From: an uncultured Roseovarius sp. | Lineage (GTDB): Bacteria; Pseudomonadota; Alphaproteobacteria; Rhodobacterales; Rhodobacteraceae | Length of the DNA: 64,000 nucleotides | Direction: 5' to 3' | Assembly (NCBI GenBank): GCA_947499555.1 | Contig: CANMOU010000003.1 | Span: 62,001 to 126,000, forward strand | Part shown: positions 1-64,000 of the stretch, piece after piece | How the letters are laid out: every line of letters begins with the position of its first letter | Numbering within the stretch: position 1 is the first letter of the stretch | The notes under the pieces: model-generated | What the model saw: only the letters and a program-made list of their open reading frames with translations | The model's database searches: none | Told to the model about the DNA's origin: nothing | Translations under genes and position numbers: made by a program

Positions 1-251
1 CTTTTGAGAAAGAAGCCCGTCTTGATCTTGAGACATGGTCGGGCGAGACGAAACTGCCGAAGGACCTGCCGGAGCCGATCCTTTTCGAAGGGCCTGCTCT
101 CGAAGCGATCCGCCAGCTTATGACCGAGACCAAGTATGATCTTCTCGCAATCGGCGGGCACACCCGCAGTGTTACAAGCCGCTACATCCTTGGCAGCGTG
201 TCCGCTGACCTGATCCGCAAACCGCCCTGTGACCTGCTGATTGCGAAATAG
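1..251 (+). CDS. Universal stress protein, C-terminal fragment
   Basis: The reading frame enters from outside the window (first whole codon at 3) and ends at TAG 249-251, so only the last 82 residues are visible. The tail reads YDLLAIGGHTRS, then ILGSVSADLIRKPPCDLLI, which is the last strand-loop-helix-strand of the UspA fold. Family members are cytoplasmic nucleotide-binding proteins of stress physiology. The GSVS part of the usual nucleotide-binding loop is present, but the glycine expected three residues after the first one is not, so ATP binding cannot be assumed. A terminator-like hairpin lies about 100 bases downstream. Confidence 0.8.
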   Translation, partial: FEKEARLDLETWSGETKLPKDLPEPILFEGPALEAIRQLMTETKYDLLAIGGHTRSVTSRYILGSVSADLIRKPPCDLLIAK

Positions 252-349
252 CCGGGGCGTTTTCGACAGGCCTGTCGGATAGAACGGCTGCACTGACACC
301 CGTTTACGAAATAGTGCGCGTTTTCACTGGTATCTGCTGCCGGCGTAAC

Positions 350-377
350 GCGGAGGATCGAAGGGCCCTCCGCTTTT
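350..377 (+). terminator. Probable terminator after the stress protein gene
   Basis: Arms GCGGAGG (350-356) and CCTCCGC (367-373) form a 7-bp stem with a 10-base loop and are followed directly by TTTT. The position fits termination of the upstream universal stress protein gene. The T-run is short, so the strength is uncertain. Confidence 0.55.
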
Positions 378-516
378 CGTGGCCGGCTTTTTCATCCGTC
401 CCAAAAGTTCGAAAACCTGCCGGAACTTGTGACAATGCGTTGAATTCCGGCACCAATTTCTCAGCGTAACAGATTAATTAAAGAGAATAAATTTTTCATA
501 AAAAGAAAATAATTTT

Positions 517-544
517 GATTTGCCGCTCTTTTATATGGCAAATC
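517..544. promoter_or_regulatory. Perfect inverted repeat, candidate operator upstream of amt
   Basis: GATTTGCC (517-524) and GGCAAATC (537-544) are perfect 8-base arms around a 12-base AT-rich spacer. They sit about 165 bases before the transporter start, inside the AT-rich promoter zone. The arrangement fits a dimeric regulator or a hairpin; which regulator binds cannot be read from the sequence. Confidence 0.4.
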
Positions 545-708
545 GCATAAAAATTAGGCAATGTTTGGCTACTCACGCCTCATCTTCCCCCAAAAGCAAA
601 GATGGGCATGAGCGGCCTAAATGGGCCGGGACACAAGCAAGGGCGATTTGCTCTGGCCCCTAGAGGGCCCTCAAGAAATGGCAAACGCCCGAAAACGGAG
701 GACAGTTT

Positions 709-2145
709 ATGGATACCGATATCGGTGCGCTTACGGTGATCTTTACCGAGTTCTACTATTGGATCACCATCCCGCTGATGTTTTTGATTCACGTCGGCTT
801 CTGCATGTACGAGGTCGGCGCGACACGCCACAAGAACCACATTCACACCCTGATGAAGAACACCATGCTTATCCCGTTGGTGACCGTAACATTCTTCTTC
901 TTTGGATGGTGGATATACTTCGCTTTTCCAAATGGGCCGGGCATCACTGGAGGGCTAACGCAATCGGACAATGCGGTTCCGTGGTCTGAGCTTATGGGCA
1001 CGCACCTAGGTGGCCCCGGTCCTGCTCTTGAAAGCGCGCAAGGCTACGGCGTCGAGCTTGGCAACAGTTTCTGGAACCGTCTGAACGGCGTGTTCTGGGC
1101 CGCGTTCCTGCTGTTTTCCTGGACGGCGGCCTCGATCGTGTCGGGGGCAACCATCGAACGCATCCGCCCCTCGGCCTTCTGGATCCTGGCCGTGGTCATT
1201 GGCTCGGGCACATGGATCATCGACGCGGCCTGGGGCTGGCATCCCGATGGCTGGATGGTCACGCAACTGGGCTATCACGATGCCTATGCCTCGGGCGTGA
1301 TCCACGCCATTGCGGGCGGCTTTGCGCTTGGGGTGGTCTGCGTGCTTGGGCCCAGGCTGGGCAAGTTCGCCCCCGACGGCACACCGCGCAACATCAACCC
1401 GCATAACAAGTGGCTGGTCACCATCGGCCTGTTCCTGATCTATTGCGGGTTCTGGGGCTTTTACGTGGCCTGCAACGTGCCGATCATCGACCACCAGTCG
1501 CTGGGCGGTGCCGAAGGTGTGGTGAACTTCACCGCCACCACGATTTATCTGACACCAACAACCCTTTCGGCCATCGTCTTCAACTTCCTGATGTCGCTGT
1601 CAGGTGGCTTGCTGGCGGGCTATATCGTCTCCAAGGGCGAGGCCTTCTGGACCTATTCCGCAGGCCTGGCGGGAATCATCACCGCCTCGGCAGGCAATGA
1701 CCTTTATCATCCGATCCAAGCCATGCTGATTGGCGCAGTTGGTGCGGTCTGTGCGTACAAGCTGCACTTCTGGGTCGAGCGTAGGTTCAAGATTGACGAC
1801 CCGGTGGGCGCGGTCGCGGTGCATGGCTATGCTGGATTCATTGGTCTGGTGATCTGTGGCTTCATGCTTTGGGGTCATCCGGCGACAGCCGCATACCATG
1901 AAACTGTCGCAGTCATCACGCCTTGGGGTCAATTCCTGGGCGCGTGCATCATGTTCATTGTCCTGGGCTTCATTCCAGCTTGGATCGTCTCGAAGATCCT
2001 CATGGGGATGGGCATGCTTCGAGTGCCGCCGGCAGTTGAGCTGGTTGGTCTGGATATGAGCGAAGAGATGGCTGAAGAGATGGACGCGATTGCGGTTTCG
2101 CAAGCTGACATCGAAGAGGCCAAGCGCCTCGGCCTGTTGACATAG
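709..2145 (+). CDS. amt: Ammonium transporter, Amt family
   Basis: This 478-residue polytopic inner-membrane protein has about eleven hydrophobic segments and should form the trimeric Amt channel that takes up ammonium or methylammonium. The pore twin histidines are identifiable: H199 lies eight residues after D191 (D-AYASGVI-H, the AmtB D160/H168 spacing), and H372 lies in DDPVGAVAVHGYAG. The sequence is divergent from AmtB: the N-terminus lacks an obvious cleaved signal peptide and the DFAGG motif is altered to DAYAS. The start follows an AGGAGG-like site (697-702). A small membrane protein gene follows after 10 bases. Next door are a glutamine-synthetase-like gene and glutamate-synthase-like genes, so a role in nitrogen acquisition is likely. 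Methylamine transport is a possible alternative. Confidence 0.9.
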   Translation: MDTDIGALTVIFTEFYYWITIPLMFLIHVGFCMYEVGATRHKNHIHTLMKNTMLIPLVTVTFFFFGWWIYFAFPNGPGITGGLTQSDNAVPWSELMGTHLGGPGPALESAQGYGVELGNSFWNRLNGVFWAAFLLFSWTAASIVSGATIERIRPSAFWILAVVIGSGTWIIDAAWGWHPDGWMVTQLGYHDAYASGVIHAIAGGFALGVVCVLGPRLGKFAPDGTPRNINPHNKWLVTIGLFLIYCGFWGFYVACNVPIIDHQSLGGAEGVVNFTATTIYLTPTTLSAIVFNFLMSLSGGLLAGYIVSKGEAFWTYSAGLAGIITASAGNDLYHPIQAMLIGAVGAVCAYKLHFWVERRFKIDDPVGAVAVHGYAGFIGLVICGFMLWGHPATAAYHETVAVITPWGQFLGACIMFIVLGFIPAWIVSKILMGMGMLRVPPAVELVGLDMSEEMAEEMDAIAVSQADIEEAKRLGLLT

Positions 2146-2155
2146 AAAGGAGTGA

Positions 2156-2389
2156 ATGATGTCCACGACTTCAATTGAAACCTGGGCAGGTGCGGATCTG
2201 TCACAAATCGGGCCGATCTATCCCATGGTCGGCACGGAGGTGATCCTGGTGATCATTGGCCTCGCTTTCTGGCTCCTGTTTCACATCATGCAGGCCGGGA
2301 TTGAACGACGCGAGATGGAGGCGGACGAGGCGGCAGCAAGCAACCCGGATCGTCTGAAACGCGTCTTCGACGAGGAGGCACACGAGTAG
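2156..2389 (+). CDS. Small single-span membrane protein paired with the ammonium transporter
   Basis: This 77-residue protein (or 76 if the second of the two tandem ATGs is used) follows amt by 10 bases with a strong AAAGGAG site, so it is almost certainly cotranscribed. Residues 26-46 (GTEVILVIIGLAFWLLFHIM) form one hydrophobic helix. The C-terminal half is hydrophilic and rich in Glu, Ala and Asp. I do not recognise the family. The position suggests an accessory or regulatory subunit of the transporter, but this is inference from context only. Confidence 0.65.
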   Translation: MMSTTSIETWAGADLSQIGPIYPMVGTEVILVIIGLAFWLLFHIMQAGIERREMEADEAAASNPDRLKRVFDEEAHE

Positions 2390-2491
2390 GGCGGATTAAC
2401 AGCGCCACGGGACGCGACGATCCTCAGTCCTGAATACCAAAGGGGGTCGTCAATGCGGGTGCACAGAAAATCAACCTCCACTGTGCGCCAT

Positions 2492-2517
2492 GAACGCCGG
2501 CCTGCGGGTCGGCGTTC
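2492..2517 (+). terminator. Strong hairpin after the amt unit
   Basis: GAACGCCGGCC (2492-2502) pairs with GGTCGGCGTTC (2507-2517), one G-T wobble, around a 4-base loop. The 11-bp stem is followed by TCT but no long T-run. It lies between the amt unit and the convergent GntR gene and may serve both directions. Confidence 0.5.
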
Positions 2518-2614
2518 TCTTGCGAAGATTGGTCTGGAAGATTGGTCTGCATCGCTGATGCAAATGCCGTCGAATGTTCGAGGCGTCACCAAGTGTCCGT
2601 GTCGGGATGTGCCT

Positions 2615-3298
2615 TCAGGTTTCAGACGCGCGGGTAAGGGAAAGCCGGGCTGTTTCCAGATGCTCTTTCATGACGTTGGCCGCGCGTTCAGGCTCTCTTG
2701 TGCGAAGGGCATTGAGGATCTGGCGGTGTTGGGCGTTGTAAAGCGCGATGGTTTGAAGATCGAGAGTCAGGCGACGCATGCGCGTCCAGTCATCCTGCGC
2801 GCGCACCGAGCCGATCTGATTGATGATCCAGACCAAAAGGCCATTGCGCGTGCTTTCAGCCAGCGCCCGATGAAAGGCGGTATCGGCTTCTGAGAACGTC
2901 TGCGCGTCTCCGCCGCTGGCTTCCATGCGGGCACAAAGAGCTTCCATTTCGTCGAAATCCGCGCGTCGGCCATGAAGCACGGCCAGACGGCAGATATGCG
3001 GCTCCAGCGCAAAGCGCGCATCCATCAGTTCAAGCGGCGTCGCGTTTTCGATTGCCCCGGCGGTCACCTGTTCAGATTTGTGCACGACATAGGTGCCGCT
3101 GCCCGGACGGGTTTCCACGAAGCCCTCTTGCTCAAGCTGCAACAGCGCCTTGCGCACCGTTCCACGTGCCGCGCCATAGGTGTCAGACATCACCCGTTCG
3201 GGCGGCAGCCGATCATTTTGCTGCAGCATGCCCTTGGCGATTTCGCGCCGCACCAAGGCCGCGATATCCGCGGCGCCCATTCTCTGTGCGTCTGCCAT
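2615..3298 (-). CDS. GntR-family transcriptional regulator (FCD/FadR subfamily)
   Basis: This is a 227-residue cytoplasmic regulator. The N-terminal winged helix-turn-helix (about residues 10-72) shows the GntR signature LPPERVMSDTYGAARGTVRKAL and the wing RPGSGTYVV. Residues 85-220 form an all-helical FCD ligand domain with the expected scattered Asp and His metal or ligand positions. It is divergent from the glutamine-synthetase-like gene at 3506, with a 17-base near-palindrome between them. The simplest reading is autoregulation plus control of the nitrogen operon in response to a small carboxylate or amino acid. The effector is unknown. Confidence 0.85.
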   Translation of the reverse strand: MADAQRMGAADIAALVRREIAKGMLQQNDRLPPERVMSDTYGAARGTVRKALLQLEQEGFVETRPGSGTYVVHKSEQVTAGAIENATPLELMDARFALEPHICRLAVLHGRRADFDEMEALCARMEASGGDAQTFSEADTAFHRALAESTRNGLLVWIINQIGSVRAQDDWTRMRRLTLDLQTIALYNAQHRQILNALRTREPERAANVMKEHLETARLSLTRASET

Positions 3299-3329
3299 CA
3301 GACTCCCCTAAATTTAGACCAAATATATA

Positions 3330-3346
3330 CCATTTCCGGGGAATGG
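3330..3346. promoter_or_regulatory. 17-base near-palindrome, candidate GntR operator
   Basis: CCATTTCCGGGGAATGG is palindromic around its central G with a single mismatched pair. It lies 32 bases before the GntR start and 160 bases before the synthetase start. The neighbouring sequence ACCAAATATATACC is AT-rich and may contain the promoter. The link to the adjacent regulator is inferred from position. Confidence 0.4.
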
Positions 3347-3505
3347 AAAGCAAAATAGTCTTGTTTGGATCAAAATCGGTTGACTTTTGGATCGCATCTG
3401 GGAATCGTTATCGTAGGGGAGTTTTTGCGCTCTCTGCCACCAAACAAGAATTCGCGGTTTACAGGCGTCAGACCTGTGGCTTGCACAACATCAGGGAGTT
3501 TAATC

Positions 3506-4984
3506 GTGGCCGAAACTGATCTCGAAAGATTCGTAGAAGCGAAAGGGCGCGCCGAGAAAATCAAGGAAGTGCGGAAGATGATTGATGCCAAGGGCATCGA
3601 GTATCTCTATCTGCAATTCGTCTCGGTCACCGGCAAAATCATGGGCAAAGGCATTCCCGCCGATCACTGGGAAAGCGTCGCCATGAAAGGCTTTCAGTTG
3701 GTCTATGGTGCCACGGTGAACCTCTTTACAGACCGGGCGGGCAACTATCTGGGTTACGGGCCCGAGGCTGCCGAGCTTGTGGGCATCCCCGAACCCGAGA
3801 CCTTCATGCAGCTGCCTTGGGCGCCGACCATCGGCCGGTTCTATTGTACGCTCTTCCGCAACCGCGAAGAAAAGGAAAATCCGGGTGGTTACCTGACCTC
3901 GGATGGCCGCGGCAACCTTCGCCGGATGCATGAAGACTTCCAGAAAAAGCATGGTCGCAGCCTTCGGATCGGCACCGAGCCCGAGATGATGTGGCTGAAA
4001 TTCGATGAGAACGGCAAGCCGAAGGACGGCTACTCCAAGCCCTACTGCTACCATATCGACCAGTTTGAATCGCTGCGTCCGGTCTCCATGCAGGTGATCC
4101 GCTATGCCCGCAAGATGGGGCTCGACATGATCCAGGGCGACCACGAGGATGCGCCCGGCCAGCTGGAACTCAACTGGATGTTTGACGACGTGCTGCGCAA
4201 TGCCGACCGTCTGACCACTTATCGCCAGATCTGTGCTCAGGTGGCGCGGGAAAATGGCATCTTCGCCTGCTTCATGACCAAGCCCTTCATGGGTGTGTCC
4301 GCCTCGGGTTGTCACCACAACATGTCGCTCTGGCGTGGTGGGGAAGACCATTTCGTCAAATGCGGTAACGATGAAAACGACCTGCCCGGCATGAAAGAGA
4401 ACTACATGTATGTGCGTGGCGGTGAAAACACCTTCATGCCCGACGATGACGATCCGCAGATGCCCGGCAAGGAAGGGCTGGAGGCGATCGGCGGCGTGGT
4501 TCACCACCTGCAGGCACTCACGGCCATCGGTTCCTCGACCGTCAACTCGTACCGCCGTCTCTGGGACACTGGGTTCTGGGCGCCTATCTTCGCCGATTGG
4601 GGCTTCCAGAACCGTACAACCGGTCTGCGCGTCTCGGCTCCGGGCCGGTTCGAATACCGCTCGGTGGACAGCATGGTGAACCCGTATCTGATGGGCTCGT
4701 GCCTGCTGGCTGCCATGGATGACGGCATCGACAACAAGCTCGATCCGGGTGAACCAGAAGAACGTAACATCTACGAGGCCATCAAAGCCGGCAAGCAGGT
4801 GAAGAAACTGCCGATGTCGCTCGGTGAAGCTCTGGATTTCCTTGAAAACAACGAAGTCGTGCAGCGTGGTCTGCCCGGTGAGATGTATCGCCTGTTCCAT
4901 GAATATAAATACGACGAATTTGCGCGCTTCAACGCAACCGTCACCGATTGGGACAGCGAAACTTACATGGAATGTCTTCCCTGA
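3506..4984 (+). CDS. Glutamine synthetase family protein (GlnT / gamma-glutamylmethylamide synthetase-like)
   Basis: With a GTG start at 3506 (AGGGAG site just before it) the protein has 492 residues. An in-frame extension to 3365 has no support. It has a GS beta-grasp domain followed by the catalytic domain, with GTEPEM (metal ligands), HEDAPGQLELN, SASGCHHNMSLW, STVNSYRRL and FEYRSVDSMVNPYL. It should ligate an amine to the gamma-carboxyl of glutamate using ATP. Next to it lie split glutamate-synthase-like genes, which is the arrangement of the gamma-glutamylmethylamide / N-methylglutamate route, but true GmaS/GlnT proteins as I know them carry EDANGQFE where this one has EDAPGQLE. Ammonia is therefore at least as likely a substrate as methylamine. 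It is probably regulated by the divergent GntR protein. Confidence 0.8.
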   Translation: MAETDLERFVEAKGRAEKIKEVRKMIDAKGIEYLYLQFVSVTGKIMGKGIPADHWESVAMKGFQLVYGATVNLFTDRAGNYLGYGPEAAELVGIPEPETFMQLPWAPTIGRFYCTLFRNREEKENPGGYLTSDGRGNLRRMHEDFQKKHGRSLRIGTEPEMMWLKFDENGKPKDGYSKPYCYHIDQFESLRPVSMQVIRYARKMGLDMIQGDHEDAPGQLELNWMFDDVLRNADRLTTYRQICAQVARENGIFACFMTKPFMGVSASGCHHNMSLWRGGEDHFVKCGNDENDLPGMKENYMYVRGGENTFMPDDDDPQMPGKEGLEAIGGVVHHLQALTAIGSSTVNSYRRLWDTGFWAPIFADWGFQNRTTGLRVSAPGRFEYRSVDSMVNPYLMGSCLLAAMDDGIDNKLDPGEPEERNIYEAIKAGKQVKKLPMSLGEALDFLENNEVVQRGLPGEMYRLFHEYKYDEFARFNATVTDWDSETYMECLP

Positions 4985-5000
4985 GGCAGACCATGCTATT

Positions 5001-5026
5001 GGCGGCGGGTTAAGGAACTCGCCGCC
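5001..5026 (+). promoter_or_regulatory. Intercistronic hairpin
   Basis: GGCGGCG (5001-5007) pairs with CGCCGCC (5020-5026) in the 81-base gap between the synthetase and the amidotransferase gene. Only GCTTT follows, so it is more likely an RNA-stabilising or attenuating hairpin than a full terminator. Confidence 0.4.
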
Positions 5027-5065
5027 GCTTTACACGAATACGCAACCTAGAGGAGGCGCTTCCAG

Positions 5066-6001
5066 ATGTGTGGAATTGCTGGATTAATTCACAAGGGCAA
5101 GAGCAGCTCTGTCGGATCAGAAATGACCGCCATGCTTCAGGCCTTGAAACACCGGGGGCCTGACAGCACCGGCTATGCGGTGTACGGCACCCCAACCGAG
5201 GGCGATTACATCATGCGCCTCAAGGTGGCCGAGGCCGAAGACATGGAGAAAGGCCGCGGCATTCACCAGGTGATCAAGGACCGCATTGCCGAGGTGGAAG
5301 CCATTCTCAAAGAGCATGGGGCCAAAGTGAAATCCAAGGATGCGCCGCGGGAATATTCTCTGCGTTACGTGCTCAACCACAAGGGTGACACGGGCGAGAT
5401 GGCCGCGCATATCGAGGAGACCGAAGGCGTCGAGATCCTGTCGATGGGCAATGGACTGGAACTGATCAAGGACCTTGGTGATGCGAGCGTCGTGTCGGAA
5501 GCCTATGGTCTGAATGACTTTCAGGGCACTCATGCGATTGGTCACACACGGATGGCGACTGAGTCGGACGTGGATATCAAATCGGCGCACCCCTACTGGG
5601 CGTTCCCTTACAATGATGTGAGCGTTGTGCATAACGGCCAGATCACCAACTATTGGATTATGCGCCGCGAGATGGAGCGTAAGGGCCACCGGTTTATGTC
5701 GAACTGTGACTCAGAGCTTCTGGCAGTCTACACGGCTCACAATCTCGCCAATGGCGTCTCGCTTGAAGACAGCCTGCGTCAGTCCATCGAAGAGATCGAC
5801 GGCGTGTTCACCTATCTGGTTGCGACCAAGGATCAGCTGGGCATGGCCAAGGACACGATGGCCGCCAAACCGCTGGTTCTTTACGAAAGCGACGATCTTA
5901 TTGCCATGGCATCGGAAGAAGTGGCGATCCGCGCGATCCTTCCAGAAGAGATCGACACGTATGACCCATATGACGAGGAGGTCCGGGTATGGCAGGCGTA
6001 A
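5066..6001 (+). CDS. glxB: Class II glutamine amidotransferase (GlxB / MgsA-like)
   Basis: This 311-residue protein begins MCGIAG, so Cys2 becomes the N-terminal nucleophile after Met removal. Other Ntn-amidotransferase motifs follow: LKHRGPDSTGY, GHTRMATES, HNGQITNY and NCDSE. It matches the glutaminase domain of glutamate synthase as a separate subunit, the form called GlxB in rhizobia and MgsA in N-methylglutamate synthase. It would release ammonia from glutamine or a gamma-glutamylamide and pass it to the GlxD synthase subunit. The start is preceded by AGAGGAGG. The next gene overlaps it by 13 bases, indicating coupled translation. Confidence 0.85.
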   Translation: MCGIAGLIHKGKSSSVGSEMTAMLQALKHRGPDSTGYAVYGTPTEGDYIMRLKVAEAEDMEKGRGIHQVIKDRIAEVEAILKEHGAKVKSKDAPREYSLRYVLNHKGDTGEMAAHIEETEGVEILSMGNGLELIKDLGDASVVSEAYGLNDFQGTHAIGHTRMATESDVDIKSAHPYWAFPYNDVSVVHNGQITNYWIMRREMERKGHRFMSNCDSELLAVYTAHNLANGVSLEDSLRQSIEEIDGVFTYLVATKDQLGMAKDTMAAKPLVLYESDDLIAMASEEVAIRAILPEEIDTYDPYDEEVRVWQA

Positions 6002-6858
6002 CTGACGCAGAACTGAAGGAAATGACCCAGGAAGAGCGGGTAACCGCTCTGGGCATGCGGACCGAGGCGCTGACGGGAAAATCCCTTTATGTGGAGTTTG
6101 ACCCAGACGCCGAGGAACGCTTTACCTATCCTTGGGCGCCGGATGTTGATTTCAACAAGCGCACCGAGATGGATTGTGACGGGATGACCACGACCGAGGT
6201 CAACTCCAACATCCGCGAGCTGATGGCGCAGGGCTATGGCACGGTTGTGCTCAAGAACCCGCGGGGCATGCACTCGTTGGGTGTCGGTATCCTCAGCAAG
6301 CTGAACCTGATCATCGAAGGTTCGACCGGTTACTTCGCGGTCGGCCTGATTGACGGACCGAATGTGCGCATCAATGGCCGGGTTGGCTGGTCCTGCGGTG
6401 AGAACATGATGTCCGGCACGATCATGATCGAGAAGAATGCTGGTTCCACCTTTGGTGCGGCCATTCGGGGCGGAGACCTTGTTTGCCGTGGCTCGGTCGG
6501 GTCGCGCACAGGTATCGACCAGAAGGGTGGCACGATCATCGTCGGTGGCGACACCGGCGCGCTGTCGGGCTTCATGATGCAGCGGGGGCGCATGGTTGTG
6601 TGCGGCAATGCGGGCAAGAACCTGGGCGACTCGATGTATGACGGCACGATCTTTGTCGGTGGCGAGATCAAGAGCCTCGGCGTGGACGCGGTTGAGGCGG
6701 AGCTGACCGATCTCGACAAGGCGTGGCTTACTCGGAAGCTCACCCAATATGGTCTGATGCCCGACAAGGGTGTGGATCATTTTACCAAGATCGTCGCAGG
6801 CAAGATGCTCTGGAACTACGACAATCTCGAGCCCACCGAGAAGAAGCTCATTCTGTAA
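5989..6858 (+). CDS. glxC: GXGXG-domain glutamate-synthase-like subunit (GlxC / MgsB-like)
   Basis: This 289-residue protein contains the glycine-rich right-handed beta-helix found at the C-terminus of glutamate synthase. Repeated G-x-x-x-G strands run through about residues 75-225 (for example NGRVGWSCGENMMSGTI and GGDTGALSGFMMQRG). It is not itself catalytic. In the large GltB chain this domain packs between the amidotransferase and FMN domains, and here it is a separate subunit. The ATG at 5989 lies inside the end of glxB after a GAGGAGG site. Confidence 0.85.
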   Translation: MAGVTDAELKEMTQEERVTALGMRTEALTGKSLYVEFDPDAEERFTYPWAPDVDFNKRTEMDCDGMTTTEVNSNIRELMAQGYGTVVLKNPRGMHSLGVGILSKLNLIIEGSTGYFAVGLIDGPNVRINGRVGWSCGENMMSGTIMIEKNAGSTFGAAIRGGDLVCRGSVGSRTGIDQKGGTIIVGGDTGALSGFMMQRGRMVVCGNAGKNLGDSMYDGTIFVGGEIKSLGVDAVEAELTDLDKAWLTRKLTQYGLMPDKGVDHFTKIVAGKMLWNYDNLEPTEKKLIL

Positions 6859-6914
6859 ATCGGCCCCGGCCCCCACGGGGGCTGTGCCATTCCATCTAGG
6901 AAAGGATATGACAT

Positions 6915-8279
6915 ATGGCTGACGGAGATCTGCCCAAGAAAAAAGCGCTGGACCGCGATGTAAACCGCATCGGCGACAGCTTTATCTTCCCGCCGCGTGT
7001 GATGGATGACATCCACATCAAGTCGGAACTGGGACGCTACCGGATGCGGGGCTTCTCGCTTTTCAAGAAAATCCCGCATTGGGATGACCTGACCTTCCTG
7101 CCAGGCACGCTGACGCGGTTCGTGATCGAAGGGTATCGCGAGAAATGTGAGACCAAGACCATCATCGGCCCGCGCGCCAAGGTGCCGCTGGAGCTGGATA
7201 TCCCGGTCTACATCACCGGCATGAGCTTTGGCGCATTGTCCTATGAAGCGAAGACGGCTCTGGCCCGGGGCGCCACAATGGCGGGCACGGCGACCTGCTC
7301 GGGCGAAGGCGGCATGATCCCTGATGAGCGGCGCTATAGTTCCAAGTGGTTCTACCAGTGCATTCAGTCGCGCTATGGCTTTAACCCCAACCATCTTGTT
7401 CTGGCCGATGGCTGTGAGTTCTTCATCGGCCAAGGCTGTAAGGTGGGTCTGGGTGGGCACCTGATGGGTCAGAAAGTGACCGACCAGGTGGCCGAGATGC
7501 GGTCACTGCCTGCTGGTATCGACCAACGCTCGCCCGCGCGGCACCCCGACTGGCTGGGTCCCGATGACCTGGCTCTGAAAATTCAGGAGATCCGCGAAGC
7601 GACCGATTGGCAAATCCCGATCCAGCTCAAGCTGGGCGCATCTCGTGTCTATGACGACGTGCGGATGGCTGTGAAATGTGACCCTGACAGCATCTATATC
7701 GACGGCATGGAAGGCGGCACGGGCGCGGGCCCACACCTTGCCACCGAAGACACCGGCGTGCCGGGCATGGCCGCGATCCGTCAGGCGCGTAAAGCGATTG
7801 ATGATCTGGGCAAACGTGGTGAGATCAGTCTTGTTTATGCAGGCGGCATTCGGAATGGCGCGGACGTGGCCAAGGCCATTGCGCTGGGCGCGGATGCGAT
7901 TGCCATCGGGCACTCGGCCATGATGGCGCTTAACTGCAACAAGGACATCCCCGAGGCGAACTATCCCGAGGAAATCGGCTCTGAGCCGGGCTATTGCTAC
8001 CACTGTCACACGGGCCGTTGCCCGGTGGGCGTGGCCACGCAAGACCCCAAGCTGCGCGAGCGGCTTGACCCGGATGAGGCAGCGGAACGCGTGTACAACT
8101 TCCTGCACACGCTGACCATCGAGGCGCAGCTCTTTGCCCGTGCGTGCGGCAAGACCTACCTGCACTCATTGGAGCCCGAAGACCTTGCAGCCCTGACGAT
8201 GGAAGCGTCGGCCATGGCCGGTGTTCCACTCGCAGGCACCAACCACACGGTCGGCGTTGAGGATTATCACCATCTTTAA
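6915..8279 (+). CDS. glxD: FMN-binding glutamate-synthase-like subunit (GlxD / MgsC-like)
   Basis: This 454-residue protein is the (beta/alpha)8 synthase domain of glutamate synthase. Visible features are ITGMSFGALSYEAKTALARG, GEGGM, the phosphate-binding DGMEGGTGAG and YAGGIRNGADVAKAIALGAD, and an iron-sulfur motif C361-x2-C364-x4-C369 followed by PVGVATQ. It should transfer ammonia or an amine onto 2-oxoglutarate or glutamate using FMN. No gltD-type small subunit is nearby, so the electron donor, if one is needed, is encoded elsewhere, or the reaction is a non-redox exchange as in N-methylglutamate synthase. A short GCCCCC/GGGGGC hairpin (6869-6883) separates it from glxC. Confidence 0.85.
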   Translation: MADGDLPKKKALDRDVNRIGDSFIFPPRVMDDIHIKSELGRYRMRGFSLFKKIPHWDDLTFLPGTLTRFVIEGYREKCETKTIIGPRAKVPLELDIPVYITGMSFGALSYEAKTALARGATMAGTATCSGEGGMIPDERRYSSKWFYQCIQSRYGFNPNHLVLADGCEFFIGQGCKVGLGGHLMGQKVTDQVAEMRSLPAGIDQRSPARHPDWLGPDDLALKIQEIREATDWQIPIQLKLGASRVYDDVRMAVKCDPDSIYIDGMEGGTGAGPHLATEDTGVPGMAAIRQARKAIDDLGKRGEISLVYAGGIRNGADVAKAIALGADAIAIGHSAMMALNCNKDIPEANYPEEIGSEPGYCYHCHTGRCPVGVATQDPKLRERLDPDEAAERVYNFLHTLTIEAQLFARACGKTYLHSLEPEDLAALTMEASAMAGVPLAGTNHTVGVEDYHHL

Positions 8280-8285
8280 GGGTTT

Positions 8286-8336
8286 GGCGGGGTGAACCCC
8301 GCCCTACCGCAATCGTAGGCCGGGGTTTACCCCGGC
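8286..8336. repeat. Two back-to-back palindromes (REP-like element)
   Basis: GGCGGGGT/ACCCCGCC (8286-8303) and GCCGGGGT/ACCCCGGC (8319-8336) are two perfect 8-bp hairpins with 2-base loops, separated by CTACCGCAATCGTAG. The pair fills the gap between glxD and the next gene. A related pair lies at 20163-20218. The layout resembles a bacterial interspersed mosaic element and could also stabilise the upstream mRNA. Confidence 0.7.
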
Positions 8337-8357
8337 ACCCCGGAGAGGAGAAAACAA

Positions 8358-8771
8358 ATGGCTGGAACACAATATCGCGGCTCCGAGATCAAGGATGTCG
8401 ACCAGTTCCTGAAAGACGCCGAAGGCCTTGAGTCCGAACGCGAAAAAGAAATCGGCCAGCACATTGGCTATCGCTATGACGTGAACCTTGTGCCGGATTA
8501 CAACCGGATCACACCCTTTTTGACCAAGTATATGGAGGTCATGGGCTGGGACGACCTGAACTGGCTGGAAGACGTGCATATGGGCTATGAGGAAGGCGCA
8601 CCGGCGGTTTTTGACCGCAACAACAACGGCTGGGTGCGGGTGCCGGACAGCATTGAGTTGCCCGACAACCAACAGGACCGGGACATGATCGCGCGCGAAT
8701 TGCTGATCAAGTTCCAGATGTCAGACCGGCATCCTCTCGTGAACCTGCGCAAGGCGTATATGAAGTTTTAA
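8358..8771 (+). CDS. Unknown 137-residue protein of the GlxBCD operon
   Basis: This is a soluble, acidic, mostly helical protein with no signal peptide and no motif I recognise. It starts after an AGAGGAG site and ends 4 bases before the nitrilase-family gene. The middle segment is rich in Trp, Asp and Glu (MGWDDLNWLEDVHMGYEEG). Being embedded in the operon suggests a subunit or assembly factor of the GlxBCD enzyme or an enzyme of the same pathway. This is context inference only. Confidence 0.75.
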   Translation: MAGTQYRGSEIKDVDQFLKDAEGLESEREKEIGQHIGYRYDVNLVPDYNRITPFLTKYMEVMGWDDLNWLEDVHMGYEEGAPAVFDRNNNGWVRVPDSIELPDNQQDRDMIARELLIKFQMSDRHPLVNLRKAYMKF

Positions 8772-8775
8772 GAAA

Positions 8776-9627
8776 ATGCCGCGCCCGCTTGATATTGCCT
8801 GCCTACAGACAAGGCCGATGCCCGACTTTCAGTCGGCGCTGGACGAGGCGATGCCGCTGGCCAAGGCCGCCGTCAAGGCGGGCGCGGATATCCTTTTCCT
8901 GCCGGAATATTGCGGCGGGTTGAAAACACAAGGGGCGGCTGTGACGCCGCCCTCTGCAATGGAAGCGGAACACCCCTTTTTGGCTGAAATGCAGCGCTTT
9001 GCCCGCGCGGCACGGGTGTGGATCAACCTCGGTTCGATTGCCGTGGATGGCCCGGACGGGCGCATCATAAATCGCGGCATCATGCTGGACGATACTGGGC
9101 AGATCCGAGGGCGCTACGACAAGATCAACATGTTCGACATTCAGCTAAGCGAGACGGAAGTTTACCGCGAAAGCGCGAAGGTCGCGCCGGGGTGCGAAGC
9201 GGTTATTCATGATACGCCCTTTGCCCGGATCGGGCATACGATCTGCTATGACCTGCGGTTTCCCGATCTGTGGCGCAGTCTTGCCCGGGCAGGGGCCGAG
9301 ATACTCATTTGCCCCGCAGCCTTCACCAAGAAGACCGGCGAGGCGCATTGGCATGTGCTCAACCGGGCGCGCGCTATTGAGAACACGCGCTTTGTTGTCT
9401 CGCCTTGTGCCATTGGTCCGGTGCCAGGTGGTGGAGAGACATTTGGGCATTCGCTGGTTATCAATCCTTGGGGTGAGGTCATCGCCGATGGCGGCACGAT
9501 CCCCGGCGTGGTGCAGGCGCAGATCGACATGGATCAGGTGGCCGAGACAGAGGCGCGTATTCCAAGTCTCGCCAATGAACAGGACTTTACCCTTGTGTCC
9601 GTTGACGCAAGAAGGAGCGTGGCATGA
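8776..9627 (+). CDS. Carbon-nitrogen hydrolase, nitrilase superfamily (omega-amidase-like)
   Basis: This 283-residue cytoplasmic amidase has the complete catalytic triad: E44 in LPEYCG, K116 in YDKINMFD and C157 in ICYDLRFP. Branch features such as the downstream AFTKKTGEAHWHVLNRARAIEN resemble the Nit1/omega-amidase group. That group hydrolyses small amides such as 2-oxoglutaramate, and here it lies beside glutamine-forming and glutamine-using enzymes, so a deaminated glutamine or glutamylamide product is a plausible substrate. It overlaps the next gene by 4 bases (ATGA). Confidence 0.85.
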   Translation: MPRPLDIACLQTRPMPDFQSALDEAMPLAKAAVKAGADILFLPEYCGGLKTQGAAVTPPSAMEAEHPFLAEMQRFARAARVWINLGSIAVDGPDGRIINRGIMLDDTGQIRGRYDKINMFDIQLSETEVYRESAKVAPGCEAVIHDTPFARIGHTICYDLRFPDLWRSLARAGAEILICPAAFTKKTGEAHWHVLNRARAIENTRFVVSPCAIGPVPGGGETFGHSLVINPWGEVIADGGTIPGVVQAQIDMDQVAETEARIPSLANEQDFTLVSVDARRSVA

Positions 9628-10220
9628 GCTCTCTCGCGGCCCAGTTGGGGCAAAGTTTTTCTGACAACCCGCTCCGGCTGGCATTCCTGAAATGGCAATG
9701 CCATGTGCGGCAACTTGCGATGCGCCAGAATGACGGGCGGCCCGATGCGGCGATCATGCCCGACGTGACACCGAAAGGCGCGTCCGAGCCTTTGGGCGCC
9801 GTGATCACCGTGATGAACAAAGCGCCGGGGTACTCGGTCACGCCGGAGCTGCAGCATATGGCGGCCAAGACCAATGACCCCGCGCAGCGGCGGCAAAACG
9901 CGCTGCAGTTCCTTTCGGCCACCTATTACCAGAAGGCCAAGGAATTTTCCGACATTCTGACGGCAACCTTTCCACCGGGCAGTCCGGGGGCGAAGACCCT
10001 GCATGAGGCGGGGCACGCGACACTGACATTTGAGGCCTATGGGCAGCGGTTCGATCTGGAGTGCAAGATCTGGCGTCTGGCGCCGCATAACCTGCTGCAT
10101 CAAGCCACCATGGCGCACAATATTCTGTTCAATCCAACCCTGCCGCCCGCGACAGAAGTGCTTGGGTTCGAGCCAGATTGGGAGGCCAGCCGCGCCGACC
10201 CGCCGGTCGGGCAAAGGTGA
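9624..10220 (+). CDS. Unknown 198-residue protein, last gene of the nitrogen operon
   Basis: This soluble protein has an N-terminal helical part (LAFLKWQCHVRQLAMRQ) and a C-terminal domain containing WRLAPHNLLHQATMAHN, with several His and Trp residues. I recognise no family. It is translationally coupled to the amidase gene (ATGA overlap) and followed by a clear terminator, which defines the 3' end of the operon that begins at the synthetase. Confidence 0.7.
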   Translation: MSSLAAQLGQSFSDNPLRLAFLKWQCHVRQLAMRQNDGRPDAAIMPDVTPKGASEPLGAVITVMNKAPGYSVTPELQHMAAKTNDPAQRRQNALQFLSATYYQKAKEFSDILTATFPPGSPGAKTLHEAGHATLTFEAYGQRFDLECKIWRLAPHNLLHQATMAHNILFNPTLPPATEVLGFEPDWEASRADPPVGQR

Positions 10221-10257
10221 CCGGCTGAATTTGAGCATCTAACGAACGATGAAAGAG

Positions 10258-10279
10258 GGGCGTGCATGCCCTTTTTTTT
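10258..10279 (+). terminator. Rho-independent terminator of the nitrogen operon
   Basis: GGGC (10258-10261) and GCCC (10268-10271) form a short stem (inner bases GTGCAT can add weak pairing), followed at once by eight T residues (10272-10279). It separates the synthetase-to-unknown operon from the GntR-led operon. Confidence 0.75.
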
Positions 10280-10297
10280 GTTGTTGGTAAAGTCAAA

Positions 10298-10315
10298 TAC
10301 AAATTGTATACATAA
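10298..10315. promoter_or_regulatory. Palindromic candidate operator of the second GntR gene
   Basis: TACAAATTGTA (10298-10308) is a perfect 11-base palindrome, overlapped by TTGTATACA (10304-10312). FCD-type GntR regulators often bind TTGTATACAA-like sites, so this is a good candidate for autoregulation. It lies directly upstream of the regulator's GTG start at 10325. Confidence 0.5.
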
Positions 10316-10324
10316 GGTATTAAA

Positions 10325-11041
10325 GTGAGTCGCCCCTTGCCAACAGACCGCAAAAAAGACTGTCTCGAAGACATCAAGATGCGTATCCTGACGCTCGATA
10401 TTGCGCCCGGCAGTGATCTGGATGAGGCGTCGTTATGTGACCGTTACGGCATGTCGCGCACGCCAATGCGTGAGATATTCCAAAGACTTGGCGGCGAAGG
10501 GTTTGTCCAGCTGACGCAAAACCGGGGGGCCAAGGTGGCCTCGATGGATCTTGCTGTCATGCGCATGTTCTTTCAGACGGCGCCGGTGATCTATGCCAGT
10601 GTTGCGCGGCTGGCGGCTGAGAATCGGCGCATTTCTGATCTGGCACCGCTGCAGGCAACGCAAGAGACGTTTCGTGCCGCGACCGAGGGCGGAGATGCCG
10701 GGCAGGCGGCCCTTTTGAACCACCGTTTTCACCTCCAGATCGGAGAGATGGCGCGCAACCCCTATCTTCTGCCGAGCCTGAAGCGGATGCTGATTGATCA
10801 CACCCGGCTGAGCCAGACCTTTTACCGCCCGGCTTCGGAAGACGAAGCAGCGCGTGTGGCGCGGGCGGTTGAGCAGCATGAGGCGATGATCGCGGCCTTT
10901 GAAGCACAGGACGCGCAGCGCGCGGTGGATCTTACCATTGACCATTGGAACCTGTCGCGCGACCGGTTGGAGCAGTTCGTAACGCCCGACCCTCTGCCGA
11001 TTGACGTTTTGACCGAAAAAGGAGGCGCGCATGCAGTTTGA
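10325..11041 (+). CDS. GntR-family transcriptional regulator (FCD subfamily), first gene of the catabolic operon
   Basis: This 238-residue protein uses a GTG start (AAGG site at 10314-10317). Residues 15-75 form the winged helix with LCDRYGMSRTPMREIFQRL, and residues 85-215 form a helical FCD domain with the metal-ligand pattern N-H-R-F-H and D-H. It is codirectional with and overlaps the DapA-family gene by 11 bases, so it is part of the operon it probably controls. The inducer is unknown; a betaine or hydroxyproline derivative would fit the downstream genes. Confidence 0.85.
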   Translation: MSRPLPTDRKKDCLEDIKMRILTLDIAPGSDLDEASLCDRYGMSRTPMREIFQRLGGEGFVQLTQNRGAKVASMDLAVMRMFFQTAPVIYASVARLAAENRRISDLAPLQATQETFRAATEGGDAGQAALLNHRFHLQIGEMARNPYLLPSLKRMLIDHTRLSQTFYRPASEDEAARVARAVEQHEAMIAAFEAQDAQRAVDLTIDHWNLSRDRLEQFVTPDPLPIDVLTEKGGAHAV

Positions 11042-11939
11042 GGGCATCTGGACCCCGATCGTGACGCCCTATCATGCGGATTTTTCACTGAATGAGGGCG
11101 CGCTGGCCGAAACGGTGGAACTGCTGATCAAGGGTGGTGTGCATGGGATCATCGCAGCGGGTACGACGGGCGAATATTACGCGCAAACCTTTGACGAACG
11201 GGTCGACCTGGCGCGCAGGATCAAGACGCTGATCAAGGGGCGCGTGCCAATGGTGATGGGCACCGGCGCGATGCGGACCGAGGACAGCATAGACTACGCC
11301 AAGGCCGCAGTGGAGATTGGTGCCGATGCGCTTTTAGTGGCGACACCGCCCTATGCGGTGCCCACAGGGCGCGAGATTGCTTTGCATGCGCTCGCGATTG
11401 ACCGCGCCGCGAACCTGCCGGTGATGCTTTACAATTACCCCGGCCGGATGGGCGTGAACATGGATGAAGAAACGCTCGATCGGCTGGGCCGCAATCCGAA
11501 TTTCTGCGGGATCAAGGAAAGTTCGGGCGATATCAACCGTTTGCATATGATCGGCCGCGATTATCCGCATCTGGGCCTGCTGTGTGGCATGGATGACCAG
11601 GCGCTTGAATTCTTCGCCTGGGGCGCGCGCGGCTGGGTTTGCGCGGGGTCGAATTTCGCGCCCGAGGCGCATGTGGCGCTTTACCGGGCCTGTGTGCTGG
11701 AAGGTAACTTTACCAAGGGGCGTGCGATTATGTCTGCGATGATGCCGCTCATGCGCGTGCTCGAACAAGGCGGCAAGTTCATCCAGTGTATCAAGCATGG
11801 TCTGACCATGCGGGGCATAGAGGCCGGGCCGCCGCGCAAGCCGCTGCAACCGCTGAACAAGGATGACAGGCGGGCGCTTGAGGAAGTGATCCGCACAATG
11901 AACACCGCGATTGCGGCCATTGAGGGGGGCAAGACATGA
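11031..11939 (+). CDS. DapA-family aldolase/lyase (dihydrodipicolinate synthase-like)
   Basis: This 302-residue TIM-barrel class I Schiff-base enzyme has AAGTTGEYY (44-48 GTTGE), catalytic Tyr134 in LYNYPGRMG and the Schiff-base Lys162 in CGIKESSGD. The housekeeping DapA Arg138-type pattern is not evident. Family members in catabolic clusters include 4-hydroxy-1-pyrroline-2-carboxylate deaminase, which makes 2-oxoglutarate semialdehyde. The next gene is an aldehyde dehydrogenase overlapping by 4 bases, and an epimerase of the hydroxyproline-betaine type follows, so that deaminase role is my preferred hypothesis. Other sugar-acid aldolase roles remain possible. Confidence 0.8.
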   Translation: MQFEGIWTPIVTPYHADFSLNEGALAETVELLIKGGVHGIIAAGTTGEYYAQTFDERVDLARRIKTLIKGRVPMVMGTGAMRTEDSIDYAKAAVEIGADALLVATPPYAVPTGREIALHALAIDRAANLPVMLYNYPGRMGVNMDEETLDRLGRNPNFCGIKESSGDINRLHMIGRDYPHLGLLCGMDDQALEFFAWGARGWVCAGSNFAPEAHVALYRACVLEGNFTKGRAIMSAMMPLMRVLEQGGKFIQCIKHGLTMRGIEAGPPRKPLQPLNKDDRRALEEVIRTMNTAIAAIEGGKT

Positions 11940-13429
11940 CCGAGCTTCTGACACGCAAGGAATATGGCGCGATTGCTGCCGAGATTGACCTGCCGGCCGC
12001 ACCTTTCGTGGACGGCAAATTCCGCAAGGGATCAGGCCCGATGATGGAAACGGTGAACCCCGCCACAGGCGAGGTGTTAACGAAGGTGAGCACGGCAGGG
12101 CAGAAGGATGTGGATTTTGCCGTTGGGAAGGCGCGCGAGGCCTTTGATCGCGGAGAGTGGTCCAGGGCGCATCCATCGGAGCGCAAGGATGTGCTCATTC
12201 GCCTGTGTAAGTTGATCACGCGGCGACGGCATGAACTGGCGGTGATGGAGAGCCTCGACAGCGGTAAGCCCATCCGGGATTGCGAGATGATCGACATCCC
12301 CGAGACCATTCACACGATCAAATGGCATGGGGAGTTGATCGACAAAATCTATGATCAGGTGGGGCCATCGGGCGATGATGCGCTGAGCATGATCGTCCGC
12401 GAGCCCATCGGCGTGGTGGCCTGTGTGCTGCCGTGGAACTTCCCGCTTCTGATGATGGCGTGGAAGATCGGTCCGGCGCTGGCGGCGGGCAATTCGGTGA
12501 TCGTGAAGCCGGCGGAGCAGACCTCGCTTACCGCCTTGCGGCTGGCCGAAGTGGCGCATATGGCGGGCATCCCGCGCGGGGTGTTGCAGGTGTTGCCGGG
12601 CGATGGGCCGTCGGTTGGCGAACCGCTGGGGATGCACATGGATGTGGATATGGTGAGCTTCACCGGCTCCACCGAGACGGGCAAACGGTTCCTGCGTTAT
12701 GCTGCTGATTCCAATATGAAAAAGATCACGCTGGAATGCGGTGGTAAGAACCCCGCCGTGGTGCTGGAGGATGCCGAGAACCTCGATCATGTGGCTGAAC
12801 ATGTGGTCAACGCGGCCTTCTGGAACATGGGTGAGAACTGCTCTGCCGCGTCCCGGCTGATTGTGCATAAGGCGGTGAAAGAGCCACTACTGGAGCGGAT
12901 TGTGGCGCGCATGCGCGACTGGAAAACCGGCGATCCACTCGACCCGGCCAACCATCTGGGGGCGCTGGTGGATGCCGAACATTGCAAGAAGGTGGCAGGC
13001 TACCTTAAGGGCAAGGCTGTTGCGGGGGGCGGGAAGCCAAAGGGCAATTTTGTGGAGCCTACTGTCTATGAGGTCAAGAAGGCCGACAAGCGCGCCCGTG
13101 AGGAGATCTTTGGCCCAGTGTTGAGTGTCATTGAAGTGGCCAGCGAGGCCGAGGCGATTGAGCTGGCCAATGACACCGACTACGGGCTGGCGGCGTCGGT
13201 GTTCACTGGGAATATTCGACGAGCTTTAAGTGCCGCGAAAAACATACGCGCCGGTACGGTCACGGTGAATTGCTACGGCGAGGGCGATATCGCAACGCCC
13301 TTTGGCGGGTTCAAGCAATCGGGCTTTGGCGGGCGTGACAATGGCATTCATGCGCATGATCAGTTTACGGAAGCTAAGACGATCTGGGTGGATTTGAGTG
13401 ATCCGAAGGATGGGGATTTGGTGGGATGA
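11936..13429 (+). CDS. NAD(P)-dependent aldehyde dehydrogenase (PuuC/betaine-aldehyde type)
   Basis: This 497-residue enzyme has the full ALDH active site: N168 in PWNFP, E267 in LECGGKNP, C302 in MGENCSAASR, the cofactor segment FTGSTETGK and the C-terminal GGFKQSGFGGRDNG. The pattern DSGKPIRD...IP and the FTEAKTIW tail are closest to PuuC-like dehydrogenases of gamma-amino or semialdehyde substrates. In context it may oxidise 2-oxoglutarate semialdehyde or an amino-aldehyde formed by the FAD oxidase. It overlaps the DapA-family gene by 4 bases. The 91-base gap after it contains two palindromic repeats. Confidence 0.88.
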   Translation: MTELLTRKEYGAIAAEIDLPAAPFVDGKFRKGSGPMMETVNPATGEVLTKVSTAGQKDVDFAVGKAREAFDRGEWSRAHPSERKDVLIRLCKLITRRRHELAVMESLDSGKPIRDCEMIDIPETIHTIKWHGELIDKIYDQVGPSGDDALSMIVREPIGVVACVLPWNFPLLMMAWKIGPALAAGNSVIVKPAEQTSLTALRLAEVAHMAGIPRGVLQVLPGDGPSVGEPLGMHMDVDMVSFTGSTETGKRFLRYAADSNMKKITLECGGKNPAVVLEDAENLDHVAEHVVNAAFWNMGENCSAASRLIVHKAVKEPLLERIVARMRDWKTGDPLDPANHLGALVDAEHCKKVAGYLKGKAVAGGGKPKGNFVEPTVYEVKKADKRAREEIFGPVLSVIEVASEAEAIELANDTDYGLAASVFTGNIRRALSAAKNIRAGTVTVNCYGEGDIATPFGGFKQSGFGGRDNGIHAHDQFTEAKTIWVDLSDPKDGDLVG

Positions 13430-13443
13430 GCATCACGCTGCAC

Positions 13444-13502
13444 GTCCCGGATCCGATCCGGGACCTAAATGTGGAACGAGAGGCCCCGGATCAAGTCCGG
13501 GG
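13444..13502. repeat. Two CCGGATC-type palindromes in an operon gap
   Basis: GTCCCGGATC/GATCCGGGAC (13444-13464, 10-bp arms, 1-base centre) and CCCCGGA/TCCGGGG (13484-13502, 5-base loop) lie between the dehydrogenase and the methyltransferase gene. CCCCGGATCAAGTCCGGGG is a familiar dispersed palindrome in alphaproteobacterial genomes. A related copy in reverse sense is at 20268-20282. It is the only sizeable gap inside the operon. Confidence 0.7.
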
Positions 13503-13520
13503 CGCGAGGAGTCTAGGACA

Positions 13521-15074
13521 ATGACCGTTGAAGCCGTCGGCACCGTCCGGCGGGGACGTGGCGCGCGCAAGCAGGCGCGGCAGGCGCGGGATGTGACGAT
13601 GCTCCCTGCGCTTAAGCGGGGCATTCCGTTGACGGAGCCGATGGATGCCGAACAGATCGAGCGCATTGATAACGCCTCAATGGATATTCTGGAAAATGTC
13701 GGCGTGGTTTTTCGCGATGACATCGCTATCGCAGATTGGAAGCGCGCAGGCGCGGATGTGCGTGACGGGGACCGGGTACACCTGGATCGCGGGTTGGTGC
13801 GAGAGCTGATCAAGTCCATCCCCGAAACCTTCACCTACCACGCGCGCAACCCTGACAATACGCTACCGTTTGGAAAAGACCATGCGATTTTCGTGCCCAT
13901 GACCGGCGCGCCTTACCTGCGGGATCTGGATGATGTGCGCCGCAATCCGACGCTCGAGGATCTGGCGAATTTCCACAAGCTAAGCCACATGCTGCCCGCG
14001 ATGCATAGCTCGGCGCATCACATTGTCGAGCCCTATGATCACCCGATCAGCCAGCGGCACTTGCGCATCACCTATTCTTCGATGAAGCATTCCGACAAGA
14101 CGTTCATGGGCATGACGACAAGCCCCAAGAACGCCGAGGATGTGATAGACATGTGCGCCATCCTGTTTGGCGAAGGTTACATCGACACGCACCCGGTCGT
14201 GACAGGAAACTGCAATGGAAACAGTCCCCTAGTCTGGGATGAGACCATGTTGGGCGCGATGCGGGCCTTCAACAAGCGCAATCAGCCGGTGCTGTGCTCG
14301 CCCTTCGTTTTGGGAGGGGCCAACACGCCTGCCTCGGTCGCACCCACCGTGGCACAATTGAACGCCGAAGCGCTGAGCGCGCTGGCCTATACGCAAGTGG
14401 TGCGCAAGGGCTGTCCGGCGATCTACGGCCATTACCTTAGCACCGTCAGCATGAAGTCCGGCGCGCCCATGGCGGGCACGCCCGAGATTTCCCTCATGAA
14501 CCTGATGATTGGCCAGATGGCGCGTTACTACAAAGTGCCGTGGCGGTCGTCGAACACGTTGGGTGGGGCCAAGACGCTGGACGCGCAGGCGGGTTATGAA
14601 AGTGCCACCACCCTTATGGCCCTGCAAATGGCGGGCACCAATTACATGTGGCATTCTGCTGGATGGAACGAAGCGGGTATGCATTGTTCCATGGCCAAGT
14701 TCGTCATCGATGCAGAGCAGTGTGCGATGGCCTATCGCATGGCCGAAGGTATCCGTTGGGACGATTTCGACGAGGCGATTGCGGCGGTGTCGGATATCGG
14801 ACCGGGTGGGCATTACCTGGGCCATCCGCACACGTTAGAAAATTTCCAGCGCGCCTTCTTCATGCCAGAGCTGTTCGACAACAATTCGATCGAGCAATGG
14901 CAGGCCGAAGGGTCGGTCGAGGCCAATGAACGGGCCCTGAATTGCGCACGCCAGATGCTGAACGAGTATCAAGAACCCAAGCTGGATGAGGCCAAAAACG
15001 AAGCGCTTCTCGACTACATCGCCCGGCGTGAACGAGAAATTCCGGCAGCGGACGCGCTTAATCAGGAGTACTGA
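13521..15074 (+). CDS. Trimethylamine/quaternary-amine methyltransferase family protein (MttB superfamily, non-pyrrolysine)
   Basis: The ATG at 13521 (GAGGAG site at 13506) gives 517 residues; an in-frame extension to 13398 would run into the preceding gene. It is a TIM-barrel protein of the MttB superfamily, with YSSMKHSDKTFMGMTTSP, TGNCNGNSPLVWDETML and the late segment GTNYMWHSAGWNEAGMHCSMAKF. The frame has no internal amber codon, so it is of the pyrrolysine-free type whose known members demethylate glycine betaine, proline betaine or carnitine by transfer to a corrinoid protein. No corrinoid protein or reactivase lies in this window, which is odd for that chemistry. The stop overlaps the next start (TGATG). 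Confidence 0.85.
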   Translation: MTVEAVGTVRRGRGARKQARQARDVTMLPALKRGIPLTEPMDAEQIERIDNASMDILENVGVVFRDDIAIADWKRAGADVRDGDRVHLDRGLVRELIKSIPETFTYHARNPDNTLPFGKDHAIFVPMTGAPYLRDLDDVRRNPTLEDLANFHKLSHMLPAMHSSAHHIVEPYDHPISQRHLRITYSSMKHSDKTFMGMTTSPKNAEDVIDMCAILFGEGYIDTHPVVTGNCNGNSPLVWDETMLGAMRAFNKRNQPVLCSPFVLGGANTPASVAPTVAQLNAEALSALAYTQVVRKGCPAIYGHYLSTVSMKSGAPMAGTPEISLMNLMIGQMARYYKVPWRSSNTLGGAKTLDAQAGYESATTLMALQMAGTNYMWHSAGWNEAGMHCSMAKFVIDAEQCAMAYRMAEGIRWDDFDEAIAAVSDIGPGGHYLGHPHTLENFQRAFFMPELFDNNSIEQWQAEGSVEANERALNCARQMLNEYQEPKLDEAKNEALLDYIARREREIPAADALNQEY

Positions 15075-16180
15075 TGCGGATATCCGAGTTCCATATCTAT
15101 CACCATGATTTACCTGTAAAAAATGGCCCTTACACCATGTCGCACGGGCCGGTTTGGTCATTGGAAACGACCGTGGTTCGGCTGGTCACAGATCAGGGTG
15201 TCGAGGGCTGGGGAGAGGTCTGTCCCATTGGGCCACTATACGCGCCCGTACAGGCTAGTGGCGTTCGGGCTTTGCTGAATGACATCGGAGCGGGTCTGGT
15301 GGGTGTCGAGCTGTCGGTCAATGCGGTCAGCGCGGCGATTGATGTCCAGATTGAGGGTGGCAACTATGCACGCTCCGCCGTGGACATCGCCGTGCATGAC
15401 GCACTGGGCCAATCTTTGGGTGTCTCGGTGGCGACGCTTCTTGGCGGGGCCTATCAGACGCGCTTGCCGTCTTACTACGCGACGGGCATCGGCACGCCCG
15501 ATGAGATTGCCAGACTCGCACTTGATAAAGTGAACGAAGGCTATCCGCGCATTCAGATCAAGGCCGGAGGTCGCGACGTGGCCGAAGATATCGCCACGCT
15601 GCGCAAAGTATACGAGACCGTACGAGACAGAGCACGCATTCTGGTCGATCCCAACCGCGGCTTGAGCGGCAATGATGCCTTGCGGCTTTCGCGCGAGTGC
15701 CAAGACATTCCGTTTGTCCTTGAGCAGCCCTGCAACACGATAGAGGAGATCGCCCGCATCCGGCCGCTGATGCACCACCCCATTCATATCGACGAGAGCA
15801 TGGTCGATCTCAACACGGTCCTGCGTCTCGTGGGGGATGGGTTGGTGGACGGGTTCGGGATGAAGATCTCCCGTCTGGGTGGGTTGCGCCCGGCTTCGAC
15901 CTTTCGTGATGTCGCGGCTGTGAGGCGGCTACCGCATTCCTGCGAAGATAGTTGGGGGGGCGACATCGTCAACGCTGCTTGTGTGCATTTGGGTGCTACG
16001 GTGCGTCCGCGTCTGCTAGAAGGTGTATGGCTGGCGCAGCCTTATATCGAAGGCCACTATGCTCCAAACGGAGGCGTACGGATAGAGGGCGGCCATATCG
16101 CCTTGCCCGACGGGCCGGGCCTTGGCATTTCGCCTGATCCAGACGTCTTTGGCGCGCCTGCCGCGTCTTTCGGGGGTTAA
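15074..16180 (+). CDS. Enolase-superfamily racemase/epimerase, resembling 4-hydroxyproline betaine 2-epimerase (HpbD)
   Basis: This 368-residue protein of the mandelate racemase/muconate lactonizing family has an N-terminal capping domain and a barrel with paired lysine bases K163 (RIQIKAGG) and K264 (GFGMKISRLGG). The metal ligands are D192 (VDPNRG), E217 (LEQPC) and D240 (IDES). The N-terminus NGPYTMSHGPVWSLETT and the block LPSYYATGIGTPDEIA closely resemble, as I remember them, the roseobacter HpbD proteins that epimerise C2 of hydroxyproline betaine and proline betaine. Cis-3-hydroxyproline dehydratase is a related alternative. This is the most specific clue to the substrate of the operon. 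Confidence 0.8.
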   Translation: MRISEFHIYHHDLPVKNGPYTMSHGPVWSLETTVVRLVTDQGVEGWGEVCPIGPLYAPVQASGVRALLNDIGAGLVGVELSVNAVSAAIDVQIEGGNYARSAVDIAVHDALGQSLGVSVATLLGGAYQTRLPSYYATGIGTPDEIARLALDKVNEGYPRIQIKAGGRDVAEDIATLRKVYETVRDRARILVDPNRGLSGNDALRLSRECQDIPFVLEQPCNTIEEIARIRPLMHHPIHIDESMVDLNTVLRLVGDGLVDGFGMKISRLGGLRPASTFRDVAAVRRLPHSCEDSWGGDIVNAACVHLGATVRPRLLEGVWLAQPYIEGHYAPNGGVRIEGGHIALPDGPGLGISPDPDVFGAPAASFGG

Positions 16181-16183
16181 CCC

Positions 16184-17368
16184 ATGGGCGGACTGCCATA
16201 TCTCGATCTGGCAGACCCCGCTCTGTCCACTCGGGGGCCAGAGGTTTTGGCAGCGCGGGATACGCATTGGTGCGCGGAAACGCCCTTTGGCCTCGCGGTG
16301 CTGCGCTATCGGCAAGTGGGGAAGATCCTGCGCGACCGGCGCTTTCGCCAGGGCAGCCACAATTGGCCGGATACTGTTGGAATCAAAGGAAGTTTTGCTG
16401 ATTTCTGGCGCGCGTCTGTCATTGGCCGTGAAGGGGCAGAGCACCAGAAACTGCGCGCACTGGCCGTCCCGGCGCTCAGTGAGGGTTACGTGCTTGGCCT
16501 CAAGCCTGCCTTTGATGAGATTGCCGAAGATCTCTGTGCAGAGCTTCGTAAAACCGAGCGTTGTGAATTTCAGTCCGCCTTTTGTGAGCCCTTTGCGGGG
16601 CAGGCGATCACCACGCTTCTGGGCATGCCCAGAAGCGATTGGCCACTGGTGGCGCATAACGCTGCTGATCTGGGTCTTGCGATGGGAGTTGAGGCCCCGA
16701 AATACGAGGCGCGTTTCAACAAAGCCTGTGAAACGCTGTTTAATCTGGCCAATGATCTGGTCGCCAAGGTGCGGCGCGGCGAAGATGATAGCAGCTATGT
16801 TGCACGCATGGTGGTCGAATTTGATCGCAACGGTGATTGCACGCATGAAGAGTTGCTGAACACCATTGTGATCTCCATCTTTGGCGGGGTCGACACAACG
16901 CGGGCGCTTCTGGGCCTAGGCCTGTCACTGTTCATTGATAACCCAGACCAGTGGAAGGCCCTGCGCGCCGACGAAAACCTGATTCCTGCGACGGTAGAAG
17001 AGTTTATTCGTGCGCGCCCAACGACAACCTGGGCCACGCGCGAGGCGACAGAGGATGTGGAGATTGACGGTATTTCCATACGTAAAGGTAGGGTTGTTCA
17101 TTTACTTGTGCATGCCAGCGCTCGCGATCCGGAGATTTGCGAAGATCAAGCATTTGATATTACAGTAAAACGTCGCCTGCATTTTGGCTTTGGCGGTGGC
17201 GCGCATCATTGCATCGGGCATTTTGTTGCGCGCACAGACACCGCCTGTGCCTTGGTTGCACTTCGCAAGACATTCCGTACGGTTGCGTATGTAAGTGAGC
17301 CGAAGTGGCTGCCTGATAGTGGCAATACCGGCGCGTTAAGCCTGCCGATCAGATACGAGGTGGTGTGA
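16184..17368 (+). CDS. Cytochrome P450
   Basis: This 394-residue soluble bacterial P450 has the I-helix GGVDTT (234-239), ExxR at E273-R276, and the heme-binding FGFGGGAHHCIG with Cys343 as the thiolate ligand. No membrane anchor is present, so it depends on ferredoxin and ferredoxin reductase, and neither is encoded nearby. In this operon it could hydroxylate or oxidatively N-demethylate the substrate. It starts 3 bases after the epimerase gene and its stop overlaps the next ATG. Confidence 0.9.
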   Translation: MGGLPYLDLADPALSTRGPEVLAARDTHWCAETPFGLAVLRYRQVGKILRDRRFRQGSHNWPDTVGIKGSFADFWRASVIGREGAEHQKLRALAVPALSEGYVLGLKPAFDEIAEDLCAELRKTERCEFQSAFCEPFAGQAITTLLGMPRSDWPLVAHNAADLGLAMGVEAPKYEARFNKACETLFNLANDLVAKVRRGEDDSSYVARMVVEFDRNGDCTHEELLNTIVISIFGGVDTTRALLGLGLSLFIDNPDQWKALRADENLIPATVEEFIRARPTTTWATREATEDVEIDGISIRKGRVVHLLVHASARDPEICEDQAFDITVKRRLHFGFGGGAHHCIGHFVARTDTACALVALRKTFRTVAYVSEPKWLPDSGNTGALSLPIRYEVV

Positions 17369-18099
17369 TGCAATTCGAAGGCAAGACCGCATTGGTTACA
17401 GGCGCGGCCGGCGGTCTCGGCGCGGCTTTGGTGAGGGCGTTGCGGGCCGAAGGTGCAGTTGTGGCGGTTTCGGACCGCGACAGCAGGGGGGGTGATGCCG
17501 AAGCGCATCTTGATGGCGACCTGTTGGACGGCGCGTTCTGCGACGCCCTTCCAACCCTGGCGAGAGAGGCCTTGGGCAGCCTTGACATGGTGTTCAACAA
17601 CGCAGGCGTCATCACGCGCGGCGATATCACCACTGCAACAGATACCGATTGGCAGTTGACCATGGGTGTGAATGTCGAAGCGCCATTCCGAATTTGCCGC
17701 GCTGCTGTCCCGATCATGGCTGAGGCAGGCGGCGGTGTGATCGTGAATACCTGCTCTTGCTGGGGCCTGCGCCCCGGGGCCAATCATCCACTCTATGTCC
17801 TGAGCAAGGCTGCGTTGGCCTCTCTCACCCAATGCCTCGGCCGCGATCACGCCCATCAGGGCATTCGTGTCAATGCCGTGTGCCCGAATGAGGTGGACAC
17901 GCCCATGCTGCGCACCGGGTTTGCGATCCGGGGGCTCGACCCCGAGAAGGCTATTGAGGATCTTAACGCCAGTGTCCCGATTGGCCATATCGCCAGCCCG
18001 GAAGAGATCGTCGATGTCATGCTTTTTCTTGCCTCTGACGCCGCACGCTACATGTGCGGCGCATTGGTCGAGGTGAATGGCGGGAAGCCGGTGATATGA
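17368..18099 (+). CDS. Short-chain dehydrogenase/reductase (first of two)
   Basis: This 243-residue protein has a Rossmann fold with TGAAGGLGAAL as the nucleotide loop, NNAG, Ser in NTCSCWG and the catalytic YVLSK. It is a classical SDR that oxidises an alcohol or reduces a ketone with NAD(P). The ATG at 17368 overlaps the P450 stop, and its own stop overlaps the second SDR (ATGA). Two different SDRs in tandem suggest two alcohol steps or two stereoisomers in the pathway. Confidence 0.88.
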   Translation: MQFEGKTALVTGAAGGLGAALVRALRAEGAVVAVSDRDSRGGDAEAHLDGDLLDGAFCDALPTLAREALGSLDMVFNNAGVITRGDITTATDTDWQLTMGVNVEAPFRICRAAVPIMAEAGGGVIVNTCSCWGLRPGANHPLYVLSKAALASLTQCLGRDHAHQGIRVNAVCPNEVDTPMLRTGFAIRGLDPEKAIEDLNASVPIGHIASPEEIVDVMLFLASDAARYMCGALVEVNGGKPVI

Positions 18100-18827
18100 T
18101 TCATTTTAAGGGGAAAGTTGCGCTGGTCACCGGCGGATCGAGCGGCATGGGGGCGGCGACAGCGGCGCTTCTTGCCAAGGGTGGGGCGCGTGTCTTCTGT
18201 GCCCAACGGGGGGCGTCGGAGCATGAGGACATCGCAGCCGACTTCGCCAATCCAGAAGCGCCCAAAGAGGTGATCGATCAAGTCCGCGGACGGGCAGGCG
18301 CGCTAGACATCCTGATCAACAATGCCGGTGTCATGCGCGAAGGCACGGTTGAGGAAAGCTCTGAGGCCGACTGGCACCTGCAAATGCAGGTTAATCTGAC
18401 CGCGCCTTTCCTGCTTTTGCGCCACGCCATGCCGTTGCTGAAACAAAACGGTGGTGCAATTGTGAATGTCGGCTCGATTGAGGGGCTGGGATCAAACCCC
18501 CGCCACCCGGCTTACGGCGCGTCGAAAGCAGGCTTGCACGGGCTCACGCGCGCCGTCGCCGTTGATCATGGACCCGAAGGTGTGCGCTGCAACGCTGTGG
18601 CGCCGGGATGGATCGACACGCCACTCAACGAGGATTTCATCAACGGCATGCCCGATCCGAAGGCGTTTCGCGCCGAGATCGGTGGTATCCACCCCATCCG
18701 TCGCACTGGCGCACCCGAAGAAGTGGCCGAGCTGATCTGCTGGCTGGTCAGTGATGCGGCCCGTTTTGTCACCGGGCAGATCTGGACGATTGATGGCGGC
18801 CGGATGGCCCAGCTGAGCCTGCCATGA
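18096..18827 (+). CDS. Short-chain dehydrogenase/reductase (second of two)
   Basis: This 243-residue classical SDR has TGGSSGMGAAT, NNAG, VGSIEG and the catalytic YGASK, with C-terminal TIDGGR. An ATG at 18096 overlapping the previous stop is the natural start; the longer frame from 18054 lies inside the first SDR gene. It is about as long as its neighbour but clearly different in sequence, so not a recent duplication. Next to it, overlapping by 4 bases, is an FAD oxidase. Confidence 0.88.
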   Translation: MIHFKGKVALVTGGSSGMGAATAALLAKGGARVFCAQRGASEHEDIAADFANPEAPKEVIDQVRGRAGALDILINNAGVMREGTVEESSEADWHLQMQVNLTAPFLLLRHAMPLLKQNGGAIVNVGSIEGLGSNPRHPAYGASKAGLHGLTRAVAVDHGPEGVRCNAVAPGWIDTPLNEDFINGMPDPKAFRAEIGGIHPIRRTGAPEEVAELICWLVSDAARFVTGQIWTIDGGRMAQLSLP

Positions 18828-20155
18828 AGATCACCCAGATGCCCTGCGATCCCGGCGTGACCGGGTGGAATGCGATCCTGCCAAAGGCGGACGCGCCGCA
18901 GGTGTTGGAAGAGAAATGCAAGGCCGACTGGCTTGTCATCGGCGGTGGCTTTGCCGGTCTTGCAGCGGTGCGACGGCTTGGTCAGCTTCATCCCGAGGCG
19001 CGGATTGTTCTATTGGAGGCCAAGCGCATCGGCGAAGGCCCGGCCGGACGGAACTCGGGCTTCATGATCGATCTGCCGCATGATCTGGCGTCAGAGGATT
19101 ATGGCGGCGCGCTTGAAAAGGACCTTGCGCAGACACGGCTGAACCGCCGGGCGATTGCCTTTGCCACTGAAATGGCAGCGGAGTTTGGGCTGAGCGCAGA
19201 GGCGTTCGCCCGATCGGGCAAAACCAACGCGGCGGCGAGTGACAAGGGCCATCAGCACAACCTCGACTATGCAGCGCATCTGGCGGAGATGGGTGAGGCG
19301 CATGAGGTGCTCGATGCTGCCGCGATGAAGGCGCTTACCGGGTCGGACTACTATCGAAGCGGCGTCTACACGCCAGGCTCTGCGATGCTGCAGCCGGCGC
19401 TCTTCGTGCGAGGCGTGGCCAAGGGGCTGTCCAGCAACCGTGTGCGGATTTTTGAAAACACGCCGGTGGTTGGGTTGGAGCGGCGGGGCGATTGGGTCGC
19501 CACCACGCCTAAGGGTCAGGTCACGGCACCCAAAGTCATTCTGGCCGTAAATGGCCACGCCAACAGCTTTGGCCAGTTCAAAGGACGGCTGTTGCATGTG
19601 TTTCTTTATGGGTCGATGACCCGGGCTTTGACGGCGGATGAAATTGCCCGTCTTGGGGGCAAGGCCCGCTGGGGCCTTACACCGTCGGATCCCATGGGCA
19701 GCACCGTGCGCCGGATCAGTGGCACAGGCGGTGACAGGATAATCATGCGCAACCGCGTGACCTATGATCCGAGCCTGAAAGTGCCCGAGGCGCGTGTGAC
19801 CGCCATGGGTCGCACGCATGATAAGTCCTTAGCCGCACGGTTTCCGATGCTTAAGGGGGTCGAGATGGAATACCGCTGGGGCGGGCGGCTCTGCCTGAGC
19901 TGGAATGGCGCGCCGGCCCTGGGCGAAGTGGAGGAAGATCTTTATTCGGCCTGTTGCCAGAATGGGCTTGGTCTGGCGCGGGGGACATTGCACGGGATGG
20001 CTATGGCCGAGATGGCGTCGGGTCTTGGGTCAGAGATGGTTGGTGAGGTGATGGCTCAGGGTGAACCCTCTCGCCTGCCACCGATGCCGTTCACGATTAT
20101 CGGGGCAAATGCCACGATGAAATGGGGAGAGTGGAAGGCCGGGCGGGAGTTGTGA
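18824..20155 (+). CDS. FAD-dependent amine/amino-acid oxidoreductase (DAO family, PuuB/OrdL-like)
   Basis: This 443-residue protein has a FAD-binding GxGxxG segment VIGGGFAGLAAVRRL (about residues 39-53), the second FAD contact GPAGRNSGFM and the late FAD region YRWGGRLCLSWNGAPALGE. The family oxidises secondary amines or D-amino acids (gamma-glutamylputrescine oxidase, sarcosine or D-proline-type oxidases). In this operon it could oxidise the demethylated cis-hydroxy-D-proline product to a pyrroline carboxylate, the substrate of the DapA-family enzyme. It is the last gene of the operon; REP-like repeats follow. Confidence 0.85.
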   Translation: MKITQMPCDPGVTGWNAILPKADAPQVLEEKCKADWLVIGGGFAGLAAVRRLGQLHPEARIVLLEAKRIGEGPAGRNSGFMIDLPHDLASEDYGGALEKDLAQTRLNRRAIAFATEMAAEFGLSAEAFARSGKTNAAASDKGHQHNLDYAAHLAEMGEAHEVLDAAAMKALTGSDYYRSGVYTPGSAMLQPALFVRGVAKGLSSNRVRIFENTPVVGLERRGDWVATTPKGQVTAPKVILAVNGHANSFGQFKGRLLHVFLYGSMTRALTADEIARLGGKARWGLTPSDPMGSTVRRISGTGGDRIIMRNRVTYDPSLKVPEARVTAMGRTHDKSLAARFPMLKGVEMEYRWGGRLCLSWNGAPALGEVEEDLYSACCQNGLGLARGTLHGMAMAEMASGLGSEMVGEVMAQGEPSRLPPMPFTIIGANATMKWGEWKAGREL

Positions 20156-20162
20156 GGAGGGT

Positions 20163-20282
20163 GTGGGATGAAATCCCACCCTACATCGGTGGTCCGTAAG
20201 GCTGGGTTTAGCCCGGCCAATGCGCCAAACAAGCCGGGGTGAACCCCGACCTTTCCTTGCTGTCATCCCCGACTTGATCGGG
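20163..20282. repeat. Cluster of four palindromes downstream of the catabolic operon
   Basis: The cluster contains GTGGGAT/ATCCCAC (20163-20179, followed by CCTAC), GGCTGGG/CCCGGCC (about 20200-20218), CGGGGT/ACCCCG (20235-20248) and CCCGA/TCGGG (20268-20282). The first two copy the layout at 8286-8336, and the CACCCTAC edge is also shared with the RAYT-linked repeats at 56 kb. These 280 bases between the oxidase gene and cueR hold no gene. Confidence 0.65.
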
Positions 20283-20376
20283 AATCTCTTGGTCAAGAGG
20301 TCCTTGGGTCAGGCCCGAGGAGCAGATGCGGCGAATTCACATCGCAAAAGAGAAAACCTTACCAATATCTTAAAGC

Positions 20377-20392
20377 GTTTCGCGCGCGAAAC
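20377..20392. repeat. Perfect 16-base palindrome near the cueR 3' end
   Basis: GTTTCGCGCGCGAAAC is a perfect palindrome, with ATTTT on its right and a short GCTTTAAG tail on the complementary strand. It lies 43 bases beyond the cueR stop, so it could terminate the copA-cueR transcript. The T-runs are weak both ways and a protein-binding site is also possible. Confidence 0.45.
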
Positions 20393-20434
20393 ATTTTGAC
20401 TGCAGCGTGGGAACTCCTCCCAACATCCCAATCC

Positions 20435-20821
20435 TCACCCCCGCGCCAGGTCCTTCAAAATCGGGCAATCCGGTCGCGCATCTCCGGCGCAGCTTTGCAC
20501 CAGCGTTCGCAATGTATCCCGCATCGCCTCCAACTGCGCAATCTTGTCGCCGATCTGGCTCAGATGCTCCTCGGCCACCGCCTTCACATCTGCACTGGCG
20601 CGGCTGTCATCTTCGTAAAGCGCCAGCAGGGTGCGGCAATCCTCAATGGAAAAGCCCAACGCCCGTGCCCGGCCCAGAAAGGCGAGCTTATGCACATCTG
20701 TATCCGCGAAGACCCGGTAGCCATTGTCGCCTCGCGTCGGGTAGATAAGGCCGATGTCTTCATAGTACCGGATCGTCTTGGCGGGTAGGCCTGTGGCTTT
20801 GGCCACATCGGAGATATTCAT
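20435..20821 (-). CDS. cueR: MerR-family copper-responsive regulator CueR
   Basis: This 128-residue protein has an N-terminal MerR helix-turn-helix ([20 protein letters not shown]), a long dimerisation helix and the metal loop C111-AGDARPD-C119 near the C-terminus, the two-cysteine spacing of the Cu(I)/Ag(I)-sensing CueR group. It activates copper export promoters by twisting an over-long spacer. It overlaps the stop of copA by 4 bases, so the sensor is made from the same transcript it activates. Confidence 0.92.
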
Positions 20822-23070
20822 GAATGCGCCTCCAGTTCCGGGGCCGCGACATGGCGCAGGCGCAGCGCGTTGGTGACCACGAAGACTGAACTCAACGCCA
20901 TGGCAGCGGCGGCCAGCATGGGCGACAGAAGCTGACCCGTCAGTGGGTAGAGCACACCCGCCGCCACGGGGATCAGGGCCGCGTTATAGGCGAATGCCCA
21001 AAAGAGGTTCTGCCTGATATTTCCCAGCGTCTTTTGTGACAGGGTCAGGGCCTTGAGCACACCTGCCGGGTCGCCGGAGACGAGAACCGTATCGGCGGCC
21101 TCAACCGCGACATCCGTGCCCGTGCCCATGGCGATGCCCACATCCGCCTCGGCGAGCGCCGGGGCATCATTGATGCCATCGCCGACAAAGGCCACGGGAC
21201 CATGGGTGGCCCGCAAGGTCTGGATTGTCTTGAGCTTATCCTCGGGCAGCACCTCGGCCTGTACCTCATCCAGCCCAAGCTTGGCGGCAATGGCCTGTGC
21301 GGTCGCGTGGCTGTCACCGGTCAGAAGCGCGGTTTTCAGACCGGCGCGATGCAACGCGGCGATGGTGAATTTGGCATTGGGTTTCAGAGGGTCCGACACA
21401 CCAAGCAGGCCTGCGATCTGCCCGTCGACTGCCGCGAAGACGGGTGTTTCGGCGCGAGAGGAAAGCTGTGCCAGAGCATTATCAAAGGCGTCTGTCGCGA
21501 TGCCTTCTCTTTGCATCAAGCGCGGTGCCCCGATCAAGACGCGTTTTGACCCCTGCATGGCCTCGAGCCCGAAGCCCGCCAGGGCGCGCATTTTGCTGAT
21601 TTTTGGCAAGGTGAGGCCGCGCTCTGTTGCGGCGGCCTCAACAGCGCGGGCGATGGGGTGTTCGGATTGCGCCTCAACGGCGGCCATCAGTGCAAGCAGT
21701 GTGTCCTCGTCAAATCCGTCTGCCACGCTGGTATGTGTGACGCGCGGCTGGCCTTCGGTCAGGGTGCCAGTTTTGTCAAAGGCCACAACACGCGTCTCGG
21801 CCAGTCGTTGCAACGCATCGCCTTTGCGAAAGAGCACGCCCAGCTCTGCGGCGCGCCCGGTGCCGACCATGATCGACACAGGCGTGGCCAGACCCATTGC
21901 ACAAGGGCAGGCGATGATCAGAACGGACACGCCCGCCACCAGAGCCAGACCAAGCGAAGGGGCCGTGCCGAAGCTGAGCCAAAGCAGAACGGTCAGTGCG
22001 GCGATGCCCATCACAACGGGCACAAAAACACGCACCACGCGATCCGCCAGTGCCTGTATCGGCAAGCGCGCGCCCTGCGCATCTTCGACCAGCGCGATGA
22101 TCCGGGCCAGCATCGTATCGCGGCCCACACCGGTCGCGCGGAACTGAAAAGCGCCGCTGCCATTCTGTGTGCCGCCGATTACAGTGTCCCCTTCGGTCTT
22201 CTCAACCGGCACAGGCTCACCCGAGATCATCGCCTCATCAACAAAGGATTGTCCGGTCAGGACCACACCATCCACGGGCAGGGTTTCACCGGGACGCACA
22301 TGCACGATATCATCGAGTTGAACGGCCTCGATGGGCAAATCCTGCACCGCGCCGTCGCGTTCGATCCGCGCGGTTTTCGGGCGCAGACCCATCAGACGCC
22401 GGATCGCGGCCCCTGTGTGCCCGCGCGCTCGCGCCTCAAGCCAGCGGCCCAGCAGGATCAGCGTCACGATCACCGCGGCAGCTTCAAAATAGACCGCACG
22501 CGTGCCGTCCGGCAGAAGGTTTGGCGCAAAGAGCGCAACCGTTGAAAACCCCCAGGCCGCTGCCGTGCCAAGAGCGACAAGGCTGTTCATTTCCGGTGCA
22601 CCGCGCAGCAACGCAGGAACGCCCACCACAAAGAACCCGCGCCCGGGCCAAAGAAGAACGGCGGTGGTCAGGACAAATTGCACCAACCATACCGATGGTG
22701 TGCCAAACGTGCCATGCAGCCAGTGATGCAGTGCGGGAAACAGGTGTCCGCCCATTTCCATTACAAAAACGGGCAAGGTCAGAAGCCCGGCAATCAGCGT
22801 GGCGCGCAGCGCGTCAGCGGTTTCGCGGTGCTGCGACTTGGTCAAGCTGTCCCGACTGTCGTCAGGTATGATTGTGCCGGGATAGCCCGCCGCTGTCAGG
22901 GCGGCTGTCACATCGTCGGCCTGTGCCGTGTTTAGCGTCACATGCGCGGTACGGGTGGCGAAATTCACATGCGCATCCTGCAGGCCTGGCACCGCCTGAA
23001 GGGCACGCTCGGCCCGGCCTGCGCAGCCCGCGCAGGACATTCCGTCAACTTGAATGCGCAAAGTGGTCAT
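20818..23070 (-). CDS. copA: Copper-exporting P1B-type ATPase
   Basis: This 750-residue inner-membrane pump has one N-terminal metal-binding domain with GMSCAGC (C13, C16). About eight membrane helices carry the CPC metal site at 388-390 ([13 protein letters not shown]). Other motifs are the actuator SGEP (283-286), the phosphorylated D432 in DKTGTLT, the SEHP motif in the nucleotide domain and [16 protein letters not shown]. It moves Cu(I) from the cytoplasm to the periplasm. A single metal-binding domain is the short end of the family range. Its promoter has a CueR-type dyad at 23107-23121. Confidence 0.95.
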
Positions 23071-23096
23071 GACATCTCGTCCAGTTGTTCAGAACC

Positions 23097-23127
23097 TAGA
23101 TAAGGGTTCCAGTCACTGGAAGGTCAA
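23097..23127 (-). promoter_or_regulatory. CueR-dependent copA promoter
   Basis: Read on the minus strand, TTGACC (23127-23122) is the -35 box and TATCTA (23102-23097) the -10 box, with a 19-base spacer, two bases longer than normal. The spacer is filled by a perfect dyad TTCCAGT-C-ACTGGAA (23107-23121). This is the textbook arrangement of MerR-family activators, and the only such regulator here is CueR. Confidence 0.85.
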
Positions 23128-23156
23128 GGGGTTTCGGCCAGAATGCCCTTTTTGAT

Positions 23157-23570
23157 CTAGCGGCGGGATCGCAATTTGAACACGCCGGAGCCCTCGACGA
23201 CCAGCGTGCCGGTGTCATCCCGCACTGTGCCCTGCGCGAAATAGGTGGATTTGCCTCCGCCGGTTACATGTGCCTCGGCAATGAGCCGGCTGCCGGTTGC
23301 GCGGCCCAGATAGTTCACGGTCATCGACAAGGTCAGCGCATTTTGCCTGACATCCGGATCACCCGTGTAACAGCCGGCAAAGCCCATGGCCGTGTCCAGC
23401 AGCGCGGCATGCACACCGCCATGCGGCAATCCTTGCCGGTTCATCAGGTGTTCGGCCAATGGCGCTTCGATCCGGGCAAAATTCTCGGCCCAGCCGGTCA
23501 TTTCAAAGCCGAGGGTTTTTGACAGGGCCGAGGGCAATTCGGCCAGTCGCGGATCAAGGTCCTTGGTCAT
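23157..23570 (-). CDS. PaaI-family hotdog thioesterase
   Basis: This 137-residue protein is a single hotdog domain with the PaaI-type motif GLPHGGVHAALLDTAMGFAG, where the Gly-Gly-Val turn and following Asp form the active site. It probably hydrolyses acyl-CoA or aryl-CoA esters. It is the third gene of an operon with an acyl-CoA ligase and a phosphotransferase, each joined by a 4-base overlap. Confidence 0.85.
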   Translation of the reverse strand: MTKDLDPRLAELPSALSKTLGFEMTGWAENFARIEAPLAEHLMNRQGLPHGGVHAALLDTAMGFAGCYTGDPDVRQNALTLSMTVNYLGRATGSRLIAEAHVTGGGKSTYFAQGTVRDDTGTLVVEGSGVFKLRSRR

Positions 23571-24586
23571 GTATCAGCGGCCTCCATCCCGGCGCGGGCA
23601 AAATGCGGAACATAGGCCCCGAGTTTCAGCCCGCGTTCCGGATCAGAGGCGTTGCCATCCAAGGCTCGTTTCTTGACGCCTTGCAAGATGGCCGCCATGC
23701 GGAAGAAACAGAAGGCGAGGTAGAAATTGAAATTGTCGATACCCGGCAGGCTTCGGCGTTTGCAATAAGCTTCGATGAACGCCGCATCGGACATCAACCC
23801 AAGCGCCTCACGATCCAAACCTTGTAGACCGCGCCCATCTTTTGTCGCAGGCATCGACCATTGCATGATGACCGCGGCCAGATCGGCGAAGGGGTGGCCC
23901 AGCGTAGACAGCTCCCAATCCAGTACGGCAACAACTTTGGGTTCGTCAGGGGCTATCAATAGATTGTCGAGCCGGTAGTCACCATGCACCAGACAGCGCT
24001 GGCCGTCGTCAGGGGGCATGTTGGCCTGCAGCCAGTCAATTAGCCTGTCCATATCAGGCAATTCTTCGGTTTGCGCGGCGCGGTACTGTTTCGTCCAGCG
24101 GTCGGTCTGGCGCTGGCAATAGTGACCGGGCGGTCCGAAATCATCTAATCCGGCGGCTTCAATATCCACGTCATGGATCGCAGCCAGAACGCGGTTCATA
24201 TCGTCCATGATCGCACCCCGGTTGGCAGGGTCCAGATCGGGCATGCTGGGTTGGTCAAAGATGCGGCCTGTGACGTGGTCCATGATGTAAAAATCAGAGC
24301 CAAGAACGGTTTCATCATCACAATAGGCCAGCATGTCGGCCACCGGCACGTCGCTGCCTGAGAGGGCACGCTGTACGCGAAATTCGCGGTCAACGGCGTG
24401 GGCGGATTTCAACAAGACGCCGGGCGGTTTGCGGCGCAGCACATAAGACCTGTCCGGGGTGGTCAAACGATAGGTCGGGTTCGACTGTCCGCCGGAAAAC
24501 TTGGTGGCGCTGAGCGGGCCGTGAAAACCCGGCAGGTGATCCTTGGCCCAGTCTGCAACGGCATTTGTATCCAGAGACAGGTTCAT
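23567..24586 (-). CDS. Phosphotransferase family protein (APH/ACAD10-like kinase fold)
   Basis: This 339-residue protein has the aminoglycoside-phosphotransferase kinase fold: a Gly-rich start GGQSNPTYRL, the catalytic CLVHGDYRLDNLL and the metal-binding VLDWELSTLGHPFADLA. Proteins of this type adjacent to fatty-acyl-CoA genes resemble the kinase domain of human ACAD10/11, which phosphorylates 4-hydroxyacyl-CoA. That role fits the ligase and thioesterase neighbours here. Antibiotic resistance is unlikely. Confidence 0.82.
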   Translation of the reverse strand: MNLSLDTNAVADWAKDHLPGFHGPLSATKFSGGQSNPTYRLTTPDRSYVLRRKPPGVLLKSAHAVDREFRVQRALSGSDVPVADMLAYCDDETVLGSDFYIMDHVTGRIFDQPSMPDLDPANRGAIMDDMNRVLAAIHDVDIEAAGLDDFGPPGHYCQRQTDRWTKQYRAAQTEELPDMDRLIDWLQANMPPDDGQRCLVHGDYRLDNLLIAPDEPKVVAVLDWELSTLGHPFADLAAVIMQWSMPATKDGRGLQGLDREALGLMSDAAFIEAYCKRRSLPGIDNFNFYLAFCFFRMAAILQGVKKRALDGNASDPERGLKLGAYVPHFARAGMEAADT

Positions 24587-26223
24587 ATGTCGCCCCGCAG
24601 GTCGGGCAGTGTGTAGTCGGCAAACTGTTCGCGCAATGTCAGCTTTGACACTTTGCCCGTGGCTGTCAGGGGAAGTGCTTCGACAAATAGAATGTCATCA
24701 GGCAACTGCCAGCGGGCGAATTGCGGAGACAGATGCGTGTGGATATCTTCCAGCGAAAGCGTGGCACCCTCGGCCAGCACAACCACCAGAACGGGCCGTT
24801 CGTCCCATTTTGGATGCGGGATTGCGATCACCGCGCAGGTGGCAATGGCGGGGTGCGAAATGGCGGCGTTTTCCAGGTCGATCGAGCTGATCCATTCGCC
24901 GCCTGACTTCACGAGATCCTTGGCCCGGTCGCGCACGATGAGCCGCCCGTTGGGATCAAGGGTTGAGACATCGCCTGTCCCGAACCAACCATCGGTATCT
25001 ATCGCAGATTTGGTGGCATCTTCGTTCTTGAAATAACTCGAGATGATCGTGTTGCCGCGCACATAGAGCTCACCGGCGGCCTCGCCGTCATGGGGCAGGG
25101 ACGCGCCCGCATCATCGACGATCTTGAAGTCAACGCCGAAAAGTCTGCGACCGGCGCCGACTTTGGCGTCGATCTGCGCATCCAATGGTGCGTCCTTGAG
25201 CGAAGCAGGTAGGATGCCGCGCGTGCCGATGGGGCTCATCTCGGTCATGCCCCAGGCCTGATTGACGTTCACACCCATGTCCTCATAAGCCGCAATCATC
25301 GAGCGCGGTGCGGCAGAGCCCCCCACCACGAGATCGGCAAAGCCACTGGGAATGCGGCCCTGTGCCTGAATTTCCTGCAACAGCCCGGCCCAGACGGTGG
25401 GCACACCCCAGGCGGAATAAACCTTTTCGCTGTCCATGAGCCGAAAAAGGCTTGGGCCGTCAAGCTGTGATCCCGGCATGACCATCGTCATCCCTACCAA
25501 TGGCGCGGTATAGGGCATCCCCCAGGCATTGACGTGAAAAAGAGGCACGACAGGCAAGACAGATTTGCCGTTGGCCAGGCTCTGCGGATGGCCCGCAACC
25601 ACCATAAGCGCATGCAGCACTGTGGAACGGTGCGAGTAGAGCGCGCCTTTGGGATTGCCAGTCGTGCCGGACGTGTAGCAGAGACCCGCAGCGGTTTCTT
25701 CGGCGAACATGGGCCAATCGATCCCGGTGGGCTGTGCGGCAAGCAAGTCTTCGTAACAAAGCGTGTTGAGCGTGGTTTGCGGCATATGCGCTGCATCTGT
25801 GAGCACAACGAATATCAGACCCTCTGGCAGGTTCGGTGCGACGTCTTCCAGAACCGACACAAGGCTGGGATCAACGCAGATCACCTTGTCCTGCGCGTGG
25901 TTGACGATGAAACAGAGCTGCTCGCGCGACAGGCGCGGGTTGATCGTGTGGCACACAGCCCCGATGCCTGAGGCACCATAGTAGAGCTCAAAATGCCGAT
26001 ATCCGTTCCAGGCCAGCGTTGCCACCCGGTCGCCTGAGCGGATGCCAAGCGCTCGCAACGCATGGGCGAGCTGCGCCACCCGGTCAAGGAGCTGCGGATA
26101 GAGGATGCGGTGCACATCGCCTTCTTCGCGCACCGATACGATACCCTCATCCGGAAAGGCCTCGGCGGCATAGGTCAGGATGTCGATGATCCGAAGTGGA
26201 TGATGCTGCATCTGGCCTTGCAT
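24583..26223 (-). CDS. Long-chain fatty-acid or related acyl-CoA ligase (AMP-binding)
   Basis: The start at 26223 gives 546 residues, the normal family length. An ATG at 26211 with an AAGG site is equally possible, and the longer frame to 26409 would overlap the divergent rpe gene. ANL-superfamily motifs are clear: the P-loop YTSGTTGNPKGALYSHRST, WGMTEMSPIG, GWFGTGDVSTLDPNG and the C-terminal catalytic lysine in PLTATGKVSKLTL. It activates a fatty or aryl acid with ATP and joins it to CoA. It heads the three-gene minus-strand operon. Confidence 0.88.
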   Translation of the reverse strand: MQGQMQHHPLRIIDILTYAAEAFPDEGIVSVREEGDVHRILYPQLLDRVAQLAHALRALGIRSGDRVATLAWNGYRHFELYYGASGIGAVCHTINPRLSREQLCFIVNHAQDKVICVDPSLVSVLEDVAPNLPEGLIFVVLTDAAHMPQTTLNTLCYEDLLAAQPTGIDWPMFAEETAAGLCYTSGTTGNPKGALYSHRSTVLHALMVVAGHPQSLANGKSVLPVVPLFHVNAWGMPYTAPLVGMTMVMPGSQLDGPSLFRLMDSEKVYSAWGVPTVWAGLLQEIQAQGRIPSGFADLVVGGSAAPRSMIAAYEDMGVNVNQAWGMTEMSPIGTRGILPASLKDAPLDAQIDAKVGAGRRLFGVDFKIVDDAGASLPHDGEAAGELYVRGNTIISSYFKNEDATKSAIDTDGWFGTGDVSTLDPNGRLIVRDRAKDLVKSGGEWISSIDLENAAISHPAIATCAVIAIPHPKWDERPVLVVVLAEGATLSLEDIHTHLSPQFARWQLPDDILFVEALPLTATGKVSKLTLREQFADYTLPDLRGDI

Positions 26224-26350
26224 TTTTTGACGCCTGTTCGACCTCGCGGGGTCCAATTCGTGGCACGAAAGAGGGCTATGATCAATCGGGCGGTTGACCT
26301 GCGCCGCCAAAGACCGCATGAGCAGGGAAGCCACAGGGGGAGCTTGCCAC

Positions 26351-27034
26351 ATGTCCTTTGACCGATCCTTGAAAATCGCCCCGTCTATTCTTTCGGCGGA
26401 TTTCGCCAATTTCGGCGCGGAAATTCGGGCGATTGAGGATCAGGGCGCTGATTGGGTGCATGTGGATGTCATGGACGGGCATTTTGTGCCGAACCTCACC
26501 TTTGGACCGCCTGCGGTAAAGGCGTTTCGCCCGCATGTGAAAACCTTTATGGATGTCCATTTGATGATCGCGCCCGTAGACCCTTACATCGACGCTTATG
26601 CAGAGGCGGGCGCCGATATGATCACGGCCCATGTCGAGGCGGGCCCGCATATTCACCGCACGCTGCAGGCCATCAAAGCCACTGGCAAAATGGCGGGCGT
26701 CAGTCTGAACCCCGGTACGCCGCTGGAGAGTATCGAGCATGTGCTCGATCTGGTGGATATGGTGCTGATCATGACGGTGAACCCTGGCTTTGGCGGACAG
26801 AAGTTTATCCATTCAGGTGTCGAAAAGACGCGTCGCCTGCGCGAGATGATTGGCGACCGGCCAATTCATATTCAAATCGACGGTGGCGTGACGCCTCAGA
26901 CAGCACCGTTGGTGGTCGAGGCAGGCGCTGATGTGCTTGTCGCGGGCTCGGCGGTCTTTAAGGGTGGGTCCGTGGATAAACCCGAGATCTACGGAGAAAA
27001 CATGACGGCGATCCGCAAAGCCTGCGGCGTATGA
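26351..27034 (+). CDS. rpe: Ribulose-phosphate 3-epimerase
   Basis: This 227-residue TIM-barrel enzyme interconverts ribulose-5-phosphate and xylulose-5-phosphate. Signatures are [33 protein letters not shown] (metal His and catalytic Asp), [22 protein letters not shown] and VAGSAVF. The ATG at 26351 with a GGGGGA site gives the family length. It is coupled to the DUF1330 gene by a 4-base overlap. Confidence 0.95.
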
Positions 27035-27471
27035 GCGAGACCTATATCGACCCCACCAAAGACAGCTTTGCCGCCTTTCGCGAGATGCAGCGCGACGGCC
27101 CTGTGCATATGCTGAACCTTTTGAAAATTCGGAAAACCGCAACATACGATGATGGGCGCGAAGCGTCGGGAGCAGCGGCATATGCCGCCTACGGGCGCGA
27201 AAGCGGGCCGATTTTTCGGCGTTTGGGCGGGCGCATCGTCTGGTCGGGACGGCCCGAACTGATGCTGATTGGTCCACAGGACAAGGTATGGGATCTTGCG
27301 TTTATCGCGGAATATCCAAGCGTACAGGCTTTCGTCGACATGTTGCGCGACCCTGACTACCGCAAGGCGGTAGAACACAGAACCGCCGGGGTTCAAGATT
27401 CGCGTTTGATCTGCATGCAACCCACCTTGCCCGGTGCAGGATTCGGCGAAACAACGGATGAGCCAGCGTGA
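27031..27471 (+). CDS. DUF1330 family protein
   Basis: This 146-residue protein of the dimeric alpha-beta barrel type has [10 protein letters not shown] near the start, [25 protein letters not shown] in the middle and [29 protein letters not shown] near the end. This is the DUF1330 pattern, whose function is not established. It overlaps rpe and gph by 4 bases on each side. Confidence 0.82.
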
Positions 27472-28124
27472 CGGGAGCCGTCATTTTTGATCTTGATGGC
27501 ACGTTGATTGACAGCGCGCCGGATATACATGCGGCGGCCAACAGGGTGATGATGCACCACGGTATTGCGCCTTTCACGCTGGAAGAAGCGCGCAGTTTCG
27601 TGGGTCATGGGGCTTTGATTTTCATCGAGCGTTGTCTGGTTGCGCGGGGGCGCGAAGCGGAAACCGACTTACGCGATCAGCTACTGACCGACTTTCTTGC
27701 CCTCTACGAAAGTGCGGTACACCTGACCAAGCTATACCCTGGCGTAGCCACCTGCCTTGACACGCTCACAAAAGACGCGCGGCCCTTAGCCATCTGCACC
27801 AATAAACCCGAAGGCCCGACGTGCGCGGTGCTCACGCACTTGGGTATCCAGCAGCAGTTTGGCGTCATCATCGGCGGTGACACCACGCCTAGACGAAAAC
27901 CAGACCCGCTGCCGCTTCTGGAAACGATTGCGCGGATGAAGGCGACGCAGGTGGTGTTTGTCGGTGACAGTGAGGTCGATGCCGAGACGGCCCGGCGTGC
28001 GGATGTACCGTTCGCGCTTTATACCGAAGGCTATAGGAAAACGCCTTTGGACCAACTGCACCATGACGCTGCTTTTGACGACTTCGCGGAGCTTCCTGAC
28101 ATCGTTCGACGTCTTTTGTTATAA
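27468..28124 (+). CDS. gph: Phosphoglycolate phosphatase, HAD superfamily
   Basis: This 218-residue enzyme uses a GTG start overlapping the previous stop. HAD motifs are present: IFDLDGTLIDSAPD (nucleophile and acid), ICTNKPE (motif II), the conserved Lys in RRKPDPLPL and VFVGDSEVDAETARRA. The helical cap is of the phosphoglycolate phosphatase type. With rpe upstream it fits pentose/glyoxylate housekeeping, although substrates of HAD enzymes are hard to fix from sequence. Confidence 0.88.
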   Translation: MTGAVIFDLDGTLIDSAPDIHAAANRVMMHHGIAPFTLEEARSFVGHGALIFIERCLVARGREAETDLRDQLLTDFLALYESAVHLTKLYPGVATCLDTLTKDARPLAICTNKPEGPTCAVLTHLGIQQQFGVIIGGDTTPRRKPDPLPLLETIARMKATQVVFVGDSEVDAETARRADVPFALYTEGYRKTPLDQLHHDAAFDDFAELPDIVRRLLL

Positions 28125-28185
28125 GCGCGGCTTTCACTCAGCGACATGGCAGTGTTAGGCTATCGTGGTGCAAAAAGGGTTGCGT

Positions 28186-29472
28186 ATGAGCATTGCAGAG
28201 AAGCTGAAGAAAGAGGTTGCAGCCCGGCGTGGTGATCTCGTGGCCCTGACGCAGGATCTGATCCGATTTCCAACGCTGAACCCACCCGGGGCGAATTACC
28301 GAGAAATTTGCGACTATCTTGATCACCGACTTTTGCGGGCCGGGTTTCATACCAAGCTTGTTCGCGCCGAAGGGGCCATCGGCGACAGCGACGCGCATCC
28401 GCGCTGGAACATTGTGGCGCGGCGTGAGGGTGCGACGCCGGGACCCTGTGTGCATTTCAACAGCCACATCGATGTGGTGGAGGTGGGCCATGGCTGGACC
28501 ACCGATCCCTTCGGAGGCGAGGTAAAAGACGGCAAAATTTACGGGCGTGGGGCCTGTGACATGAAGGGCGGGCTGGCGGCGAGCATTATCGCGGCGGAAG
28601 CCTTCATAGAGATTTGTCCCGATTATGCCGGTGCCATCGAGATCAGCGGCACGGCAGATGAGGAATCCGGTGGGTTCGGCGGCGTCGCCTATCTGGCCGA
28701 GAAAGGGTATTTCAATCCGGATCGCGTGCAGCATGTGATCATCCCGGAGCCTTTGAACAAGGACCGGATTTGCCTTGGCCACCGTGGCGTCTGGTGGGCC
28801 GAGATTGAGACCAAGGGCGAGATTGCCCACGGCTCGATGCCATTCTTGGGCGATTGCGCGGTGCGCCACATGGGGGCTGTGGTGGCGGAAATGGAAGAGA
28901 GCCTTTTCCCCGCTCTGGCGCAGAAGCGTACCGATATGCCGGTGGTCCCGGAAGGGGCCAAGCAATCCACGCTGAACATCAACTCCATCCATGGCGGTGA
29001 GCCGGAACAGGAGGAGGGCTACACCGGTCTGCCCAGCCCATGCGTGCCGGATCGCTGCCGGATGGTGATCGACCGTCGGTTTCTCATTGAAGAGGACATT
29101 GAAGAGGTCGAGCAGGAAGTGCGTGACGTGCTGGAGCGTGTGCGCGAAACGCGCCCCGGCTTTGAGTATGACATTCGGGGAATTCACAGCGTCTTGCCAA
29201 CGATGACGGAACGTGACGCGCCAGTGGTGGGCGCGGTGGCCGGGGCGGTGCGCGATGTCTTTGGCAAGGAGGCCGATTACGTCGTCAGCCCCGGTACCTA
29301 TGACCAAAAGCATATTGACCGGATCGGGCGGTTAAAGAATTGCATCGCCTATGGGCCGGGCATCCTCGATCTGGCGCATAAGCCCGACGAGTATGTGGGT
29401 ATCGATGACATGATTGAGAGCGCGCAGGTGATGGCGCTGGCGCTTATTGAGTTGCTGGGAAAAGAGAGGTGA
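28186..29472 (+). CDS. M20 family metallopeptidase (ArgE/DapE-like deacylase)
   Basis: With ATG at 28186 (AAGGG site) the protein has 428 residues; a GTG at 28165 would add seven. Zinc ligands are seen in NSHIDVV, GACDMKGG and TADEESGG, and a late His in SPGTYDQKH. The central part is the lid domain. Family members remove acyl groups from amino acids (acetylornithine, succinyl-diaminopimelate). The exact substrate cannot be told from sequence, and no arginine or lysine genes are adjacent. Confidence 0.85.
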   Translation: MSIAEKLKKEVAARRGDLVALTQDLIRFPTLNPPGANYREICDYLDHRLLRAGFHTKLVRAEGAIGDSDAHPRWNIVARREGATPGPCVHFNSHIDVVEVGHGWTTDPFGGEVKDGKIYGRGACDMKGGLAASIIAAEAFIEICPDYAGAIEISGTADEESGGFGGVAYLAEKGYFNPDRVQHVIIPEPLNKDRICLGHRGVWWAEIETKGEIAHGSMPFLGDCAVRHMGAVVAEMEESLFPALAQKRTDMPVVPEGAKQSTLNINSIHGGEPEQEEGYTGLPSPCVPDRCRMVIDRRFLIEEDIEEVEQEVRDVLERVRETRPGFEYDIRGIHSVLPTMTERDAPVVGAVAGAVRDVFGKEADYVVSPGTYDQKHIDRIGRLKNCIAYGPGILDLAHKPDEYVGIDDMIESAQVMALALIELLGKER

Positions 29473-29969
29473 CTTCTGAAGACAACGACCTGCCGGTTTT
29501 GCATCTGCTTTGGGGCCAAATAGCGTCGGGAAAATCCACTTTGGCGGTGCGGTTGGCAAAAGAAGACTCCGCCGTCTTGATTTCCGAAGACGCATGGCTG
29601 CACTGTCTTTTTTCCGAGCAGATGGGTACGGTCGCCGACTATGTTCGGTGTAGCGCTGCTTTGCGGTCAGTGTTGGGCCCGCATGTCTCTGATATTTTGA
29701 ACGCCGGGGTTTCGGTGGTTCTGGATGCGCCCGCAAATACCCTGGAGACCAGACAGTGGATGCGCGCTATTCTTCACAGTACACGCGCGCGACATGTGCT
29801 GCACATGATGGATGTGCCTGACCCGGTGTGTCTGGACCGGCTCAGAAATCGCAACGCGCGTGGCGATCATCCCTTTCGTACGACCGAAGCACAGTTTCAA
29901 CTGGTGTCGCGGCATATCACGGTGCCAACCTCGGGCGAGGGCTTTGTCATCCGCCGCCATACTGCGTGA
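29469..29969 (+). CDS. Small P-loop ATPase/kinase-like protein
   Basis: This 166-residue cytoplasmic protein has a Walker A loop GQIASGKST near residue 16 and a segment LRNRNARGDHPFRTTEAQF resembling the lid of small zeta-toxin-like or sugar-kinase-like P-loop proteins. It uses GTG overlapping the peptidase stop by 4 bases. Substrate unknown; phosphorylation of a small molecule is likely. It is convergent with panC. Confidence 0.75.
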   Translation: MTSEDNDLPVLHLLWGQIASGKSTLAVRLAKEDSAVLISEDAWLHCLFSEQMGTVADYVRCSAALRSVLGPHVSDILNAGVSVVLDAPANTLETRQWMRAILHSTRARHVLHMMDVPDPVCLDRLRNRNARGDHPFRTTEAQFQLVSRHITVPTSGEGFVIRRHTA

Positions 29970-30005
29970 CAGGCCACCGGAGGTTCTGAAAAGAATGTTT
30001 CCTGA

Positions 30006-30848
30006 TCAGACCGCGATGTTGTCGATAAGGCGCACACCGGCGAGATAGGCCGCGGCGAAAAGACGCGCGGGTTTTGACGTGTCTTCCACCAGAGACAGGT
30101 CGGACTGGGCGCGCAGGTCGATATAGTCAATTTCCGTGAAACCGGTTTTAAGAAGCCGGTCTTTGGCTTTTTCCTGAAGCGTGGTGACAGCCTCGCCCTT
30201 GCTCAATCCCTCGGCGATGCCTTCCAGTTCTTCGAAAAGGCGCGGGGCGAGCGTTCGCGCGCGGTCACTCAGGAGCAGGTTGCGAGAGCTGAGCGCAAGC
30301 CCGTCGATGTCGCGGATCGTGGGGCAGCCATGCACGGTGATGGGCAGATCCAGATCAGCGGCCATGCGACGTACCACTAGGAGTTGCTGGAAGTCCTTTT
30401 CGCCGAAAAACGCATCTGAAGCCGAGGTTTGGGTGAAAAGTTTGGTCACCACCGTGGCCACACCATCGAAATGGCCAGGCCGGTAAGCGCCATCCATTAC
30501 ATCCGTGAGGCCCGCGACAGACACCGTCGTGGCAAATCCGTCGGGATACATTTGATCGCCATCTGGTACCCATAGCGCATCAACCGTAAAGCGTTCCAGC
30601 TTGCGCGCGTCTTCTTCTTCGGTGCGCGGGTAGTTCTTCAGGTCTTCGGGGTTGTTGAACTGTTTGGGGTTCACAAAGATCGTCACGATCACCCGATTGC
30701 AGGTCTTTTTGGCAGCGGCCACAAGCGACAGATGCCCATCGTGCAAGGCGCCCATTGTCGGCACAACGCCGATGCTTTCGCCGGACATGCGCCATCCATT
30801 GGTCATTTCGCGCAGGTCATCCAGCTTGCGCAGGATCGGCGCTGTCAT
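30006..30848 (-). CDS. panC: Pantothenate synthetase
   Basis: This 280-residue enzyme joins pantoate and beta-alanine using ATP in coenzyme A synthesis. It shows [14 protein letters not shown] (HIGH-like), [39 protein letters not shown] and SSRNLLLS. It overlaps panB by 4 bases, forming a panBC operon. Confidence 0.96.
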
Positions 30849-31684
30849 TTGGATTTACCCTTGGCCGGGGCCTTGTCGGCAAACAGGTGTTCTTTGGCCG
30901 GAAAATCGCGCGCACGCACCTCTTTGGCATATTCCGCAATCGCCTTTTCGGCATCTTCGCCCAGATGCGCGTAGCGTTTGACGAATTTCGGTTTGAACGC
31001 CGTGAAAAGCCCGAGCATGTCGTAATGCACAAGGATCTGGCCATCGCACCCGGCGGATGCACCGATCCCGATGGTGGGAATAGGGATCTCTGCGGTGATC
31101 CGGTCCGACAATGTTGCGGGCAGTTTTTCCAGAACAACGGAAAAGGCGCCTGCTTCGGCCACGGCGCGGGCATCGGCCATGACCTGTTCGGCGCTTTCAT
31201 CACGACCTTGGACCTTGTAACCGCCCAGCGTGTTGATGGATTGCGGTGTCAGGCCGATATGCGCCATCACGGGCACACCGCGATCCACCAGAAAGCGGAT
31301 AGTCTCGCCCATGGCAACACCGCCTTCAAGCTTGACCGCCGCGGCACCGGTTTCAGCCATGATCGTGGCGGCATTGGCAAAGGCTTGTGCCGGGCTTTCC
31401 TCGTAAGAACCAAATGGCATGTCCACTACCAGCATGGCGGTTTTCAACCCGCGCGCGACTGCCTGACCATGCATGATCATCATGTCCATCGTCACGCCAA
31501 GCGTGTTGGGCATACCATGCAGCACCATCCCGACGCTGTCGCCCACCAGCACAAAATCACAATGGGCGTCCATCAGCTCGGCCATGGGTGTTGTATAGGC
31601 CGTGAGTGAGACGATGGGTGCGCCGCCTTTCATCGCGCGGATATCATCCGGCATTGGGGCGGTCTGGCGGGCTGTGGCACTCAT
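30845..31684 (-). CDS. panB: 3-methyl-2-oxobutanoate hydroxymethyltransferase
   Basis: This 279-residue enzyme makes ketopantoate from alpha-ketoisovalerate and methylene-tetrahydrofolate, the first step of pantothenate synthesis. Motifs include [44 protein letters not shown] and [14 protein letters not shown]. The ATG at 31684 gives the normal length; the in-frame extension to 31798 is not supported. Confidence 0.95.
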
Positions 31685-31960
31685 GGGAAGCCTCTTGGCG
31701 CGATCTTCGATGCCATTCGGCTTAGCAGCTTCACTTGCGTAAATCCACAGGCAGGCGGGAACGGTGCGGCACCGCGCGATATCTCTGAAAATCCCCAAAA
31801 TCTGCGAAGCTACGCAAGGAATTCGTCGTGCTCACGGCATTGTGGCCGTTTGCGCGCAATTCTCCGGGCATCCGCACTCTCCGGTGCCTTTCGAATCGCG
31901 CCAAAACCTCTACGGTGGAAAAGTAGCCGGGGATCCGGCTGTTCTCGACAGGAGTCCTTC

Positions 31961-32743
31961 TTGCGCCTTTTCGCCCTTTTCACGTGGTTTATGCTTGTCT
32001 TTGTGACGCCGGCATTGCCGCAGCCAGCCGATCTGCAGGCGAGCCGGGCCGACGTGATCCGTCTGCTGGGCGAATTGCCGGATTTCGGCCTTATCCGACA
32101 GGAGTATCAGGCGCTTGGTTATACCGGGAAAAAGCTTGATCTTGCAGTGAAGCAGGCAGGGCTTTTGTATCAAGATCCGGTTCTGGCAGGATACCTGGCG
32201 GATCGGTTGATCGCAGCCTATCAGTCGCCGCAAAGTGTCGATCCGACAGAACCGGGTCTGGTGATCGGCCTTATCAGGCGAGGCCTCGGGCACCTCAGCA
32301 CACGGGAATTGCGGTACTACTACCGGGTTGAACAGATCATGCTGCAATCCTTGCCGGAACGGACTTGCGGCCGCGCAGTGCGAGATCGTCTTCCGCCGGC
32401 AAAATTTTCGGAGCTTGTGACGCGGATGGCTGCCGGGTTCTCTTTTGACTCTTTGAAAGAGTATTATCGCGTTCAGGCCAAGGCGGCCCGTTTTGGGGCG
32501 ACACGCAAGCCAGTTGGTCTGAGCGCCGCGAAGCAGGCAGAGATAGAAGACAGGGTGAATGCCCGGCTGGCCCAGAAGATCGAGCAAGCCGACAATTCAC
32601 GCGCGCTTCTGTCGGCGGTTGGCAATCTCGACCGCGCAGGAAACAGACAAGCCTGCCAGATTGGTCGTCTTTTCATGGAAACCGTGATGGAGCTGGAAGG
32701 GCGCGAGCTGCGCGAGACGCTGATTTACATGAGCCTTCCGTGA
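31961..32743 (+). CDS. Secreted protein of unknown function
   Basis: I place the start at TTG 31961, six bases after an ACAGGAG site, because the first residues (MRLFALFTWFMLVFVTPALP) then form a good Sec signal peptide; cleavage near residue 22 would give a periplasmic protein of about 240 residues. The mature part is helical, with tyrosine-rich LRYYYRVEQIM and paired cysteines (TCGRAV and QACQIG). I do not recognise the family. It overlaps the next gene by 4 bases. Confidence 0.65.
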   Translation: MRLFALFTWFMLVFVTPALPQPADLQASRADVIRLLGELPDFGLIRQEYQALGYTGKKLDLAVKQAGLLYQDPVLAGYLADRLIAAYQSPQSVDPTEPGLVIGLIRRGLGHLSTRELRYYYRVEQIMLQSLPERTCGRAVRDRLPPAKFSELVTRMAAGFSFDSLKEYYRVQAKAARFGATRKPVGLSAAKQAEIEDRVNARLAQKIEQADNSRALLSAVGNLDRAGNRQACQIGRLFMETVMELEGRELRETLIYMSLP

Positions 32744-33906
32744 CCTCACCTTTGAAGATTGCAAACCGCTCGGCGCGACGGCTTTGGCTGCATGCGAATG
32801 ATCTGGCAAGCAACCCAAGCGGCCCCGTCGATGTTATGGCGATCATTAGGCGGCTCGGGTTTGTCCAGATCGACACAATCCGCAACGTGACACGCGCGCA
32901 TCACCACATCCTGTGGTCACGCAATCGCAACTACAGCGAAAAGCAGTTATGGCCGTTGCTGAAAAAGCGCGATCTGTTTGAGCATTTCACCCATGATGCA
33001 TCGCTTATTCCGATGGAGGTTTTGCCCTATTGGCAGCGGCAGTTCCGGCGGCTGGGGGCCAAGGTTGCGAACAGCGACTGGTACAAGACGGGGTTGGAGC
33101 AGGATGAAGTGCGTCGCATCCGAGAGCGCATTGCGCAAGAAGGCCCGCTTTCGACACATGCGTTTGATACCAAAGCCGAAACCCGGGAAATGTGGGCCCG
33201 ACCACCGCATAAAAAAGCGCTCGATCAGATGTGGTATGCCGGAGATTTGGCCACCTGTCACCGCGAGAATTTTGTGAAATTCTATGACCTTGGAGAACGC
33301 GTTTTTCCGTCTGAACTGTGCCAGTGCCCAGGCGAAGAGCTGGCGGCGGGCTGGCTTTGCGATCAGGCGCTGGACCGGCTGGGCATGGCCACCATCGGCG
33401 AGGTGCAGCGGTTTTGGGAAGCAATGAGCGCGCCAGAGGCCAGAGCGTGGCTTGGGCGGCGCAATCTGGTGCCGCTCTTGGTACAGGGCGCTGACGGCAT
33501 CTGGCGCGAAATGTGGGGCGCGGATGACATTGAGGTCCGGCTGGAGCGATCCGAAGCAGTGTCGTCGCATCTGCGGCTTCTCAACCCGTTTGACCCCGCA
33601 ATCCGCGACCGTAATCGGCTTGAGCGGCTTTTTGGGTTTGACTACCGCAACGAGATGTTCGTGCCACAATCCAAGCGGCGCTGGGGCTACTACGTCTACC
33701 CGCTGTTGGAGGGTGAGCGTTTTGTCGGGCGGCTTGAGCTGAAGGCGGACCGGGCCAAAGGGTGGATGCGTGTGAGCGGGTTCTGGCCCGAGCCGCGCGT
33801 TAAGTGGACGGCTACACGGCTTGGCAAGCTTGAGCGCGAGCTGGCACGCTTTGCGCGACTGGCCGGGATCAAGGACGTAGAATGGGCTGTGCCGCGCCCG
33901 GTTTGA
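32740..33906 (+). CDS. AlkZ/YcaQ-family DNA glycosylase-like winged-helix protein
   Basis: This 388-residue protein belongs to the HTH_42 family with three winged-helix domains. The catalytic motif is Q43-I44-D45 in FVQIDTI, the QxD form seen in the YcaQ branch that unhooks interstrand crosslinks, followed by VTRAHHHILWSR. Later RLLNPFDPAIRDRNRLERLFGFDY is the conserved family core. It probably removes bulky N-alkyl lesions or crosslinks from DNA. The start is GTG overlapping the previous stop. Confidence 0.82.
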   Translation: MTSPLKIANRSARRLWLHANDLASNPSGPVDVMAIIRRLGFVQIDTIRNVTRAHHHILWSRNRNYSEKQLWPLLKKRDLFEHFTHDASLIPMEVLPYWQRQFRRLGAKVANSDWYKTGLEQDEVRRIRERIAQEGPLSTHAFDTKAETREMWARPPHKKALDQMWYAGDLATCHRENFVKFYDLGERVFPSELCQCPGEELAAGWLCDQALDRLGMATIGEVQRFWEAMSAPEARAWLGRRNLVPLLVQGADGIWREMWGADDIEVRLERSEAVSSHLRLLNPFDPAIRDRNRLERLFGFDYRNEMFVPQSKRRWGYYVYPLLEGERFVGRLELKADRAKGWMRVSGFWPEPRVKWTATRLGKLERELARFARLAGIKDVEWAVPRPV

Positions 33907-33963
33907 GATTTTTCTGCGAAAAACCTAAGGTCGTGCGTGACGTGTCTGAATGAGAGGGAAGCC

Positions 33964-34704
33964 ATGCGTCTGGAGGGAAAAACTGCAATTGTGACCGGCG
34001 GAGCAAGCGGCTTTGGCGAGGGCATTGTACGTAAGTTTCTGGCCGAAGGAGCACAGGTGATGATCGCCGATATTAACGCTCCGGCTGCGATGGCGTTGGC
34101 GTCCGAACTTGGTGCGGCGGCCTGTCCTGTGGATGTCTCGGACGGGGCCAGCATGCAGGCCTTGGCGCAGGCGGCGGGCAAGACGTTTGGCGTGCCGGAT
34201 GTCGTTGTCAACAACGCAGGCATCACGCATCTACCGCAAGCAGCGGAATATGTCACCGAAGAAGATTTCGACCGCGTCTTCGCGGTCAATTGCAAATCGG
34301 TTTATCTGTCGGCACGCACGTTTGTGCCATCAATGAAAGAACGCGGCTCTGGTGTGGTGCTCAATGTGGCGTCCACAGCCGGTGTCAGCCCGCGGCCGAA
34401 GTTGAATTGGTACAACGCCTCCAAAGGCTGGATGATCACAGCCACCCGTGCATTGGCGGTGGAGTTGGCGCCGTCCGGCATCCGGGTGAACGCGCTGAAC
34501 CCCGTGGCGGGTGAGACGCCGCTCTTGGCCAGTTTCATGGGGGAAGACACGCCCGAGATGCGCGAAAAATTCCTGTCGACGATACCGCTTGGCCGGTTTT
34601 CCACACCGCAGGACATGGGCAATGCCGCAGCCTTCCTGTGCAGCGACGAGGCCAGCATGATCACTGGCGTCTGCATGGAGGTCGATGGAGGGCGGTGTAT
34701 TTGA
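33964..34704 (+). CDS. Short-chain dehydrogenase/reductase
   Basis: This 246-residue classical SDR has TGGASGFGEGI, NNAG, the Ser in VASTAGVS and the catalytic YNASK. The ATG at 33964 has a GAGGGA site. The C-terminus ITGVCMEVDGGRC is typical of the glucose-dehydrogenase-like branch. It stands alone between the glycosylase and an AraC regulator, so no substrate can be proposed. Confidence 0.85.
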   Translation: MRLEGKTAIVTGGASGFGEGIVRKFLAEGAQVMIADINAPAAMALASELGAAACPVDVSDGASMQALAQAAGKTFGVPDVVVNNAGITHLPQAAEYVTEEDFDRVFAVNCKSVYLSARTFVPSMKERGSGVVLNVASTAGVSPRPKLNWYNASKGWMITATRALAVELAPSGIRVNALNPVAGETPLLASFMGEDTPEMREKFLSTIPLGRFSTPQDMGNAAAFLCSDEASMITGVCMEVDGGRCI

Positions 34705-34875
34705 TGCTACAGGACCTTGCCGGTAGTGCAGGGTCGATAGCAGTACAAGGGGCTCTTGATCACTTGCTGTATCCGCGATCGGTGGGTTTTGACCGCTGTG
34801 CTTCAAATCGTTCACTTATCTGTGCAGATCGTACGGTCGCCTGTACAAGTTCGACGATTTGTATAAGTAAAGACC

Positions 34876-35832
34876 ATGCTTGATCTGCTTAGCGATATAC
34901 TCACAAACCTGTCCATGCGCGGGACATTGTATTTCCGCACTTCCTTTACCAAGCCTTGGGGTGTTGCGGTGCCCGCGTATGAAAACGTTGCGCGGTTTCA
35001 CTTTGTTCATCGCGGTCAGTGCGTACTGGCCGTTGAGGGTAAAGACGCGCCGGTGACAATGTCACAGGGTGATCTGGTCATCATCCCGCATGGTGCCGCA
35101 CATAGCCTCTACTGTGGTCATGAACCGGAGCGCACAATCATGCCGCTTGATGTTGTGCTTGAAAAATCCGGCTATGACGGGTCTGGCGTGCTTGTCTATG
35201 GCGGCGGCGAACCCCATAGCGAGACACAGCTGATCTGCGGGCATTTTTCCTTTGTTCCGAACACGCGTCACATTCTGATGGAGCGGTTGCCGCAGTGCAT
35301 TCACATCCAAAACTATGGTGAAGACGCGGGAAAATGGATGGAAGCCACGTTGCGCCTGATCGGGGAAGAAGCGGGCGGCAACCGTATGGGCGGGGATCTG
35401 ATTGCATTGAAGATGTCAGAAGTAATCTTGGCCCAGGCTGTCCGAAGCTTTATGGAAAGCGACGCGTCTGCAGAATGGGGTTTGAGCGCCTTTTCAGACA
35501 CCAACCTGCGGCGGGCACTGGATGCTTTTCACAAGGCGCCGACAGAACCCTGGACGGTTGCAAAGCTGGCAGAAACGGCCGGCATGTCCCGCACAAGTTT
35601 TGCTGTCGCCTTCCAAAAGAGTATGGATATGACGCCAATGGAGTACGCCACAAGTTGGCGGCTGGAGATTGCCAAGAAGCACTTGATTGATGGATCAAAA
35701 ACCCTCGGCGAGGTGGCAGAAAGCGCAGGCTACGCCTCTGATTCTGCGTTCTCGCGCGCGTTCAAAAAAGCAACCGACCTGACCCCAGCGGCCTTCAGGA
35801 AACAGGTAATTGCAGATCATTCGGTGAATTGA
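34876..35832 (+). CDS. AraC-family transcriptional regulator with cupin sensor domain
   Basis: This 318-residue protein has an N-terminal cupin-type sensor (about residues 5-190; GDLVIIPHGAAHSLYCG) of the AraC cupin_6 kind. The C-terminal double helix-turn-helix (about 215-315) shows VAKLAETAGMSRTSFAVAFQKSMDMTPMEYATSWRLEIAKK and GYASDSAFSRAFKKATDLTPAAFRK. The 170 bases before it contain TGTACAA and TTTGTATA half-sites and no gene. The likely target is itself, the SDR upstream or the small membrane protein downstream. Confidence 0.88.
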   Translation: MLDLLSDILTNLSMRGTLYFRTSFTKPWGVAVPAYENVARFHFVHRGQCVLAVEGKDAPVTMSQGDLVIIPHGAAHSLYCGHEPERTIMPLDVVLEKSGYDGSGVLVYGGGEPHSETQLICGHFSFVPNTRHILMERLPQCIHIQNYGEDAGKWMEATLRLIGEEAGGNRMGGDLIALKMSEVILAQAVRSFMESDASAEWGLSAFSDTNLRRALDAFHKAPTEPWTVAKLAETAGMSRTSFAVAFQKSMDMTPMEYATSWRLEIAKKHLIDGSKTLGEVAESAGYASDSAFSRAFKKATDLTPAAFRKQVIADHSVN

Positions 35833-35932
35833 ACGATCTGCACATTAATCTGAATTTATGCGCATGGCTTGACCATGTTTCAGCCTCTATTTCATTTCTA
35901 TCGGTGCCTGAACGCACGTCAAACGAAAGGAA

Positions 35933-36310
35933 ATGAAAATCATGCTACCGCGCTTTGTCACGAAAACCATTCACGCCTATCTCGACTATCCCGTTGCCCT
36001 TGGCTTGCTTGTTATGCCGTTTCTGCTGGGTCTAGGCGAAGGCAACATTCTGGCCTTTTGGCTGTCCGTTGCCACAGGCGCCGCGGCGCTGCTCCTGACT
36101 GTTTTGACTGACCACCACTTAGGCCTGATCCGTGTGCTGCCGTACAAATTGCATCTTGCTGTTGATGGCGCCGTTGGTGTTGTCTTTGCCGCAGCCCCCT
36201 TCGCCCTTGGCTTTGTCGGTATCGAATTCTGGTACTATTTGGTTTTGGGTGTGACCGTGCTTTTTGTCGTTGGGCTGCACAAACCCGAGGCAAGCGAAGT
36301 CATGGCCTGA
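35933..36310 (+). CDS. SPW-repeat-like four-helix membrane protein
   Basis: This protein has 125 residues from ATG 35933, or 122 from the in-frame ATG at 35942, which is better spaced from the AAAGG site. Four hydrophobic helices are arranged as two similar halves: [18 protein letters not shown] in the first and [21 protein letters not shown] in the second. This matches the small SPW-repeat membrane proteins of unknown function. A strong terminator follows immediately. Confidence 0.72.
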
Positions 36311-36328
36311 AGCCTTCGTCCCATGTGC

Positions 36329-36359
36329 AAAAAGGCCGTGGCTTTGCTGCGGCCTTTTT
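36329..36359. terminator. Strong rho-independent terminator
   Basis: AAAAAGGCCG (36329-36338) and CGGCCTTTTT (36350-36359) form a perfect 10-bp stem with an 11-base loop and a built-in T-run. The A-run on the other side makes it potentially bidirectional. It isolates the sugar-nucleotide genes from the upstream unit. Confidence 0.85.
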
Positions 36360-36431
36360 GTATGGCCCCCTGTTCATTTGCGGCCTAAACCAGTATCGGA
36401 TGACAAAGCAAAGAACACGAGGGCACGGCCC

Positions 36432-37481
36432 ATGAAAAAAGCATTGATAACGGGCGTCACGGGGCAGGACGGCGCGTATTTGTCTGAATATCTGCTGGAT
36501 CAGGGCTATGAGGTGCACGGTATCAAGAGGCGCACATCGCTCTTTAACACGGCCCGAATTGACCACCTGTTTGAGGGAGAGCCTGGAAGGACAGGCCAAT
36601 TTCAGCTGCATCACGGTGATATGACCGACAGTTCCTCGCTGACGCGCATTCTGCAGACCGTGCAGCCCGATGAGGTCTATAATCTGGCGGCACAATCCCA
36701 TGTGGCGGTCAGCTTTGAAGAGCCGGAATATACGGCGAATTCCGATGCTATGGGTGCGTTGCGCCTGCTCGAGGCGATCCGGTTTTTGGGGATGGGCGAC
36801 AAAACGCGTTTCTATCAAGCCTCTACGTCAGAGCTTTACGGTCTGGTGCAGGAAACACCACAGCGCGAAACCACGCCGTTTTATCCGCGTAGCCCCTATG
36901 CGGTGGCCAAGCTTTATGCCTATTGGATCACGGTGAATTACCGCGAAGCCTATGGTATTTATGCCTGCAACGGAATCCTCTTTAACCACGAAAGCCCCAT
37001 TCGCGGCGAAACCTTCGTGACCCGCAAGATCACCCGCGCATTGGCGCGGATAAAGTTGGGAACGCAGGACGAGTTGCGGCTAGGGAACATGGATGCCAAG
37101 CGCGATTGGGGCCATGCGCGAGACTATGTGAAAATGATGTGGCTCATGCTGCAGCAGGACACGCCCGAGGATTACGTCATCGCGACGGGTCAGCAATATT
37201 CCGTGCGCGAATTTGTCAGCCGCGCGGCCGAGGTTCTGGGAATGAGCATCACCTTTGAAGGCGAAGGTGTGGACGAGGTCGGCCGCGATGAGACCGGCCG
37301 CGTGATCGTTCGGGTGGACCCACAATATTTCCGCCCGGCCGAGGTTGAAACGCTGCTCGGCGATGCCAGCAAGGCGCGGCAGAAACTGGGCTGGGTGCCG
37401 GAAACCCCGTTCGAGACATTGGTCGAGGAAATGGCGCTCAGTGATCTGGAGGAAGCCAAAGCCGGGTTGCCCCGCGCATGA
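36432..37481 (+). CDS. gmd: GDP-mannose 4,6-dehydratase
   Basis: This 349-residue extended SDR begins [21 protein letters not shown], with the family hallmark [17 protein letters not shown], the active-site [13 protein letters not shown] and the substrate segment [16 protein letters not shown]. It converts GDP-mannose to GDP-4-keto-6-deoxymannose, the branch point for fucose, colitose and rhamnose-type sugars. The ATG at 36432 gives the standard length. It overlaps the next gene by 4 bases. Confidence 0.95.
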
Positions 37482-38410
37482 AGGTTTTCCTGACAGGCGG
37501 GCGCGGCATGGTGGGCCGGGCCATCCAGGACCATGCCGGGGCCGCCGCGCATACCATTGTTGCCCCCACGAGCGCTGATTTAGACCTGACCAACCGCGAC
37601 GCGGTGACGGCTGTAGTTACGTCCGAGGCACCGGATCTGGTGATCCATTCAGCGGGTCGCGTCGGCGGCATTCAGGCCAATATGGCCAATCCGGCTGCGT
37701 TTCTGGCCGACAATATGGATATGGGGTTCAACACGGTTCTGGCGGCGCGAACGGCGGCTGTGCCAAAACTGTTGAACCTTGGATCGTCCTGCATGTACCC
37801 GCATAACGCGCCGAACCCGCTGCACGAGGACAGTTTGGGCAAGGGTGAGCTTGAACCCACGAACGAAGGCTATGGGCTGGCCAAACTGGCGGTGGCACGG
37901 CTGTGCGACTTTGTCGACCAAGGCTCTGATGCGCTGTCTTACAAGACGCTTATTCCCTGCAATCTATACGGGCTGCATGACAAGTTTGATCCCAAAGTGT
38001 CGCATCTCGTGCCTGCAATCATTCGCAAACTGCATGAGGCAAAGCAGTCTGATGCGGAAACGGTCGAAATATGGGGCGATGGCAGTGCCCGGCGCGAGTT
38101 CATGTTCTCCGACGATCTTGCTGATGGCGTCTGGGCGGCGGTAGCCGGTTTTGACAGCCTGCCGCAGACGATGAATATCGGGCTTGGATACGATTATTCG
38201 ATCAATGAATATTATGCCGAGGCCGCAAAGGTGATCGGTTGGGGGGGCGAGTTCACACATGATCTTTCCCGGCCCACCGGCATGAAGCAGAAACTGCTCG
38301 ATGTGAGTGCACAAACCGCCTTTGGCTGGTCTCCCAGTACATCGCTGGCCGATGGCATCGCGCAAACCTACGCGCATTTTCAGGATCTTTTGGAGCGGGG
38401 TGCAGCATGA
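37478..38410 (+). CDS. GDP-L-fucose synthase-like epimerase/reductase (WcaG/ColC type)
   Basis: This 310-residue extended SDR has [18 protein letters not shown] (Ser and the Cys used for epimerisation), YGLAKLA (catalytic Tyr and Lys) and the second acid-base His in [15 protein letters not shown]. These residues suit either GDP-fucose synthase or the related GDP-colitose synthase ColC. The following gene is a ColD-like 3-dehydratase in the same overlapped unit, so the colitose function is the better guess. Confidence 0.85.
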
Positions 38411-39594
38411 GCGAAGACACAGGCTTCCCACTGGCCACCACAAGCTGGGACGAAAGGGAATACGCCGCCATTGAGCGTGTTGTGCAATCCGGCATGTTCT
38501 CGATGGGCGCGGAAGTGGCCAAATTCGAAGATCAATTCGCCAAGGCTATGGGATCGTCCCATGCAGTGATGGTCAATTCCGGGTCGTCCGCAAACCTGAT
38601 CATCGTGGCGGCGCTGCGCTATCACTCCAAGCATGCATTGCCCGAGGGGGCCGAGGTGCTTGTGCCGGCGGTGAGCTGGTCGACCACCTATTACCCACTG
38701 CACCAATACGGCCTGCGGCAGAAATTCGTCGATATCGACCCCGATACGCTGAATTACGATCTCGACGCGCTGGCCGATGCTATCACCGATGAGACACGCG
38801 CGATCATGGTGGTGAACCTTTTGGGCAATCCAAATGCGTTTGACCGGATCGGCGCCATCATTGGCGACCGCGATATCCTGATAATCGAGGACAATTGCGA
38901 AAGCCTTGGGGCCACCTATCAGGGCCGTCAGGCTGGTACGTTTGGCACCGCAGGCAGCTATTCGTCTTTTTTCTCGCATCATATTGCGACAATGGAAGGC
39001 GGTCTTGTCGTCACCGACGACGAAGAGCTTCACCATATCATGCTCTCGGTGCGCAGCCATGGCTGGACACGGCATTTGCCGAAATTCAACCATGTCACCG
39101 GTGAGAAATCGGATGATCCGTTTGACGAGAGCTTCAAATTCGTTCTACCGGGCTACAACCTGCGCCCGCTTGAGATGAGCGGTGCGATCGGGCAAGAGCA
39201 GATTGCCAAACTGCCGATGATTGTCTCAGAGCGGCGCAAGAATGCCGAGGCGTTCAAGGCACTGATGCAGGGCTACCCGCAACTCCGCATTCAGCGCGAG
39301 ATCGGCGAAAGCAGCTGGTTCGGGTTTTCCATGGTCGTGCAGCCCGATGCGGGGTTTTCGCGGGCTGATCTGATCGCGGCACTGGGGCGCCAAAAGGTGG
39401 ATTGCAGGCCGATTGTGGCCGGGAATTTTGCCAAGAACGAAGTGGTCACCAAGCATATGGATCACTTGATCCACGGGGATTTGCGCCATGCCAATGACAT
39501 CGACCAGAACGGTCTTTTCATCGGCAACCACCATTATCCGCTGGATGACAAATGGGACCTTCTGCGCACAGCACTTGACGAGGTAGCGGGTTAA
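38407..39594 (+). CDS. DegT-fold PLP enzyme with Lys-to-His change (ColD-like 3-dehydratase)
   Basis: This 395-residue protein has the sugar aminotransferase fold (PAVSWSTTYYP, IIEDNCESLGATYQG, GYNLRPLEMSGAIGQEQI). Where aminotransferases have the PLP-binding lysine, this one reads SFFSHHIATMEGG. Aligned backward from EGG, the lysine position is His191. That change is the signature of sugar 3-dehydratases such as ColD (His188) and the CDP-sugar enzyme E1. It should remove the 3-hydroxyl of GDP-4-keto-6-deoxymannose, using glutamate as amine donor. An N-acetylating or aminotransferase role is therefore unlikely. Confidence 0.82.
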   Translation: MSEDTGFPLATTSWDEREYAAIERVVQSGMFSMGAEVAKFEDQFAKAMGSSHAVMVNSGSSANLIIVAALRYHSKHALPEGAEVLVPAVSWSTTYYPLHQYGLRQKFVDIDPDTLNYDLDALADAITDETRAIMVVNLLGNPNAFDRIGAIIGDRDILIIEDNCESLGATYQGRQAGTFGTAGSYSSFFSHHIATMEGGLVVTDDEELHHIMLSVRSHGWTRHLPKFNHVTGEKSDDPFDESFKFVLPGYNLRPLEMSGAIGQEQIAKLPMIVSERRKNAEAFKALMQGYPQLRIQREIGESSWFGFSMVVQPDAGFSRADLIAALGRQKVDCRPIVAGNFAKNEVVTKHMDHLIHGDLRHANDIDQNGLFIGNHHYPLDDKWDLLRTALDEVAG

Positions 39595-39656
39595 CGCCCT
39601 CCTGCTTCATTCTTGTCAAAAATACCCAATCGATTTCTCGCAGGAAAATCGCAATT

Positions 39657-39675
39657 GAAAATTCTGCGAATTTTC
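39657..39675. repeat. Inverted repeat between convergent genes
   Basis: GAAAATTC (39657-39664) and GAATTTTC (39668-39675) form a perfect 8-bp stem with a 3-base loop, directly beside the kdsD stop. There is no T-run. It may end transcripts from both sides or be a dispersed palindrome. Confidence 0.5.
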
Positions 39676-40632
39676 CTACGCCACACCGGCGCGCAGCGCA
39701 TCGTGGATATGGACCAGACCGCACAGCGCGCCTGCGTCGTCTACCACAAGCAAAACTGTGCGTTTTTTCGCGTTCATCACACCCAACGCCTCGACCAAAA
39801 GCGTGTCAGGCGCAGTGGTCAGCGGGTTGGGCGTGGCCACTTCACCCGCCTTGCGCGCCATCAGGTCATCCATATTGCGCCGCAAGTCACCATCGGTAAT
39901 GACGCCCGCGAGCTTGTCATCCTCCACAACGGCAGCCACGCCAAACCCCTTGGCGGTCATTTCCAGAAGCGTGTCACCCATCGACGTCTCTGGGCTCACC
40001 ACGGGCAGTTCATCCCCGCTATGCATCACGGCAGAGACCTTCAAGAGCTGCGCACCCAGCGTGCCGCCAGGATGAAAGGCGAGAAAGTTTTCCTTCTCAA
40101 ATCCGCGCAGCTTCATCAGCGCCACGGCCAGCGCATCGCCCATGGCCATCGCACAGGTGGTTGATGTTGTGGGTGCCATGCCGATGCCACAAGCCTCGGG
40201 TGCGTTGGGCATTTGCAGAACAAGATTAGCCTGCGTGCCAAGCGTGCTGCCGGGTTTCTTAGTGATGGCTACCATGGGAATGGCAAAGCGCGCGCAATGG
40301 CCGATGATGTCGGCAAGCTCGCGGTTTTCGCCGTTGTTCGAGATGACAATCACCACATCCTGCTGCGTGACCATGCCAAGATCGCCGTGGCTTGCTTCGC
40401 CGGGATGCACATGCTGGGCCGGTGTGCCGGTACTGGCCAAGGTCGCGGCAATCTTGGCCGCCACATGGCCCGATTTGCCCATGCCCGTGACAACCACGCG
40501 GCCTTTAGTGTTGAGCAACAACTGCGCCACCGCATCAAAGCTTTCGGGCAGCGCGTCGCGCATCTGCTGCAGCGCCGCAGATTCGGTCTCGAGCACCTGT
40601 CGTGCGATGTCAGAGGGGCTTTGCGTGCTCAT
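39676..40632 (-). CDS. kdsD: Arabinose-5-phosphate isomerase (KpsF/GutQ family)
   Basis: This protein has 318 residues from ATG 40632. The N-terminal SIS domain has VVVTGMGKSGHVAAKIAATLASTGTPA and HPGEASHGDLGM, and FHPGGTLGAQLL marks its end. Two CBS domains (about 205-318) follow, with VITDGDLRRNM. It makes arabinose-5-phosphate for Kdo in lipopolysaccharide. Its place beside a deoxysugar cluster suits a surface-polysaccharide theme, although it is on the opposite strand. Confidence 0.92.
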   Translation of the reverse strand: MSTQSPSDIARQVLETESAALQQMRDALPESFDAVAQLLLNTKGRVVVTGMGKSGHVAAKIAATLASTGTPAQHVHPGEASHGDLGMVTQQDVVIVISNNGENRELADIIGHCARFAIPMVAITKKPGSTLGTQANLVLQMPNAPEACGIGMAPTTSTTCAMAMGDALAVALMKLRGFEKENFLAFHPGGTLGAQLLKVSAVMHSGDELPVVSPETSMGDTLLEMTAKGFGVAAVVEDDKLAGVITDGDLRRNMDDLMARKAGEVATPNPLTTAPDTLLVEALGVMNAKKRTVLLVVDDAGALCGLVHIHDALRAGVA

Positions 40633-40686
40633 GATCTGTCTTTCTGGGTCATTTCCCGTAGCCTTACCGTGCCACATCGTGCGCGC

Positions 40687-41601
40687 CTAGTCCTCATGCA
40701 CGATCTTGATATGCCGCTCACCACGGGCCTCGGACAGGGCCATCTGTTTTTGACGCTCGCGAAACCGGTTCTTGGCGTCCTCCGATGTTTCCTGCGCGCA
40801 AAGGTGGCACGACACGCCATCTTCGTATTCCGGGCGGCAGGTATCGGCAGGCAGAATAGGCCTGCGGCAGGCATGACATAGCAGATGTGGCCCTTCGCGA
40901 AGGCCATGATCCACCGAAACGCGTCCGTCAAAGACAAAACAACTGCCGTGCCAGGTGCTGTCTTCCTCGGGCACCTCTTCAAGGTATTTCAGGATACCAC
41001 CTTTGAGGTGATAGACATCCTCAACGCCCTGTCCCAGCAGGTAATTGGTGGATTTTTCGCAGCGGATACCACCGGTGCAGAACATCGCGATTTGCTTGTT
41101 TTGGAAGCGGTCCTTGTTGGCCTCCCACCATGCAGGGAAGTCGCGAAAGGACTCAGTTTTCGGATCCACGGCACCCTCGAAAGTGCCAATGGCGACCTCG
41201 TAGTCGTTGCGCGTGTCGATCACTACCACATCGGGGCTTTGGATCAGCGAATTCCATTCGGATGCCTCAACGTAATGCCCGACGCGCGCGCGCGGATCGA
41301 CATCGGGCTGGCCCATCGTCACAATCTCGGCCTTGAGCCGAACTTTCAAACGGCGAAAGGGCTGCGTGGCGCTGGTGCTTTCCTTCCAGTCCAGATCGGC
41401 ACAGCCGGGCAGGGCACGGATATGGTTTAGGACTGTATCGATGCCTGTTCGTGGTCCAGCGATTGTGCCATTGATCCCCTCGCGCGCCAGCAGTAGCGAG
41501 CCCGAGATCTTCTGAGCCTCGCAAAGCGCAAGCAAGGGCCCCTGAATTTCGCCAGGTTCCTCAAACCGGGTAAAGTGATAAAGCGCGGCAATGGTGTACA
41601 T
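40687..41601 (-). CDS. trhO: tRNA uridine(34) hydroxylase, rhodanese family (TrhO/YceA)
   Basis: The start at 41601 gives 304 residues. The open frame extends to 42363, but that part lies antisense to pncA and has no family similarity. An N-terminal acylphosphatase-like domain (GSLLLAREGINGTIAG) is followed by a rhodanese domain with DTRNDYEVAIGTFEGAVDP, the active-site loop MFCTGGIRCEKS and YHLKGGILKYLEE, and a Cys-rich tail (CHACRRPILPADTCRPEYEDGVSCHLC in part). TrhO hydroxylates U34 of certain tRNAs. Confidence 0.9.
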   Translation of the reverse strand: MYTIAALYHFTRFEEPGEIQGPLLALCEAQKISGSLLLAREGINGTIAGPRTGIDTVLNHIRALPGCADLDWKESTSATQPFRRLKVRLKAEIVTMGQPDVDPRARVGHYVEASEWNSLIQSPDVVVIDTRNDYEVAIGTFEGAVDPKTESFRDFPAWWEANKDRFQNKQIAMFCTGGIRCEKSTNYLLGQGVEDVYHLKGGILKYLEEVPEEDSTWHGSCFVFDGRVSVDHGLREGPHLLCHACRRPILPADTCRPEYEDGVSCHLCAQETSEDAKNRFRERQKQMALSEARGERHIKIVHED

Positions 41602-41697
41602 GGGCCGATGATCTAAGCGCTTGCCCGTCCCAGAGCAAGAGGGCAGGATTGCAGTCACTTCGGCGCGCCGCGCCATGCAAAACGGAAGGACACACCC

Positions 41698-42294
41698 ATG
41701 ACCCACGGTCTGATCGTGATTGATGTGCAAAACGATTTTTGCCCCGGCGGCGCGTTGGCTGTGGCGGAAGGCGATGTGATCATTCCAGGGATCAATGCAT
41801 TGATGGCGGACGCAGGCGCCGTGATCCTGACACAGGACTGGCACCCGGTCGGCCATTCCTCTTTCGCGACGAGCCACGATGGCAAGGCGCCGTTTGAGAT
41901 GATCGATATGCCTTATGGTCCTCAGGTGCTTTGGCCGGATCATTGTGTTCAGGGTAGCGATGGCGCCGCGTTTCACCCCAAGCTGAACACCACGCATGCC
42001 GATATGATTGTGCGCAAGGGATACAACCCGATGATCGACAGCTATTCGGCCTTTTTCGAGAATGACCATGAAACCCCGACCGGGCTGCACGGCTATTTGC
42101 AAACTCGTGGCATCACCGATCTGACGATGGTCGGGCTGGCCACGGATTTCTGCGTCAATTTCTCGGCGGTGGATGCCGCGAAGCTGGGCTATGCGGTCAC
42201 CGTCAGGCAGGATCTGTGCCGCGCGATTGATCTTGACGGTTCGCTGGTCGCAGCGAATGACGGCATGCGTGCCGCAAGTGTCACGTTGGCCTGA
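41698..42294 (+). CDS. pncA: Nicotinamidase
   Basis: This 198-residue isochorismatase-fold enzyme converts nicotinamide to nicotinate in NAD recycling. It has the catalytic Asp in VIDVQNDFCPGG, the metal site TQDWHPVGHSSF, the Lys in VRKGYNP and the nucleophilic Cys in GLATDFCVNFSAVDA. It lies divergent from trhO with a 96-base gap. The DNA-glycosylase-like gene follows after 4 bases. Confidence 0.94.
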   Translation: MTHGLIVIDVQNDFCPGGALAVAEGDVIIPGINALMADAGAVILTQDWHPVGHSSFATSHDGKAPFEMIDMPYGPQVLWPDHCVQGSDGAAFHPKLNTTHADMIVRKGYNPMIDSYSAFFENDHETPTGLHGYLQTRGITDLTMVGLATDFCVNFSAVDAAKLGYAVTVRQDLCRAIDLDGSLVAANDGMRAASVTLA

Positions 42295-42298
42295 ATCG

Positions 42299-42886
42299 GT
42301 GTCGCTGGTTGAGGATATTACTGCCTGTCGGCTTTGCAGGGACCGGTTTGTCGCGACGCACACCGCCCACGCGCCACGCCCTGTCGCCTGGTTCCGGCCC
42401 GAGGCGCGATTGTTAATAGCAGGGCAAGCCCCAGGGATGCGGGTGCACCAGTCTGGCGTGCCGTTTGATGATCCCTCTGGCGACCGGCTGCGGGATTGGC
42501 TGGGCCTGGATCGGGATGCGTTTTACGACAAATCCCGCGTGGCGATTGTGCCTATGGCGTTTTGCTTCCCCGGCTATGACGCTAAGGGATCAGACCTGCC
42601 GCCGCCGAAGATCTGTGGCCAGACATGGCACGACGCGGTGATTAAGGCCTTGCCGAAAATCGAACTGTCACTCTTTGTCGGGGGCTATGCACAGAAGTAT
42701 CATATGGGTGTCAAAACACCGGTGACGGACACGGTCGCGGACTGGCGCGCGCATGCGCCGCAACGCTTTCCCTTGCCCCACCCGTCCTGGCGCAATACCG
42801 GGTGGCTAAAGAAACACCCTTGGTTTGAGACGGAGCTGCTTCCGGTCTTGCGCGCGAGGGTGGCTGAGGTGATGGATGCAGGATGA
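42299..42886 (+). CDS. Uracil-DNA glycosylase family protein
   Basis: The GTG at 42299, just after the pncA stop, gives 195 residues. The UDG-superfamily core is LLIAGQAPGMRVHQSGVPFDDPSGDRL, with the late HPSWRNTGWLKKHPWFE corresponding to the second active-site motif (HPS). An N-terminal CRLC pair and a later KICGQTW cysteine resemble iron-sulfur UDGs, though the fourth ligand is not obvious. It probably excises uracil or another damaged base. Confidence 0.8.
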   Translation: MSLVEDITACRLCRDRFVATHTAHAPRPVAWFRPEARLLIAGQAPGMRVHQSGVPFDDPSGDRLRDWLGLDRDAFYDKSRVAIVPMAFCFPGYDAKGSDLPPPKICGQTWHDAVIKALPKIELSLFVGGYAQKYHMGVKTPVTDTVADWRAHAPQRFPLPHPSWRNTGWLKKHPWFETELLPVLRARVAEVMDAG

Positions 42887-43658
42887 AACCCATTTGGACA
42901 AGGCTCATGCCGCCATGGAAAATGGCGGTGAGAGTGAACGTCTGCGATTTTATGAACTGCTCACGGCCGCGGAGCTGTTTCTTTTGCTGGAAGGCGAGGC
43001 GACGGGTGATCAGATTGTCCCGCAAGCCTTTTCGGTCGAAGGGCAGGCCTTTGTCTTAGCCTTTGATACGGAGGAAAGACTGGCCTCTTTTGCAGGCAAG
43101 GAAGCTCATTACGTCGCCCTTTCTGGGCGCGCTGTGGCCGAGATGCTGGCCGAGGCGGGGCTGGGCCTTGGCTTGAACCTTGAGGTAGGGCCGTCGGCCT
43201 TGTTGCTGCCGCCCGAGGCCATGGCCTGGCTTGTCGAAACCCTTGGCGAGGCACCGCAGGAGATCGAAGCGCAGCCAGAGGAAATCTTTGCTCCAACCGG
43301 GCTGCCGGATACGCTTGTAACGGCGCTTGATGCTCGGCTGGCCGCCGCCGAGGGCTTGGCCCAAAGCGCCTATCTGGTTGGCGTGAGCTATGCAAACGGT
43401 GCCCGGGGGCATTTATTGGGCTTTGTGGATGCCGCGCCAAGCGCCGAAGAGGCATTGGCGCGGGCTGTCTCCGAGGTTTTGCAGTTTTCTGAACTGGAGG
43501 CAGCGTCGCTTGATGTCGGGTTTTTCCGAGCCGCCGATCAGATCTGTGCCCGGATGGCTTTGGTCGGGCTAAGGTTCGATCTGCCCGAACCGGCTATGGC
43601 TGCGCAGCCCGGAGCAGAACCCGGGATGGATCCCAAGTCCCCGCCGAAGCTGCGTTAG
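42876..43658 (+). CDS. SseB-like protein
   Basis: This 260-residue cytoplasmic acidic protein has an N-terminal segment LDKAHAAMENGGESERLRFYELLTAAELFLLLEGE and FVLAFDTEERLASF that match the SseB N-terminal family pattern (LxxA...FxxLLxSxLFV). Despite the name, most members are not secretion proteins and have no assigned role. The C-terminal half is an alpha-beta domain (YLVGVSYANGARGHLLGF). It overlaps the upstream gene by 11 bases. Confidence 0.7.
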   Translation: MQDETHLDKAHAAMENGGESERLRFYELLTAAELFLLLEGEATGDQIVPQAFSVEGQAFVLAFDTEERLASFAGKEAHYVALSGRAVAEMLAEAGLGLGLNLEVGPSALLLPPEAMAWLVETLGEAPQEIEAQPEEIFAPTGLPDTLVTALDARLAAAEGLAQSAYLVGVSYANGARGHLLGFVDAAPSAEEALARAVSEVLQFSELEAASLDVGFFRAADQICARMALVGLRFDLPEPAMAAQPGAEPGMDPKSPPKLR

Positions 43659-43713
43659 GGCACTGGCGAAGTCTGGGATCGAGAGGGCCTTCGGCATGGC
43701 CTTCAAAACCTGA

Positions 43714-44646
43714 TTAATAGCCAAGGCTGCGGTCGACCAGATTGATAAAGGGCTCTCCGGCCTCGCCTCTTCGGATATTTTCAGCGATCACGCGTGAGGC
43801 GGACAAGGGCCGCGTCTCCGATGCGATATGCGGTGTGACTGTAACGTTGGGATGGGCCCAATAGGGATGGCCCTTTGGCAAAGGTTCGATCCGAAAAACA
43901 TCCAATGTCGCATGGCCCACTTGGCCGCTCTCAAGTGCTGAAAGGAGTGCTTCATCGTCGATCAAGGGGCCACGACCCGGGTTGATGACAACCGCGCCCT
44001 CTGCAAGCAGCGAAAGTGTTTCGGCATTGAGTGTGTTTTCCGTATCCTTTGTCAGTGGCAGCAGGAGAACAACGATTTGTGCGCCGCTGACCGCCTCGGC
44101 CAGTCCGGATTGGCCTGAAAGACAAGTGATGTCTGTGACGGCCTTCGGACTGCGCGACCAGCCGGTGACTGGAAAGCCCAAAGATGCCAGAGCCTCTGCA
44201 CAAGCCTGCCCCAACGCACCGAGACCAAGGATTGTTACAGGTCGGTCCGTCGCAAGCGGTGGTACATGATCGCGCCATAACCCGTCCTGACCCAGTATAT
44301 GCGTGTCCATCCCGAGATGATGACGCAGAACGTGGCCTGTTACCCATTCCACCATCCCACGTGTCAGACCGTCATCGACCATGCGCGCGAAAGGCTGTGT
44401 CAGGGTCTTGTTGCCGACCACGTCCTCGACGCCGGCCCATAACCCAAGAACGGCCTTGGTACTTGTGTAGGGTCTGAAATCCTGCAGATCGCTGTTCGGG
44501 GCATATACGATATAGTCAACCTCTTCGGGCGGCATTTGGGTTCGCAGGTTTGCATCGAGGCCGGCCTCGTCGAAGGCCTGTTTCAGGGTTGGCTCATATG
44601 TGGCCCATCGTTCGGCCTTGGCGGCAAAAAGAACGTTGATGCTCAT
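43714..44646 (-). CDS. ghrA: D-2-hydroxyacid dehydrogenase, glyoxylate/hydroxypyruvate reductase A type
   Basis: This 310-residue NAD(P)-dependent enzyme has the cofactor loop ILGLGALGQACAEAL and catalytic Arg, Glu and His in NPGRGPLIDDEAL, FRIEPLP and VTVTPHIASET. It reduces glyoxylate or hydroxypyruvate. It is the last gene of the mreBCD-mrdA-rodA run, only 3 bases after rodA, an unexpected metabolic passenger on a cell-shape transcript. Confidence 0.85.
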   Translation of the reverse strand: MSINVLFAAKAERWATYEPTLKQAFDEAGLDANLRTQMPPEEVDYIVYAPNSDLQDFRPYTSTKAVLGLWAGVEDVVGNKTLTQPFARMVDDGLTRGMVEWVTGHVLRHHLGMDTHILGQDGLWRDHVPPLATDRPVTILGLGALGQACAEALASLGFPVTGWSRSPKAVTDITCLSGQSGLAEAVSGAQIVVLLLPLTKDTENTLNAETLSLLAEGAVVINPGRGPLIDDEALLSALESGQVGHATLDVFRIEPLPKGHPYWAHPNVTVTPHIASETRPLSASRVIAENIRRGEAGEPFINLVDRSLGY

Positions 44647-44649
44647 GGC

Positions 44650-45789
44650 TTATCTCGGACGATGCACGTGCGCGCTTTGCACAAGGCCGAAGCCAATCAT
44701 CAGGATAAGCATGGCAGATCCGCCATAGCTTACCAGTGGCAAGGGCACGCCCACGACCGGCGCAAGCCCCATGACCATCGACATGTTGACCGCAAAGAAT
44801 AGGAAGAATGTCGCGGCAATCCCAAGGATCAGCAGAGAAGAGAACCGATCACGGTTGGTCAGCGCGGAAACGACGCAAAAGATGATGATGAGCGCGTAAA
44901 GGATCAGAAGCGAAAAGGCCCCGACAAAACCGAACTCTTCGGCCAGTGTGGTGAAGATGAAGTCGGTGTGTTTCTCAGGCAGAAAGTTGAGGCGTGACTG
45001 CGTGCCTTGCATAAATCCCCGCCCGGTCCAGCCGCCAGATCCAAGCGCGATCTTCGATTGCGTAATGTGATACCCGGCCCCCAGCGGATCGGTGGCCGGG
45101 TCCAGAAAGGTATCAATCCGGCGGAACTGATAGTCTGCGAGAAGCTGCCAGTCCGTCCCACGGCTCTGGAAAACGGCGGTGATCAGACCCACGCCCCCGG
45201 CAATAACTGCGGCGAAATAAGCCCAGTGCACACCGGCCATGAACATGATCAGCCCACCGCCTGCAATCAGCAGAATGGATGTCCCAAGATCGGGTTGTTT
45301 AAGAACAAGTGCCACCGGGATGAGGATCACGATCACAGGCAGAATAACCCACAAGGGCCGTGACGTTTTCTGCAGCGGCAGCCAATCGTAATAGGCCGCC
45401 AAAAGCATCACCAGCGTGACTTTCATCAATTCCGAGGGTTGCAGGCGCATGAACCCAAGATCAATCCAGCGCTGTGCGCCTTTGCCTTCAACGCCGACAA
45501 GTTCAACCGCAACAAGCAAGAGGATCGAGACGATATAGGCCAGTACCGACATGTTGCGCCAGAACCAGATCGGGATCATGGCAACGATGAACATCGCGGT
45601 CAGACCCAGCACATAGCGTTTCATCTGCGGCTCTGCCCAGGGCGAAAAAGATCCGCCAGACACTGAATAGAGCATCAGGAAGCCAATACTGGCCACCGCC
45701 GTCAGCAAGATGATCAGCGGCCAGTTCAGGTAGAAGATCTTCTGTAGGCCCGAGGGCGTGTATTTGACGGAGTATTCAAGATAGCTCAT
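44650..45789 (-). CDS. rodA: Rod-shape peptidoglycan polymerase RodA
   Basis: This 379-residue SEDS-family inner-membrane protein has about ten helices and conserved blocks KGAQRWIDLGFMRLQPSELMKV, KQPDLGTSILLI and the C-terminal VVGVPLPLVSYGGSAML. It polymerises glycan strands during elongation together with PBP2, encoded 9 bases upstream. Confidence 0.95.
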   Translation of the reverse strand: MSYLEYSVKYTPSGLQKIFYLNWPLIILLTAVASIGFLMLYSVSGGSFSPWAEPQMKRYVLGLTAMFIVAMIPIWFWRNMSVLAYIVSILLLVAVELVGVEGKGAQRWIDLGFMRLQPSELMKVTLVMLLAAYYDWLPLQKTSRPLWVILPVIVILIPVALVLKQPDLGTSILLIAGGGLIMFMAGVHWAYFAAVIAGGVGLITAVFQSRGTDWQLLADYQFRRIDTFLDPATDPLGAGYHITQSKIALGSGGWTGRGFMQGTQSRLNFLPEKHTDFIFTTLAEEFGFVGAFSLLILYALIIIFCVVSALTNRDRFSSLLILGIAATFFLFFAVNMSMVMGLAPVVGVPLPLVSYGGSAMLILMIGFGLVQSAHVHRPR

Positions 45790-45798
45790 CGCGAACCC

Positions 45799-47748
45799 CT
45801 AAGCCCTGTCGCGGCTGCCGTCATCGGCAACCGGGCGGGCGCGGCGCAGGCGTTCTTGCTGTTCGCGGATACGGTCGCGATCTGCCGCAGGATAGGCCTC
45901 AAGAGGCGGTTCGCCGCCGTAAAGGGCCTGAAGCGTGATATCGCGGGCGATGGGGGCCGCCGCTTTTGAGCCGCCGCCGCCATGTTCAACAATGACCGAA
46001 ACCGCGATCTTGGGTGCCTCAATAGGCGCAAAATTCACGTAAAGCGCGTGATCCCGCCGCTCCCATGGTAGGTCTTCGTTGCGAAAGACGCCGCGCGCCC
46101 GTTCCGCTGCCGTGATGTTGCGCACCTGGCTTGTCCCGGTCTTGCCGGCCATTCGGAATGCATCCTCGATGATCCGGCTTCGATAGGCCGTGCCGCGTCG
46201 ATTGTTAGAGACCGCATTCATCGCATCTCGGATTTCGCGCAGCAGGTTTTCGTTGATGTCAAGAGGTTCTCCCCGGTTGACGGGTTGTTCAACACCGTCG
46301 ACGGATTTCACAAGTCGAGGCGAAACCGAGCGTCCGGTTGCAAGCCGCGCGGTCATCACCGCAAGTTGCAAGGGCGACGCAAGGACGAACCCCTGCCCGA
46401 TAGAGGCATTGACGCTGTCGCCGACACGCCAGTCATCATTCTTGCTGGTCTCTTTCCAGAGTTTGGTGGGAATAAGACCGGCCGAGACCGATGTCAGCGG
46501 CAGCTCATGCTCAATGCCGAGGCCAAGCTTGTTGGCCATCTCGGCGATTTTGTCGATGCCGGTCCGCACAGCCATTTCGTAGTAATAGACGTCACAGCTT
46601 TCCCGCAGACTCCGATGCAAATCGACATTGCCGTGCCCCGCGCGCTTCCAGCAATGGAAGCGCCGGTTGGATACCCTGAGATGTCCCGGGCAGTAGACCG
46701 TCTCGTTCGGGTCAACAACGCCTGCTTCAAGCGCAGCCAGTGCCGTGACCATCTTGAAGGTAGAGCCTGGCGGATAAACCCCCTGCATCGCCTTGTTGGG
46801 CAGCGGTCGGTATTTGTCGTCGAGCAGTGCCCTGTAATTCGCAACAGAGATGCCCCGAACGAAAAGGTTGGGATCAAAACTCGGTGCTGAAGCACAGGCC
46901 AGCAGGTCACCCGTCTCGCAATCCATGACCACCGCCGCCGCGCTTTCGCCTTCGAGACGTGCGGCGGTATAGGACTGAAGCGCGTTGTCGAGCGTCACCT
47001 GTATGTCGGCTCCTGCCTCTCCTTCGACACGATCAAGTTCTCGCATGACCCGTCCAGCGGCATTCACTTCAACACGCTTCGATCCTGCTTTGCCGCGAAG
47101 GGTGTCTTCCCTTTGCGACTCAAGCCCGATCTTGCCGATCTGGAAACGTGGAATGAGCAACAGGGCATCCGGCGCGTCGATTTCTTCAAGGTCGCGGTCA
47201 CTGACCGGGCCGACATATCCGATCAGGTGCGCGTAGTCCGGACCCAGCGGATAGTGGCGCGACAGCCCCACCTCGGGTGTCACGCCTGGCAGGGCGGGGG
47301 TGTTGACGGCGACGCGGCTGATGTCTTCCCAACTGACACGATCTGCCAACGTGACCGGCGTATCGCCGCGTACCTTGCGCAAGTCTGCGCGTGCCTCTTC
47401 AACTTCATTCGGATCAAGGGTCACGATCTGGCCGAGCCGCTCGATCACCTCGTCAAGTTCCATATCGCCGACTTGCTCGCGAATGAGCGTGATCCGGTAC
47501 GACGGCACGTTCTCGGCGACGACCCGACCTTCACGGTCGAAAATACGCCCGCGTGATGGCGGAATGAGCTGAATATTGATCCGGTTTTCGTCTGCCAGAA
47601 GACGGAATTGGTCTGCCTGTTCGACTTGCAGATAGCGCATGCGCAGGCCCAGCAGCCCCATGAACGCCGCCATCGAGCCACCCACCACGAGGCTGCGCCG
47701 TGTGATGAGCTTATGGCTCTCTGCGGTGTCCCGCGTCGGGCGTTTCAT
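45799..47748 (-). CDS. mrdA: Penicillin-binding protein 2 (elongation transpeptidase)
   Basis: This 649-residue protein has one N-terminal membrane helix (about 20-40), a dimerisation domain with RGRIFDREGRVVAEN, and a transpeptidase domain with the active-site GSTFK, SVN (GDSVNAS) and KTGTSQ. It crosslinks lateral-wall peptidoglycan as partner of RodA. It overlaps mreD by 4 bases. The C-terminus is charged (DRIREQQERLRRARP). Confidence 0.95.
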   Translation of the reverse strand: MKRPTRDTAESHKLITRRSLVVGGSMAAFMGLLGLRMRYLQVEQADQFRLLADENRINIQLIPPSRGRIFDREGRVVAENVPSYRITLIREQVGDMELDEVIERLGQIVTLDPNEVEEARADLRKVRGDTPVTLADRVSWEDISRVAVNTPALPGVTPEVGLSRHYPLGPDYAHLIGYVGPVSDRDLEEIDAPDALLLIPRFQIGKIGLESQREDTLRGKAGSKRVEVNAAGRVMRELDRVEGEAGADIQVTLDNALQSYTAARLEGESAAAVVMDCETGDLLACASAPSFDPNLFVRGISVANYRALLDDKYRPLPNKAMQGVYPPGSTFKMVTALAALEAGVVDPNETVYCPGHLRVSNRRFHCWKRAGHGNVDLHRSLRESCDVYYYEMAVRTGIDKIAEMANKLGLGIEHELPLTSVSAGLIPTKLWKETSKNDDWRVGDSVNASIGQGFVLASPLQLAVMTARLATGRSVSPRLVKSVDGVEQPVNRGEPLDINENLLREIRDAMNAVSNNRRGTAYRSRIIEDAFRMAGKTGTSQVRNITAAERARGVFRNEDLPWERRDHALYVNFAPIEAPKIAVSVIVEHGGGGSKAAAPIARDITLQALYGGEPPLEAYPAADRDRIREQQERLRRARPVADDGSRDRA

Positions 47749-48284
47749 GTCCGACCTCCAAGGGCGTCAATATCTCCTGGAGCCAGTTTACGCACTCCAA
47801 ACACGGTTTGCGAGACCACAACCACCACCGGATAGGCAATAAGTGTTGCGACGAGCTGCATTAGGCTAAGCCCCAGAGGCGCCTGATCCACGACCAGAAC
47901 GGCCAGAACCGCGCGGTAGATCAAGGTGATCGTCACAAGCGTTGTCGTGACCGACACCCATTCCATTGCAAATGTCAGGTCGCGCAGATCGATATGCCGC
48001 GCCCGCAACGTCTCGGAGCCGATCAACACCAGTGCGGCCCAAAGGCCCGGCGGACGATGGAACATCAGGTCACAAAGCAAAAATACCAAAGCGATCATCA
48101 AGGGCGGGACAAACTCTGGTCTGCGCAAGACCCAGGCGATAGTGAGCGCCAGAAGGATATCCGGCCCGGCCCAGCCAAGCGGCAAGGTCTGCAACGGCAG
48201 AAGGTGGAAGAAAATAACTAGGAAAACGAGGATGATGTAAATCACCCGCATGGCCCACATATGAACGACCACATTCTCAGCCAT
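47745..48284 (-). CDS. mreD: Rod shape-determining protein MreD
   Basis: This 179-residue inner-membrane protein has five or six hydrophobic segments (VIYIILVFLVIFFHLLPLQ, LALTIAWVLRRPEFVPPLMI and others). Sequence conservation in MreD is low; the assignment rests on size, topology and position between mreC and mrdA, overlapping both. Confidence 0.88.
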   Translation of the reverse strand: MAENVVVHMWAMRVIYIILVFLVIFFHLLPLQTLPLGWAGPDILLALTIAWVLRRPEFVPPLMIALVFLLCDLMFHRPPGLWAALVLIGSETLRARHIDLRDLTFAMEWVSVTTTLVTITLIYRAVLAVLVVDQAPLGLSLMQLVATLIAYPVVVVVSQTVFGVRKLAPGDIDALGGRT

Positions 48285-49200
48285 CGGTCGCCTCCGAACT
48301 CTGTTCAGGGACGGGTGGGCCTTGCAGGGGCAAATCCGGTTCGGTCGGGCCTATTAACTCACCGGGTTCCGACAGCCGCTCATTGCCATAATTCCGCAGG
48401 ACCCGCAGAAATTCGAGGCGCTCGTAATCCGCTGACAGCCGGACTCGAAGCCGCCCTCCGGGATCCTGAGCGACCTGCCCGATCAGAAGACCGGCGGGAA
48501 AGACACCACCGTCACCCGAAGTCAGAACCCTGTCGCCTGGTCGAACCTGTTCCGGAAGTTCAAGAAAATCGATCAGCGGAACAGCAGTGTTGTCGCCAAT
48601 GATCAGAGCCTGCTGGCCCGAAGGTTGGATCGTTGCGGGAATACGGCTTGAGGTATCGGTCAGCAAAATGACGCGCGCCGTGTTGTCGCCAACGCCGGAA
48701 ATCCGACCGACAAGGCCCAGCCCGTCCATTGTGGCCCAGCCATCGACGATGCCGTCACGTCCCCCCACGTTGATCAAGACCGATTGCCGGAAGGGCGAGC
48801 CGCTATCGGCCAGCACCACGCCAGTCACGAAAGTCAGACGCGGGTCGAGCTGCACATTGTTGAGATCGAGAAGCCGGGCGTTTTCCTGTTCCAGTTGAAG
48901 CGCCGCCTCTTTCCACGCTTTCATCTGTTGCAACTCGCGCCGCAATTCCTGGTTCTGCTGGTAAATCCGTTGATAGCTCTGGAAATCGCGCAGAATATTC
49001 GCGGCACCGGTCACGGGCGCCATCGCCCAGTCAAAGCTGGGCACGACCTTATCGATCACCTGCGCGCGAAACCGTTCAACACGCGGGCTGTCGATGCGCC
49101 ATACAAGGAAAATCCCGACGAGGCACAAAAGCAAAAAACCGACAAACAGCCGTTTGATCGGGCCTGTGTAGTCGCCGTTTTGTGCTCTGTCGCGGGCCAA
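48277..49200 (-). CDS. mreC: Rod shape-determining protein MreC
   Basis: This 307-residue protein has one N-terminal membrane helix (FVGFLLLCLVGIFLVW), a periplasmic coiled coil (YQQNQELRRELQQMKAWKEAALQLEQENARLL) and a beta-rich domain with the MreC pattern VLINVGGRDGIVDGWATMDGLGLVGRI. It scaffolds the elongasome. It lies 31 bases after mreB. Confidence 0.93.
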   Translation of the reverse strand: MARDRAQNGDYTGPIKRLFVGFLLLCLVGIFLVWRIDSPRVERFRAQVIDKVVPSFDWAMAPVTGAANILRDFQSYQRIYQQNQELRRELQQMKAWKEAALQLEQENARLLDLNNVQLDPRLTFVTGVVLADSGSPFRQSVLINVGGRDGIVDGWATMDGLGLVGRISGVGDNTARVILLTDTSSRIPATIQPSGQQALIIGDNTAVPLIDFLELPEQVRPGDRVLTSGDGGVFPAGLLIGQVAQDPGGRLRVRLSADYERLEFLRVLRNYGNERLSEPGELIGPTEPDLPLQGPPVPEQSSEATDG

Positions 49201-49231
49201 GTCTACCCCCTTCCCTCAGAGGGTGGGCGTT

Positions 49232-50940
<1,709 letters not shown>

Positions 50941-51996
50941 ATGGTAGCGCGCAGTTTCTTCGCAATTGACAACGAGAGCCTCATTGTCGACTCCAGCTCG
51001 AACGCGACAATTGTCGGGAACCCCATCATCAACAATTCCGACACGCCGGATGGAACGATTTTTACGTTCTCCGGTGGCGGCGGAACGACCATCACACTTG
51101 ATGATGCTGGCGCATTCGCAGACGCCATTCCTGAAGACAACAACCTGTTTTTCAATGATGATGAAGCCGCGGATCATATCATCACGGATGGCGGCAGCCT
51201 TGTTGCGAACGGAACGCCAGTCGAAGCGGAATCTCTTATATTTGTTCAAGCGCTTGATTCAGGCGGAAACCCAACGGGACCAGTGATAACGATCACTGTT
51301 TTTTCGCAGAATGGCATCACGCAGGACGTTTGGGGATTTTCGACCGACATCCCGCTTGAGCCGGGAACATCCTATATCAAGACTGGTGGCAGCAACACAG
51401 GCACCAGCACCTATGCCAGCTTCGCAACATGTTTTGGCCCTGGTGCGACGGTCCAGACGCCTTATGGTGAACAACTGGTTGAAACGCTGAGGCCAGGACA
51501 GCTGGTTTGGACGCTTGACCAAGGATACATGCCGGTGACGTGGGTCGCGAGCACCTGTGTTCGTGGCCATGGTCCGTTTGCGCCCGTCGTCTTCGCGCCC
51601 GGTAGCATCGGCAATTCAGAAAAACTGCTCTTGTCGCAAGAGCATCGGGTTTACCTGCGGTCGCCAAGTGCCGGTCTGCTGTTTGGAACAGACGAGGTAC
51701 TGATTTCAGCAAAACACCTCTGCGGTATGCCTGGTATCTCGCTCGCCCCTCAGCGGATCGTCCGTTACACGCATTTCATGTTCGATAGCCATCAGATTGT
51801 ACGTTCCAACGGAGCTTTGACCGAAAGCTTTTTCCTGAGCGAGCACTCTCTGAATGGTGTCACTTGCCGTCAGAAACTTGAACTTGAAACCTTGTTTCCT
51901 CCGGCAATCGAGCGCCTCGGCAGCTTTGGCGAGACGGCGGCGCTCGCTCTTAAGAAACATGAAGCTGATGTCTTGCGCAGTTACCTCTTGTCTTAG
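50941..51996 (+). CDS. Hint-domain (hedgehog/intein-like) protein, copy 1
   Basis: ATG 50941, after AGGTGGG, gives 351 residues. The first 160 residues are Gly-, Asn-, Asp- and Thr-rich beta sequence (SSNATIVGNPIINNSD, FSGGGGTTITLDDAG). A Hint domain then begins at Cys164 (CFGPGATVQTPYGEQLVETLRPGQLVWTLD in part), with SQEHRVYL and the end motif DSHQIVRSNGALTESF. Hint domains can cleave peptide bonds at the N-terminal Cys, so self-processing is possible. No classical signal peptide is seen; the acidic repeat-like N-terminus resembles exported surface proteins of roseobacters. Confidence 0.8.
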   Translation: MVARSFFAIDNESLIVDSSSNATIVGNPIINNSDTPDGTIFTFSGGGGTTITLDDAGAFADAIPEDNNLFFNDDEAADHIITDGGSLVANGTPVEAESLIFVQALDSGGNPTGPVITITVFSQNGITQDVWGFSTDIPLEPGTSYIKTGGSNTGTSTYASFATCFGPGATVQTPYGEQLVETLRPGQLVWTLDQGYMPVTWVASTCVRGHGPFAPVVFAPGSIGNSEKLLLSQEHRVYLRSPSAGLLFGTDEVLISAKHLCGMPGISLAPQRIVRYTHFMFDSHQIVRSNGALTESFFLSEHSLNGVTCRQKLELETLFPPAIERLGSFGETAALALKKHEADVLRSYLLS

Positions 51997-52079
51997 CATC
52001 TGATTGCGTCTCTCAATGCGACAAGTCACACTTTAGCGCCAGACCGAAGCGCTCATTATCTGAACTGGAATGAATTTCA

Positions 52080-52154
52080 TGGTGCTGCTGGGGAGGATTG
52101 AACTCCCGACCTCACCCTTACCAAGGGTGCGCTCTACCACTGAGCTACAGCAGC
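52080..52154 (-). tRNA. tRNA-Thr (anticodon GGT)
   Basis: The minus strand folds as a complete cloverleaf: acceptor GCTGCTG/CAGCAGC, D-arm GCTC/GAGC, anticodon stem CACCC/GGGTG with loop TTGGTAA (anticodon GGT), T-arm GGGAG TTCAATC CTCCC, discriminator A and encoded CCA (52082-52080). Without CCA it has 72 nucleotides. It reads ACC/ACT threonine codons. It stands alone between a Hint gene and the murA unit. Confidence 0.97.
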
Positions 52155-52242
52155 GCCTTGCGTGGCGCGGTGATTAGACGGTTCGGGACCCTCGTGCAAG
52201 GGTTATCTAGACCCTTTTTGATGTCTGCTGTAGAGAGGCAGC

Positions 52243-52410
52243 ATGAGTCCGAAACCCCAATCCTCGAAGCCGCAAAATGCATCGTCGAACCGCGAAGACC
52301 GGCTCAAGGCTGCGCTCAAGGCGAATCTGGCGCGGCGCAAAGAGCAGGCAAGGGCAAAAGCAGGGGACAAGGCTCTGGCAGACAAGACTGAGGCAGGCAA
52401 AGGCAGGTAA
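52243..52410 (+). CDS. Small basic protein in front of murA
   Basis: This 55-residue frame starts at ATG 52243 after AGAGAGG and ends 3 bases before murA. The product is unusually rich in Lys, Ala, Arg and Gln (EDRLKAALKANLARRKEQAR), predicted to be one long charged helix with a disordered Ser/Pro/Lys N-terminus. The good start signal and tight coupling argue that it is translated. I recall similar short Lys/Ala-rich proteins before murA in related bacteria but cannot check. Function unknown. Confidence 0.7.
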   Translation: MSPKPQSSKPQNASSNREDRLKAALKANLARRKEQARAKAGDKALADKTEAGKGR

Positions 52411-52413
52411 ACC

Positions 52414-53682
52414 ATGGATTCCATACTCGTCACGGGCAACGGGCCTTTAAGTGGCCAAATTCCGATTGCGGGCGCGAAAAACGCCTGCCTGACGCTGATG
52501 CCAGCGACGCTCTTGAGTGACGCTCCATTGACGCTGACCAATGCGCCGCGGCTTTCTGATATCAAGACGATGACCACGCTTCTTCAATCGTTAGGCGTAG
52601 AGGTTACGAGCCTGCAGGATGGACAAGTGCTGGCAATGTCGAGCCATGATTTGACGAACCATGTGGCGGATTACGACATCGTGCGCAAAATGCGTGCCTC
52701 GATCCTTGTGTTGGGTCCGATGTTGGCGCGGCATGGACATGCAGTTGTATCGCTTCCGGGCGGATGTGCCATTGGCGCGCGCCCCGTGGATCTCCATCTC
52801 AAAGCGCTCGAGGCGTTGGGGGCGGAGCTGGAGCTGAAAGAAGGCTACGTGCATGCCAAGGCCTCTCAGGGTCTCAGGGGAGGGACCGTTGATTTTCCTT
52901 TCGTTTCAGTCGGCGCGACCGAAAACGCGGTGATGGCCGCCTCCCTCGCGAAGGGCGGCACCGTGATCAAGAACGCTGCACGAGAGCCAGAGATTGTCGA
53001 CCTGGTTCAATGTCTTCAGAAAATGGGCGCGCAGATCAGTGGCGCGGGCACAAGCACGATCGAGGTTCAGGGGGTGGACCGGCTTGATGGGGCGACGCAC
53101 CCGGTGGTCACCGACCGGATCGAGTTGGGCACCTATATGCTGGCCCCAGCGATCTGCGGGGGCGAGGTTGAATGCCTTGGCGGCCGGATCGAGTTGGTCA
53201 AATCCTTTTGCGAGAAGCTGGATGAGGCCGGTGTGGCTGTTGAAGAGACCAAGGCCGGTCTGAAAGTAGCACGCAAGAATGGAGCGGTGAAAGCGGTGGA
53301 TGTGGTGACCGAGCCCTTCCCGGGCTTTCCCACAGATCTGCAGGCGCAGATGATGGCGTTGATGTGCACGGCGGAAGGCACCAGCGTTCTTGAAGAAAAA
53401 ATCTTTGAAAACAGGTTCATGCACGCGCCGGAACTTATGCGGATGGGCGCGCAGATTGACGTGCAGGGCGGCACGGCAACGGTCACCGGGGTTGAACGCC
53501 TTAAGGGTGCGCCGGTTATGGCGACGGACCTGCGGGCCAGCGTGTCGCTTATCCTGGCCGGGCTGGCGGCGGAGGGTGAAACGCTTGTGAACCGCGTCTA
53601 TCACCTTGATCGCGGCTACGAGCGCGTGGAAGAAAAACTGGGCCATGTCGGTGCAAAGATCGAAAGGGTTGAGGGGCAATGA
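52414..53682 (+). CDS. murA: UDP-N-acetylglucosamine 1-carboxyvinyltransferase
   Basis: This 422-residue enzyme catalyses the first committed step of peptidoglycan synthesis. Motifs are [14 protein letters not shown] (Lys22-Asn23 region), the catalytic Cys in [16 protein letters not shown] (the fosfomycin target), [10 protein letters not shown], and the late [17 protein letters not shown]. It overlaps the DUF2948 gene by 4 bases. Confidence 0.97.
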
Positions 53683-54149
53683 CAGACGACGCCCGCTTTG
53701 AAGACGGACGCGAGGCACCGCTGAATCTCGGGGCACTGGATGACGAGGACCTCAAGGTCATTTCGTCGCTGGTGCAGGATGGGGTTTTCACGGTTGCGGA
53801 CATGACCTGGCGCGCGGCAGAGCATCGTCTGGCGTTCCTGATCAACCGGTTTCGCTGGGAAGATGAGGGCCGCACGCGTCACGGCGCAGAGCGGGTGCGC
53901 AGTTTGCTGGTCATTGATACCGTCCAGGGAGTGGCCAGCCAAGGCATTGATCGCAAAGAGAAAGGCATGATCCTGTCGGTTCTCTCGGTCACATTTGAGC
54001 CGGACGCGGACGGCGCAGGCCATGTGGTGCTGACGCTTGCAGGCGATGGGGTAATCCGCGCGCGTGTCGAGGCGCTGGATGTCGCTCTCCGCGATGTCAC
54101 GCGGCCTTATAAGGCGCTGAGCGGCAAGGCACCGGACCACGGGACTTAG
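53679..54149 (+). CDS. DUF2948 family protein
   Basis: This 156-residue protein matches the DUF2948 pattern: [30 protein letters not shown], followed by RRFRWE-like [17 protein letters not shown] and a C-terminal [23 protein letters not shown]. The family is found in alphaproteobacteria next to murA or hisD, as here. It is soluble and of unknown function; its location between wall and histidine genes gives no firm clue. Confidence 0.87.
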
Positions 54150-54207
54150 ACGCCCTCTTGAGTGCATCATTCCGAGCTTGTAAGCCTCGCGGCGAAAGGA
54201 TCGCCCC

Positions 54208-55512
54208 ATGCCCGTTCGCCTTGATGCCCGTTCTGCCGATTTCGAAGATGCCTTCCGTGCCCTTCTGAGTGCCAAGCGCGAGGACAGCCCGGATGTGGAT
54301 GCCGCCGTGGCAGAGATTATTGCCGATGTCCGCGCGCGCGGCGATGCCGCTTTGATAGAGCTGACGGCGCGGTTTGACCGGCTGCACCTAACGCCGGAAA
54401 CGCTGCGGTTTTCGCCCGAAGAGATAGACGCGTTGGTTGCGCAAGTCTCTGAAAAAGAACGTAAAGCGCTTGATCTTGCCGCCTTGCGCATCCGGGCCTA
54501 TCACGAGCGCCAGATCCCCGAAGATGCCAGTTGGACCGATGAGAGTGGGGCCACTTTGGGCTGGCGCTGGAGCCCAGTTTCGGCTGCAGGGCTGTATGTG
54601 CCCGGCGGGTTGGCATCGTATCCCTCATCGGTTCTGATGAACGCGATCCCGGCCAAGGTCGCGGGGGTGGAGCGGCTGGCCATTGTGGTGCCGACGCCTG
54701 ACGGTGTGGCCAACCCTGCGGTGCTCTTGGCGGCACGGATTGCAGGGGTTGACGAGATATATCGTGTCGGCGGGGCGCAGGCCTTGGCGGCACTGGCCTA
54801 TGGCACCCAAACGATTGACCCGGTGGACAAGATCACAGGGCCGGGTAACGCCTATGTGGCCGCGGCTAAGCGGCGGGTCTTCGGCAAGGTCGGCATTGAC
54901 ATGATCGCGGGGCCTTCGGAGATCCTTGTGATTGCGGATGCCGATAATGATCCGGACTGGATAGCCCTCGATATGCTCAGCCAGGCGGAGCATGACGAGA
55001 GCGCGCAGGCGATCTTGATCACGGATGATGCAGCATTTGGTCAAGCGGTTGAAAGAGCGATAGAAAAGCGCCTGAAAACTCTGGAGCGCCGCGCCATCGC
55101 GGGCGCCAGCTGGCGGGATTATGGTGCGGTGATCACCGTGCCGGACCTTGGTGTTGCGGCGCAATTGACCGACCGGATCGCACCAGAGCATCTTGAGCTT
55201 TGCGTGGCCGATCCCGAGGCGCTGGCGGCGCAGATCACCCATGCGGGTGCCATGTTCCTTGGCGCCTGGACGCCCGAGGCCATTGGCGACTACGTGGGCG
55301 GTCCGAACCATGTTCTGCCCACCGCGCGCTCAGCGCGGTTCTCTTCGGGGCTTAATGTTTTGGACTTCCTCAAGCGGACGACCATGGCCAAGATGACGCC
55401 AGAAGCCCTCAAAGCCATCGGCCCGGCGGCCGAAACGCTGGCCATCTCCGAGAGCCTGGAGGCGCATGGGTTGAGCGTCCGCGCACGGTTGGATCGGCTC
55501 AATCAGGGGTGA
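54208..55512 (+). CDS. hisD: Histidinol dehydrogenase
   Basis: This 434-residue zinc enzyme makes histidine from histidinol in two NAD-dependent oxidations. Motifs include AGLYVPGGLASYPSSVLMNAIPAKVAGV, VYRVGGAQALAALAYGT-like VGGAQA, KITGPGNAYVAAAKR, GPSEILVIAD, QAEHDESAQAI (zinc ligands) and IAPEHLEL with GPNHVLPT. It stands apart from other his genes; hisC lies 7 kb away. Confidence 0.97.
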   Translation: MPVRLDARSADFEDAFRALLSAKREDSPDVDAAVAEIIADVRARGDAALIELTARFDRLHLTPETLRFSPEEIDALVAQVSEKERKALDLAALRIRAYHERQIPEDASWTDESGATLGWRWSPVSAAGLYVPGGLASYPSSVLMNAIPAKVAGVERLAIVVPTPDGVANPAVLLAARIAGVDEIYRVGGAQALAALAYGTQTIDPVDKITGPGNAYVAAAKRRVFGKVGIDMIAGPSEILVIADADNDPDWIALDMLSQAEHDESAQAILITDDAAFGQAVERAIEKRLKTLERRAIAGASWRDYGAVITVPDLGVAAQLTDRIAPEHLELCVADPEALAAQITHAGAMFLGAWTPEAIGDYVGGPNHVLPTARSARFSSGLNVLDFLKRTTMAKMTPEALKAIGPAAETLAISESLEAHGLSVRARLDRLNQG

Positions 55513-55557
55513 TCGTCCCGAATCATGGTTAACGCGTTGATTTTGCTTAAATCGCAA

Positions 55558-55601
55558 CGTCGGTATCGTGTCGGTATTACGTCGGTATTGCGTCGGTGCG
55601 G
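55558..55601. repeat. Four tandem 11-base units
   Basis: Units CGTCGGTATCG, TGTCGGTATTA, CGTCGGTATTG and CGTCGGTGCGG follow one another without gaps, 46 bases after the hisD stop. The core GTCGGT is invariant. The period of 11 bases is close to one helical turn, so protein binding along one face is possible; a simple replication-slippage array is the plain alternative. Confidence 0.65.
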
Positions 55602-55682
55602 TTGTCGCCGAAGGGCCGGGTTAACGGGGCGTTCGGCGGGGTATTGGTTTGGTGAGAAAACATTGAATAGATTTGGCGAAAA

Positions 55683-56126
55683 CTACCATCGCGGTTCTTC
55701 GGGGATCACGATGCCTTCCGCAGTCATGTAGATTTCTAAAGGAATGTAGGACTCTTTGAAGATTATCGTTTCATCGACAATTTTGCGTCGATGGTCATGA
55801 ATAAAGACGACACCAGCGAAGTTGGTTCGCCAACGTACGAACCAACCGGGGAGATAACCCTCGGACCCCGTTTTGGAGAACCAACAACAATCAGGTGCGA
55901 AGTCTAGGAATTCTTGACGACTTTCAAATACTTTATATCGAATTTTGTTTCCGTTGCCGTCTGAAGCTTCGTGAGATTGGTGGTTTTCAATGTAGTAATC
56001 TACTGCGTTTGCGATCATAGCTTCGTCAGAAACGCGCTCTGGATCATTACTTGTTTTGGAATGCCAGAACAGCATCAAAAAAAGAGTTATGGTGCAAAGG
56101 GTAAGAACTAGTCTCATTCTTAACAT
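55683..56126 (-). CDS. AT-rich orphan gene, membrane-anchored protein
   Basis: This 147-residue frame (145 or so if the second Met is used) has an N-terminal hydrophobic segment LVLTLCTITLFLMLFW and a soluble domain with CCWFSKTGSEGYLPGWFVRWRTNFAGVVFIHD. The DNA is visibly AT-richer than all neighbours and no ribosome binding site is clear (AAAGAA only). It sits between hisD and a RAYT transposase on the opposite strand. I recognise no family. It looks like horizontally acquired cargo. Confidence 0.5.
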   Translation of the reverse strand: MLRMRLVLTLCTITLFLMLFWHSKTSNDPERVSDEAMIANAVDYYIENHQSHEASDGNGNKIRYKVFESRQEFLDFAPDCCWFSKTGSEGYLPGWFVRWRTNFAGVVFIHDHRRKIVDETIIFKESYIPLEIYMTAEGIVIPEEPRW

Positions 56127-56179
56127 TTCTTTTTGGACAATCTGCGACGGTCATCAGCCAAAAGGCTTCTAAAGCATAT

Positions 56180-56203
56180 GTAGGGTGGGCAATTTTGCCC
56201 ACC
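56180..56203. repeat. REP element upstream of the RAYT gene
   Basis: GTAGGGTGGGCAA-TTT-TGCCCACC is a short palindrome (GGTGGGCA pairs with TGCCCACC) with a GTAG edge. A second partial copy (CTGCCCACC) follows at 56206-56214. The same element lies just after the transposase gene and, inverted, inside it. Confidence 0.8.
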
Positions 56204-56261
56204 GTCTGCCCACCATCCCAAGTTAATCGAACATTTACAAAGGCGTGGCTTCATTCGGCGC

Positions 56262-56795
56262 ATGCCAAACTATCGCCGTGCCCGGGTGTCCGGGGCAAGT
56301 TATTTCTTCACGGTTAACCTAGCCTGTCGCCGCTCGGACCTGCTTGTGACGCATATCCATGAGCTGCGCGCGGCCTATGCCGCCACGATCCGGGATATGC
56401 CCGTTATTTGCGACGCGATGGTAGTTCTGCCAGATCACCTGCACGCGGTCTGGACTTTGCCGCCGGGCGATTGCGATTTTTCGGAGCGCTGGCGCAAGAT
56501 CAAGCACCGGTTTTCAAGGAAACTGGGTGGCGCGGTGGGCGACGGTTTGCTGGGCAGAATTGCCCACCCTACGGCGTTGTCGGCGAGCAAGCGTTCCAAA
56601 CGAGAACGTGGTATCTGGCAAAGACGGTTTTGGGAGCATGTGATCCGTGATGAGGCGGATTATGCGGCCCATGTCGCTTATTGTTGGGGGAACCCTGTGC
56701 GGCATGGGCTTGTGGAACACGCGGTAGATTGGCCTTACTCCTCTCTTCATCGCGATATTCGTCTTGGTAGAGCGCCGGGTTATCTTTCGCGGTAG
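56262..56795 (+). CDS. REP-associated tyrosine transposase (RAYT, Y1_Tnp family)
   Basis: This 177-residue single-strand DNA endonuclease of the IS200/IS605-like Y1 class has the metal-binding H59-x-H61 in VLPDHLHAVWTLP, conserved SERWRKIKHRFSRK, GIWQRRFWEHVIRDEADYAAHVAYCWGNPVRHGLV (probable nucleophile Tyr140) and WPYSSLHR. RAYTs are single-copy, domesticated enzymes thought to move REP palindromes. Here the gene is bracketed by REPs at 56180 and 56792. Its stop codon lies inside the right-hand REP, and a third, inverted copy is translated as residues 97-104. Confidence 0.92.
   Translation: MPNYRRARVSGASYFFTVNLACRRSDLLVTHIHELRAAYAATIRDMPVICDAMVVLPDHLHAVWTLPPGDCDFSERWRKIKHRFSRKLGGAVGDGLLGRIAHPTALSASKRSKRERGIWQRRFWEHVIRDEADYAAHVAYCWGNPVRHGLVEHAVDWPYSSLHRDIRLGRAPGYLSR
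56552..56572 (-). repeat. REP-like sequence inside the RAYT reading frame
   Basis: The bases GGGCAGAATTGCCCACCCTAC are the inverse of the flanking REPs (GTAGGGTGGGCAA then TGCCC on the other strand) with two variable loop bases. They encode LGRIAHPT in frame, in the variable stretch before GIWQRRFWEH, so the transposase remains open. Confidence 0.8.
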
Positions 56796-56815
56796 GGTGG
56801 GCAATCCTGCCCACC
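56792..56815. repeat. REP element overlapping the RAYT stop codon
   Basis: GTAGGGTGGGCAA-TCC-TGCCCACC repeats the upstream element with changes only in the loop. Its first bases GTAG supply the TAG stop (56793-56795) of the transposase. A degenerate half (GTGCCCCACC) follows. Confidence 0.8.
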
Positions 56816-56937
56816 ATCGTCTGTGCCCCACCCCAAAACCACACCGTCGCAAAAACGTCATGCTGCGTCGCGGCATTCCATTGCCCGTTCATATTTCCTG
56901 CGCTAGACCTCTGGCCAGACTGCCAGTGAGACGACCC

Positions 56938-57417
56938 ATGAGCCATATCTGTCATATCGAGTTGGATGACGCCAACCTGCCGCCACCCACGCCCGAGATC
57001 GAGCAAGAACGCAAAGTTGCGATGTTTGATCTGATCGAGGACAATACCTTTGTTCTGCCCAAGCGCGATGATCGCATCGCACCTGATGGCCCCTACCGGG
57101 TCGGGCTGGCCATTCGCGAAAAACGGCTGGTTTTTGACGTGCAGACCGAAGAAAGCGAACCCGCGGCAGAGTTTCATCTTTCACTCAGCCCGTTCCGTCA
57201 GGTGGTCAAAGATTACTGGGCCATCTGCGAGAGCTATTTTGATGCGGTGAAAAACCTGCCACCGAGCCAGATTGAGACCATCGACATGGCCCGGCGCGGT
57301 ATTCACAACGAGGGGGCGCGCGTGCTCGAAGAACGCCTTGAGGGCAAGGCGGAGATCGACAATGACACGGCGCGGCGGCTCTTTACGCTGATTTGCGTGC
57401 TGCATTTCGGGGGCTGA
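56938..57417 (+). CDS. UPF0262 family protein
   Basis: From ATG 56938 this is a 159-residue soluble protein with the UPF0262 pattern ELDD...PTPEIEQERKVAMFDLIEDNTF, RDDRIAPDGPYRVGLAIREKRLVFDV, FHLSLSPFRQVVKDYW and a C-terminal FTLICVLHF. The family is restricted largely to alphaproteobacteria and has no known function. It overlaps the phosphatase gene (TGATG) and typically sits in this hisD neighbourhood. Confidence 0.88.
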   Translation: MSHICHIELDDANLPPPTPEIEQERKVAMFDLIEDNTFVLPKRDDRIAPDGPYRVGLAIREKRLVFDVQTEESEPAAEFHLSLSPFRQVVKDYWAICESYFDAVKNLPPSQIETIDMARRGIHNEGARVLEERLEGKAEIDNDTARRLFTLICVLHFGG

Positions 57418-57884
57418 TGCGCATGGCCGAGGAGCTTCCTCAGTCCGTGCTGTTTTGCTGCGACCACAACGCAGCGCGCTCGCCCATGGCCGAGGGCATC
57501 ATGAAGAAATTCTACGGCACGGATACCTATGTGCAATCGGCCGGTGTCATGGGTGACATGGACATTGATGGGTTTTCCATTGCGGTCTGTGAGGAGATGG
57601 GCGTGGAGCTCGCCCGTCACCGCACCCGCAGTTTCGACGAGATGGAGCAATGGGGTGATGACCTGTCGTCTTTCGATCTGGTTGTGGCCCTCAGCCCGGC
57701 CAGCCAGCGCAAGGCGCTTGAACTGACCCGGGTCTTTCATCTTGACGTCGTTTACTGGCCGATCATGGACCCCACGGGTCTTGGTGAGACACGCGAAGCC
57801 AAGCTTAACGCCTACCGCCAGAGCCGCGATCAGATCATCTCACATCTCAAGAGCCGTTTTGGCGAACCAAGGGTGGCGCAATGA
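57417..57884 (+). CDS. Low-molecular-weight protein tyrosine phosphatase-like / arsenate reductase-like protein
   Basis: This 155-residue protein has the P-loop C15-DHNAA-R21-SPMAEG near the N-terminus and a late Asp-Pro (IMDPTGLG), the catalytic acid of the LMW-PTPase fold. It either dephosphorylates a protein or small molecule or reduces arsenate; the extra thiols needed for arsenate reduction are not obvious. It is coupled to genes on both sides. Confidence 0.82.
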   Translation: MRMAEELPQSVLFCCDHNAARSPMAEGIMKKFYGTDTYVQSAGVMGDMDIDGFSIAVCEEMGVELARHRTRSFDEMEQWGDDLSSFDLVVALSPASQRKALELTRVFHLDVVYWPIMDPTGLGETREAKLNAYRQSRDQIISHLKSRFGEPRVAQ

Positions 57885-58279
57885 ACACAACACAGACTGT
57901 GCAGGACTATTTTGATGCCTTCAACCGTGGCGATGTGGCCGCGATGCTGGCGTGCCTGTCAGAGGATGTGGCGCATCACGTCAACGAAGGACAGGTGCGG
58001 CGGGGCAAGGAGGCCTTTCGCGCGTTTTGCGAACACATGAACCGCTGCTACCGCGAAGAGCTGACCGATATGGTGATCTTCGAGGCCGAGGCCGGCACAC
58101 GCGCGGCGGCGGAATATGTGGTGAATGGCACATATCTGGAAACCGATGACGGGTTGCCGGAGGCAAAGGGGCAGACTTACCGCCTGCCTGCGGGCTCGTT
58201 CTTTTCGCTGAAAGACGGGTTTATCACCCGCGTCGTGACCTACTACAACCTTGCCGACTGGACGCGTCAGGTCTCATGA
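57881..58279 (+). CDS. SnoaL/NTF2-like fold protein
   Basis: This 132-residue cone-shaped alpha+beta barrel protein begins QDYFDAFNRGDVAAMLACLSEDVAHHVNEG, then shows AAAEYVVNGTYL and FFSLKDGFITRVVTYYN, the ketosteroid-isomerase-related layout. It could be an isomerase, hydrolase or simple binding protein. It overlaps both neighbours by 4 bases. Confidence 0.82.
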   Translation: MNTTQTVQDYFDAFNRGDVAAMLACLSEDVAHHVNEGQVRRGKEAFRAFCEHMNRCYREELTDMVIFEAEAGTRAAAEYVVNGTYLETDDGLPEAKGQTYRLPAGSFFSLKDGFITRVVTYYNLADWTRQVS

Positions 58280-58929
58280 GATTCTTGGCGCTTTTTATTT
58301 GCGTCGTGATGCTTGGCACGCCGCCTGCCAAGGCGCAAGAGGTGCCCAAGATCGAAGTTTTCCCGAAGACGATTTCCAAGTCCTGTTATGGTGGCCGGGC
58401 CGAGAGCTATGACGAATGCGGGGATCAGACACAGCATCTGGTCGATGCGCAGGCGCGGGCCAGCGAGACGGGCAAAAGCGTGCTGGTTGTTCTTGGGGCT
58501 GAGTGGTGCATCTGGTGCCATGTCTTCAAGAACTATCTCAAGGGCGAGTCCGGCTTTTTCGAATACACGCTTGAAGGGGAGAGCGGCTACCGGATGAATG
58601 AATTCGCCTCGGCCGACGACGAGGTGCAGGCCGCCGTGCTTGCAGAATATGCGGCGGACAACTTTGTGATTGTGGCCATCGAGGATCAATATGCGACGGG
58701 CGCGGATGTGGTGCTTGCGGCGACCGGGGCGGACGATGAGGTGATCAACTGGATTCCATTTGTCTATGTGCTTGATGCCAAAGGTCAAATAGCCGGGCGG
58801 CTGCCGACCTTTCAGGAGCGTCCCGAGATGGAGCATCGCCGCGAAGGGGTGTTTTGGTATCGCGGCTACAATCGCCTGGTTCTGCTGGACGCGCTGAAGG
58901 ATTTGCGCGCAAAGGCAGCCCGCCCGTGA
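58276..58929 (+). CDS. Periplasmic thioredoxin-fold protein
   Basis: This 217-residue protein has a signal peptide MRFLALFICVVMLGTPPAKA with probable cleavage after AKA. Thioredoxin-like residues 60-200 contain the redox pair C78-IW-C81 in GAEWCIWCHVF, the thioredoxin-related DUF255-like environment. Two more cysteines (C37, C48) precede it. It probably reduces disulfides in the periplasm. The GNAT gene overlaps its stop. Confidence 0.8.
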   Translation: MRFLALFICVVMLGTPPAKAQEVPKIEVFPKTISKSCYGGRAESYDECGDQTQHLVDAQARASETGKSVLVVLGAEWCIWCHVFKNYLKGESGFFEYTLEGESGYRMNEFASADDEVQAAVLAEYAADNFVIVAIEDQYATGADVVLAATGADDEVINWIPFVYVLDAKGQIAGRLPTFQERPEMEHRREGVFWYRGYNRLVLLDALKDLRAKAARP

Positions 58930-59519
58930 TAGAGACGCGGGTTCTGACTGGCGCAGATCTGGATGCGGCGCTGGAGGATCTGGCGCGGCTGCGGATCACC
59001 GTGTTTCGGGCCTGGCCTTACCTTTATGATGGGGATCTGGCCTATGAACGGCGCTATCTCAGCGCTTATCGCGACAGTCGCGACGCCATTCTTGTTGGTG
59101 CGTTCGACGGGGCCAGACTGGTGGGTGCCTCCACCGGCACGCCGATGGTTGATCATGCCGAGGATTTCGCGGCGGCCTTGGCGGGGTCGGGCGTGCCGTT
59201 GGATGATATCTTTTACTGTGCCGAAAGCGTGCTTTTGCCCAAGTATCGCGGGCAGGGGGTTGGGCACGCCTTTTTCGACGCGCGCGAGGCGCATGCGCGC
59301 AGCCTCGGCGCCACGCATTCGGCCTTTTGCGGTGTCATCCGTTCGGAGGCACATCCGTTGAAGCCATCAGATCATCGTCCTCTGGATGGCTTCTGGCGCA
59401 GGCGGGGATATGCGCCCGTGGCGGGCGCGGTTGCGCGTTACCGCTGGAAAGACCTCGATCAGCCGGTGGAGACGGATCACAAGTTGCAATTCTGGATGCG
59501 CGCGCTGGGCGCGACCTGA
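58926..59519 (+). CDS. GNAT-family N-acetyltransferase
   Basis: From GTG 58926 this is a 197-residue acyltransferase with the acetyl-CoA loop ESVLLPKYRGQGVGHAFFDAREAHAR (motif A, Q/RxxGxG/A). The C-terminus ends HKLQFWMRAL. The acceptor is unknown. It is the last gene of the co-directional run that starts at UPF0262 and is convergent with the racemase-like gene. Confidence 0.83.
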   Translation: MIETRVLTGADLDAALEDLARLRITVFRAWPYLYDGDLAYERRYLSAYRDSRDAILVGAFDGARLVGASTGTPMVDHAEDFAAALAGSGVPLDDIFYCAESVLLPKYRGQGVGHAFFDAREAHARSLGATHSAFCGVIRSEAHPLKPSDHRPLDGFWRRRGYAPVAGAVARYRWKDLDQPVETDHKLQFWMRALGAT

Positions 59520-60302
59520 TCAATGCTCGCGCAGCAGGCGACCAAGCCCTTCGAGCCGGTCATGAACCCCTGCCATTCGCAGGCAATCCCAGAGCATGGC
59601 CTGATTTGAGCAGATCACCGGTTTGCCCAGCTCCTGTTCAATTCTGTCCACCACGTCGATGCTGCGCAACGCCCCGCAACTGAGCAAGACGGCATCGGCC
59701 TCGGGGTGGTCAATCGCGTGCGCGAATTCGATGATGTAGTCCGGCGCGACGCGCACCATCTCGGTATCATAGCGCAGCCCCATGCCATGCGTCGACAAAA
59801 GCTCTGTTCCTGTGGCGGTCAGGTAGTCCGCAACCGTGGCGTTGAGCTCGTCGGTATAAGGACTGCCCAAAACGATTTTGCGCGCGCCGATCGCCGCCAG
59901 CGCCTTGCGCACGCCGCCTGCCAGCGAGGTGGCCCGCGCGCCAGGCGCGCCTTTTTGCAGCTCTGCGCATGTCTCGGCCTCACCCACGGCCACGGTGCCG
60001 GAGGTGCAGGCAAAACAGATCACATCGAGGCCGTCATCGGGCAGAATGCGCTGGGCGGCTCCGGCAAGAGAGCCGCGCACCTGCGCAAGACTTTTGGTCG
60101 AAATCTCGCGCGGCATGGTCGCGCGGGCAAAAAATGCGCCGACGCCCTGGGGCAAATGCCGGATCATGTCTTCTTCGATGGTTTGCTCATTCGGGATCAG
60201 GACAAAGCCGATACGCGCCCGGCTGTGACGGCCCTCATCAAGCCGGGGTGGCGATGAAAGAAGGGCGGGTTTGAATGCATCTGGCGGTGTGCGCGGGGTC
60301 AT
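59520..60302 (-). CDS. Asp/Glu racemase superfamily protein (maleate isomerase / arylmalonate decarboxylase type)
   Basis: From ATG 60302 this is a 260-residue protein with the two symmetric cysteines of the superfamily: C99 in VICFACTSGTVAVG and C209 in AVLLSCGALRS. Both flanks resemble maleate isomerase rather than amino-acid racemases. It probably isomerises a small dicarboxylate such as maleate to fumarate. No nicotinate or aromatic catabolic genes adjoin it, so the substrate is open. Confidence 0.82.
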   Translation of the reverse strand: MTPRTPPDAFKPALLSSPPRLDEGRHSRARIGFVLIPNEQTIEEDMIRHLPQGVGAFFARATMPREISTKSLAQVRGSLAGAAQRILPDDGLDVICFACTSGTVAVGEAETCAELQKGAPGARATSLAGGVRKALAAIGARKIVLGSPYTDELNATVADYLTATGTELLSTHGMGLRYDTEMVRVAPDYIIEFAHAIDHPEADAVLLSCGALRSIDVVDRIEQELGKPVICSNQAMLWDCLRMAGVHDRLEGLGRLLREH

Positions 60303-60506
60303 GTGCGTGCCTTTCGCAGCCGGTTTGTGACAGCTTAAACCCCATTCGGTCACCTGCCAAAGCGGAAAATCATCCTTACCGACCGGCCCCGGACCTGCGG
60401 CGTTAGCGCAATAATGTTTCCGCAAAGTGAATTCAGGGCTTCCCAGAGCGAATCACTTTTGTTAACGAATTGGGCAATAAAAAATAAAAAGGCAGGCATT
60501 CAGGTA

Positions 60507-61574
60507 ATGGAAACGAGCTTTCGTGGCACGTTTGTTATCTCCTGGTCGCAGACAGAAATTGACGGTTTGGCGGATGCTCCTCTTGGGGCTTTGACCGTCG
60601 GGGCAGTGTGGTCGTGGCATGGGGATAGCGTACGGATCGATGGGCCAAGTGGCGTTTTGCGACTTGAGCACACAGAAGAAGACGCAACGCGGCGCAGATG
60701 TGCCGCAAAGATGGTTCGGCGGCTTGTCACAGCGGCGCGCACGAACACCACCCAAATCAACGACATCGAGGTGAGCGAGCCACCCAGTGATTGCTGTTTC
60801 GTGGTCACCAATGGGGTCAAGAGCTTTACGATCACGGTGATCGAAGTGGGTGGTGGTGCGCCGCCGCTGATGATGTTTCTCGACGATGTCCCGCCGCGCG
60901 GGACCGAGCTTTGGGTTGTGCATCAGGCGATAGAGACCCCCAAACAGACAGCGCAGGGGATGGAACAGGGCGGTGTGATCTGCTTCACGCCTGGAACGCG
61001 CATCGAGACACCAGAAGGCCCGCGCCTGGTTGAGGCGTTGCGCGAAGGGGATTTCGTGCAGACCAAGGACAAAGGCGCGCAGGAAATCCAGTGGATCGGC
61101 AGCCGCCGGATGAGTGGCGCGCGCCTGTTTGCCATGCCGCATCTTCGCCCCGTCCGCATTCGCCCCGGTGCGCTTGGCCCGGATCGTCCCGACGCAGAGC
61201 TTCTGGTAAGCCCGGAGCATAGGATGCTGGTGCAGGGCGATGTTGCCCGCGCGCTTTTCAATACGCCAGAAGTGCTGGTCTCGGCCCGCGATCTTGTCAA
61301 TGACCGGTCGATCCTGATCGATCTGGCCGTGCGGGAGGTGACCTATATTCACATCCTTCTGCCGCGGCATCAGATCCTGTGGGCCAATGGCGTGGAGACA
61401 GAGAGCTTTCATCCCGCCAGCGCGGCGCTGTCAGCTCTGGACGAAAACGACCGCGACCGCCTTCTCGGGATCAACCCGAGCTTTGAATATCAGCCCCAAG
61501 CCTATGGTGATTTTGCGCGGCGCAGTCTGACCCAGTCGGAAACCGCAATTCTTTTGCACGAGGCGGCAATCTGA
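60507..61574 (+). CDS. Hint-domain (hedgehog/intein-like) protein, copy 2
   Basis: This protein has 355 residues from ATG 60507 (weak TTCAGG site); an upstream in-frame start at 60414 overlaps the promoter side of the racemase gene. The N-terminal 150 residues differ from copy 1 and have a CC pair (SDCCFVV). The Hint domain begins at Cys159 (CFTPGTRIETPEGPRLVEAL), with GDFVQTKDKGAQEIQWIG, SPEHRML and a late PRHQILWANGVETESFHP. Self-cleavage at the Cys is possible. It has no signal peptide. Confidence 0.82.
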   Translation: METSFRGTFVISWSQTEIDGLADAPLGALTVGAVWSWHGDSVRIDGPSGVLRLEHTEEDATRRRCAAKMVRRLVTAARTNTTQINDIEVSEPPSDCCFVVTNGVKSFTITVIEVGGGAPPLMMFLDDVPPRGTELWVVHQAIETPKQTAQGMEQGGVICFTPGTRIETPEGPRLVEALREGDFVQTKDKGAQEIQWIGSRRMSGARLFAMPHLRPVRIRPGALGPDRPDAELLVSPEHRMLVQGDVARALFNTPEVLVSARDLVNDRSILIDLAVREVTYIHILLPRHQILWANGVETESFHPASAALSALDENDRDRLLGINPSFEYQPQAYGDFARRSLTQSETAILLHEAAI

Positions 61575-61593
61575 TACCACTCGAACTCCTGCG

Positions 61594-61621
61594 TTGACAT
61601 GGCGTCAGAGCGCTGTATAAG
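61594..61621 (+). promoter_or_regulatory. Sigma-70-type promoter upstream of rpsD
   Basis: TTGACA (61594-61599) and TATAAG (61616-61621) are separated by 16 bases. The match is near-consensus and lies about 165 bases before the rpsD start, leaving a long leader that contains a large palindrome. Confidence 0.7.
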
Positions 61622-61710
61622 CGCGGCTTCATTGGTGTTGGTGGCCCCCGCAAGGGGATGCCTGTCGGTTCGGCAAAATCCGGACAAAGGACAACGCCCT
61701 TCCACTGCGC

Positions 61711-61755
61711 GCTTCATCCCGAAAAGTGGATACCGGTTTTCGGATCAGATGAAGC
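61711..61755. repeat. 45-base nested palindrome in the rpsD leader
   Basis: Outer arms GCTTCATC (61711-61718) and GATGAAGC (61748-61755) enclose inner arms CCGAAAA (61719-61725) and TTTTCGG (61737-61743). It is the CCGAAAAGTGG...CCGGTTTTCGG type of palindrome that I know as a dispersed repeat in alphaproteobacteria. In the leader it would fold in the mRNA about 30 bases before the ribosome binding site. Confidence 0.75.
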
Positions 61756-61784
61756 GGCAACTAATATGAGAAGGAGATCAGCAG

Positions 61785-62405
61785 GTGACTAAGAGGACCG
61801 CTGCCAAATACAAAATCGACCGCCGGATGGGCGAAAACATCTGGGGCCGTCCGAAATCCCCGGTTAACCGTCGTGAATATGGCCCCGGCCAGCATGGTCA
61901 GCGCCGCAAGGGCAAAATCTCTGACTTCGGTTTGCAGCTGCGCGCCAAGCAGAAGCTGAAAGGCTATTACGGCGATCTGACCGAAAAGCAGTTCCGTCGC
62001 ATTTACCGCGATGCCGAGCGTCAGAAAGGCGACACAGGCGAGCTTCTGGTGGGTTTGCTGGAGCGCCGTCTGGACGCGGTTGTCTACCGCGCGAAATTCG
62101 TCCCGACGATCTTTGCCGCGCGTCAGTTCGTGAACCACAAGCATGTTCGCGTGAACGGTCAGGTTGTGAACATCCCGTCCTACCGCGTAAAGGAAGGCGA
62201 TGTCATCGAAGTGCGCGATCGTTCCAAGCAGCTTGCCATCGTTCTCGAAGCAGCCCAGCTGCCAGAGCGCGATGTGCCGGATTACCTTGACGTGGACCAT
62301 TCGAAAATGACCGCAACTTTCGTCCGCACACCGGGCCTCGGCGACGTGCCGTATCCGGTGATGATGGAACCGAACCTCGTCATCGAATTCTACGCGCAGA
62401 ACTAA
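61785..62405 (+). CDS. rpsD: 30S ribosomal protein S4
   Basis: This 206-residue protein starts at GTG 61785 behind AGAAGGAGA. Its sequence [35 protein letters not shown] and the S4 RNA-binding domain ([34 protein letters not shown] in part) identify it clearly. S4 nucleates 30S assembly. The long leader could allow S4 autoregulation, which is known in other bacteria but not shown here. Confidence 0.97.
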
Positions 62406-62426
62406 GGTTTCTGCATCAAGTTAGAG

Positions 62427-62458
62427 AGGCCGCGACGGGGACCCGCCGCGGCCTTTTT
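62427..62458 (+). terminator. Rho-independent terminator after rpsD
   Basis: GGCCGCG (62428-62434) and CGCGGCC (62447-62453), extended by one A-T pair, are followed by TTTTT. It makes rpsD a single-gene transcript. Confidence 0.85.
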
Positions 62459-62519
62459 CATGCCTGAAGGGATGGTCAAGGCAGGGGACCCTCGCTAGAA
62501 CGCCCGAAGGGAGAGACCA

Positions 62520-63620
62520 ATGACCAAAATCATGCCACAGCCCGGAATCCTCGAGATTGCGCCCTATGTCGGAGGCGCGAGCCATGTTGAGGGGGTCTCG
62601 AACGTGATCAAGCTAAGCTCAAACGAAAATCCGTTTGGGCCAAGCGACGCCGCGAAAGAGGCGTTCAGTCGTGCGGTGCATGAGTTACATCGGTATCCGT
62701 CTACCGATCACGCTGGGCTGCGCAAGGCGATTGCCGAGGTTCATGGCCTGGAGGCCGGGCGTATTGTCTGTGGTGTTGGCAGTGATGAAATCCTGTCGCT
62801 TCTGTGCCAGGCCTATGCCGGGCCGGGGGATGAGGTTATTCACACCGAACATGGCTTTGCCATCTACAAGATCGCGGCGCTTTCGAATGGTGCAACGCCG
62901 GTGGAGGTACGCGAACGCGAGCGTGTAACCGATGTGGATGCGATTCTGTCGGCCTGTACCGATGCCACGAAGCTGGTCTTTGTTGCCAACCCCAACAACC
63001 CGACCGGCACAATGATTGGCGAGGCCGAGCTGACGCGGCTGGCGGATGGGCTGCCACCGCAGGCAATGCTGGTGCTGGACGGGGCCTATGCCGAATATGT
63101 GGACGGCTATGATGGTGGCGCGTCGCTGGTTGAAAGCCGTGACAATGTGGTGATGACACGGACGTTTTCCAAGCTTTACGGGCTTGGCGGGCTGCGTGTC
63201 GGCTGGGGCTATGCCCCTGTGCAGGTCATTGACGTGATCAACCGCATTCGCGGACCCTTCAACCTTAGTCAGGCGGCACTTGTTACTGCCGAGGCAGCGA
63301 TGCGCGATACCGCATGGGCCGATAAATGCCGGGCAGAGAACACCCGCCTGCGCGCATGGTTGGCAGAGGCGCTGGCCGAGCATGGCGTGGTGTCCGACAC
63401 CTCAACCGCCAATTTCGTGCTGGCGCGCTTTGCCGATAAGGCGCAGGCCGAGGCCTGTGACACATACCTTCAGGCAAACGGCCTTATCGTGCGCCGTGTG
63501 GCGAGTTACAAACTACCGAATTGTTTGCGGATCACGGTGGGTGACGAGCCAGGCTGTCGGCGCGTGGCCCATGCCGTTGGGCAGTTCATGGGGGCGGGTG
63601 GCTCTGGAGCGGAGCCATGA
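62520..63620 (+). CDS. hisC: Histidinol-phosphate aminotransferase
   Basis: This 366-residue fold-type I PLP enzyme has [12 protein letters not shown], the Asn in [15 protein letters not shown], the PLP lysine in [18 protein letters not shown] and the C-terminal [11 protein letters not shown]. It converts imidazole acetol-phosphate to histidinol-phosphate and often also transaminates aromatic keto acids. The next gene is a tyrA-like dehydrogenase overlapping by 4 bases, so a shared role in histidine and tyrosine/phenylalanine synthesis is likely. Confidence 0.93.
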
Positions 63621-64000
63621 GCCAGATCTATGACCGTGTCGCGCTGATTGGGCTGGGTCTGATCGCGTCCTCGATGTTCTGGGCCATCAAGCGGGGTGGG
63701 CTTGCGCGTGAGGTGACGGGCTTTGCCCGTTCAGCGGAGACGCGTCAAACCGCGCAAGAGATCGGCCTGTGTGACCGTGTGTGCGACAGTGCGGCTGAGG
63801 CAGCTGAGGGCGCTGATCTCGTTGTGCTGTGTGTGCCTGTGGGCGCGATGGGCTCCGTTGCAGCGGAGATCGCACCGGCCCTGAAACCGGGCGCGACCGT
63901 GAGTGATGTGGGCTCTGTCAAGCGCGCGGTTATTGATGCGGTTGCGCCGCATTTGCCAGACGGTGTCCATTTTGTGCCTGCGCACCCCATGGCGGGCACG
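63617..64000 (+). CDS. Prephenate/arogenate dehydrogenase, N-terminal part (cut by window end)
   Basis: The first 128 residues are visible. The NAD(P) loop [18 protein letters not shown] is followed by [26 protein letters not shown] and the substrate motif PAHPMAGT, the TyrA/TyrC signature. It makes the tyrosine precursor by oxidative decarboxylation. The gene is open through the last base of the window and begins within the hisC stop (ATGA). Confidence 0.88.

Follow-up and report, generated by a model that had tools for sequence, protein, structure and literature searches.

A nine-gene operon joining an MttB-family methyltransferase to an HpbD-type epimerase in an uncultured Roseovarius probably serves hydroxyproline betaine catabolism

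The Hpb pathway for hydroxyproline betaine was reportedly described in Pelagibaca bermudensis and Paracoccus, in work attributed to Zhao (2013) and Kumar (2014). The operon described here resembles it in an HpbD-type 2-epimerase, in the lower steps assigned to a DAO, a DapA-family enzyme and an ALDH, and in the betaine transporters found near related copies, but has an MttB-family methyltransferase for the Rieske pair, a cytochrome P450 at the position held by HpbA in Roseovarius albus, and two added short-chain dehydrogenases (SDRs). The trans-4-hydroxyproline pathway (PMC4113996) likewise leads to 2-oxoglutarate by a DAAO, a DHDPS-family deaminase and an ALDH, but there a proline-racemase-superfamily enzyme epimerizes the free amino acid. 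In Ruegeria pomeroyi, glycine betaine use requires MtgC and MtgD, which were shown to be essential, and the use of the MtgBCD route by other substrates is put forward only as a suggestion (PMC12478193). The two cases share a pfam06253 methyltransferase, an aerobic roseobacter-type genome, MtgC-, MtgD- and MtgE-like proteins and DUF1638, whereas the MttB gene of the operon is linked to those of an epimerase and of hydroxyproline catabolism. MtpB, the proline betaine methyltransferase of Eubacterium (PMC12478193), belongs to the same superfamily and probably shares the substrate class, but its host is an anaerobic acetogen.

The window is a 64,000-nucleotide stretch of DNA from an uncultured Roseovarius sp. 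The open reading frame list places nine tightly packed genes, all on the forward strand, at 10325..20155 (Table 1). Neighboring genes overlap by 1 to 11 bases or are spaced by 3 bases, save for the ALDH-MttB gap of 91 bases, which has two palindromes inside. Profile searches assigned the products to GntR/FCD, DHDPS, Aldedh, MTTB, MR_MLE (N- and C-terminal), p450, adh_short (twice) and DAO. The co-directional, mostly overlapping genes named in the initial annotation were thus all present, each with its profile matched, and the catalytic residues quoted there (DapA Lys162, ALDH Cys302, epimerase Lys163 and Lys264) were found in place. The MttB start was set at 13521, and 13398 was discarded, because relatives are 516 and 517 residues long; the SDR2 start was corrected to 18096. 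None of the nine genes codes for a transporter, for a corrinoid protein or for a redox partner of the P450.

Table 1. Features of the operon, with proposed functions and supporting evidence
Feature	Position	Strand	Evidence
Palindrome TGTATACA, candidate GntR operator	10305..10312	.	Site counts near regulator genes
GntR/FCD regulator	10325..11041	+	FCD 65.4 bits, GntR 41.3 bits
DapA-family enzyme, proposed pyrroline-4-hydroxy-2-carboxylate deaminase, Lys162	11031..11939	+	DHDPS 213 bits
Aldehyde dehydrogenase with Cys302, putative 2-oxoglutarate semialdehyde dehydrogenase	11936..13429	+	Aldedh 534 bits
Pyrrolysine-free member of the MttB superfamily, putative (hydroxy)proline betaine:corrinoid methyltransferase	13521..15074	+	PF06253 709 bits
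Proposed HpbD-type betaine 2-epimerase	15074..16180	+	Lys163, Lys264, Tyr56, Trp319, Asp192, Glu217, Asp240
Cytochrome P450, candidate for N-methyl(hydroxy)proline demethylation or osmolyte hydroxylation	16184..17368	+	Haem Cys343
SDR1	17368..18099	+	Ser130, Tyr143, Lys147
SDR2	18096..18827	+	Ser127, Tyr140, Lys144
FAD-dependent DAO, putative oxidase or dehydrogenase of cis-4-hydroxy-D-proline	18824..20155	+	DAO 143 bits

Exact copies of TGTATACA were found 21 times in 1.40 Mb (67 stretches), and 20 of the 21 lie just upstream of the module's GntR or GlxA-type regulator genes; 47 of the 67 stretches lack an exact site. One mononucleotide shuffle per stretch, a weak control, gave 8 sites in total. 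The palindrome is a candidate operator of the GntR regulator.

The epimerase is 57 to 58% identical to products of genes annotated hpbD and falls within the HpbD clade, and in a search of PDB sequences its top matches scored 487, 440 and 440 bits, against 219 for the next family. These results bear out its naming as HpbD-like. The alternative raised with that naming, a closer relation to a dehydratase or sugar-acid enzyme, was rejected on the PDB ranking together with the scores of the cis-3-hydroxy-L-proline dehydratase model NF043002 (cut-off 500 bits), which gave the epimerase 248.7 bits and an annotated hpbD, scored as a control, a similar 245.1 bits. The lysine pair, the metal ligands, Tyr56 and Trp319 are invariant in 18 of 18 alignment rows. 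Three members of a 36% identical family share all seven residues, which therefore indicate that the enzyme is intact but do not tell HpbD from that family. The window epimerase deviates from 17 relatives at 20 positions that are identical in all 17, and its substrate may therefore have shifted. By its sequence relationships, it would act on hydroxyproline betaine.

The MttB protein matched PF06253 with 709 bits over profile positions 2 to 500 of 500, which places it in the superfamily. A pyrrolysine-type trimethylamine methyltransferase was rejected, as TIGR02369 gave 286 bits against a cut-off of 525; the gene has no in-frame TAG. This genome carries nine MttB-family genes, and in the tree the operon's MttB forms a single clade (100/100) with the module MttBs, with the other paralogues of the genome outside. 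The same genome encodes an MtgC-like corrinoid protein (198.8 bits, against the 370-bit cut-off of the glycine-betaine MtgC model) with a DUF1638 gene downstream, an MtgD-like protein (404 bits, cut-off 259) and an MtgE-like protein named betaine-homocysteine methyltransferase (585 bits, cut-off 338). Both a corrinoid protein and a pterin methyltransferase like those of MtgBCD are therefore present. The profile search found no HpbB/HpbC-type Rieske pair among the nine genes, and no close HpbB or HpbA was found in the genome, where the best match to the Paracoccus pantotrophus Rieske protein is 34% identical over about half its length.

We compared 62 named epimerase loci of at least 20 kb, taken from a list of the closest 80. 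MttB lies near the epimerase in 54 of them, and at 44 of these 54 both SDRs, DAO, ALDH, DapA and GntR are all present. At E 1e-180, 45 of 50 genomes searched were MttB positive, with one match each (74 to 96% identity). The full sets and the single MttB match per positive genome indicate that the operon is more than a chance grouping, and the neighborhood comparison called for earlier thus found much of the gene set kept. MttB is also the majority type in a 293-genome sample of the order (18 of 26 epimerase loci). The initial annotation is to be corrected in this respect, since the MttB version is not confined to this operon. Cultured Roseovarius species that carry the operon include R. aestuarii (L079) and R. 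litorisediminis (L068).

In Paracoccus onubensis, a Rieske pair occupies the MttB position, and the genome has no MttB match at E 1e-180. A Rieske HpbB was found at E 1e-80 in 4 of 5 epimerase genomes lacking MttB, and 22 of 45 epimerase genomes with MttB have none at that threshold. Together with the lack of a close HpbB or HpbA in the window's own genome, this upholds the proposal that MttB stands in for the Rieske demethylases. In R. albus, an HpbA homologue occupies the P450 position. The names Rieske and HpbA in other genomes denote similarity to the P. pantotrophus hpbD neighborhood; NCBIfam models describe the P. onubensis, R. albus and P. pantotrophus proteins alike as glycine betaine monooxygenase and OYE family, all below cut-off. 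The two slot swaps suggest function. An HpbA of the kind that occupies the R. albus slot also occurs in six other genomes; for five of these (L195-L199, the sixth being G308), the 13 to 18 kb retrieved with the gene matched none of the module queries. The copy in L199 is interrupted by four TGA stops.

For the lower pathway, the clearest comparison is Rhizobium etli, the single clear case, in which a GntR-DapA-ALDH-DAO unit adjoins a betaine transporter (ABC genes), HpbA/HpbB-type genes and a gene that the 4-hydroxyproline epimerase model scored at 581 bits, above its cut-off of 376. The operon's DapA, ALDH and DAO are 58, 63 and 51% identical to the R. etli copies. This linkage and the described DAAO/DHDPS/ALDH route favor the hydroxyproline-type lower pathway proposed at the outset. 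No NCBIfam model reached its cut-off for the ALDH among the best 25 of 45 matched, no relative of the DAO was found among PDB sequences at E 1e-8, and the models matched below cut-off by the DapA-family enzyme include aldolases and lyases. The pSymB stretch taken here as the hydroxyproline locus of Sinorhizobium meliloti yielded no more than a DapA match of 26%, which counts against the preferred explanation.

SDR1 and SDR2 are 37% identical to each other, and each is found at 52 of the 54 MttB loci, two of which lack SDRs. In Shinella and S. meliloti, tandem SDRs, one of them SDR1-like (44 to 46%), adjoin DAO, DapA, ALDH and a proline-racemase-superfamily gene whose top score, below cut-off, is to the trans-3-hydroxyproline dehydratase model. 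The pair perhaps inverts the C4-hydroxyl.

The P450 gene has the lowest GC3 of the nine (0.58) and was seen only within the window's own genus group. It is present at just 5 of the 54 MttB loci and was rejected as a fixed component of the module. Genome-wide mutual exclusion of P450 and HpbA was also rejected, since 3 of 5 P450 genomes have a 44 to 45% identical HpbA elsewhere. In two congeners (G176 and G090), P450 orthologues with 74 to 80% identity lie behind ectABC-ask, in the chromosomal position that the betaine operon has here, and nest in the same clade as the betaine-operon P450s; these genomes gave no EctD match at E 1e-10 and no epimerase at E 1e-60. Osmolyte hydroxylation is thus a live rival to N-demethylation, and the idea of the P450 as a replacement demethylase, which the R. 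albus swap favors, is weakened by the ectoine context. In eight of the 45 genomes with MttB, no HpbA was found at E 1e-100 (among the at most 23 candidates scored per genome) and the epimerase locus has no P450, which leaves the second demethylation there without an explanation. We tentatively raise the possibility, which we hold to be doubtful, that the P450 of Roseovarius is specialized for modifying osmolytes and has two settings at one chromosomal site, demethylating or hydroxylating (hydroxy)proline betaine in one and hydroxylating ectoine behind ectABC-ask in the other. If true, it would be a P450 counterpart to ectoine hydroxylase and to the flavin N-methylproline demethylase. Neither a P450 in an ectoine operon nor an MttB-HpbD operon is named in the titles and abstract openings surveyed in the open-licence PubMed Central literature.

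Taken together, the results make it probable that the operon encodes GntR-controlled catabolism of 4-hydroxyproline betaine, with a B12-linked MttB in place of an oxygen-dependent demethylase. Sequence and context establish the gene families, the conserved set, the two slot swaps and the corrinoid partners; we infer every substrate and reaction, the order of steps, and the roles of the P450 and SDRs, as follows. The epimerase would convert the betaine at C2 to the D form, MttB would transfer one N-methyl group to the MtgC-like corrinoid protein, and the MtgD-like protein would pass it on to tetrahydrofolate. The methyl group of the remaining N-methyl amino acid would be removed by the P450, or by HpbA in R. 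albus. The DAO would then convert cis-4-hydroxy-D-proline to pyrroline-4-hydroxy-2-carboxylate, which the DapA-family enzyme would deaminate to 2-oxoglutarate semialdehyde, and the ALDH would yield 2-oxoglutarate. The SDR pair probably switches the C4-hydroxyl between its two configurations via a ketone, so that other stereoisomers could enter the same route. The initial annotation had read the operon as the same chemistry as the hydroxyproline betaine routes; the epimerase, the lower pathway, the betaine ABC genes (found near 24 of the 54 MttB genes) and the replacement of Rieske enzymes by MttB agree with that reading, while demethylation by the P450 and the roles of the two SDRs stand as proposals. 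The explanation is weakest on the identity of the betaine and on what the SDR pair and the P450 do. Against it count the want of transporter, corrinoid-protein and redox-partner genes in the operon, the similarity-based Rieske and HpbA names, the eight MttB genomes with an unexplained second demethylation, the ectoine-linked P450s, the two MttB loci lacking SDRs and the divergence of the window epimerase.

The main substrate could instead be plain proline betaine, with the P450 hydroxylating C4 or C3, in the manner of EctD on ectoine, to admit it to the hydroxyproline route, and MttB and the DAO handling the N-methyl groups. An aerobic route of proline betaine demethylation exists in other bacteria. 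The ectoine-linked P450 orthologues and the demethylation of proline betaine by MtpB (PMC12478193) speak for this view, but the corresponding R. albus slot holds an HpbA homologue rather than a hydroxylase, and the module loci without a P450, which are the majority, must reach hydroxyproline without one; we regard it as unlikely.

Another alpha-amino betaine, such as homoserine betaine from algal betaine lipids, could be degraded if the DapA-family enzyme were an aldolase and the ALDH oxidized the released aldehyde. Marine hosts meet betaine lipids, and the aldolase and lyase models and the divergence of the window epimerase fit this scheme. It is nevertheless highly improbable, as HpbA/HpbB-type genes and a 4-hydroxyproline epimerase accompany the R. 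etli unit and the epimerase clade contains annotated hpbD. The tandem SDRs of Shinella and S. meliloti, beside a gene that scores highest, below cut-off, with the trans-3-hydroxyproline dehydratase model, would agree with an SDR pair and P450 acting on hydroxyl groups of the ring in 3-hydroxy- or dihydroxyproline betaines, the true substrate then not being a 4-hydroxy compound. Since the lower enzymes match the 4-hydroxyproline route described in PMC4113996 and R. etli ties them to a 4-hydroxyproline epimerase above cut-off, we give this scheme very little credence.

If the operon does serve 4-hydroxyproline betaine, one of the nine MttB-family genes of this genome gains a specific, testable substrate class. 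The gene swap suggests that the corrinoid route and the oxygen-dependent Rieske route could be interchangeable in one pathway, and B12 supply would then bear on the marine turnover of proline-type betaines, beyond glycine betaine alone.

The operon interval was filled by nine open reading frames, all on the forward strand, and Pfam matched each of the nine family names in the initial annotation (GntR, DapA, ALDH, MttB, HpbD-type epimerase, P450, SDR1, SDR2 and the FAD amine oxidase DAO), in which the quoted active-site residues (DapA Lys162, ALDH Cys302, epimerase Lys163/Lys264) were also right. Adjacent genes overlapped by 1 to 11 bases or lay 3 bases apart, with the single exception of a 91-base gap before the MttB gene, the start of which was placed by comparison with relatives. 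This gap holds two GC-rich palindromes; since the ALDH and MttB genes overlap in the close relative L066, the palindromes look like an inserted repeat element. The motif TGTATACA is located 12 bases ahead of the proposed GTG start of GntR. In 67 stretches we found 21 exact sites; 20 of them precede the matched start of GntR, or of the neighbouring GlxA-type gene, by 90 bases or fewer, and 47 stretches held no exact site.

Coordinates of the operon, its elements and related loci
Feature	Sequence	Position	Strand
Glutamine-synthetase-like, glutamine amidotransferase and glutamate-synthase-like genes	window	3365-8279	
TGTATACA site	window	10305-10312	
Operon, nine genes	window	10325-20155	+
Palindromes between ALDH and MttB	window	13444-13503	
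MttB start	window	13521	+
Epimerase	window	15074-16180	+
SDR2 start	window	18096	+
GntR-DapA-ALDH-MttB-DAO-BCCT	Yoonia plasmid, L167	13308-21126	
Second set adjoining the module	Leisingera plasmids, L148	22462-28623	
HpbA-family flavoenzyme	own genome, L153	C5:88227-89879	
MttB paralogue	own genome, L153	C5:89965-91443	
ectABC-ask and P450	congener, L173	9156-16159	
ectABC-ask and P450	congener, L174	6109-11170	

This type of operon is real and widely conserved. Searched at E 1e-60, 293 genomes from the order, counting the own genome, gave an epimerase match in 60; beside the own genome, 25 genomes held a relative of 54 to 61% identity and one a 44% relative. MttB, at 77 to 91%, was found in the epimerase neighbourhoods of 18 of these 26 genomes and was absent from eight. 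A scan of named genomes gave 405 epimerase relatives, of which the closest 80 were kept, so the counts that follow lean towards the window's kind; the 18 loci spanning less than 20 kb were excluded. With module-gene presence called by set identity thresholds, MttB was present in 54 of the remaining 62 loci, accompanied by SDR1 in 52, SDR2 in 52, DAO in 49, ALDH in 49, DapA in 46 and GntR in 47. All six were present together in 44 of the 54 MttB loci. On Leisingera plasmids, a second set (LysR, Rieske, ALDH, zinc ADH and a second enolase-superfamily gene) adjoins the module.

The top PDB sequence matches of the epimerase were 4e8g, 4izg and 4j1o (487 bits), followed by 2pmq and 4h2h (440 bits) and then a drop to 219. 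We take these five to be hydroxyproline betaine epimerases, their PDB names giving the mandelate racemase family only. The epimerase was 56.5 to 57.3% identical to plasmid genes annotated as hpbD (4-hydroxyproline betaine 2-epimerase). The assignment held when a better fit to a dehydratase was sought: the nearest NCBIfam model, cis-3-hydroxyproline dehydratase, gave 248.7 bits, half of its cut-off, and annotated hpbD, the control, gave 245.1 bits. Lys163, Lys264, Asp192, Glu217, Asp240, Tyr56 and Trp319 were invariant across 18 aligned relatives; since the 36% family keeps all seven, they do not separate the epimerase from that family. The window epimerase, with L066 as its nearest relative (90% identical), deviated at 20 positions where the 17 other rows all agree, including H60Q, H96G, K100R, W180Y, Y238H and D291E, and at 11 further positions where 16 of the 17 agree. 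The adjacent MttB stays 86 to 96% identical to Roseovarius relatives.

The GntR-DapA-ALDH-DAO unit has a homologous counterpart in Rhizobium etli p42f (47, 58, 63 and 51% identical, respectively), where it is grouped with a 4-hydroxyproline epimerase (scoring 581 bits against a cut-off of 376), a Rieske pair, a betaine ABC transporter, formaldehyde oxidation genes and an NADH:flavin oxidoreductase. The trans-4-hydroxyproline route, as described in PMC4113996, uses DAAO, a DHDPS-family deaminase and an ALDH. On a Yoonia plasmid the unit occurs together with MttB and a BCCT transporter; this set lacks the epimerase and P450 and is perhaps for an isomer needing no C2 inversion. Both SDRs carry the Ser-Tyr-Lys triad. 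In Shinella and Sinorhizobium meliloti pSymA, tandem SDRs adjoin a gene of the proline racemase superfamily, and DAO, DapA and ALDH are present too; one SDR of each tandem is SDR1-like (46% and 44%, respectively), the other is not clearly SDR2-like, and the racemase-type genes scored below every cut-off. Because a possible C2-acting enzyme lies beside two SDRs in two contexts, the arrangement suggests that the SDR pair may invert the hydroxyl stereocentre.

The initial annotation had MttB and/or the P450 replacing the usual Rieske demethylases. The MttB part is supported by Paracoccus onubensis, in which Rieske (HpbB-like)-reductase (HpbC-like)-epimerase-SDR1-SDR2 is followed on the other strand by DAO-ALDH-DapA-GntR and then by ProV-ProX-GlxA; this is the Cereibacter module with a Rieske pair where MttB would stand, and the P. 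onubensis genome gave no MttB match at E 1e-180. Our labels HpbB and HpbC follow the Rieske pair that neighbours the annotated P. pantotrophus genes hpbD and hpbA; the P. onubensis proteins share 56% and 62% identity with that pair. In NCBIfam, both pairs came closest to glycine betaine monooxygenase, without reaching the cut-off. Among 50 of the 80 closest epimerase genomes searched genome-wide, 45 held MttB. The other five are, going by their record titles, P. onubensis, a Pseudomonas, a Saccharopolyspora and two Streptomyces; HpbB was present at E 1e-80 in four of the five. As HpbB also turned up in 23 of the 45 genomes with MttB (22 lacked it), MttB and HpbB are not mutually exclusive.

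The own genome contains nine MttB-family genes, the operon copy being 25 to 42% identical to the other eight. It also has an MtgD-like gene and one PF02607 corrinoid protein, preceded by an MtgE-like gene and followed by a DUF1638 gene. In PMC12478193 (PNAS 2025), MtgC and MtgD are both shown to be essential for Ruegeria pomeroyi to use glycine betaine, and other substrates are suggested for the extra pfam06253 proteins. One own-genome MttB paralogue directly adjoins an HpbA-family flavoenzyme.

The P450, for its part, may take the place of HpbA. In Roseovarius albus, an intact 677-residue homologue of annotated HpbA (47%) lies between the epimerase and SDR1 in an operon otherwise ordered as in the window, and three further loci (L071, L077 and L124) have a similar copy next to the module. 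No NCBIfam model names the R. albus protein; the top-scoring model, for it and for annotated HpbA alike, was of the OYE family, with scores under the cut-off. The own genome gave no HpbA match above 36%, bar two stretches of about 50 residues. A simple exchange of P450 for HpbA is opposed by the eight of 45 MttB genomes that have neither HpbA at E 1e-100 nor a P450 in the epimerase locus, and by three P450 genomes that hold a more distant HpbA. Distant P450s (40 to 44%) adjoin glutamine-synthetase-like genes in six of seven fetched Rhodobacterales neighbourhoods and in two of four plasmid neighbourhoods (Ruegeria and Paracoccus, not Gordonia and Rhodococcus), which hints at amine substrates. 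For the operon P450 we place N-demethylation slightly, and without conviction, ahead of C-hydroxylation. Upstream of the operon lie glutamine-synthetase-like, glutamine amidotransferase and glutamate-synthase-like genes, resembling an N-methylglutamate synthase type cluster.

Orthologues of the P450 (74 to 80%) occurred in four other genomes of the 293, all of the window's genus. In the congeners G176 and G090, the orthologue comes after ectA-ectB-ectC-ask, with an AraC-type (GlxA-like) regulator gene between ask and P450 in G176; EctA, EctB, EctC and aspartokinase of G090 all scored above NCBIfam cut-offs. Neither congener had an EctD match at E 1e-10, and the P450 behind ectABC-ask is a possible ectoine hydroxylase. 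In congener G170, ectB is followed by an EctD gene that scored above cut-off, and the own genome had no ectB at E 1e-80. The ectoine-linked P450s nest within the clade of betaine-operon P450s, where inner support is weak. The ectoine-P450 genes of G176 and G090 share flanks with the betaine operon of the window, L066, L068 and L072: glxD and nitrilase upstream, MerR and copper ATPase downstream. L067 has the downstream flank only, L079 one upstream gene only, and L073 and L052 neither flank. From the two congeners, we regard this shared chromosomal site as an osmolyte-gene hotspot. As judged from sequence, the parts of the operon point to hydroxyproline betaine as the proposed substrate, which would be broken down via a corrinoid methyltransferase in a variant of the known pathway.
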